From contig NC_134527.1 in NCBI RefSeq assembly GCF_027942865.1, positions 8,100,976-8,164,975 on the forward strand: a stretch of DNA of 64,000 nt. The letters run 5' to 3'. The notes under the pieces are model-generated. The model did not search any database. It was not told where the DNA came from and saw nothing but the letters and a program-made list of their open reading frames with translations. Positions 1 through 64,000 of this stretch are shown piece after piece (positions within the stretch are counted from its first letter, which is position 1; the number at the start of each line of letters is the position of its first letter). The stretch is from Odontesthes bonariensis (lineage: Eukaryota; Chordata; Actinopteri; Atheriniformes; Atherinopsidae). Position numbers and translations under genes: made by a program.

Positions 1-14
1 ACAAACAAGTAAAA

Positions 15-3000
15 ATGCCAAATCAGAATACAGAACAGCCACCCTCAACTGAGGCCACGGAGTTGCATTCAAGTCTATTAAAAAGCACTACCTCAGATTT
101 TGGAAGGGATCAGTTGCAGAGATCTGTTCCAGGTTCTCTCAATCCAGGACAGAGTAGACATGCTTTAGTCAGTTCACCTGTGTCAATTCATGCTGAAAGT
201 TTAGACTTACGAACGTCAGCTACTTTTGAAAGATGTCTTCAGAGTCAGGCAACATACTCCTCATTTAGCACAGGTAATTTATCTCGGCTATACTACTCTG
301 GTTCACTGCCATCAACTAACCCAGTGGCTTATAGTACGGGGAATATTCATTCTCTTGTGCAGAACCACATCACTTCTCCAGTCATGACCCTGCAGCCACA
401 TATTGGTGGAAGCAGTCCTTCCTTATTTGGAGAAACAAATCAGAACTATTATCAAGGTCAGTTGTCTGCATATGGCTTAAGTCCCTCCTATGATGAAAAT
501 CAGTGGATTCGTGAAAGTGCCCTATGGCAGCAATTTCAGAATGATTCACAGAATTATAATTTCCAGGTAGAGGATCAAGGGTACAGACCAAGCTTTGAAG
601 GGACTTCATTACCAACCTCTAGTCCTCACTGTAGCTCCTTAAATATCAATCAGACAGTTAACAACACGTCTTGGCAAGGTGTTGCACATCACCAAGAACA
701 TATGGAATCATATCTGTTTGAGGGATATACAAATGAAGATCCATATCCCAAAAGAACATTATGTAACAGTTATGAAGATTTGGGGAAAATGACCTATTCC
801 CCTAATGAGGAAGCTGTGTTGAATTTAACTACTCAGCACGGTAATGCTAAAGTTGGAAAATGGCATTCATTTAACAATGCTAGTTCTTACAGTTTGAATG
901 GCATTTCATATCATGAAGGCTATATCGAGGAAACTGCACCAAGCTTATCTTACTCTGCTAACTGGCAACATGGAATGGATAATGCAAATCTACAAAATGT
1001 TCACAGTAATGGCCCGATCCATCATGGTCCATTTAATTTGAATAGACCAGTAGATTCAGCCTGTCTTCTCGGTCCCAATATTGACATGGAAGACTCCCAT
1101 TATCTTGAAGACACTGAATGGTATCAGCAGTGGCTTGCTCTTTTGGAGCAAGGAATGTGGTGGCCAGCAGAAGATGGTGACTGTGGCTACTTTGTTTACA
1201 CAGATCATGAGTACATTTATGCCTTGCTTACAGATGCAGCAGGTGAATATGTGTATGCATGTGCACCGGAAGCCGAATCATGGGGAAATGGACAGAAATT
1301 AGAGAGTTTCCCCAGTGCTTGGCTGCACAATGAAATGGTTTCAGTCTGTGGATTTAAAATTCCACTTTACAATGAAGATGAGCTTCTTTGGCTTCCTGGT
1401 CAAGATCACAGTGATCCTCAGCTTCTTAATGCTCCCCTGGATTTGTCTGCTGCCTACATAAAAGGGAACCAACTCATGAATTTAAATCTTGAGCAATTTT
1501 CTCAAATGTTTGAAAATTCATTTCTGACACAAAGGCAGCAAGGTGCGGATTTCACATCTTACAGACTAAACAAAGTTAGGATGGACCCAAGACAGCCTCA
1601 TTATGTCTATGGGGATCCCTGTCAAGACATTATTGACCTTTCATGCCATAATAGAGATCGCATCGGCCCTAACTGGAACAACCAGGAAGTTAAGACATTT
1701 CTTGCTCAAAAGGTTTCTGTTTCCTTGAACTCTACTCCTGTAGAAAACTTAAATCAACAGCTACTTTATAATTGTTATATACCCAGCAAACAGCGGCGTT
1801 CATCTACTGCCGTGACCGTTAAACATGTAAATGATGTTTCAGAGGAAGAATGGAGGAAAAGAGTGTATCCAGTTGAAGAGTTGCCTAATCGTCAAGTGAA
1901 AAAGATTTCTTCCCTAATGTCTTCTTTTGTGGGAAAACCATCTCAGGTGGAATTGGACAAAACCAGCACAGCCCATCGTAATCAAGCCTCTGAAAAAAAT
2001 TCCAAGAACATTCTGTCATCAGGTTTCCAAAGTATCAAGTCTAAGATCATCAAAGAAGAATCTTCTGCTGTTGTGACCCAACCAGAGAGTGTTAAACAAC
2101 AAATGCAGAAGCCGGCCGTCACACAAGGAAGAATTTTGCCCACAATACCAACAACCACTCAAGCGACCCAGCCCTCCACATTCTCACAAACTACACAGAA
2201 GCCAAGACTTTCACGTCAGACTACCATGGCACAACAAGCAGTCCCACCAACGAAGCCCAGTGTCTCTGTGCCTTTAGGATCAAAAGAAAATCTTAACAAA
2301 TCTGCTCAACCCACACTTTCAGCTAATAAACCAGTGGACACGCCAGTGGATAAAACATCTGAACAACCACAGGCAGGCTTCATGAACTTTCTTAAGTCTG
2401 CAGTAGGAAAGGAAGAAGCCAAACCAGATTCCCAGACTAATTCTCAGACACCTCCCAATGAGCAAAGCAAAGCGGGTAGTACTACTTCCTTACCAGGCAG
2501 TGCCACTGCAAACAAGGAGACTACAGGAGTGTCAAATCTGTTCGGATCAATTAGCAGCTTATTTAATAATGATCCCTCTCCACCACAAAAACAGCAAATG
2601 AAACCTAGTGTTACAGAGAGTTCACTTTCATCAACCATTCAATCAAAGGGTATTGAGAGTGGCACGTCCCGGCTAGCGCAGAGCCAAAGTCTAAGCAAAA
2701 GCATATCACAAGTCACTTCTTCCACAAGTCCTGCAGTAAGCAAGTCAGAAACAATGCCACCTACAGGGCAGACAAAGCAGGAAGCAGGTAATAAATCATC
2801 CGGCGGACTGTTTGGATTTTCAATTGGCGAAATGCTGGCAGGACCAACACCAGCTGCACAGGCCAGCCCTGTGTCGCAAACATCTGCTTCAGCTACAGCT
2901 CCACAGGAAGAATCACTTGGTAAAAGTATATTGTCAATGTTTACAGCGCCGAGTCCTCAACAGGCTCCACCTAAAACCGGACCCATGCCTCAAACTAATC

Positions 3001-6000
3001 CACCAAGTGTGCCTCCACAACCTGCTCAACAGGAAACACTTGGTAAAAATTTATTATCAATGTTTGCAGGATCAAGTCCTCCTCAGCCTCCTAATCAAGC
3101 AAAGCCTTCTGCTGAGGCACCACAGCAGGGAACCATTCCCCCAAAAGACCCTCCATCTACAGGATTTCTTTCTATGTTTGGTGGTGCCAGCACACAACAG
3201 TCTCAAGCTCAGACAGGATCTTTTCTAGGAGGAATTTTGTCTGGGTCATCAAGTTCATCTGAAAGCCCAAGGACGGGACTGTTCTCCTTGTTTAGTGACC
3301 CCAGCCCCCCACAAACACAGCCACCAACTACTCCATCTCAACAAAGAGGAGCTCAATCTCAAACTCAGCAACGAAGGGAACCTCAGACACAATCTAAGCC
3401 ACAAGAACAACCTCAGTCACAAGGACAATCTGCTACCTCTGTTCTTGGCGGTATATTAGGCGGGTTATCTGCATCTAGTGAAAGTCCAAGAAAAAATTTG
3501 TTTTCTATGTTTAGTGGCCCCAGTACTTCTCAAACACAAGAAGCCAGTGGAAGTACAAACACGTCCTCTGCACCAAGGACAAATGCACCCAAAGTATCTG
3601 CGAAAAGTACCGTCTCTGTTGTTAACGATGTTGTGTCGCCACCACAGGAATCTCCCAATTCCTCATCTACCACCAAAGAACCACAACAACAAAGTTCTTC
3701 CCAAGTGTCATCTGATTCCAGCAGCCATATCCCAGAGCCAGCAAATGCTAGTGAAATGTCAAATGATCTCTCAGGTAGCAAAGCTAATTGTGACTCAAGT
3801 GAACTGCATGCAAGTCCATCCACTGGTGTTACTGTCACTATGACAAGTTCTAGTAAAGAAGATGCCATAATTAAAGATACAGATATTGCACCTGATGCAC
3901 CCAAATCAGAGTCCATTACTCTCCATACGGAAACGAGCACAACAAGTGCACCCCAGGATCCTGCCCCTCCTAAAGAACCACCAGCTTCTGGTCTGTTATC
4001 TATGATCAGTGGATCGGGCTCACATCCTCCATCTGCATCCAGTTTAATTTCAGATGGCCCAGGAAAAGGTTTGCTTTCTTTATTTTCTTCACCTGGCACT
4101 GAGCCTGCCACTAGCCATACTGAGCCGTCAGCAATAGGTGCTACACCTCCACCATCAGGCCCTAAGGATCAACCAGCCAGAGGTTTATTCTCTGTGTTTG
4201 GAGGTTCTGTTCCACAGCCCTCTTCACAGCCTGGAGGTTCTCTGTTAGGGTCAGTGTTTGGAGGTTCTTCACCCCAAACACCAGCCTCAGGAGGATCTTT
4301 ACTAGGTGGTTTATTTGGAGGGTCTGCACCGCAAACTGGTCCTCAAGTTGGTACCACTAAGACAGGGGGGTCTGTTCCTCAAACTGCAGGACCTCAGACA
4401 GGCTCTTCACTACTTGGTGGACTATTTGGTGGATCTGCTCCCCAGGCTGCTGGATCTCAAGCCGGGGCATCAATTTTGGGTGGGATTTTTGGAGGCTCAG
4501 CAGCCTCATCAACAATGCCTCAGACAAGTGGGCCAACTGCAACCCAAACCTCAACATCCCAAACTAATAGCTCAGTATTGGGAGGAATTTTGGGGGGCTT
4601 ATCTTCTCAAACTGCTTCTGCACAAACTGGTACATCTTTTCTGGGTGGCATTTTACCAGGAGCTGTTCCAAGTGAGACGCCTAGCAAAGGTTTGCTTTCA
4701 ATGTTTGGAGGACCTGCTCAAGCTGCACCCACTGCAACACCAACACCAACACATAACGATGGCAAGAAAGCTCTGCCTACAGCTTTGACTGACAGTACAT
4801 CAGGTGTAACTGCTCTGCCAAAGTCAACTGATGACAGCAAAACTGCTCCAACTAGTGCTGTAACAGATGTAACGGATACTGTCACCACAAATCTACAGCA
4901 ACCTGAGGGTACAGTTCAGGGTCCTGAAGCAAGCTTGTCCAAACCTGATGGCAGCCTCACTGAAGAAGTGAGTGGCCAATGTACTGAAAAGTCAAATGCT
5001 TCAGCTGAAGCTAGTCAGTCTAAAGAATCTGAAATCAGTGCACCAGCACCACCAGAGCTTGTAAGCGGTCAGATTCAAGATATAACACCTCCTAAAGTAG
5101 AAGAGGAAGCACCAGCCGCTAAAGATTCAGCAGCAGATGCAGTTACAGGCTTTATGTCTTCCCTGTTTAAACCAGCAGCTGCTCCCACTGAAGGTCCTCC
5201 ACAACAGCCGAATAACTCGTTCTTTGGACTTGGAGGGACAGCAACCCAAGCTCCTACTGGTCAGACTGGGGCATCACTATTAGGGGGGATTTTTGGAGGG
5301 TCTAACACCCAGTCAGCGTCTCCTCAGATGGGGGGATCATTACTGGGAGGTTTATTTAAAGGGTCTGCTCCGCAGTCTGGGCCTCAAACCACAGCATCTT
5401 CTACTGGAGGGTCAATATTAGGTGGGGTGTTTGGTGGAGGATCCACTGCCAAGTCTGCAGCTCCCCAGAGTGGTGGATCATTACTGGGTGGGATGTTCGG
5501 AGGAGCTGGAGGAACATCCCAGCCAGGTGGTTCTCTTCTTGGCGGAATGTTCGGAGGAACCGCTGGTCAAGCTGCAGGATCACAGGCTGGAGCATCAGTG
5601 CTTGGAGGCATAGGCGGATCTCTTTTTGGGGGAATGGGACAACCACCCAAGTCCTCTGAATCAGCACCACCAGAGTCAAAGGCGGCGCCTGTTGCTGCTC
5701 AAAAGCCACAGATTAAGAATGAAAATGTACCTCCAAAAGTTCCTCCATCTGGCTGTGAGAGTAGTACAAATAAGATGGAAAACGAACTAGTAAAATCTGA
5801 CAGGGGTAGCGCAATGGTATCTGAGACGGTTTGTCCAAAACCTTTTGCAGCCACAAGTGAGCCAATAAAAACTACAAATGACACCACTGATCACGTAGAT
5901 AACACTGAGAAAGTAAAGACAGCTGTTGATGAAGAGGTTATACATGAGAAGCCCATGGTTATTATTGGAGAGCCTGAGAGTAAAGAAAATGACAAATCAG

Positions 6001-6617
6001 TTCCACCTAATGACCAAGAGGCAAATACTAATTTTCCCAACAGTGCGGAACAACCTCAAGCAAAGTCTATGTTTGGTTTCATGTCGACACAGAGTGATGC
6101 AGGGAAATCTCTTGGATCCATTTTTTCGCCTGCAATGCCATCAGTTGCATCATCATTGCCCACAACACAAGGAGGTGGTGGTCTATTATCAGGATTAAAA
6201 TCCCTCTCTGGGGGCCTGTTTCAAGAGGAAAACTCAGGAAAACAAGAACCAACCACTTCACTATTTGGATCAAAAATAAGTTTTCCCTGGCAGGCAGAGC
6301 CACCCAAGTCACAAGCTGTTCCAGTTGTATCTCAACCCCAATCTAACAACAAATCAACAAGTGGTCAGACACATACTACACAAAAGGTTGCAACATCTGA
6401 TGCTCAAAAAACTGAACTGGTAGGTTCCACAGATGATCTAGAAACCCCCCAGATTTGCATCTCTGCTCCTGAAGTAGATCCTTCAGCATCCCTGACCCCA
6501 AAGGAGAAGGAAAGGCTTGTAGAAACAAACCCCTCTGCAGGTTCTGCTTCTGGAGTGCAGCTGGACAACCAGCCCAAGAGGGATCTATTGAATGAAAAAA
6601 GGCTAGTAGAAGCATAA
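15..6617 (+). CDS. unc13b: Giant exon ORF, probable long N-terminal linker of unc13b (Munc13-2), 5' partial
   Basis: A single uninterrupted frame of 2,200 codons. The 14 bases before the first ATG are also open in this frame, so the exon may begin left of the window. Residues ~1-350 are Ser/Asn/Tyr-rich. Residues ~365-465 form an aromatic segment beginning WYQQWLALLEQGMWW and containing GYFVYTDHEYIYAL, the part most likely to fold. Residues ~600-2200 are Pro/Gln/Ser-rich and carry about 30 short FG-type repeats such as GGSLLGGLFGG and LFSMFSGPS. I assign it to unc13b because it lies immediately upstream of two unmistakable unc13b linker exons on the same strand; I do not recognise it independently. 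The TAA at 6615 overlaps an AATAAA, so it could be a terminal exon. The only donor-like GT near the 3' end in phase with the next exon is weak (after 6307). It could also be a separate gene or an isoform-specific last exon. Confidence 0.65.
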   Translation: MPNQNTEQPPSTEATELHSSLLKSTTSDFGRDQLQRSVPGSLNPGQSRHALVSSPVSIHAESLDLRTSATFERCLQSQATYSSFSTGNLSRLYYSGSLPSTNPVAYSTGNIHSLVQNHITSPVMTLQPHIGGSSPSLFGETNQNYYQGQLSAYGLSPSYDENQWIRESALWQQFQNDSQNYNFQVEDQGYRPSFEGTSLPTSSPHCSSLNINQTVNNTSWQGVAHHQEHMESYLFEGYTNEDPYPKRTLCNSYEDLGKMTYSPNEEAVLNLTTQHGNAKVGKWHSFNNASSYSLNGISYHEGYIEETAPSLSYSANWQHGMDNANLQNVHSNGPIHHGPFNLNRPVDSACLLGPNIDMEDSHYLEDTEWYQQWLALLEQGMWWPAEDGDCGYFVYTDHEYIYALLTDAAGEYVYACAPEAESWGNGQKLESFPSAWLHNEMVSVCGFKIPLYNEDELLWLPGQDHSDPQLLNAPLDLSAAYIKGNQLMNLNLEQFSQMFENSFLTQRQQGADFTSYRLNKVRMDPRQPHYVYGDPCQDIIDLSCHNRDRIGPNWNNQEVKTFLAQKVSVSLNSTPVENLNQQLLYNCYIPSKQRRSSTAVTVKHVNDVSEEEWRKRVYPVEELPNRQVKKISSLMSSFVGKPSQVELDKTSTAHRNQASEKNSKNILSSGFQSIKSKIIKEESSAVVTQPESVKQQMQKPAVTQGRILPTIPTTTQATQPSTFSQTTQKPRLSRQTTMAQQAVPPTKPSVSVPLGSKENLNKSAQPTLSANKPVDTPVDKTSEQPQAGFMNFLKSAVGKEEAKPDSQTNSQTPPNEQSKAGSTTSLPGSATANKETTGVSNLFGSISSLFNNDPSPPQKQQMKPSVTESSLSSTIQSKGIESGTSRLAQSQSLSKSISQVTSSTSPAVSKSETMPPTGQTKQEAGNKSSGGLFGFSIGEMLAGPTPAAQASPVSQTSASATAPQEESLGKSILSMFTAPSPQQAPPKTGPMPQTNPPSVPPQPAQQETLGKNLLSMFAGSSPPQPPNQAKPSAEAPQQGTIPPKDPPSTGFLSMFGGASTQQSQAQTGSFLGGILSGSSSSSESPRTGLFSLFSDPSPPQTQPPTTPSQQRGAQSQTQQRREPQTQSKPQEQPQSQGQSATSVLGGILGGLSASSESPRKNLFSMFSGPSTSQTQEASGSTNTSSAPRTNAPKVSAKSTVSVVNDVVSPPQESPNSSSTTKEPQQQSSSQVSSDSSSHIPEPANASEMSNDLSGSKANCDSSELHASPSTGVTVTMTSSSKEDAIIKDTDIAPDAPKSESITLHTETSTTSAPQDPAPPKEPPASGLLSMISGSGSHPPSASSLISDGPGKGLLSLFSSPGTEPATSHTEPSAIGATPPPSGPKDQPARGLFSVFGGSVPQPSSQPGGSLLGSVFGGSSPQTPASGGSLLGGLFGGSAPQTGPQVGTTKTGGSVPQTAGPQTGSSLLGGLFGGSAPQAAGSQAGASILGGIFGGSAASSTMPQTSGPTATQTSTSQTNSSVLGGILGGLSSQTASAQTGTSFLGGILPGAVPSETPSKGLLSMFGGPAQAAPTATPTPTHNDGKKALPTALTDSTSGVTALPKSTDDSKTAPTSAVTDVTDTVTTNLQQPEGTVQGPEASLSKPDGSLTEEVSGQCTEKSNASAEASQSKESEISAPAPPELVSGQIQDITPPKVEEEAPAAKDSAADAVTGFMSSLFKPAAAPTEGPPQQPNNSFFGLGGTATQAPTGQTGASLLGGIFGGSNTQSASPQMGGSLLGGLFKGSAPQSGPQTTASSTGGSILGGVFGGGSTAKSAAPQSGGSLLGGMFGGAGGTSQPGGSLLGGMFGGTAGQAAGSQAGASVLGGIGGSLFGGMGQPPKSSESAPPESKAAPVAAQKPQIKNENVPPKVPPSGCESSTNKMENELVKSDRGSAMVSETVCPKPFAATSEPIKTTNDTTDHVDNTEKVKTAVDEEVIHEKPMVIIGEPESKENDKSVPPNDQEANTNFPNSAEQPQAKSMFGFMSTQSDAGKSLGSIFSPAMPSVASSLPTTQGGGGLLSGLKSLSGGLFQEENSGKQEPTTSLFGSKISFPWQAEPPKSQAVPVVSQPQSNNKSTSGQTHTTQKVATSDAQKTELVGSTDDLETPQICISAPEVDPSASLTPKEKERLVETNPSAGSASGVQLDNQPKRDLLNEKRLVEA
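2380..6300 (+). repeat. Degenerate FG/GLFG-like coding repeat array
   Basis: Within the giant ORF about 30 copies of a short Gly-hydrophobic motif are spaced roughly 15-60 residues apart in Pro/Gln/Ser/Thr linkers. Two flavours alternate: a [GK]-x-[LF]-[LF]-S-[ML]-F type (LLSMFAGSSPPQ, GFLSMFGG, LFSLFSDPSPP, LFSMFSGPS) and a GGS-[LI]-LGG-[LIMV]-FGG type (GGSLLGGLFGGSAPQ, GASILGGIFGGS, GGSLLGGMFGG). The second type is densest at about 4,220-4,660 and 5,260-5,640. Copies differ at the DNA level, so this is old or selected repetition rather than a fresh minisatellite. Confidence 0.85.
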
Positions 6618-7880
6618 TAAATGGTATCCCCCTTTACCATTTATGCTCCATTGACAGTTTGAAAAATGTATATCATGTCCAGCTCTGCAGTCCATTTTCT
6701 CTAGTTCAGCACGTCATTTTTGTTGTGTGTATTGTCTCTCCAGTGTCATATCTCACCTCAGAACAGAACTCCGAAAACAAAATTTACATATTGACATTAG
6801 CATGACGAATTCACGGCTACAGTAATTATGTTCGTCCTCTACAAAAATAATTCTTAAACAATTTTACATTCTTAAACATTTAAACTTAAACTGCTGACAT
6901 GTTACTTTTAGTTGTACTCCTTCTCTTAACTTTTTAATGTCTAACTGACAAAAATATGACCATTTTGTGGAGATGGATTCAAAGCAAGCATCGTTATGTA
7001 CAAGGACTATAAATAATGCAAATTTTGTTTGATCGTGGAGTTCTGATTTGATTTGCTCGTTATTTAACAGTATATAACGAGTAGTAATCCCATTTTGTAA
7101 CATTTAACCCAAAGTTCCTCATCCAGAGATATAAATGTGGTTATTCTGGATTCTACCCATACAAATTATATTAATTCCAAAAAGTTCAAACACACCAATC
7201 ATCTCTGCATATTTTATGGTCCACATCCATCTGTGTTTCAACCCCATGTCTCTGTTGGTTTACCAATTGTTGTGCACCGCACACATGTACATGATATGTG
7301 GAAAGTTTAAAAGGGACATGCTGAGAGTAGAATATGCAGATATAATTGTTTTTAAATTGTGCTTCTAGGGGTAGGTTAGCACTTTAAAGGGATTTCCTAT
7401 TTCACACCACTGAGTTTAACGTGCTCTTATTTGAGACATTTCAATTTAGAATTGCAGATCTAATGTTAGAAAGTCTATGCAGTGTATATTGCACTTGCAT
7501 TAATGCAGTTTTTCCCATTTTTGTTATTTTCAACATGCAGCAGCCTCCTTGCAAGGTTGAGTATCAATCTTAGGGCATGTTGTGGTGTGTGTATACAGAA
7601 CCAGTTCATTTAAAGATTGTTGACAAAACTAGACACTTACATAGTTTATGCAAAAACCCCACCCTCCTTAGCTGGAGGGTGGGGTTTATTGCACTCTAAT
7701 TGAAGTGTTGTTAAAAAAATAATCATTTAAACTATTCATTCATTAAAGAAGTTACTTTACCTTGATTCAACAATCCCCACCTGTTTGGCTTTTTGTTGTG
7801 GGAGAACATAAAGAACATAAATATGTCAAAATACATTTTCACCCATTCTGATTTTAAATTTTTCCTCTGTTGTCATGTAG
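6618..7880 (+). other. AT-rich non-coding stretch between giant ORF and linker exon, with a strong hairpin
   Basis: No credible coding exon is visible here. It is probably intron, or 3' UTR if the giant ORF is terminal. A perfect 14-bp stem with a 6-nt loop lies at 7654-7687 (arm AAACCCCACCCTCC, loop TTAGCT, then the exact complement). The acceptor TTGTCATGTAG of the next exon closes the stretch. A small bridging exon could be hidden here, but I could not identify one. Confidence 0.6.
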
Positions 7881-8174
7881 TCCAGTGCAAAGTAGCCGCT
7901 TTGGGTCATCGGGGAACTTGAGCCAGACCAGCTCCCAGCTTAGCGAGACTGGCCATGAGAGCACTGGAGGATCAGAGCTGGAGGAGTCCTTCCACTCCTT
8001 CCATAGCACTGGCTTACACCCATCCACTAACGGACAGCCATGCACAAATGGGCATCTTTCCGCCAATGGACATTCTACTGTCAGTGAGCAGGAGATGCAC
8101 AGGATGTCCCCTGAAGTAGAACATGGTTTGAAAAATGACCCTCCAGCAGAGAAAGGATCATTGAAACTTCAAAG
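7881..8174 (+). CDS. unc13b: unc13b linker exon, ubiquitous (ubMunc13-2) isoform
   Basis: The exon follows acceptor ...TCATGTAG and ends at donor AAAG|GTACCA. It reads PVQSSRFGSSGNLSQTSSQLS near its start, the Ser-rich linker motif that sits between the N-terminal C2A and the calmodulin site in Munc13-1 and ubMunc13-2. It enters with one base completing a codon and leaves two bases over, which joins exactly to the exon at 8278. The C2A exons are not in the window and must lie to the left. The rest of the exon is hydrophilic (ELEESFHSFHSTGLHPS), consistent with a disordered linker. Confidence 0.85.
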
Positions 8175-8277
8175 GTACCATTCTTGTTTATATTGTAATT
8201 CAGTAAGTGCTAAAAAGAGGATGCAAGGGAACCTGAGGCATTGTCTCTGTCTCTTTCTCTAAATCCATGTAACCCAG

Positions 8278-8368
8278 ATTCCACGATGCAGGGCCGCCAT
8301 TACCTTTTTCCCCATCCAGAATTCGTTGGTTGAAGGCCATCAATAAAGTCAGAGTTCAGCTCCGGGAG
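8278..8368 (+). CDS. unc13b: unc13b calmodulin-binding helix exon (ubMunc13-2 type)
   Basis: A 91-nt exon between ...GTAACCCAG and GAG|GTAAGC. It encodes FHDAGPPLPFSPS and then RIRWLKAINKVRVQLRE. The second segment matches the amphipathic Trp-anchored calmodulin helix of Munc13-1 and ubMunc13-2, which in those proteins links residual Ca2+ to vesicle priming. It ends in phase 0. It can therefore join directly to the common exon at 16020, giving QLRE-VRDVEPSV, and skip the 7.6 kb that holds the brain-isoform exon. Confidence 0.9.
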
Positions 8369-11300
8369 GTAAGCAGTGTTTTACTTTTTGCTCCACCCTC
8401 ATCTGATTCCATTTGATTTTTCATCTACCCTGAAGTCTCATTTTATTTTTTCACGGTCCGACAGTACAGTGCTCAAAGGCAACATATGCACAAACACAAT
8501 GCTTGCATTTCTTTGACACTGGTTGAGTTGAACCTCTCTGGATGTTTGAACGATTTCTCTGTCTTTTAAAGTTTTACTTCAAAACAGGTGCATCCTTCCG
8601 TGGAACTGCTTCAAATTCACTCAGTGCCTTATTAAAGGTGCCTTAAACTGACTAGTCATAACCTCCCCACCCCTGTGTCTGCGCCTACAAAATATGCCTC
8701 ACAAAAAGAGGTGAGATGAAACTATCAGCTTTTCAGCTCCTTCGGTCTCTCCCTATAAAGGGGTCCATTTTATGACTTCACATGGCCCTATAATTGTTAG
8801 GTAAAGTGGGGGTATACGGCCCCTCTGTTGATTAGGGCCCGTCCCTCAAGGATTGAACAACACCATCATTTGCATTAATGGGTTATTCACTCATGGCAGT
8901 ACCTTTCATGTTCAACTGCTATTTGTTTCTGTGTGCGGCATTTGGCTTTAAGTCATTTATGAGAAATCATGTTGGCCATTACCAAATAAATGAGGTATCA
9001 GTTAATTCCAAAATTTGAACCTGTTGTTTTTTTTTTTTATCTGGTTTAAAAAAAAAAACAGACACATGGAAAAGTTAAGTGTCTAACTACATCGTGTGGG
9101 ATTTCTTTGAGCTTTGTCACATGATCTTTGACTGTTTTTTTTTTTTTTTTTTTCCAGAATCAAACCCCACGTTGACCTTTTGTTATTCCAGTTGCCGTTA
9201 CCGTCCGTTAGGAATTTGTCTAAACCACATAGAAAAGTGGAAAATTTGATCTTCACAGGGTGCTCGCACTAAGAGCATTGGAATCTCAGCCAGCCATAAC
9301 GGGGTTTCTTGCCCTTGATAAAGCTTTTAACAGGATGGCACTGAAGGAAAAATGATCAAAGCCCTTGCATGGCCCCATTAGTATCATTGGTTTGCGTGGA
9401 CTGGTTGAGAGGCGCGTGAACTGTAAATGGCTGATTGGAAAGATGACTGAATGGAAGGTGAAAGCTTTGTAAGTACCATTTTTGTTTAAGGACATGGAAA
9501 AACACTGTGACGTGAGAAAGTTGAAATCACGAGTTAATTAGAATAGGTGGTTATTGGGTTAGATGGTGTCAAAGCGACCAACAAAATAAGAATCTTGAAT
9601 CAGTACTGTAAAACATCCTCACATGCTGGCTTGCATTTGAATATTAGAATGAGATGAGATATGTTTTAATTCACTCAAATTTTATGCACCATTGGCACTC
9701 AGAGGGACATATTTGCCAACTCCTTGCACTTTTCCCCAGGTAGAAGAAAGTCAGACAATCTCTGCTAGCGTGGCAGCCATCGTTGCCCAAATGTTGATAT
9801 TAAAACGAACAACACTTTTTGAAGAAAACAGTTCAAGCGTAGTTGGAAGTCCCTCCAACTGGCAGATGTGGAAACGTAGAAAAGAGTGAATTATACTGAG
9901 AGCTGGCAGTCTTACAGCCGCAGATTAGCTTTGTACTGGAGCACTGTGCCAGAGGACACCAGGAGAGAGAAACGGGGAGAGAGCAAGAAAGCATGCAAGA
10001 GGGTGGGAGGGAAGTCGGGATGGCTACTTAACCGAGGGTGAACTACTGTGCAATGTGCTCTACTTCTGTCATGCTCGTCCTTCCAGTGGTAGAAATGAGG
10101 AGTTCAGCACTTGTGCGCTCTTGCCAGTTAAAGAAGTGTTGGTTTTATTGAATCATAGCCAGGCATTTAATAGTACTCCTAGAGATGCATCTCATAAAAG
10201 ATAGACATTTTCATCACTGAGATGTGGATTTAATCTGTCTTACAAAATGATATCTACAGGTGGCTTGTTTTTTCAAATAAGGTAAGGTTTATATTTTTTA
10301 TCAGTGCAAGTTTCTGTTTTATTTGTTTAAATACTGTATGAAATTTGTAGTTAAACTTATAAAAACCAAATGAGCAAATGTCGTTCGATTTGCATTTGCA
10401 ACCTGTTTTGATCAGGAGAGGAAAAAAAAAAAAGAGATTTCTGCAGCTTGTCACCATGAGTGGCCCATACCCAACCACCCCTTCAACTTTTAAGACTTCA
10501 TAACACCATCTGGTGTGTATGATGTCATGAACTGAACATATTTAGGCCAGATATCCCTGTCACTGCGTTTTTTAAAAGAATATGTGAGAATATGTTTACG
10601 GCAAAAACATATTCTCAGTTAATTCAGCCAACGCGCTCATCACTGTATTTTTCACATTCAGACCTGTGATTGCTATATGCTATTCTTATAGGCTTGATTA
10701 TACTTTTCTGCCCACCGAACCCTTATCAGGCTGACACACACCTTGAGTGTTCAAGTGCTTATTGGAGACCTCAAGTGCAGGGGTGGGTTGATGTAGCTGG
10801 CAATTATATGTTCTGTGGAATAGTTTACCTCATGAAATTGGATATGTGCTTCCCCGAAACTAAAGCATAGGCTCATTACAGTTACGTTAATGACGACTTT
10901 AACTAAATTTGCAAAGTAGCAAATGGTGAAGAAAATCCCAGCGCTCAGTATGTGTGCATCTGAAGTCTAAGGACTTTCATATTATCTTGTATGTCTGATT
11001 TGTTAAAGGTTGTACTTAAAACTTCTAAAAATTCACACGCAGGAACATTGAAGAACCATAAAAATATCTATAGAAGTAAGCTGTGACAGGTACTTTATTG
11101 CTAGATATTTTTTAGAGCTTTAATATTTGTCTTGCCTTGGCAACGCAATTATTTGGTGTTTGCAAATGTAGTCCAGCTGATCGTTGCCTTTCTAGCATTG
11201 TAGATGCACGCAATGCATAAGATACAATAGCATTCTGATACATCGACCTGTGGGTGAGCCCAAGCTATTTGCTTCTCCTTTTCCTTTTCTTCATTGGGTT

Positions 11301-12860
11301 CTGTTTTCTGTTTTACTCCACCTGTATTCTTCCAAGATTACAGCTTGCCATTGTGTAAAGTAGTTTCACGGTATATGAGCAGAATCAAAGAAAAGCAGCT
11401 GCAGCTAGCTATAGAAGCGAGGACCACTTTGTGTGTTAATTTATCCATGCGTGCTATATGAGGCTGAGGGTGCAGATATCCTACTTTGTCCAGTTTGATT
11501 TAAGGTCTTGTTTTAGCTGTAGAGATCCTTTCTGATACAATTATTAGTTCCATTTGACTAATGTCCCAGGCCATCGAATGGAAATTAGAGGTCAACTATG
11601 ACTCGTCCTATAGGAAGAAAACACTTATGGTACAGTAAAAAATTGAGCACTGTAAAACTGTTAAGGTTATTGCACGACAGCATCTGCACGTTAACAATCC
11701 CATATTGATTTGTTGGATGCCACTGGCTTTATTAGTGCGAGCGTCAACAAGCAGGTTAATGTCCGTATAAATGCGGTGAATTAGGTGATGCATCGCTTCT
11801 GTATGTCAATGTATCCTTAGGCTACAAATGTGCTAGTGTGTTAATTTTCTAGATACATATATAAATATATATATAGACATATATTACTTCAGCCAACTAG
11901 CACCACCACAAGCAAAGATGACCATATTTAATCATTTTGGTAACTTTTTGTACCCAAATAAATGGTGAATATATATTGTGAAAAAAAAGTGGTTATAGTC
12001 AGAGATGTATGGTATCACCATTCATTTATGCCTTATTTTTGGGGGTATTTGGTCATGCCTGTGGTGTATGTGCTGTTGTCTTTTGGTCAGAGCTACCAGG
12101 CGTTGCAGCTGGTTGGGGTGTGAAAGAATGACATGGCCTCAGATATGTCATCTAATTACTGTGCTGTCTCTCCAAGGCACGGTAATTACAGAGATCTGAG
12201 CAGCTGCATGGTGTTGATTCTACAAGTTGCTACTGTGACTGAGAAGTTAGTTAAAGCAGCACTGTCAATCCAACTAAAAGTGGTGGGAGAAAAAAAAAAG
12301 TATATTCTTTTTTTAATTCCAAGGTTGTATGTATAAAGTCATAATAAAAATCAAAAAATGATTCTTCACAGGTCTGAAAATGAAGTAAAAACAACCTTGG
12401 ATGAAAGGAAACCAATGACATAACACTGTATCATTCTTTATTTCATAGTTGCAATGCTCAGAGAGACTACACAATGTAGTTGGAATGTTTTTTTTTATTA
12501 TTTGTCCTCCATTATTCTCATTAAAATAAAAAGTATCAATTTCATAAATGAAATTTCGCATTGAACTAAAAAGTGAATATTTCCACTAATGGCTCATTTT
12601 TTAAAATGCCATATCTTCCCTTACCTTCTTTAGTTTATTATGCTTGGCTATTGTATCATGGCAGAGGTGCAGCAGAAGTTCTCAGTAGTTCTAAACACTT
12701 GTCTTTTCTCTTCTTTCTCAACAAAATGACTTATGACATGTGCTGCAGGTATTTACCTCCATGTAGTTTCAGACGCTGGCCTATGCTTATGCCTCTCCAA
12801 GGAGGAGTCACGAAGCCTGTGGTTTATCTATGAGCTGATAGCGAGTGCTGCTTCTCAGGG
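8369..12860 (+). other. Large unc13b intron upstream of the alternative brain exon
   Basis: About 4.5 kb without a recognisable exon. It contains poly-T/poly-A tracts (about 9030-9058 and 9134-9154) and an AT-rich simple stretch at about 11,850-11,880. Several blocks have balanced composition and octamer or TAAT-type motifs, for example ATTTGCATTAAT near 8870, in otherwise AT-rich sequence. These look like conserved non-coding DNA rather than genes. The promoter for the brain-type exon should lie at the right end, but no TATA box stands out. Confidence 0.5.
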
Positions 12861-31798
<18,938 letters not shown>

Positions 31799-34090
31799 GG
31801 ATAACCTGATGAGGGAGAGAAAAAGATGAAGGACAGAAGGTTTTCTAATTCCCCAACGAGAGATATGACGTACACGTGAGGTTCTTGTAATTAAAGCAGG
31901 GACATGTGGACTCTTTCTTAAATCTTTGACGTGTCTTAGCCGCTGCAAACTCCCTGTGGCACCTTGGCAAGCTCACGACTCACCGTCACATATTCCGTCT
32001 GGGTATTTTGCCCAACACTCAGTTTCTATGTTCCTCAAACTCATGTCATTTACCAAACTACTGTTCAGCACAGAGCCGCCGCCTCACTCTGGTTCGACAC
32101 ACACCAGCTGTTTGGCCAGGCCCTGACCGCTTATTCTGCCATTTAACCCTTTTCCAACCGCCTTTCTCATCAGTCGGAGAGGCCCAGTGTCCACGTTAGG
32201 GCCTTTAGGGGAACACAGGACGCCATCTGTTGCCAGTTCCTGCCAGAGGGCCACTTAAGTCCCTACACCCCCCCAAGTGTTCTTGTGCAATAACCCTATC
32301 TTCCCCTTCATAAGTGTGGCCAAGTGTTTCAAGCCTTAAACTCTGTAAACTGTGAACGTGTGAAGTGCGTTAGTGTTCTGAATGCCCCCTTTTGTGTGGC
32401 TCCACCGTGATGGTTTCAGTCAATGTGAAAAGAAGTTGTGTTCTATCTTGTAAAGGAATCCCTCGTTTGATCAATTAATGACGTCGCTGTGGGACAGTCC
32501 ACGTCAATGACTGAGCTGAAGTTTATGAGATATTTTACTGATTTCACAAAGTTAATCGTAGACCCTAAGTTTTCCTCTTTTAAAGGATTAATCAGTTAAA
32601 TGCGTGCCTTGCCTTGTCGGGTTTCATTCTCGTGTCCCCAGCAGAGACGACAGTGGGTGTTCAGCCTTCGTAGTAAAATAACAAGTTTTACTCAGAACCT
32701 TATGAAATGTCCTTTCTCTATGTTAAGAGTCCTGACGGATGTTTTTATTTATTAGCGCTGCCAACAACTAGCCCGTGTGGTCTAGTGCATCCTTGAAGTT
32801 GGAGCCATTTTATTTATTTTATAGACCTATTTATTCTTGTCTGTGCTTTTGAAAGCTTGGGATTTTAAAATGTTGTTTACTGCCGGAAATAAATGTGTTT
32901 TCCAGAACAGTTTGTTTGAGAATTTGCACAGGGCTTCGTCTGAATGATCTGCTGCAGTGTTGTTACAAGGTGAAATACAACCCCCCCCCCCCAAAAAAAA
33001 AGAACCAAGAGAATTCCTCTCGACAGATATACGTCCTACTGAATTGTTCGGTGAAGAAACATCACATGTTGAACATGTTTTGGACACAGGCGTCTCGGCT
33101 GCTGAGGGGGAAACCATTTTCGTTGAAATATTTCTTCCTACTCGTCTTTCCTTCACTTTTGGTAAGAGTGGCCTTACTTTTGGTGGTTTGTTCAATCCTC
33201 ACATTTTGTGTTGGCACCCAAAAGAAATGACTTGCCATTCACTTTGCCCGTAACGATGTCAGGATATTTCCGAGTGGTTTCTCCTTAACATTTTGTACTT
33301 CTTATTTTCAGTGATATTGCAACGTATTAACTATATCTAGGCCGGGTTTCGTAGCAGTCCATTATATTTAGTGTTCGGTTCCTTATCGTGCTTTGAAAAT
33401 GTTTTCCTTGATTCTCTTTAGTTTGGGATGATGTTTCAGTTTGAGGTTTTTGTCAGTGAGCTGATGGAAACGCTGGTGTTTATGAAGGACAGATGCTATA
33501 ATATGATGCTAATTTTTCAGCTGATCTCACGAGGGAGAAACCACAAAATCAGACTAATCTCACAGTATACGAACCCCTTAAATGTTTTAAAGCCATCCTG
33601 TAAGATATATGTTCTTTGTGCCAAGATGGAAGTGTTCATTTTTTAATTTTCTTTTTTTATTGTGCATATTCTTTTATCTTTTAAACTTCTCAACCACAAA
33701 TTCACTGCTATATTTAGCAAGAGCACTACACCAGTCACAGTAACTGCATTTTATGGTGTTATCTTTGAATGTCGGTGTCAGTGTAAACATTCCAATTAAT
33801 GAATTTTGTATAAAGTGTTTAAGAACTATCTATCAATGTGCGTGCCTGCCTTTTTATTTTACTTTGCACTACAAAATGACACTTAAATCATTTCATCCGC
33901 TTGAGTCCACATGCGTTATTGAACAAGTCTTAAGTCGTCATGAGCGCATAGGTTATGATTGCAAATGCTTTTTAATATGATGTAGGAGGTTATGTCGAAA
34001 TAATTAAACCATGTGGTGAAATGTTGTCTGACTTCTTCCAAGTTGAACTGTGATGAATCTAAAATAAATCCGATTTTAGCATTTCATTCA
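31799..34090 (+). other. unc13b 3' UTR and polyadenylation region
   Basis: No further coding sequence of the gene follows the TGA. AATAAA signals occur at 32888-32893 (just past GCCGGAAATAAATG) and at 34063-34068, so transcripts may end near 32,910 or near 34,090. A C-tract followed by an A-tract at about 32,983-33,002 is a likely polymorphic simple repeat. An open frame at about 32,957-33,253 has no recognisable similarity and I do not call it a gene. Confidence 0.6.
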
Positions 34091-35656
34091 GGGCCTCAGC
34101 TGCATGAGTCCATCAGATTATCACTTTTAAAGCTCACTCTATAATACTTATATTGCTCCTCACCAGCTGCTTGTACTACGAAACGTAACTGGTGGCGTCA
34201 TGGGGCGACTTTAGGTTCGGCTCTTAGTTTTCAGTATCACAAAGCTGATTCACTTCCTATCAGGTTGGACCATCATGGCATCCTGGAAACCAGACATTCT
34301 CTGGAGCAGATTATGTTCCGAGAAAATCTAGTGAACCAAACCGTGGTAATCGGGCTGCGTCTTGACTCTCAAGAGTTCAGATTTCTCTCCAGTTAATATA
34401 TTCACCTTCCTGTGCTTTCCCAGTGCTTCTTAGCTGGTCGAGAAGTGGCTCACTCGCCTGAGCTTTCTCCTTTGTTCGAGTGAGCTTCGGTTAAAGGTTC
34501 CTTGTTTGACTGTTTACCTCTGCTACTCTCGTGCTTGCCCACCCTCATACAACTCCAGCACTCATAAAGGACAACCACCGGCTCCCCTCAAAGCGCCTTC
34601 ATCTGTCATAACTAGCAAAGCACCACCACACCACTGACAAACAACAATAGATGGAGCTATTCTTGGGTTTTCTTTGGATCCACCTTCTGGGATTAACTTG
34701 CCTGCTCTTCTCCTGCATAGACTCAGATCCAGTGGCTGGACGACAGTCACACAGTTGTTGACGAACTGTAGACCCTCAGCCTATCTTTGCTCTTTAATAA
34801 ACTACTTCTGTACCAAACCACTATTACCATCACCTCTTTAGATCACCTGTTTGAAATAACTTTTTCTGATTTCAGGTTGTCGGATGAACACCATGGGAAA
34901 AGTGCCAAAGGAGATAAATATTTTTGCCACCCACTTTACCATCCGTTCCTCTTTCCTGTATCTCACAAACACAATTTCCAGTGGTCTAATATCCATCCCT
35001 TGTTTCTTGGCTTAAGCAATTCTCTCTCTTCTCGGTCTCCCCTTAATTCGAGCGATTCGAGCAGTCTCCTTCCAGGTCACTGCTTCTTAAATTTGGCTAA
35101 GAAAAGTCCAAGGATGTGCCAAGCAGTCGGCAAGGGAAAAAAGTAGTAACTTTTAAAGTATCTAAAATATAAAACACTCATAATTTCCTTTATTTTTTAC
35201 GCTTTTTTTGTTTTGTTTGTTTCCAACATGATTCCATGCTGTGTTTTTTTCATAGTTTGGGTATTTTTGGGATTGTACGAAAATGTAGAAAATGGTCAAA
35301 ATGTATGAGTAGATGTCTCCTTTTGACAGGTACTGTCAAAGGTTTTTATTCAAACTTCAATATGCCATTCAGCTTTGTGATCTACATTCGGTTTCAGGCT
35401 CATGTGGACAGATTAATGCAGCACGTACCATTCAATCCCTTTTTTTTTTTTCCTTCTTCTTTTGTTATTCTAATAAATCCTATAACATCACATTGTAATT
35501 ACCTACTTGCAAGTAAGCCTTCATGCGTTTATCCCACTGTGGTTGAAAGCACAGAACTCACACAAACACACACATAAACAATACCTTCTTCAACAAAGGG
35601 GTTCAAATGGAGGTCCCCTGGATACACAGTGCAATGTATTACAATCCATTTCTGGA
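34091..35656. other. Intergenic region downstream of unc13b
   Basis: No gene is recognised. The stretch 34,150-34,790 has a composition unlike its flanks and ends with a pyrimidine-rich TTTGCTCTTTAATAAACTAC. This could be the polyadenylation part of an old LTR or another dispersed repeat, but I see no paired LTR. The rest is AT-rich with poly-T tracts and a short CA-rich patch near 35,560. Confidence 0.4.
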
Positions 35657-38620
35657 AGTCAAAGACAAATTTATTTGTATAGCACATTTCATGTACAAAA
35701 CAATTCAAAGTGCTTTATATAAAATAAAAGCATTGCAGCGGGGAGTGGAAGAAGCATTTAAAATACATAAAAGAATATAAAGAGAAACAAATATTATAAT
35801 TAAAATTAATTAAAAACAAGCAACAGTAAAAGATACCGTTCACCTGAGGTGGCATCGCTATCGCATATTATGTACAATTTCACACCTGTCATGAAACAAG
35901 CAACAGTCTAGATAAGTTCAAAGATACCGTGTAGATTTCATGCATATACACATGAAAAAAAGAAATATTTTTAACCTGGATTTAAAAATGTCTACATTTG
36001 GTGAAAGGTTAATCTCCACTGGCAGTTTGTTCCACTTGTTTGCAGCATAACAGCTAAATGCTGCTTCTCCATGTTTAGTCTGGACTCTGGACTGGACCAG
36101 CTGACCTGAGTCCTTGGATCTAAGAGCTCTGCTGGGTTCTGAACATATCACAGATGTATTTTGGGCCTAAACTGTTCCGGTATCTGTAAACCATCAGCAG
36201 GCTTTTAAAATCTATTCTGTGACTGACTGGAAGCCAGTGTAAAGATTTTAGCCTCTTCTCTTTGCTACCAAACAGAATGATCTCAGTTTTGTCTTCATTT
36301 AATTGTAGAAAATTTTCTCTCATCCAGGTGTTTACTTCCTCCAGACACTGACACAGTACATCTGCTGGGCTGCAGTCGTCTGGTGACAGAGACACATAAA
36401 ATTGTGTACCGTCTACATAACTGTGATAATTTATGTTAAATATCTGGTATATCTGACCCAAAGGGAGCATATACAAGTTAAAGAAAAGAGGTCCAAGAAT
36501 TGACCCCTGGGGGACTCCACAAGTCATGGCCAGTCGCTCAGATTCATAGCTGCCAATTTTAACAAAATAACCCCGGCCTTCTAAGTAGGACCTGAACCAG
36601 TTAAGGACCGCTCCAGAAAGTCCAACCCAGTTTTCCAGCCTGTGCAACAGGATTCTGTGATCTACAGTATCAAACGCAGCGCTGAGGTCCAACAGAACCA
36701 GGACTGAAACATAACCAGAATCAGTATTCAACCTAATGTCGTTTAACACTTTGACCAGAGCTGTTTCAGTGCTGTGTTGACGTTGGAATTCTGATTGAAA
36801 GTTATCAAGACTTCCACTTTCATTCAGAAAGTCGTTGAGCTGGTTAAATACAACTTTCTCAATAATCTTGGATATAAAAGAGAGGTTAGAGACAGGTCTG
36901 TAGTTGTTCATCATAGAGGCATCTAGAGTTCTCTTCTTTGGGAGTGGCTTAATGGCAGCTGTCTTTAGTTACTTGGGAAAAATGCCTGATGCCTGTGAGC
37001 TGTTTGTAGGAGATCGCTTTCTACTGAGGTAAAAACTGTTTTTAAAAAGTCGGATGGTATTATGTCCGGAGTGCAAGTTGTTGAATTCAGATGCCGAACT
37101 GTTTCCTCTAGGATTTTTAAATCAACAATATTAAATTGTGACATAACGTCAGAGTTATTTCTAGGTTTTAGATACAGATTAGTTTTCTTGCTTGTCTGTG
37201 TGGCGTGAATGTTTTTTCTAATTGTTTTGATTTTTTTTGGCTAAAAAAAGTTGGCAAATTTGTTGCATTTCTCAGTGGAGAGATCTGGGTTTGACTGTTT
37301 AGGAGAATTTGTGAGTTTTTCAACCATAGCAAACAGAGTTCGAGAATTGTTGACATTCTTATTAATCATTTCAGATAAATGCAGCTGTCTGGCCTTGCAC
37401 AGCTCATTGTTAACTGACTACGCAGGCTTTGTGTGTACAGCTCATAGTGAATCTGAAGCTTTGTTTTCCTCCACTTATTTTCTCCACTGTGTTTTCTGTT
37501 TGCTCAAAGTGCTCTTGATTTGCACAGAAGAAAATGCTTTGGCATTACCATCCGTCATATTATCTATGTGAATGTTAAAATCTCCGGTCAAGATAAAATG
37601 GTTAAAATCAGTCGAAATAACAGACAATAATTCAGAAAATTCATCTATAAAACGTGCACAGTATCCTGGAGATCTGTAAATGATTATGAACAGGATTTTA
37701 GGAACACCCTTAAAAATAAAACTAAGATATTCAAAAGAAGTGAAATCACCAAATGAGATCTCTTTACACTGGAATGTATCTTCAAATAAGGCAGCTTATT
37801 ACTGAATAAGCTAAAATTATTGGGGGTGCTGTTTCATTAAGAACAGTAGCACTGCTCTCTGTTAACCATGTTTCTGTCAGAATAAGAAAATCTAAATTGT
37901 GTGAAATTATGAAGTCATTAACTAACAGTTACTTATTGGACAGAGATCTAATATTAAGCAAGGCTAGCTTTGTGGAGTTTACACTGGTCTCTGTTGTATT
38001 CTGAGTTGGACGTGGTATCGTTAACAGATTAGATAGATTCACCCAGCAAGTTTGCTGTTTTCGATTCCTTCTTTTACGAACTAATACAGGAGTCCTACTG
38101 GGTCCCAGCTTGTTCTCAGAATCTTCAAATTATCTTTGTTTTGAACTGTGCTATCTTTGTTTTAAACTCTGGATGTTCTGCTGCTCCTTAAACATCCTGC
38201 ACATCTCCTTCTGTCCTGCTCTGCCAGGACAGATGATGTAAGAGGAGCAGGAGGGGGTGCCTTGGGGTACCAAGTTTCTTGGTAGATGGTGGTCGTTGGA
38301 GTTCTGGCTGGGATAGAGACATCCTTTGGAGACCTTGGGTGATGTGGAGTAGAGGGTCTGGTGAAGGGGGAGGGCTGGTTGTTGTTTGCCTCGCTCCTGT
38401 GTCCTTCACTGTAATTTGCACAGTCATGTTTGGATTTGCCGTCCCAGCAGCATGACGTAAGCGTGCACCGAGTAATCTGCATCCAGTTCGATTCGGACGC
38501 ACGCCATCAGGTCTGAAACGCTCCTTACAGTTCCAAAAGATATTAAAGTTATCAATGAACTTAATCCCATCGGCGATGCGTGCATTTGAAGTGCCTAAAT
38601 CGTTTCAATATTCAACCACA
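35657..38620 (-). mobile_element. Decayed L2-like (CR1/L2 clade) LINE retrotransposon
   Basis: Read on the minus strand from right to left, the order is as follows. A C-terminal ORF1 remnant (FIDNFNIFWNCKERFRPDGV near 38,500-38,560) resembles the SGNH-esterase tail found in fish L2 ORF1. Apurinic-type endonuclease remnants come next (DFLILTETWLTE near 37,860-37,890, then YRSPG, then GDFNIHIDN near 37,570-37,600), with frame breaks between them. Reverse transcriptase follows (36,120-36,914). The 3' end carries an ...AATAAATTTGTC tail near 35,660-35,680. The element is therefore a long but inactive copy. Exact ends are uncertain because I could not define a target-site duplication. Confidence 0.8.
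36120..36914 (-). pseudogene. LINE reverse transcriptase fragment with damaged catalytic motif
   Basis: A 264-codon open frame with RT landmarks: NNYRPVSNLSFISKIIEKVV, then HSTETALVKVLNDI, VLLDLSAAFDTVDHRIL (motif A), GVPQGSILGPLFFNLYM (motif B) and a motif C that reads YVDGTQ instead of the Y-x-D-D expected. Loss of the second Asp should abolish polymerisation. After ...ILFGSKEKR the frame runs straight into LKSLHWLPVSHRIDF, so roughly 90-100 residues usually found between these blocks are deleted without a frameshift. A further short frame (35,918-36,151) continues the C-terminus. Confidence 0.88.
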
Positions 38621-40180
38621 ACTTTGAGTCTTTGTGCAGATGTTTACCCTTTGACAGTCTGGCAAATAAGGTGAAACGAAGGAGCTGGAGCTGAAAAATG
38701 GGACAATACATCTGAGCATGCGCTGTCACAGGGTGTGTTGCACACCTGACTGCCCATATTACAACTATGTTATTGACCGACTGGCTCAAACCCTTCCCAT
38801 TTATTGCCGTTTTACTGCCCGTCCACTCCTTCGTTGACTCGCCATCCAGATCCTGTGCTGTTTGTTCAAGCCCTGAGCTGTTAGAGGCACCTCTTCCTGT
38901 GTCAACCTGAAACCTCGTAAAAAGTTGCTTCTCTCACCTTTACAGCATTTAACCAGTCCACTAGTTGCCTCTCATCAAGGTGAAGGTCCAAATCAAGGCC
39001 TTCCGTACGGTGCACCAACGGGGGCCGGTATTTACTTTCACTAAGACAAAGGTAAAGGGAGGGTAGAGAGCTGTAGCATTTTCCCTCTCTTTTGTTTGAC
39101 TCCGGACTAAAAGGAAATCTTCTTCTTGTTTGAGGTATGTGACTATTTTCCATTTACTTTAAAGCACTAGAAACATGTCTGGTACACTCAGGTCAACTTT
39201 ATGGTTTCATACAATTATCATAAAGTGTATGAAAGATGACAAAGGGAAGTATGTGGCTTCTCTCTGGTTCTGAGCTTTGTTTCCTGCCAGTTCGCAAATG
39301 AGGTCATATCGATATAACTGTGGACTGTTTCCCGTTTTCTCTGTTCCCTCTCAGAAACCTTTCCTCCAACTAAAACCCACATTGTTGAATTTGTTCTACT
39401 TTTACATTGAGCTATTGAACCATTTACTTTGAACACTGAACGAGCAAGAGGTATTAAAATTTCTTGAAATATTGTTATAGATCACCAAAAGAGAAGTTAT
39501 TCTGGAATGAAGGGCTGAGAAGGAAGTAGGTTTAGAGACCATTAGAGAGCTTTAGAGAGCAGATAAAGTCTGGGGGAATATCTGAATGTTGGCTTATATG
39601 CAGTAAGTCTGATATATATTTCCAAATTCAAATGAAATGTTAGCTTAGAAATGCACAGAAACGGCGACTTTTGTTATTTTGTGTTTCAAGAGCGATCCAG
39701 GAACTCAAATCCTTGAGTCTCTCCTGTTTTTTTTTTTTTTATTGCCGTTGTGTGAGTGAGACCTGATCATTGAGAGATCCTGCAAATGGCAAATGAACAG
39801 TACAGCTTTCTTATCCACAGCTCTATTTTTTTGTAAATACAGTAAATAATCAGAAATTTGACGCTGTATGTTGTGCTGCGTCAGTTTGAGGAAGAAGTTG
39901 AATTGCATCGGTTGGTTACAGTCAACAATCACACGATAAAATCTGAACCCTTTTTCGTTTTGATGCTTGGTCGAGGCTCAGAAATATAGTTTTCTTTAGT
40001 TTTTAACATCCTCTCCTTTTTAACTCGTCTCTCTAACTGTACAGCAAGAGTCTTATGTCGGGGGCTCTACTTTTCCATAGATTGTGAATACTGGAACTGG
40101 ATGTTTACAGAGTCACGGTTGTAGAAACATTGACGACTGCTTTTCATTCAGGTGTGGAACATGAAGAAACTGAGCTAAAG
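38621..40180. other. Intergenic and 5' flank of atp8b5
   Basis: About 1.5 kb without a recognised gene. A pyrimidine-rich acceptor-like TTTTCATTCAG lies at 40,141-40,151. The first coding exon of atp8b5 may therefore be preceded by a non-coding first exon further left. An upstream ATG at 40161 opens a five-codon frame that ends before the chosen start. No TATA box or CpG island is evident. Confidence 0.45.
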
Positions 40181-43100
40181 ATGGGATCAGTCGTTTCGTG
40201 TGGAGAAGAGAAGAAGCAAGGTGAGCTCTGACTGACAAACTTTTACCGCTCGTGTTTATTGCTGTTGAGCACATTTTATTCTTTTTATATATTTGTGATA
40301 CACGATGATGCTCTGAAACCTGAATATACCTTTCATCACTGATGCTGCCTTTCCAGAAGAAATCTGATTTAATGAAAGAACATTATAATTATATCAATGT
40401 GCAGATGTTGCCAGTTCCATGGGCCCTAATGCAACCCTGTACCATTAAAATTTCAGACTTTTGAACTGAGCACTGATACCAAGCTGGGGTGTTAGGGTTT
40501 GAATATGATGCTGAGAGTTGTGTTGCCGGGGGCATTAGCCACTCTTAGGGTCTTGAAAGACAAGCTGGCCTCATGGAAGAGGGCAGACTAAGATTCAAAC
40601 ACCTTGATGGAGTGACACCAGACAATCAAAGTCAGCTCGCTCAGAAGAAGGAAAGTGAGACACCACCCTGAGGCCAGGCCTAGGGATGGGGGCCAAAGGT
40701 CAATGATTGAGTTTTTAGTTGCATGGTTAGAGCGATGCCTTGGATGACTTGGAGTTGTCAACTGAGCACTACCTGGTGGTGAGTTGAAATTTGTTGGCAG
40801 GGAAGACTGCCGAGCAGATGTGGTAAGCCCGAACAGATAGTCAGGGTGAACTGGAAACGTCTTGCAGAGGCCCCGTGAGATCTTCAGCGCACCCCTCAGG
40901 GAGAGTTGAATCTGAATGGACTGTGTTCTGAACCTCCACTGCGGATGCGGCTTCCAGCAGGTGCGGTTGGAGGGTTGTCAGTGGGGGATCGCATTACTCA
41001 GCCTCTCTGGGACACTTTACTTCTGTGTGTGGGGAAAAGGGGCTCTATCGATTTTTGACCCTGTGATTCCGGAGAAGCAGAGCGTTTTCTGCCCCGGTCC
41101 CTGAACAGTGGACCACATCTTCCCCCGTGGGGACTGACTCAGAGTCACCTTTTTGGAATTGTAGAATGCTGTATGTGGCACTAGAAAAAACAAACAAAAA
41201 AAACCCCCAAACACTGGAAATCATTTTCCCATTGTTGCTTTAGCACATCATAATCCCTCAGTTGCTGTCTAACGTGTATTATTCTTTCTTTCTTTTTCAC
41301 AGAGGAGGAGAGATACCTGCGAGCCAATGACAGACCTTTTAACCTGTCTTACCGCTACGCTGTGAGTGCAAAGGGATGCATCCCAGCTCTAAAACATTTA
41401 GTTAGTCACGGTCGGAGTGTGAGGTGTTGCTGAGAGCTCCGTACTTTAAACATCTTGTTACATTATTAATGGTTGACTGCCACCTGAAACTGTCACTGTC
41501 CTCTTCTTCAGAACAATGCCATCAGGACCTCCAAATACAACATTTTCACCTTCCTGCCCCTTAACCTGTTTGAACAGTTCAGGAGGCTCGCTAATGCTTA
41601 CTTCCTCTTCCTTCTACTCCTTCAGGTAGGCATTTTTTCCCTTTGTTTTTGTTTCAACATCTAAAGAAATGTGGGAAATTCAATTGAATGTTTTTCCATC
41701 GAAAAATGTCGAGCAAATCCAATCTGTAATTCAATGATATGACTTTATTTAGTGTTCAGATTCCTAGAAAGCTAAATGGCCCCACAGATTGTGTTTGGGT
41801 TTATATGTTGACAGCTAATCCCTCAAGTATCCTCCCTGTCCTGGTTCACCACGGCTGTGCCTTTGGTTTTGGTGCTGTCTATAACAGCGGTCAAAGATGC
41901 GAGTGATGACATAGTAAGAAGAAATTCTCCAAATTTAAAACATGACTAGACAAACTGAAATGGAACGTGCACAAACGGTGTTTCCTCTTCTGTCCACTGC
42001 TTAGAACAGACACAAATGCGACAAGCAAGTGAATAACCGCACAGTGGATGTCCTCATCGATGGACAGTGAGTCATTTCATGCGCAGACATCCCATCAAAG
42101 AACTGGAAATTATATATCTATATATATATCAGAAAAGTGAATACAGGTTTATGAAGGTCACATTTTGTGTAAAATATTGCCAAGTAATCGGATTTCATGC
42201 TTGTTATTCTACAGATTGAGAAAGGAACAATGGATGAATGTTCAGGTTGGGGACATAATCAAACTGGAGAATAACCAGTTTGTCACAGTAAGTGTGGCCA
42301 TGTTACAGTAAAGATTAAAAAAAAGAGACACCAAAAGTTCACACAAGTGACGTTCAAGTTGTTTTAACATCTCCTGAACTGCTTTCTGCGCTTACTGCTT
42401 CCATCTGTCAGGCGGACCTATTATTGCTCTCCAGTAGCGAGCCTCTCAATCTGGTATACGTGGAAACAGCCGAGTTAGATGGGTGAGTCCACATAAGTGC
42501 AACTGTGCCGACGGCTGATGTTTCAGTGACTTGGATTTCCTTTCAGTTGCATCCTTCACATGTCCTCTTGGTCTCCCCCAGTGAAACCAACCTGAAAGTG
42601 AAACAGGCCCTGACTATAACGGGAGAGATGGGAGACGACATCGAAGCACTTGCCGGCTTCAATGGTGAGAAGCTGAATGAAATATAAAACAGACACTCAC
42701 TTTTTTTTTTTTTTAAGTCTTCTTCTTTACATTTTTCCCTTTTTTTTTTTGTACTTTTGTACAAGCTTCTTAGGACCAGGTTTCCTGCCAATTAGCTAGG
42801 TGCAACAACTATCTCAGCTTATACATATACATGACTAGAACTGTGCAGGTGCCTGCTTTAGAAATGCAAATTACAAAGGGATCCCATATTTTTTCTTCTA
42901 CTTCATTTGCAAATAAATGATAAATACAAAAAAATTACAATTGCATTTTAATATTTCTTTTAGTATGCTTAATAAAGCCAGACTATCTATCCATTAATTG
43001 CTGCCTTGTGTCATATAGGCATGGTGATTCTTTTTTTTGTGGTAAAAGGACTGGTGACGCTAACGTTGAGTTGGAAAATGATCAAATATGTTGCTTTCGC

Positions 43101-46100
43101 ATGACTTCTACATTTGAATGTAGAACTTATTCGCTGTTAACTAACTAACATTTCCTGTGTTTCTCAGGTGAAGTGCGATGTGAGCCTCCCAACAACTACC
43201 TCGACAAGTTCAAAGGCACTCTGACGGTGAAGGGACAACTCCACAGCCTGGACAACGACAAAGTGCTGCTCAGAGGATGCACTCTCAGGAACACGGAGTG
43301 GTGCTTCGGACTGGTCATTTTTGGAGGTAAACTGTCTTGCTGCCAATTGAAGAACTGTGCATAAAGGTCTCTTGCTAGTCCTATACTTCACATACTTTGG
43401 GTACAGATGCCTACTGTAGCCATCAGCCCACCCCGAAGACCTTTATGAGTGATGGGTTCACTTTAATAACAGGGCATGACAGTGGTTAAATACAACTCTA
43501 AATCATAGTCATGACATGTAAAGGGGATCGTGCCAACTAATCTAATATTTTCTGTACAATGGTCACATTCAGTGAGCATTTTATTACCAATCTTTGGACT
43601 TGTTGCCTCACCCCGTGTCTGCATCTGTGTAAACGGGAAGTGCATGCAAATAGTTACTTTTTCACTCGGTCCTTTGAACCTGTCAAAAAAGTTGGAAAAC
43701 GATTTGAATAATGCACAAGCTGTGTGGATAATGTTTATCAGCAGGCCTGTCTGCAGCAGACTTTCTCTTTGTTATTAGTCTACAAGTACAGAAAACTCTC
43801 CACAGAATTGTCTGTGCCTCTGAAAAGGTCATTGAATGTTTTCAGGTCCTGACACCAAACTGATGCAGAACAGTGGAAAGACGACGTTTAAACGGACCAG
43901 CATTGACCACCTGATGAATGTCCTGGTGTTGTGTGTGAGTTTATGAACACACTAATGCAAAAAATGAATCTGCCTTATTCATTTGACTTAAATTTCTCAC
44001 AATAAACATATCACTTAGACATTTATTAAGAAATCATCCAAACGCTGTGAACACTAATCATTATTTGTTATGTGTTGTTTTAAATAAACGTACCTAAAGC
44101 TGGGACTTTGGTAAGTTGCGATGACTTGCCTTTTCTGTAGTTAAAGGAATTATGATTAAAAAAAAAGTCCCAATTACTTAAAAGTGAGTCAAGCAAAAAG
44201 GATCTTTTCTAGATTCAATTTGCAGATTTCTCTCACCATGCATTTCACTCGCAAATATGTTCATTGTTTAGGTTTCTGTTTTTGAAGTGATCAGTCTTCT
44301 CCATTTTTTTCGACATTCAAATAATAAAATTGTGTGTCTTGTCATTTCTACCAGATCTTTGGTTTTCTGGCGACTATGTGCTCCATTCTGGCCGTCGGCA
44401 ATGCAATCTGGGAGACCAGGGAGGGCTCGGTGTTCACACCGTTTCTTCCCCGTGAACGCGGTGTCAACAGCGCTCTCACATCCTTCCTCTCCTTCTGGTC
44501 CTACGTCATAGTCCTCAACACAGTGGTGCCCATTTCTCTCTATGTCAGGTACATTTCAGCACAGGAAAGATCTTGAAGTCAGAGAGCAGCAACAGTTGTT
44601 GTGACAATCTGAGCACTCTGTGTGTTTGTGCTTGAATGTCAGTGTGGAGATCATCCGACTCGGGAACAGCTTCTTCATAGACTGGGACAGGAAGATGTAT
44701 TACCCTAAGAATGACACCCCTGCCCAGGCGAGGACCACCACACTCAACGAGGAGCTCGGCCAAATTAAATACATCTTCAGTGATAAGACAGGCACCCTGA
44801 CGCAGAACATCATGGCTTTCAACAAGTGCACCATCAATGGAAAGAGCTACGGTGAGCAGCTTTGTTTCATTATGAAAAGTACAGAGTTCAAATGGGCTCA
44901 CACTTTAAGATTAAGATCAGATTTATTGGTCATGCATACATGCATACACACAAAATTTGTCCTCAGCTTTTAACCCATCCAGGTTGGCACCTGTTGACAC
45001 ACACATGCACATGCACAGGGTCACACATAGAGATAGATGCCAACCTGGAGCAGTGGGCAGCCATTCAGCTGTCAGTTCCACCAATCTTTCATCGGTGGAA
45101 TGACTCATTCTGAAGTGTATTTCTCTTTTTTTCAGGGGAGCTGTATGACTTTACTGGACAAAGAATGGAAATAACAGAGGTCAGAGTGCATATTACTGTA
45201 GTTTTTTTTCTAAATATCTTCTAAAGTACTCCAAGTCATTTTGTCTTTTCTTTTATTTAAAAATATGTGTTTGTAGAAAACAGAGAGACTGGACTTCTCC
45301 TGGAATCAGCTGGCAGATCCAAAGTTCATCTTTCACGATCCCAGTCTGTTGGAGACGGTGAGAGGAGGAAACCCAGAGGCTCAGGCCTTCTTCCGCTTGC
45401 TGGCTTTGTGCCACACCGTCATGCCTGAGGAAAAGAAAGAGGGTGAGGGTCCGCCAATGATGATCTTTATCACCACATGGCATGGCTTTAGGCAGGAGAA
45501 TTTCATCCCAGCTCAGCGTTAGGACTCCATAGTTTTTACATTATTGTGTTAAATCCTAATGCATATTGAAATGAGTAAATATGTGACTAATGGTGTTTTC
45601 TGAAAATGAGTGCATTCACGATGTGGAAGATCTGAAAACATCTCAACTTTTGTAATATCTTGTGTATTTTGTGTGGTTCTCCCCTCTGTTGTCCTCGTTT
45701 TCACCGGGCAGGGCAGCTCAACTATCAGGCTCAGTCTCCTGATGAGGGTGCACTGGTGACCGCAGCCAGGAACTTTGGTTTTGTGTTCCGCTCTCGCACA
45801 CCAGAGACCATCACAGTCATGGAGATGGGCAGAAAAGTTGTGTATGACCTTGTGGCCGTTCTGGACTTCAACAATGTGCGGAAGAGGATGTCAGTAATAG
45901 GTAACAGAGAGTAGTGGCACAATATTACATTTTCAATATTCTCCTTTGATTTTCCTCTGAATCATCATAACTTCTTCTCAGAGGTTATACTTGATCCTTT
46001 TCTTAAGATGTGCTCTTTTTCTTGTTTTTGATGCTGCTTTTAATCATGAATGTCATATGGTTAACTGTAAAAGAAACTTGTTCGTGCATTCATCATGTCC

Positions 46101-49100
46101 ACCGAAGCTAAGCAGCTATCTTTTACATTCAGAAGATGACCAGATATATGCTGAGGTTTCCTCATCTTGTTCATGAAAATATCAAACCTCGTCACTTTCG
46201 CTGTGATTCTCAGTGCGCAGCCCTGAGGGCAAGTTGACTCTATACTGCAAAGGAGCAGACACCATCATCTATGAAAGATTACACCCCTCGTGTAACAAAC
46301 TGATGGAAGTTACCACCGGGCACCTCAACGTGAGAGAAGCACTTGAAATTTTTTTTTGTATGCCACTATTTTGTATAAATCTGTGTTTTTAAATGCTTAT
46401 AATGATCAAACAACAATAGGAGTATGCAGGCGACGGCCTCCGTACGCTGGTTCTGGCCTACAAGGACTTGAAAGAGGACTACCTGGAGGAGTGGAGACAG
46501 CGCCACCATGAGGCCAGCACCGCCATGGAGGAGCGAGAGGAGAGACTCGATCAACTTTATGAAGAGATCGAGAAAGACCTCATTGTTAGTTCGCTTGCTT
46601 AAATACATACCTAAACAGGCCGCAGTTAGTTGAAGAAAATTTTAAAATTATGAAGTCTATCCTGCAAAACGACTTTAAAAATGCCAGGATTGTTTTATTG
46701 TCAAGCGCGTTAAAGGTGAGGGTTGGTTTTGCATTCTGCCACTTTAAATCCTCCTGTCATCTCTGCTTTCCAGCTGTTGGGAGCGACAGCTGTGGAGGAC
46801 AAGTTGCAGGATGGAGTGCCACATACCATCGAGCAACTGGCTAAAGCTGATATTAAAATCTGGGTGTTGACTGGAGATAAACAAGGTTGCTTTTACTCTG
46901 TGTTGACATTTAAAACAAACATTTCAAGGTTGATGACTCATTTTGTGACTCATCTAATGTATACATTCTGTATAATCTTTAAATGACCTCAGAGTGAAGC
47001 TTTATGGAGTTGACTGTTTATTCATACCACAGTTATTGTCATTGTAATGGTCTTGAAACAGAGACGGCAGAAAACATCGGCTACTCCTGCAACATGCTGA
47101 GAGAAGAAATGAAGGAGGTTTTCATCGTGGCCGCCAATACAGCCGAAGGCGTCAGAGAGGAGCTCCAGTAAGTCAGTGAGACTCTCACTATGTGATGATC
47201 AGTGTCTCTTATGGTATAGAGATTTACATGGTGATGTAATGCTTCATTTCTTTTATATTTGTCACAGGCTCTCTTAGCTCTATTTAATAATGCAAGCCTC
47301 ACTCATTCCTTTTTTTTCACTGGTTGGGGATGAAAATGAAATCACCATGTTTAAGATTGCCCGTCAGAGAAGATAAACCAAAATCATGTTGAAGATCATC
47401 CATGACATGTATATGATACTAGTCATGCAAGCTAATTTAAGTTTAATACTTAGAAACCAAGTTAACAAGTGAAATTGAAGATAAAGACAAAGTCAGGATT
47501 AATAACTTTCATAAAAAAAAGTCAGAATGTTGTGCAGATGGTGGATCTGAACTTATGGTTTTAGCACCTTTTTTTTTAATTTAGAGTACCATTTTCAGCA
47601 TCTCCTGTCCTTGTGTTTTTAGGAAAGCGAGGAGGAAAATGTGTCCAGAAGCAGCAGAGGAGCCCTCTGTAATCAAGGCTCGTGCGGGTCTGTTTTGGCT
47701 GGAGAAGACAGAGACTGTGCAAGATGAGGAAGTGGAAGGAGACTATGCTCTGATAATAAACGGACACAGCCTGGTAAGATGGCTTTCTCAGAAGCAAAAC
47801 TTCTTCTCGTAGCTGCCGAACTAATGCAAATTTTTGTACTTTTTGCCCTAGAATAAGTTTTTTCACATCACCTGTCTTTTATAGATAATCATGAGTAAAA
47901 CAATGATAGATAAATGAAAATCTTATGATCCTGAACAGTTCAGCTCTGTAATCTGCCCCTTGACCTTCAGGCGTATGCACTGGAGAAGGACTTGGAGCTG
48001 GAGCTGCTGAGGACGGCGTGCATGTGTCAGACAGTGATCTGCTGCAGGGTCACCCCTCTACAGAAAGCCCAGGTGGTGCAGCTGGTCAAGAAATACAAGC
48101 AGGCTGTCACTCTCGCCATTGGGGACGGAGCCAATGATGTCAGCATGATCAAAGGTTAGCTCATTGACGTCAAGCACCAGAAGCACCAGACAAACCTGTG
48201 ATTTAAGTACAGCCAAAATGCAGGAATGTAAGTATGTTGTTTTGCTGTCTTCCGTTTGTCTGTCAGCTGCTCATATCGGAGTCGGGATCAGTGGTCAGGA
48301 GGGGATGCAGGCAGTTCTTTCCAGCGACTTCTCCTTTGCACAGTTCCGTTACCTCCAGCGCCTCCTGCTGGTGCACGGCCGCTGGTCCTACCTACGGATG
48401 TGCAAGTTCCTTCGATATTTCTTTTTCAAGAACTTCACCTTTGCCCTTGTGCACTTCTGGTATGCCTTCTTTTGCGGCTTCTCAGCCCAGGTGAATGACC
48501 CTTTTAGGAATCATTTTACACACTTTTAGGAGTCACAAGTTCAGTCAGAGTTAGGGCTACGTAACTGAAAGAATGATGCATGTTCTCACAGTTAAATCAG
48601 AGTATATACTGTGTGGTTCAGTTATGATGTTTCACTTGTTTTGTAAAAATATGACTTAACACGTCATGTTTTTATTTTTGACAACCTCTCTAACAAGAAC
48701 TAAATTCCAACATTTCAGGACTGTTAGTAAATGGTTTATATCATTGCAAATTGTTCTGGTATAAGCATTAGCTTGTTTGATTTAATGTTTGTATGTTCTG
48801 CTGTTGCTGTCAACAGACTGTGTATGACGAGGGTTTCATCACCTTGTATAATACAGTATACACAGCGCTCCCTGTCCTCGGCATCAGCCTCTTCGACCAG
48901 GTATGCACTAAGAGGAAAATGAGCCAGAAAGGCAATTACATGTTTCAAAGTTTTGATGTTGCCATCCCCTCCTCTTTCCTTTTCTCAAGGCTTTTTTCTT
49001 TCTGCCTGTTTTTACAGGATGTAAATGACCACTGGAGCTTCCAGCATCCTAAGCTCTACTTTCCAGGCCAGATGAACATGTATTTTAGTAAAAAGGCCTT

Positions 49101-51359
49101 TGTGCGCTGCATATTAAACAGCTGCTACAGCTCCCTAATCCTCTTCTTTATCCCCTGGGCTGCCATGCAAGACACCGTCAGAGACGATGGCAAAGACATT
49201 GCGGACTATCAGTCCTTTGCTTTACTGGCGCAGACTTGTCTGCTTATTGTGGTCAGCATACAGGTGAGTTGTTTTGACCACAGAAATTACAGCACAGAGA
49301 TGATGCAGAGAGTAGAAATGCTTCAGTGTTGTCATACACTGATTACACCAAAGCAATAACGCTTTATGGAACGTTGCTTTTGGTCTTTTTATACTTTTTT
49401 CAGTTTAGTTCACTTGTACATATGTATGTTATGCTAGTTCACACCAAAAACCACCTCAACCCTTTATACAAAGAAAGTACCTTGTGAGGACACTTTTCTC
49501 TGTGATGTGTCTTGGTTTTGATGATATTGCACCTAAAATAATATGTACATTATTTTAAAAAAAAGAAAGAAAAAGAACAAATGTAACAACTCAAGCTTGT
49601 GTTTTTTCCAGTTGAGTCTTGACACCTATCACTGGACAGCATTGAACCAGTTATTTGTGTGGGGCAGCCTGGCAACCTACTTTGCTGTGACATTAACCAT
49701 GTACAGCGACGGCATATTTCTCATCTTCACCTCCTCTTTTCCCTTCATCGGTAAGTAGATTCAGCTCTTTAATGAGGGCATGGAGTTTGTTCTGCTTCTT
49801 CCTGAGAAAACTGGTTCAAGCATCTGCAGTATTCTGTTCCTGGGCAGCAAATTTGAGATGCTTTTCCTCTTCCAAAATCAGTTTATTTGAGGTAAAAACA
49901 CAGTCAAACATATACAAAATGATGCTTTTTAACAAGCTATCATCGAAGTAATGTAGAACTGTGCGAATGGGCTTGGGTTACCAACAACAACGCTGTATCC
50001 TGAGTTTCTTGTCAATTTTTATAGTTTGTGCATAGAATCTCAATTCCTTACGACTCCATACATACTGTAACACTTTGCGATGATAAAACCCCTCTGAATA
50101 CTGGTCTGATATTTTGTGTTTTTGGGGGGTTGGGGTTTCAGGCACAGACAGAAACTCTTTGAACCAGCCAAACGTGTGGTTGACCATTTTCCTGACGACC
50201 ATCCTCTGCACTCTGCCTGTGATTACTCTTCGCTTTATACTCCTGCAGATTCGTCCCACTGTCAATGACAAGGTGAGAAATCACACGATCTCACTCAGGA
50301 TTATCCTACTTGGGCACACTCCAAGCTACCCTGCAGTTAGAAATCCAAAAATAAAATAAAAAATACTCTTATGCACCCATAACAAAAAGAAAAGTTTGAA
50401 GAAAGTTGACCTCGGATGTAGACTGGACTCAGGAGTAATTAAACTGACCAGGCAGTCCAGTCAAAATGATTTAACTTTGGTTCAAACCAACATTTTTGTT
50501 GTTGAATCTATAAATGCATGATTCTGTAGTGGGTAGCCCCACCATGTAGCGCAGGGGAGGATCAGTGATGGTATGATGGAGTTTTGCTGTAGGTAGAGTT
50601 GGTGATCTTAAACCAACATAGAGGTCCCTTATAGTGTCACATTAGACCTTCAGAAACTTATTTGATACCTCAAAACTTTGTCATGCTGCAAGACAATGAC
50701 CCCAGCCACATCTATAAGATGAGCAAACACTATTTATAGAAATGTGATCAGTCATGTCATGGCCAACCCAGTCTACGTCAACTCAATAGAATGTGTTAAA
50801 TGGTTCAAACCATGCAGCCAACAACTGTAAAACTGAAATTTATTTATTGCATTGTTTCCTTTAGAATTGGTCTTTGGCAATTCTTAATGGCATTGCATCT
50901 TTTAGGAAAATTACTGACAACTAAAGTTGGACTCTAAAACTTTCTGAACCTTTGGAGGGTACACCTCACACCCCTATGTCTCGTGTGGGAGTAGGTGGAC
51001 CCTGACAGAGAATTTGAATAGTAGCAATTTGAGCAAATGTGTCCATAACAAAATGTCTACATCTAAGTCTTGTTTAACTCGCTCCTTTCCAGGTGAGATA
51101 TAAGATGCGAACGGAGGTGCTGGCTGCCCCTGCTCCTCGCCGTCCACTTCCCAGGCGTATTAGCACCCGCCGTTCAGGTTACGCCTTCTCCCACTCCCAG
51201 GGCTACGGTGATCTGGTAACGTCTCGAAAGTTCCTGCTCAAGCGACCTGTAAGAAGTCAACTGACTTTGTTTATCAAAAATGACTCTCCTGTGGCTCAAA
51301 GTCAGTCGCAGCACTACCGCACCATAAATATGGAGCCAGAGGCGTCACACCACCCCTAG
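40181..51359 (+). CDS. atp8b5: atp8b5-like P4-ATPase, phospholipid flippase
   Basis: Class-1 P4-ATPase moving phospholipid to the cytosolic leaflet, normally with a CDC50/TMEM30 subunit. 27 exons: 40181-40220, 41303-41361, 41512-41625, 41815-41913, 42005-42066, 42215-42287, 42412-42482, 42582-42664, 43168-43326, 43846-43934, 44355-44548, 44643-44851, 45136-45179, 45277-45442, 45712-45900, 46214-46329, 46420-46584, 46774-46885, 47062-47167, 47623-47773, 47971-48154, 48267-48490, 48817-48900, 49018-49263, 49612-49750, 50142-50272, 51093-51359. All phases agree; the product is 1,191 residues, normal for ATP8B proteins. Motifs: A-domain DGETN, M4 VVPISLYVS, phosphorylation DKTGTLT (Asp ~395), CKGAD nucleotide-binding loop, GDGANDVSM (~818-826), ten likely TM helices. 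Start [13 protein letters not shown] is the first ATG in frame. The ATP8B5 name rests on adjacency to unc13b; ATP8B2 or ATP8B4 cannot be excluded by sequence alone. Confidence 0.92.
40700..41130 (+). mobile_element. Degraded non-LTR retrotransposon (RTE-like) relic in atp8b5 intron 1
   Basis: The plus strand carries decayed RT coding sequence. [13 protein letters not shown] is followed by [17 protein letters not shown], a stop, then TVDHIF, which aligns by eye with the GI-LLS-PGK-Y...EEQ-GFRPG--T-DQIF block of RTE/Rex-type fish LINEs. Preceding bases such as GGGTGAACTGGAAACGTCTTGCAGAGGCCCC resemble the usual upstream nucleotide sequence of that family. Stops and substitutions show an old inactive copy. 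Confidence 0.6.
44895..45095 (+). repeat. Dispersed fish repeat fragment in an atp8b5 intron
   Basis: Contains AGATTTATTGGTCATGCATA, then AAATTTGTCCTCAGCTTTTAACCCATCC and later GAGCAGTGGGCAGCCATTCAG. This series is familiar from a common interspersed repeat of many teleost genomes. It lies in the intron between the phosphorylation-site exon and the next small exon. I cannot assign the repeat family or its ends. Confidence 0.5.
50530..50850 (+). mobile_element. Tc1/mariner-like transposase fossil in the last atp8b5 intron
   Basis: The plus strand retains pieces of the Tc1 transposase C-terminal catalytic region. ATGGTATGATGGAGTTTTGC recalls the VMVWG block. CTGCAAGACAATGACCCCAGCCACAT reads [11 protein letters not shown], matching the DNDPKH catalytic-Asp motif. 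TCATGGCCAACCCAGTCTAC follows, like the WP-QSPDLNPIE block. Stops and frame breaks show that it is inactive. No inverted terminal repeats were located. Confidence 0.65.
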
Positions 51360-52320
51360 ATAGTCCCTGGTGTACAGAGACTGAAACACTCCAGGGAATG
51401 GATTTTTTTTTTTTTTTAAATAAAGGATGCACAGGGTTTCCTGTTTTAAGACTCAAAACTGAATAATCTTTCAAACTTGTGGTGCTTCACAATGAACGAA
51501 TGATGGTATCCCTGTAAAAATGTTGCATTTACTAAATTTGCTGTCTTAAAGCCTCCTCCGTGGTCATCTTGTTACTATGTCCATAGCTTGTTTTGATGTG
51601 GAAAAAAAAAAAACCTATGCAAAACTCAGCTATCAACAATCTAGCCTGCTTTGAACTTGCTTAGCACCACCTATAGTCTCAGAGAGGTGAGTTCAGACAG
51701 CCTGTATGTGCGAGGAAAAATATTTTAAAAACCAAACCTGACTACATGTTGGTTGGAGCTTTAAATCTAATTTGCATGATAAATCATTTAAAGACGCTTG
51801 CTCGAGGTTTGATGCTACTTTGTGCGTTTTTATCTTCTGAAGATGGTAAAGCCGTTAAGTTCTGTTTACAGATGTTAGGCCTGAAATCAGATTCTGTAAC
51901 GTTTCGTGTCATATCCCAAAGATGTTGAACCACAACAGAATAGGAGTCAAGCATGTCAAGCAGGTCAGGCAGTAAGTTTAATTTTTTTAATGTGTTCCTG
52001 CTGTTGATAATTCTCTTAACTCTTGTCCTCGTTCGTTTAACAGTGATCTGTTCACGAGGGCGTAACGTCGCTCTGTACTACAACACATTTGGTTTTATTG
52101 CCATAGTAGGGACAGAGAAAGGACCAGCAGACAGCACATACTATTACTTGGTTTTAGTGCATATGATTTGTATGCTCCACAGAACCACATCATTTGCCGT
52201 AGTCAGTTCACATCATAGAAGTTCTCTATTGGCTGACAGAATTTTTGACTAATTTAACATCGTTTTTTTTTACCTGTGGGTTACTTGTGATTAAAACAAA
52301 ATAAAAAAAACGTCCATTAT
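51360..52320 (+). other. atp8b5 3' UTR with two polyadenylation signals
   Basis: After the TAG at 51357 an early AATAAA lies at 51419-51424 and a later one at 52300-52305. The gene therefore probably has short and long 3' ends. The long form would end about 300 bp from the convergent 3' end of hsp30. Confidence 0.6.
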
Positions 52321-52619
52321 TGCTTGCATGTTATTGCTATTGGATAGTTTTAGAAAATATTTGCTGATATGTACGTTGAAACAATATTTGTGAGATGTTT
52401 TGTGTGTAATTTGTTGAATTTAACTTCTCGCTTGTGACCCATTTTAGACATGTCTGAATGAAATGATTTTGTATAAATCAGGAATTTGGTGTGTGTGTTA
52501 TCTTTCCTTTTACATTCCATTATCTCTTTAGATTATGCGGCACTTATTTGTGGAAAATGAAACGTCAAAATATAGCAGAGGTGAAGGCACCGAAGACAAG
52601 TGAAATGAGAAGTAGTACT

Positions 52620-52625
52620 TTTATT
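52620..52625 (-). terminator. hsp30 polyadenylation signal
   Basis: AATAAA on the minus strand (TTTATT on the plus strand), about 65 nt past the hsp30 stop codon and in the right orientation. It is the first such signal downstream. Confidence 0.65.
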
Positions 52626-52689
52626 AATGAAGTTCAGTTGTACATCTGTTAATTTTTACAATGTAAAAAAAAAATTTTTTCAGGTTGTT

Positions 52690-53304
52690 CTATGCTCTGT
52701 TGTGCGTCTCTGGTCTGCTGTCTTCTGCCTGTGAACACACACTCTGCTGTGTTTCCTCCTCCGAGCTCCTCTTGATAGTCAGCTCTCTCTCAGCCTCTTC
52801 CACACATGGAGCTTTGGCTGCATGGATGTGGAGCTTTCCGTCTGGAGACAGGTAGCAGGTGACGGCTTCAGGGTTCAGCCCTTCGGGCAGATCAAACTCC
52901 TGTCTGAACTCCTGGAGTCTGTAAGAGTAGGAGCCTTTCCCGTCCTCCTGCTTCTTCTCTGTCTTCCCACTGACTCTCAGCTTCCTGCCCACCTGCCTGA
53001 CAGACAGCTCCTCTGGGGAAAAGCCTTGAGTGTCCAGGGTCAGGCCAAAGTTTTCTCCCTCTTTGTCCAGCTGGTAGGAGACTGCTTGCAGGGCCACGCT
53101 GCTCTGGAAAGGCTCCGTCTCCTCTGGGATCTGTCGTTGAAATGTGTCCATCAGCTCCAGCCTGCTGCGCAGCTCCTGTAGGTTTCTCTGCAGGAGATCC
53201 TGCTGGTAGATCAGAGGTCTGACCTCTGGCCACAGACTGCGTACAGGCCAGTAGAAGTCCATGAATGGACCGAGGTCAGACTGGAGTCCACGAGAGCACA
53301 GCAT
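52690..53304 (-). CDS. hsp30: hsp30, small heat shock protein (alpha-crystallin family)
   Basis: Intronless frame of 204 residues on the minus strand. The start MLCSRGLQSDLGPFMDFYWP is chosen because it matches the fish HSP30 N-terminus and is the first ATG after the TATA box; the frame stays open 14 codons further but without an ATG. The alpha-crystallin domain spans ~76-165 (SYQLDKEGENFGLTL, FSPEELSVRQVGRKLRVSGK, YSYRLQEFRQEFDLPEG, DGKLHIHA). The GRKLRVSGK strand and a possible C-terminal I/L-x-I contact (LTI ~175-177) are present. Small HSPs form oligomers that hold unfolding proteins without ATP. Promoter elements at 53411-53454 indicate strong heat induction. It converges tail to tail with atp8b5 and is head to head with stbd1. 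Fish often carry hsp30 in tandem copies; only one intact copy is seen here. Confidence 0.93.
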   Translation of the reverse strand: MLCSRGLQSDLGPFMDFYWPVRSLWPEVRPLIYQQDLLQRNLQELRSRLELMDTFQRQIPEETEPFQSSVALQAVSYQLDKEGENFGLTLDTQGFSPEELSVRQVGRKLRVSGKTEKKQEDGKGSYSYRLQEFRQEFDLPEGLNPEAVTCYLSPDGKLHIHAAKAPCVEEAERELTIKRSSEEETQQSVCSQAEDSRPETHNRA

Positions 53305-53410
53305 CTTCAGGGTGTTTAGTGCTGAGTCCTCTTGTTGTGAGATCAAACTCTGTTCAGGTGTCTGTTCTCTTCTGTGTTGCTTTCTGTCTCAGCAGTGGGA
53401 CTGTCCCAGC

Positions 53411-53454
53411 TTTATACTCTAACTGGAGGAGTTCCAGAGTCTTCAGGAAGTTTC
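53411..53454 (-). promoter_or_regulatory. hsp30 core promoter: TATA box and heat-shock element array
   Basis: Minus-strand TATAAA at 53416-53411 lies ~107 bp from the ATG, placing transcription start near 53,385. Immediately upstream, 53432-53454 reads TTCCAGAGTCTTCAGGAAG followed by TTTC. These are five contiguous 5-bp heat-shock units with strict two-base spacing (TTCnnGAgnnTTCnnGAAnnTTC), with a single mismatch in the second unit. The inner three units (53442-53454) are perfect. This is a high-affinity HSF1 trimer site in the position typical of heat-inducible promoters. Confidence 0.88.
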
Positions 53455-53718
53455 TGGTCGTTACCACAGACTTCCACTGGGTGGAGCTGTTTCACAGCAG
53501 TCATGACATCACTCCATCATTCCTGTTGGGTCAGGAAGTTTGTAGTAATCCTATGCTAACGTTAACCAACAAAGTTAAATTCTACATTATTAGCGCATCA
53601 ACATGTTTAAATTTCTTTCTGATCAAATAACCTGTCTAGTTTATCGTGATCGATTTTAATTCTTCATTTGTGCTTAAACAGCTGTAAGGATTTCTGTTTC
53701 TAAAACATAATCTAAAGT

Positions 53719-53743
53719 TAATATATATATATGTATATATATA
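53719..53743. repeat. (TA)n simple repeat
   Basis: An alternating TA tract with an internal TG (TATATATATATGTATATATATA), between the two heat-shock-element blocks. Likely length polymorphic. Confidence 0.8.
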
Positions 53744-53831
53744 CACAAACAAACATCTGCACTTCAACACAAATATTACACATAGTTAGAATATAAAATG
53801 AATCAATGATACACAGTCTGGTCACAAAAAA

Positions 53832-53920
53832 AACTGGAGGAGTTCCAGAGTCTTCAGGAAGTTTCTGGTCGTTACCACAGATTTCCACTGGGTGGAGCTG
53901 TTTCACAGCAGTCATGCCAT
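53832..53920 (-). repeat. Duplicate copy of the hsp30 heat-shock-element block
   Basis: Bases 53832-53920 repeat 53421-53509 in direct orientation with only two differences in 89 positions (C/T and A/C). The copy includes the whole five-unit heat-shock array (53843-53865). It stops just short of the TATA box, which is replaced by an A-tract. It may be a promoter remnant of a lost tandem hsp30 gene, or a segmental copy acting as a distal enhancer. Confidence 0.9.
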
Positions 53921-54553
53921 AACTTTAAAATGATGTCATTCGGGTAATGAACTGAAATACCACATCTGTTTGACCAAAAGTAATGTCTAAGTCATTTAAT
54001 GTTTAACTTCTTGTAAGTTTGACCAATCTGATTGGTCTTGAATATGTCAGTAATGCCCCGCTATGCCATATTCTTGGCCTGACCTTTTTTTTTTTTTTTT
54101 TTTCCAGGCTATATTTAGCTGACGATATTCATCAAAAAACTTTGCGAATATCCTTTCGTCAGCTTCAATCGATACATAGTTCCATCGAAAATAGCCTCGC
54201 CCATTCATCGTGCGATGAACGTGAACCGCAGCTCAAACTCTGCAGATACACATTCATTATTAACACCGAATGGTGGAGGGCTTCCAAACACGAGCTCCGT
54301 CCCCCTTTTTTTTCTGAATGAAATCAGCGCCCCCCTGCGCTTCAGCGAGCCAATGAGCCGATCACACCTGCAGCCACTCAGCTCTTTAGCCGCAATTAGG
54401 AGTCAGCACACACACGCGCGTCTGGGGTAGATAGCGGAGTCCTTCGCCTCGGTGGTTGCTTACAGGGTTCTCGCTCACACACATACATACAAACAGACAT
54501 TGACACACATAGCCAGACAATATCAGGAGTTCTCATCGTCGAGACAGGCTGTA

Positions 54554-56075
54554 ATGCAGCTGAAAAGCAGCAGCTCCGTGGCTATGGAGAAACGCGTGGA
54601 CCTGGCCTCGCTCTTCTGCATGATCGGGCGGCACGGTCCCGCCGTGGCGGTGGCCGTGATGGCGGTGGTGTCGGTGCTGGCGGGTTTCATCATCTACCGA
54701 AACGTGCGGGAGAAGCGGAGGAAGGCCGCGGCCGGAGCCGCCGACAGTGACGGCAGGAGCCCCGGAGCGCAGAGCGATGAGACGCCGGCGCGGCCGGAGG
54801 AATCCCGCAGACGAGAGGAGGCAACAGGTACGATCCCTGCTGGCATCCGCGGCTCTTTTCGGGGGGTTCTTACTCTGTGAGGGGTGCATCTCGTTCCTTT
54901 GGTGCTTTAAAGCTATAACGTGCGGAGCATGCTCTGTATAGGCTCCGAGATCATGTTGTCGAAACACGATCGTCTTGTCGGTTCGACAGAGCTTTAAGGA
55001 CCGAGTGGGAATCTGTGTCCCCTCAACATGTGATGTTAGAGTTTAACAGGACTGGAGGCAAATTTCTCAATCCACCTGAACAAGTTACAGCTGAACTCTA
55101 CTGAAAGGGAAAAGCATTCCAAAGGACATTTCATAGACGTGTATTTTTTTTAAAGGTTGTCTCTATGCTTATCAGGTTATTCCACAGATTAATATTTGCT
55201 CTCTTAAAAGAAAGATGAGTAAGTAGGGCTCTATTTGTGTCTAATTAAACCCAGGTAATTTAAACTATTAAAAGTCAGTTATGACCAGGGTAAATAAGGT
55301 CTCCCTGTGACTCAACGTGGTTAAAAGGAAGCAAATGAGGAAAGTTGCTAGCCTGACTACGTCATACTCACGATTCTAGTCAGAATGTGAGTCTGATACC
55401 GCTCAATAGAGATTTGGGTATGGGGCGTGTTTCAACCGCACCAGGAGAAAAAATGCCTCTTCGCTCAATTGGATAGACCTACAACCAATCAGAGCAACGT
55501 AGTATGTGACGTAGATTAAGCAACACACACTTGTTGTAGGAAGGACGGCAAAAACATCTTTTCTATCGATAAAAGCCTTTATCGCGTTCCTCTGTTCGTC
55601 TTTCAAAATGAATGCAATGTGGAGATCCTGTAGAACAGACTCGATGGCAGAATCTACACACCCTAGCTCTCCAGCGGCAGCCATGTTCAGCTCTTTAGTG
55701 ATGTAGTCGATAATGTCCCTGTTGATCATCTGTCCATCATCGTATAAAGCCCGCCCTGGCAATCTGATTGGGTCGACCGATTCTTGGTCGGGCATAATGA
55801 TTTCCCAACTGAGCAGAGCCAGACCGAACTTCCCGACCAAAACGTTTATGGGCGGGGCTAAGTTCGGCTGGCACCCAGGCTAGAAAGTTGCACCAGCTGG
55901 GGTTAAATTGATCATGAATCCAAAACCAAGTCTTCCCTTTTTTCTTAAAACACTTTAAGTTTTTTTTTTAATTTAAATAGGCCTAAAACTTTAAACATTG
56001 ACTCAAATCTGGGTTTTATTGTATTGGGAAATAAAAGTTGAACATCAAACTCGATTTGTATATCGGGGAGCGATA

Positions 56076-56114
<39 letters not shown>

Positions 56115-59100
56115 AAATGATGAAAAGGAAAGTTGGTCACATAAAAACAAACCATTAGAATCTGACTAATGACTGCCGTCACACTTTGATTTGTTTGGGT
56201 AAATTTAAGCTGTTCTGAGTAAATTCTCCCCGTATAGTTTTTAAAGTCTCTTAAACTGGCTCAATTCTACACAGCATTTCTTTTTGCGTTGTATTCCAAG
56301 TTTCTTGCATCAAGTAAATTACCTTCTTGATTGTAAAGGGCTCGGATGTTTGGAACAAATTCCAACCTACTTTTTTCTGATGGTATTTTCAATGGAGACA
56401 CGACATTGTATCACTCCTAACAGTTGTCTGGTAACTTGCCAGAAGACCTCTTTCTTGGTAAATCGCTCGGCTCATGGCACCAGCTTTGGCAATCAGGGGC
56501 AGATTAAATGGGACATGAGCAATCAACGGCGACCCAGTGAAATGGATCATTTTTGTAGCATTTTCTCAACAAACACGGAGCAGTTTATTACCGACGCGCC
56601 CACTCTGGATGCTGCAATGTAACCGCTGCTGTGTGCATTAACTATATATTTCTCATATATGGCAATGAAACTTAAACGTCCCTTTTTGGATGACCTTGTT
56701 TTGCACGGTGTGATGTCAACAATAGACATTGAAATATTTCGACAGATGAACTGCCTTTGATGCAGCCGTCATATCTGGAAAAGTTCAAAATTTCCCTTTG
56801 AGAAGCAGTTTTGAAAGGAGTGCTAGATTGTATGACTTAAGAAATACAAATAAAGAGTCAGCTCAGTCTCTGGACTCTTGTGCAGACTTGACAGTCATTA
56901 CTGTTTTTTAAAAAAAAATTGCAACTTTTCATTTTGTTAAACATTATCTCAGTTTTAATTGATTACAGATGAGTTGATGTATGTGCTGATATTTCAAAGT
57001 GTCATTTCCTGAGTTGAGTTTTGCTTGGGGGTTTAGGAGCCCTTAAATGCACGAGACTTAAAAAATCCCTGAATCAGCTGAACTGTAATGGTTCCAGTAA
57101 CCTCTGTCCATTCATGTCTCAATCAGCTTCAGTATCTTTTTTGGGGGGAGTCTTCAAATTCTACATACAGTTACCAGCAAAATTATTCAACTGGTGACTG
57201 CATATTTAAAAACAAACAAAACAGCAGTCTTTATATAAAGTGCTTTTTTTTTTTTTTTTTAAATAAACCCAATGTTGTGAAATGAGAATTGATTTAATAA
57301 AACGTTATTTTTTATTTATTTTTTTTTTTTACCTGTTACAGATGTGAGTGAAGGTCTGCCAAATACTGAAACGGATGCTGATGTAACTCAGAGTAATCGC
57401 AAAGTCAGGAATCGGCGAGCTGCTAAGAAAAAACACCCTTCTAGTCCTCCTAAAAGTGACTCTAAACTAGATGAGGACCACGCTTCATTTGTGCAAGGCA
57501 CTTACAATGTGCGTGCACAGGAGGATAATGAGGACCCGCCAGGAGACTCTGGCATTGTGGACGTAAATGTGAAGAGTGAGGTTTGCCGGCAGGATGTAAC
57601 GGGTGACATGGTGGAGGAGGCCAAGGAGGACCAGGATGTCTGCTTGAAGCTTCCGGTGACTCGTGAAAGCCATGAAGAGAAGGTGAGCTATTAAAGTCAT
57701 CGTGGCAGGTTAATGGCTGAAATATTTTAGCGCAAAGTTGTTTGGCTATAAATGTTTCTGCCTCAACTTTGGTTGTCAGTCGATATCCCTTTACTGGGAA
57801 GTTGGTAATGAGCTGCATTTCCAGCCGAACGGGAACCTTTTTAAAGCCCTATTCGGACGGGACTAGTTCAATGGGGGGACGTATGGTAATGTTAGTTAAC
57901 CAGACGACGCCAGGGAGAAGAAATGACCAATTCGGACGGGACAAAAAAATCCCTGTAATATTCATCTAACATGGGAGGAGTTGTTGGTTACGCACAACCG
58001 TCACATCCTGGATGCTATGCACGTCTTCATTTCACTTCCGTAAACCCCATTTGTAAACAGACATGGCGCCGACCATGCGTGCTTGCAAGCAGCGCTTCAT
58101 CCAGAACCTCCATGTTTGCAAACAGACACACCTAATTGTTTCTCTCTTTAAAAGGATGTGACGACATATTCCGTACTTATTACCGAAGGTCGCATTCGCA
58201 CGGGATTAGTATTACCTATGGTAGATACTCCGGACCGTTTCACAGGAGTTAGAATTCTCGGCAAAGTTTACCGACATACTCCGCTATCTTTACTGACATG
58301 GCGCGTTCGGACGGGACTGGATTTCCCGGTTATTATTACTTTACCCCAGGTCCCCCCCATTGAACTAGTTCCGTCCGAATAGGGCTTTTGACCCAGTCCC
58401 ACGTTTGGGACCACGTTCTCGGTACAGCAGAAATTCCACCTCCCCGGAAAGTCTATTCAAGGAGTCGTACATGGTCCAAGGTCACAAACATTTGGGTTGA
58501 ACCACTACCTCTCTGAAATGAAATGCTGTGAGTACGGGACAAATCAGATGTTCAGTCAGTCTTGTCTCCGTAGTGGCTTGTAAAATGTGTTGCTCATTAC
58601 TCTCACACTTGTGGCGTTTCAGTACCCCTGCTACAACTGCTCATCTTTTCCAGGGGCACTTTTGTCCTTTGCATTCCCACCACCTTATTTGTGGATCTTT
58701 ACATTGTGGTGGGAATGCTGATGGTCTGAGGGAAATATTCAGTTTATTTGAAAGAAGTTGCTGGTACTTTGGATGGAAACCCACCAGTGGTTTCCCCAAA
58801 GTTTAGAAATGGAGCTGTTGGAGAAATTCAGACTTCTATTTTCTACACTTGAGGCTCAAAGTAGGTCGGTCTCTATAGACTTCCCTCCTGAATTGCAAAC
58901 TCTATGAAGGAGATGTTTAAAGCCTAGTACAATTGCATGTTTTATATCTCACTGTTTACATTCTTTTAATCCTTAAAGGATAAGACCGGTTTTTTGACAT
59001 TGGGCCCTTGATTTCACATTATAACATGATGTTCTACTCACCCCTGCTTGTTGTTGGTCATTTGGAGCTGTTCCGAAGATATTCGCGAGGCGTCTGGCTG

Positions 59101-62034
59101 CTCTCTTGAGATATTCGGCCATCAAACGGTTTCCTATGGGCAAGCTTATACAGGTACAAACTATGCTGTTTATAATTTATTAATTACTCTACACCAGCAC
59201 TGGTAACGTGGAGGTGCGTCGCTTACTTAAAAAAATCCGGGTTACTAATTTTGAATTTTAGCCGAATGAATAAATAGGCAGCAGGTCTGTGGGCTGCCTG
59301 TGGCAGTAGCACGACGATGACGTCAGTAACACCCACTTTACGACAAAAAAATCAAAATTACAATAACCCGGATTTTTTTAAGTAAGCGACGCACCTCCAC
59401 GTTATCAGTTCTAGTGTAGAGTAATTAATAAATTATAAACAGCATAGTTTGTGCCTGTATGAGCTTGCCCATAGGAAACCGTTTCATGGCCGAATATCTC
59501 AAGAGAGCAGCCAGACGCCTCGCGAATATCTTCGGAACAGCTCCAAATGTTCAACAACAAGCAGGGGTGAGTAGAACATCATGTTATAATGTGAAATCAA
59601 GGGCCCAATGTCAAAAAACCGGTCTTATCCTTTAACTCTTCATTAAGGATGGGCACTAAGTGACAAGCGTACACTGTACAACAGGTGATGGTCATCTGGT
59701 GTCAGATGTGAACTAATGCAGAAGTGCTGTACACTAAATGCTGTCACTCAAAACGTGTCAATGTTTCCAACTGAAAGTTATTACTGACAGATTTAAGTTT
59801 CAAGTATCCCTCTCCGGCTCTGCTCTTTTAATAAGGTCGCTGCTGGCTTAAAAAGACTAATGTGCAATACAGCAGAAACCTGAGAAGTTGGATAGGAGGA
59901 GTAACTTTGTTTTTGTGTCTAGGTCTCAAATTCAGAGGAAGAAGAAAATGTGACCACAGATGAGGATGTCTTGGGTCAAAAACCTAGTCGGGAGGAAGAT
60001 CCTGATTGCGTTTCAAACAGCCCAGATTTCCCAGACGAAACACCTGAAGTAACCCTAAACAAAGATGGACAAGATGATGAAACCGTCCCAGCAATGGGTG
60101 GCAATGAGTCCTGCATGGAAGAGCCCATCATTCAGACAGATTTACTAATATCTAGCAAAGATGCAGAGGTTAAAGCAGAGAATCTCCATCCAGATCATAC
60201 TGTTTTTTCTGATCAAGATGGCCATAATTGGCTCCCTTCAGAAAAGGAAATGAAAACTGAGGAGCAAGGTGGGTGTGTCGATGAGCAAATGATTTTCCCC
60301 CAACATGAGAAGATTGAGTTATCGTTTGAGCAAACTTCAAAGCAGGACCAAACGGAGGATGTGACAGAAGAGCTGACTGCTTCCGCTCAGGATGGCAACG
60401 TGCCACAACTGAGATCTGAGAAACAGGAAAATGGCCCAACAAGCGATCAAGAGGATGGTACTGAGAAAGGGAGATTGCTGTCTGACTGTAGTGAAGCACA
60501 TGACACTTCAAGCATGGTGCCCTGTTTTAGCAAGTCTCTTAAGCCTGACCAGATTGATGTTGAGGGTCTGTGTGCTCCAACATCAAATGCAAAAGCTCAA
60601 ATCTCAGGCAGTCTGGATTTATCTGGCTTTTCAGATCATCTCCAACCAGAAAATGAATTAAGAAATGAAATGGTCACAGATTTGGGTCCTGATAGCCCTG
60701 CTCCTGAGGCGCTAGATCTTACAGAAACCCAGAGTAATGAAGCCGACGCAATTCTTATGCTTGCTGAGGGTTTGAATCATCTTGTGTCAACATCCTCCCA
60801 ATCCCCTGATGCAGCAGTTTGTGAGGAGACTAGTTTTACTGCCCCTGTGATGGCTACAGCATTGCCTCCTGCTGATGTGTTCTCCTCTTTCCAAGACCAA
60901 AAAAGTGACACAATGCCAAGTACTGAAGATCTACCTGAGGCTGACTCTGGCCCTGCCCCTGACACAGCTGAGAGTATAAAACCATCAGTTCACTTTCAGC
61001 TGCTTTCATTTGACCAATGTGAGCCGACTTGGTCATCTTCTGGTGTTGGGGAAGAAAGCGGGATTTCAAGCATGACTGTAAGCCCTGATTTGCAGGACCC
61101 TGACAAATGCGACGTGACGCTCTCTGTAATGGATCATTACCCAAAAGCTGAGGAACATACGGAGGCTCTGAGCAGATTCTTCAACAAAGAAGCTTTATCT
61201 GTGACTGAAGATGCCGCAGGTTTAGTTGTTGGCTCTATATTGCAACTTTCAGAGCAACCCCACTGCGAGCAAACAGATGGAGCTGATAAGTTTACAGCCA
61301 CTAAGGACATGTTTGGCCACGAGGATGGTCACCCCGGAGAGATGGGCCAGTTCGCCATAAATGTTCCAACCAGTGATGGCTGTTTAACAGAGCTTAAAAA
61401 GGAGATGGTCACAAAAGCTGAGGCTGTAGAAAGTACGACAGACGAACAGAAAGTGGCCGAAAAGGACAAGACAGAAATAAGTATCATGGAAGCAACTATG
61501 GACAATAATGAGTGGATCACAGATGGTAACTATCAAGCCCTTCCCTGGATGAATCTTTCTATTCCACCTTTAGTCCAAAATGCACATGTAGAACACCACA
61601 GCTCTATTCCGATAGGTGATGCTTGTACAAATGCAGACGACCCACCTTCCACTGAAGTCAAGCAAACCAACATTCTTCCCCATGTTGATGAAAACTCAGA
61701 AAATGGCAAAAAGGTTGTGGCCGTCCAACCCATGCCCCAAAATGTCAACGTGACCTTCCGTACGCACTATTTCACCAACTCGCCATACCAGAAGGTGGCT
61801 ATCACAGGGAACCAGCAGGAGCTGGGAAACTGGAAGGAATTTGTACCACTAGAAAGGGCCAAGGACGGGCTCTGGGCCACCGTAGTCGGCCTGCCCGTAG
61901 AGTGCCATGTGGAGTGGAAGTTCGTGGTGCTGGACAAGGGCGAGGTGTGCCGCTGGGAGGAGTGCGGCAACCGTCTCCTGGATACAGGCAATGGAGATGA
62001 TCTGGTCGTGCACAAATGGTGGGGATCCTTGTAA
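54554..62034 (+). CDS. stbd1: stbd1, starch-binding domain protein 1 (glycogen tether), expanded fish form
   Basis: Three exons with consistent phase: 54554-54827, 57342-57682, 59923-62034; 908 residues from the first ATG, or 898 from ATG 54584, whose context (GCTATGG) is better. Residues ~28-48 (AVAVAVMAVVSVLAGFIIY) are a transmembrane anchor followed by the basic stop RNVREKRRK. Residues ~206-810 are a very acidic, disordered linker. The C-terminal CBM20 (~812-908) has ITGNQQELGNWKEFVPL, VEWKFVVLDKGEV and CRWEECGNRLLDTG with the conserved glycan-binding Trp residues. STBD1 anchors glycogen to ER/lysosomal membranes and recruits GABARAPL1. NNEWITDG (~733-740) lies where the human LIR occurs, and PWMNL (~746-750) fits W-x-x-L. 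Human STBD1 is ~358 residues, so the linker is greatly expanded. Exon 1 is CpG-rich and probably includes the promoter. Confidence 0.92.
54584..54830 (+). promoter_or_regulatory. CpG-rich island over stbd1 exon 1
   Basis: Dense CG dinucleotides (for example CGCGTGGACC, GGCGGCACGG, GCGCGGCCGG) contrast with the AT-rich flanks. The island covers the first coding exon and its donor. No TATA box is apparent upstream of 54,554, consistent with a CpG-island promoter for stbd1. Confidence 0.55.
54828..57341 (+). other. stbd1 intron 1 (outside the DNA element)
   Basis: Besides the RecQ-fragment element, this 2.5 kb holds an alternating TA tract at about 56,072-56,098 followed by a T-tract, and long T-tracts near 57,245 and 57,320 in front of the exon 2 acceptor. 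No other gene is seen. Confidence 0.6.
55348..55883 (-). mobile_element. Non-autonomous DNA element carrying a RecQ-like helicase fragment
   Basis: A 536-bp segment in stbd1 intron 1 bounded by short inverted termini (CTAGCCTG ... CAGGCTAG). The bases AAAGTTG occur directly on both sides (55341-55347 and 55884-55890); counted another way the flanking identity is 9 bp (GAAAGTTGC), so the target-site duplication is 7-9 bp. On the minus strand an open frame (55403-55840) includes LKDEQRNAIKAFIDRKDVFA followed by VLPT, the motif 0/motif I start of RecQ-family helicases. The Walker A glycines that should follow are missing. It is a decayed or captured helicase fragment. I cannot name the superfamily. 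Confidence 0.7.
57843..58388. mobile_element. MITE-like element with 38-bp terminal inverted repeats
   Basis: In stbd1 intron 2, AAAGCCCTATTCGGACGGGA at 57843 is matched in inverted orientation at the right end (…CCGAATAGGGCTTT, ending 58388). The two ~38-bp termini differ by about one substitution and a one-base gap. Internal copies of TTCGGACGGGA-like sequence occur near 57,932, 58,195 and 58,305, giving sub-terminal repeats. No transposase is encoded. I could not fix a target-site duplication. Confidence 0.8.
58973..59635. mobile_element. 663-bp foldback element: near-perfect long inverted repeat flanked by TTAA
   Basis: Left arm 58973 to about 59,262 and right arm about 59,343 to 59635 are reverse complements over roughly 285-290 bp with only a few percent mismatch, separated by a loop of about 80 nt. 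The termini read TTAAAGGATAAGACCGG and its complement, so TTAA flanks AGGATAAGACC on both sides. This fits a TTAA-targeting cut-and-paste element such as piggyBac or Kolobok. There is no coding potential. The loop contains TGACGTCA, a perfect CRE-like palindrome. Transcribed within stbd1 pre-mRNA it would form one very long hairpin. Confidence 0.88.
61741..62031 (+). CDS. stbd1: stbd1 CBM20 starch/glycogen-binding domain coding segment
   Basis: Codes for the last 97 residues of stbd1. The CBM20 signature is complete: NVTFRTHYFTNSPYQKVAIT, GNQQELGNWKEFVPL with the site-1 Trp, LWATVVGLPVECHVEWKF with the second binding Trp, and a terminal VVHKWWGSL. The segment is GC-rich and cleanly conserved compared with the AT-rich, rapidly changing linker that precedes it in the same exon. 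Confidence 0.93.
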
Positions 62035-63010
62035 GAATAAAGGAGGAACACAAAGGGCGTCCGATGCAGTAAACTCTAGAACTGGGTGCTGGACCAGGTA
62101 AAAATGAATTTCCTCATTACTTGGATTCTCAAAAGTTTTATTTTATTTTTTTTTTTTTGGGGTGTCTACACATCAGGGTTTAGTTTTAGAAGTGGGCCAT
62201 TTTGGGTGAAACATGTTCTACATCACAGTGTTTTGTAGCTATTATTTCAGCAGAAGTTAAGTTTAGTGCTGAATTGATTAGTTTACTGTCCAAATAGTTC
62301 TGTCAATTTGTCAAAAAACAAATTAAACTGAATAATAGGATATTCTGTCAAAATAAAGCTAAATGTGTGTTTTTAATTTACTTACAACCTTGTTAGTCAC
62401 TGAAATGGTTCTAGCGTTTTTGTACCTATTCACAGTTAATTTATTTAATATTTTAAAGCATAAACTCAAATGTAAGTTTATCCATATTTACACTGGTAAC
62501 GGTGATGTCTAACAGAAATGATCCACAGAAATATCTAAAATTATGCAAACTCGTCTCCTTTATGAACAGGTGACTTGATGCAAGTGTTTAACTTTATTAT
62601 ACTGTCCATATGCTGCTTGAATACTCCAGTCTGAGCATAAATGCACATAATTCACTGACTACAGCAATAATTAAAGCAATAATTGTGTATATAACTAACA
62701 TTACATCAGGTACCGTTTCCCACTGAACTGTGATTGCTGTAACTGATGCTGCTGCTATCTTATGGGACTTTGCATGCAAGACTGCCCCACTGTTCTATAA
62801 ATGTGCCTTTTTAAACTTTTGTGTTGCAATGCAAAGTGTCTTTGTCGGCCACAATACTTAGTGTCTCAGCTCTAATGAATTACACCGTGTGTTGTCTTAT
62901 TTGTGTGGCCCATAGTCTGTCTCATAACTTGTGGGGAAAAAATAAAAATGCTAATACTGAATGTAATTAAAGTGTAGATGGTTTAAAATAAAAAAAATCT
63001 TTAAGTCAAA
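62035..63010 (+). other. stbd1 3' UTR with alternative polyadenylation signals
   Basis: AATAAA occurs at 62352-62357, 62941-62946 and 62987-62992. The last pair is followed by a TG/T-rich stretch, so the main 3' end is probably near 63,010. No coding sequence is present. Confidence 0.6.
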
Positions 63011-64000
63011 AAGCTGTGAGTCTGCTTCTGATTTGAATGTTGGGAATTACGTATTTTTAGATTTATTTAGAGTTTTTGCTGCCTTATCGTTTGTTCTCTT
63101 GGTGAAAGCCAATCAAAAGGAATGCACAAACTAAAACATTTCATCTAACGTTAATTTTGATTTGAAGCTTTTCAGGCACAGCTGCAGTCTCGTCTGTTCT
63201 CAGATATCAGCCAAGCACCAACATGTGACGGTGATGTGCTCTCTGCAAATAATTAACAAATGTTGCAACAGACACCGACAGAAAAAGCCTTGTGAGGTGA
63301 AGCTCTGAAAGACTCTTTGAACCAATATTTAAATACTGTTGTTCAAACTAAAGGGCAAGACCGTGGCCTCGTTTTGAGTCCAGCTGGCTCAGAATTGGTT
63401 CATGCAGCGAGCGCATCATTAGCAGGCGTATTTTTCATGCCAGCTTGTTGGCTCCCTGCTGAAGGTGACTCTGCCGTAGCTGCAAAGAAGGGCTCTTCCT
63501 GTCCAATTTGGGTGGTAGAAAAATTATTTTTGGTTTTGCTGTGCTTATGGTCTTTGTTTCGGAGAACTGAAAGGATTGGCAAGGATGTTTCAGCTGAAAG
63601 CCAGCTAAAAGAAGCATTGCCGAACGGATAAACTTTCTCTTTAATCTGTTAATTGCTCATTAGCAACCTAGCAAACAAAATAATTCGGAGTAAGTCATGC
63701 ACAATGATGACTCACAAAGGACTTAAAACGACTGAGACAAAGCAGTATTTAATGTAAATGAAGCCTTCAGCCAAATTAACTAAAACCCTTTTTAAAAAGA
63801 CCAAATGCAAATTTCTTGAACTGTATCTTGTGTCGACTGCTTGTGAAATGTGGTTTCCCATTTGAAAGGCTCCTTGATCAAAGGTGATGAATACCTATGG
63901 GAGCCTCCCTCTGATTATTGAACCAATACTGGATCAATATTGTGCATCTCTTAGTCAAACAATGCCTCAGGGAATCATTTGACCCCATTTGAAATTGGGT
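63011..64000. other. Intergenic, nothing recognised
   Basis: AT-rich sequence with short open frames that lack splice or codon support. I see no gene, repeat family or structural RNA here. Confidence 0.5.

Follow-up and report, generated by a model that had tools for sequence, protein, structure and literature searches.

Structure of the locus

The DNA studied here is a window of 64,000 nucleotides from Odontesthes bonariensis (C27:8100976-8164975; the assembly is 945 Mb), in which position 1 is the first letter. It carries exons of an unc13b-type (Munc13-2) gene. Matches to PF06292 (MUN) lie between C27:8123333 and 8131326, in order and on the same strand, and the C1, C2B, and C-terminal C2 exons, as well as C2A exons upstream, were read from the open reading frames (ORFs) and from conservation between this gene and a second copy on contig C7. 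The C1, C2B, C2C, and C2A exons bear the domain names presumed for them in this family. The exons found downstream are as follows.

7881-8174, plus strand: the exon next to the giant exon described below (TCCAGTGCAAAGTAGCCGC..., SPVQSSRFGSSGN); 294 bp, phase 2 to 2; C7 counterpart weakly matched
8278-8368, plus strand: the following unc13b exon (RFHDAGPPLPFSPSRIRWLKAINKVRVQLRE), from ORF reading and comparison with C7; its end was read by eye
12834-15176, plus strand: a second large exon with an open frame, containing a segment of 30 protein letters, from ORFs and comparison with C7; we take it to be the bMunc13-2 type N-terminal exon
17479-17703, plus strand: presumably the C1-domain exon; 96% identical to the C7 copy
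20393-30378, plus strand: the end of C2B and several MUN exons, from PF06292 matches, ORFs, and comparison with C7
31042-31795, plus strand: exons that we take to be the C-terminal C2 exons, from ORFs and comparison with C7

For one of the MUN exons, the identity is 86% with the counterpart on C7, 80% with that on contig C1, and 75-76% with those on C19 and C20. Both copies carry the bMunc13-2-like large exon and the C2A start, which would fit unc13b rather than unc13a or unc13c.

Within this gene, a giant exon follows the C2A exons and precedes those for C1, C2B, MUN, and C2C.

1-6601, plus strand: window part of the giant exon, from the ORF and splice phases; the paralogous exon is C7:9322829-9339550
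6602-6603, plus strand: putative GC donor AAAAAG/GCTAGT (the slash marks the exon end), phase 2; AAAAG/GCTAGTA is identical in the C7 copy

An uninterrupted open frame occupies window positions 3-6617 on the plus strand (2,204 codons), and the genome sequence upstream of the window extends it to 3,372 codons in total. The whole exon corresponds to C27:8097497-8107576, or window positions -3478 to 6601, and thus starts about 3.5 kb 5' of the window. Its length of 10,080 bp is divisible by three and holds 3,359 full codons. The giant frame opens at a canonical acceptor, and its join to the preceding exon, which follows the C2A exons and ends in phase 2 near C27:8096281, is in frame. The giant exon enters and leaves in phase 2, and the next exon (7881-8174) begins in phase 2 and is compatible both with the giant exon and with the exon preceding it. 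As the giant exon and its neighbors share phase 2, skipping and inclusion would both keep the core in frame. The giant exon is probably a symmetric cassette whose use is optional.

An earlier note, made from the sequence letters of the window, had placed a giant coding exon at the unc13b locus, and this was borne out by the frame, the splice-compatible phases, and the collinear second gene. The same note regarded the piece as a tail of Munc13-2. Since the C2A exons lie upstream and the C1-C2B-MUN-C2C exons lie downstream, it is instead an insert between the C2A and C1 exons.

The donor of the giant exon is of the GC type (a GC-AG site) with T at +3, and is weaker than a standard donor. With a simple ad hoc weight table, GCTAGT was the top-scoring phase-2 donor within the last 1.5 kb in both copies. 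In C27 and C7 alike, a stop codon lies 13 bases past the donor; that of C27 overlaps an AATAAA. These features would suit a terminal exon, in which the frame is read to the stop just past 6601 to give the C2A domain and the giant arm without the priming core. However, the sequence AAAAG/GCTAGTA is identical at the donor of both copies, in the sole phase that fits the next exon, and neither AATAAA nor ATTAAA occurs in the 1.2 kb after the giant exon in C7. We therefore regard a terminal exon as improbable.

A second copy of the gene

The window part and the upstream part of the exon were each used for a protein search of the same genome, and both gave matches in C27 and C7 only. The C7 match falls within a 5,580-codon frame, upstream of the MUN exons of a second unc13b-type gene with the same layout. 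The giant exon of this gene, at C7:9322829-9339550, is 16,722 bp long (5,573 codons, phase 2 to 2), begins at a canonical acceptor, and ends in the same AAAAG/GCTAGTA as in C27.

When the ORFs from 150 kb of C7 were compared with those from 94 kb around the window (plus-strand matches with E < 1e-4), the exons of both genes followed one another in the same order from C2A to C2C, and the giant exon stood at the equivalent place. The small exon after the giant exon was absent from the matches at this threshold. A targeted search gave a weak C7 match of 23 residues (E 0.034), and the C7 counterpart of the 7881-8174 exon was read by eye on this match as phase 2. The synonymous differences between the C27 and C7 copies are near saturation, and the two genes probably arose in the teleost whole-genome duplication. 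The earlier note had raised the conservation of the frame in related fish; the frame is indeed kept in C7, as a paralogue within the same genome and not as the gene of another fish.

Divergence between the two copies

Four chosen blocks of the giant exon and seven chosen core exons were compared between C27 and C7.

N-terminal part of the giant exon: 44% identical; pN 0.38, pS 0.81
First array units: 50% identical; pN 0.33, pS 0.79
W-rich block: 54% identical; pN 0.28, pS 0.80
C-terminal part of the giant exon: 39% identical; pN 0.44, pS 0.67
Core exons: 69-96% identical; pN 0.02-0.18, pS 0.43-0.69

Because pN is well below pS, the homologous blocks of the giant exon are under purifying selection. 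Compared with the core exons, the giant arm has a much higher rate of evolution. Outside the conserved blocks the copies align poorly and differ in the number of repeat units. The identity was about 18-27% in all local alignments but the first, which is the one clean homologous block; matches shorter than 60 codons were skipped, and the alignments overlap. The giant exon is kept in both gene copies, and so is probably useful. The two copies are unlinked, homologous in sequence, and matched in phase; a spurious open frame or an assembly artefact could hardly account for this and for such pN and pS values, and we consider this explanation extremely unlikely.

FG motifs

The interval 2380-6300 had been described in the earlier note as a GLFG/FG-nucleoporin-like repeat domain, with about 30 FG motifs, many of them literally GLFGG or LFGGS, in a Pro/Gln/Ser/Thr-rich context. 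The context was confirmed: S, G, P, T, A, and Q predominate in the interval, and there is little R, H, C, or W. The counts were lower. The interval has 17 FG in 1,307 residues (5.1 expected from the composition), and the window part of the exon has 19 FG, with three GLFG, three LFGG, and two GGLFGGS.

2541-6269, plus strand: the stretch with 17 FG dipeptides, counted in the translation

In the whole C27 exon, FG is about two-fold enriched (22, against 10.2 +/- 2.9 in 500 local shuffles with a maximum of 20), and GLFG occurs four times, against 0.15 in the shuffles (maximum 2). The C7 exon has 21 FG, against 10.0 in the shuffles (maximum 23). FxFG does not occur in the C27 giant exon. The densest 426 residues contain nine FG in C27 and eight in C7.

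According to one study (PMC9918544), the FG domains of Nup98 have one FG-type motif per about 12 residues, or about 8 per 100; removing one residue from every spacer lowers the saturation concentration about 3-5 fold, and longer spacers raise it. The interval has about 1.3 FG per 100 residues, some six times fewer than in Nup98, which does not support taking its spacing for the hallmark of cohesive FG repeats.

In Pfam scans, the window part of the ORF matched no family (E up to 1), and neither did three pieces of the C27 exon searched at E up to 10, Nucleoporin_FG included. In the C7 giant exon, the scan covered aa 1-1525 and the W-block region, array 2 being left out. Here a DUF2076 match in array 1 (E 0.00027, 21.5 bits, cut-off 38) was weak and was taken as compositional. 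When PF13634 (Nucleoporin_FG) was searched against the whole genome, 15 places were obtained at E up to 10, with neither giant exon among them. The four best places (L037-L040) are not nucleoporins, and thus the control of the profile is only partial: at L039-L040 a 426-codon frame consists of FG-containing tandem repeats of 16 residues, and L037-L038 have 16-residue repeats in the frame that was read, which differs from the 391-codon frame that was matched. At L041 no FG-rich frame was found. L042 resembles a genuine FG exon (E 0.022, below the cut-off).

The giant exon shares with Nup98-type GLFG nucleoporins the short hydrophobic units with F and G and the low-charge linkers. Given the low FG density and the lack of a Nucleoporin_FG match, membership in the FG/GLFG nucleoporins was rejected.

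A hydrophobic repeat unit in two arrays

The giant exon encodes a repeated unit of 7-9 residues, G-hyd-hyd-[S/G]-x-hyd-hyd, exemplified by GLLSGLLKF and SLLGGLFGGS. FG is only a variable ending of this unit, whose signal is stronger and wider than that of FG. The corresponding regular expression, one of the unit patterns chosen after reading the sequence, was found 10 times in C27 (0.09 in shuffles) and 15 times in C7 (0.07). A 9-position profile trained on C7 only found 33 sites in C27 at threshold 7 (mean 2.65 and maximum 7 in 60 shuffles), and one trained on C27 only found 32 sites in C7 (mean 1.38, maximum 4); this cross-copy test is held-out but not fully independent, as C27 and C7 share ancestry. 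The reversed sequences also gave 25 and 27 sites at threshold 7, because the unit is near-palindromic, and the exact directional form of the unit is less certain than its presence.

The sites fall into two arrays.

About C27:8099190-8100960, upstream of the window, plus strand: array 1 (C27), from profile sites
3048-6206, plus strand: array 2 (units like GLLSMFGGS or SLLGGLFGGSAPQ), with 22 sites at threshold 7, spaced by a median of 26 residues

The units of array 1 resemble GGLLSGLLKFSSTED and are set on Q/P/S-rich linkers; C27 has 11 sites at a median spacing of 56.5, and C7 has 17 at 47.5. Array 2 has 14 sites in C7, with a median spacing of 34. These statistics include all 33 sites of C27 and 31 of the 32 of C7, the one at position 2021 between the arrays being left out. 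In C27, array 1 contains two FG in 609 residues, and array 2 contains 14 of the 22 FG of the exon in 1,074 residues. Array 2 of C27 consists of 68.7% Q/N/S/T/P/G/A and 12.8% charged residues; that of C7 is 23.4% charged, with a net charge of -69.

The hydrophobic moment peaks at 90-110 degrees, and at 100 degrees it reaches z 3.9-6.5 against within-unit shuffles in all four arrays. All five copies of GLLSGL in C27 have different DNA spellings, as do all four copies of GFLSGLF in C7, and only two short tandem arrays reach a score of 40 in window positions 1-6620. The differing synonymous codons point to selection that preserves the protein sequence of the units, and the units are not recent DNA duplicates. 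The G-hyd-hyd-[S/G]-x-hyd-hyd repeat appears to be undescribed and would make up an arm on a form of Munc13-2.

These arrays bear on the possibility that FG motifs self-associate, as in FG nucleoporins, into a cohesive condensed phase at the active zone. The enrichment of FG and GLFG and the polar, charge-poor composition of array 2 in C27 are consistent with such a phase, and other active-zone scaffolds, RIM1 and liprin-alpha3, are reported to form condensates. However, besides the sparse FG, the absence of FxFG, and the negative Pfam results, array 1 is built of the same kind of unit yet is almost without FG, and array 2 of C7 is 23.4% charged. We thus consider an FG-driven condensate unlikely; condensate formation by a non-FG route may be possible.

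Alternatively, the units may be short amphipathic helices with a high avidity for the strongly curved membrane of synaptic vesicles. The helical periodicity in all four arrays and the S/G-rich polar face with few charges point in this direction, and so does the retention in both copies of segments like GVKNTMSSLFSSLTDK in C27 and GVKNAMSSLFSTITRT in C7. The bulky hydrophobics, S/G/T polar face, and helical periodicity are shared with ALPS motifs. The units differ from those motifs in being shorter (about 9 residues and glycine-rich) and in occurring in many copies, and the periodicity would fit binding to a protein groove equally well. We regard membrane binding as an unlikely function of the arrays, though slightly less so than the FG condensate.

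The W-rich block and candidate partner motifs

Between the two arrays lies a conserved block rich in W.

1107-1577, plus strand: the conserved W-rich block (DTEWYQQWLALLEQGMWWPAEDGDCGYFVYTDHEYIYALLTD...), which shares 54% identity with C7
1434-1448, plus strand: PLDLS, a canonical-looking PxDLS motif (CtBP/RIBEYE B-domain type), aligned with PVDLT in C7
2130-2150, plus strand: RILPTIP, a match to R-x-L-P-x-x-P (1 against 0.03 in shuffles)

The W-block had no Pfam match, and a W-block profile searched against PDB sequences gave only chance-level matches (best E 0.13); the window ORF gave nothing in PDB sequences at E up to 1. A GTDB scan for the block yielded 32 pattern matches and no relatives. 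AlphaFold2 with a two-sequence input was uninformative, with a mean pLDDT of 29.6 for a 415-residue block and 44.3 for the 157-residue W-block core.

PLDLS occurs once in C27 and is not significant by count, since 104 of 1000 shuffles reach it. C27 has this strict PxDLS-type motif and two looser ones, and 54 of 1000 shuffles reach two looser motifs. C7 has 16 [LVIM]D[LMF][ST] (0.98 in shuffles, maximum 6 of 1000) and seven [LVIM][DN][LMF][ST]xK (0.10 in shuffles); six of the 16 lie inside an internally repeated block, as two kinds with three copies each.

These motifs could dock the isoform on RIBEYE, whose B-domain is that of CtBP2, and thus anchor it at the ribbon in the manner of Bassoon and Piccolo/Piccolino. 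The alignment of PLDLS with PVDLT and the strong enrichment of looser motifs in C7 favor this idea, while the count in C27, the concentration of six C7 motifs in one repeated block, and the ease with which such short motifs arise by chance weaken it; PxDLS also serves nuclear partners of CtBP. In favor, too, are the reports that Bassoon and Piccolo/Piccolino bear PXDLS motifs for the RIBEYE B-domain (PMC11242772) and that mouse photoreceptor ribbon synapses contain no Munc13 form other than ubMunc13-2 (PMC7660176; PMC11536687). Against it, removal of ubMunc13-2 had little effect on photoreceptors in one mouse study (PMC7660176) and cut the ERG b-wave by about 30% in another (PMC11536687). As the explanation of the giant exon, ribbon anchoring seems as doubtful to us as the FG condensate. 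As a hypothesis it is reasonable for the C7 copy but weak for the C27 copy.

The R-x-L-P-x-x-P motif is one that we take to be of the RIM-BP SH3 type. The C7 copy also has one RxLPxxP, but at a different place from that in C27. No LC8-type [KR]xTQT was found in either copy.

A putative giant form of Munc13-2

The reading that we favor, with moderate confidence, is that the giant exon is an optional cassette of an unc13b-type (Munc13-2) gene and encodes a multivalent, mostly disordered scaffold arm that tethers the priming core. Skipping would give the ordinary ubMunc13-2 reading frame, and inclusion would add about 3,360 residues after the C2A domain and ahead of the C1-C2B-MUN-C2C core. The added segment would be a long flexible arm with two arrays of short amphipathic hydrophobic units, P/Q/S/T/G linkers, and the W-rich block between them. 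The units would act as many weak attachment points, binding to each other, to a groove of an active-zone partner, or to the vesicle membrane, and the priming core would be held in the presynaptic matrix, in the way that Bassoon and Piccolo serve as giant flexible scaffolds. What was observed directly is the open frame, its compatibility in phase with the neighboring exons, the paralogous copy on C7, the repeat, and the purifying selection on homologous blocks. Inclusion in mRNA, disorder (predicted from the composition), and multivalent tethering are the parts that we infer.

A more specific and considerably less likely version can be put forward as a speculation. It would be a third, giant form of Munc13-2 (about 3,360 extra residues in C27 and about 5,570 in C7), an optional Bassoon/Piccolo-like scaffold fused to the priming core, with an undescribed repeat and PxDLS-like sites for docking on RIBEYE, that holds the release machinery on the ribbon or the vesicle cluster of sensory synapses. 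RIM, ELKS, and Bassoon are usually credited with bringing Munc13 proteins, which set vesicle priming, to release sites. If the giant form exists, Munc13-2 could itself provide part of the recruitment of its priming core, and vertebrate gene models and knockouts that ignore the giant exon would be incomplete. As mouse photoreceptors have only ubMunc13-2 and show little loss on its deletion, a giant form in the fish retina would be directly testable.

Bassoon and Piccolo/Piccolino, which resemble the putative form as giant active-zone scaffolds, are not known to carry a MUN priming core. Automatic public gene models of UNC13B probably include very long forms; in that case the exon would be annotated though undescribed. 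Among the matches listed from the open-licence literature (titles and starts of abstracts), no account of a giant UNC13B exon was found. Published excerpts, including those of PMC7660176 and PMC11536687, describe two splice variants of Munc13-2, ubMunc13-2 and bMunc13-2/brMunc13-2, with no mention of a giant insert. A known form close to the putative one is the C2A-bearing ubMunc13-2 (UNC13B), with the same gene type, flanking exons, and core domains. The large N-terminal coding exon of the bMunc13-2/Munc13-3 kind (12834-15176) is likewise large and lies in the same gene, but its sequence differs from that of the giant exon: its two copies contain two and zero loose GLLSxLF-type matches, and one and zero FG.

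Internal duplication in the paralogous giant exon

The giant exon of the second unc13b-type gene, on contig C7 of the same assembly (locus L017), contains a repeated block:

G000:C7:9330440-9331670 (approximate); repeated block, about 155 residues per copy

Because this block (HVETVTISSHHGSIDLTCRALSPEPQLQSTVYIHSPPVEDPGS...LDMSPKPSKA) is present in two to three tandem copies with little divergence between them, the arm, the insert that the exon encodes, is still enlarging through duplication in the C7 gene.

False positives in the nucleoporin search

The four best places in the genome in the control search with Pfam Nucleoporin_FG (L037-L040) scored above the curated cut-off of the family:

C6:37199335-37199778 and C27:23093493-23094251; 16-residue tandem repeats with FG

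Such repeats are a trap that yields false positives in six-frame searches.

Probable mobile elements

Two fragments in the window, which we take to be of LINE-type reverse transcriptase, and a pair of non-unc13b elements were recorded:

36123-37795, minus strand; LINE-type fragment
29269-29686, plus strand; LINE-type fragment within an unc13b intron
C27:8078301-8079969 (window contig) and C7:9443747-9444180; element pair, one near each unc13b-type gene

The members of the pair match in several frames at about 90% identity, and their common element is probably a recent mobile element.

Other coding regions in the window

12834-15176; in the gene that carries the giant exon, its second large exon, presumably bMunc13-2 type
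43150-50360, plus strand; exon series, P4-ATPase-like peptides in the ORF list, read by us as P4-ATPase-like
52693-53388, minus strand; 232-codon frame in the ORF list, assumed to resemble a small heat-shock protein
59923-62031, plus strand; frame of 703 codons with a CBM_20 starch-binding domain at its end (E 3.4e-16 in Pfam), in our view probably stbd1-like

The second large exon carries a short run (15 residues) close to its end, and one of its segments is strongly conserved.
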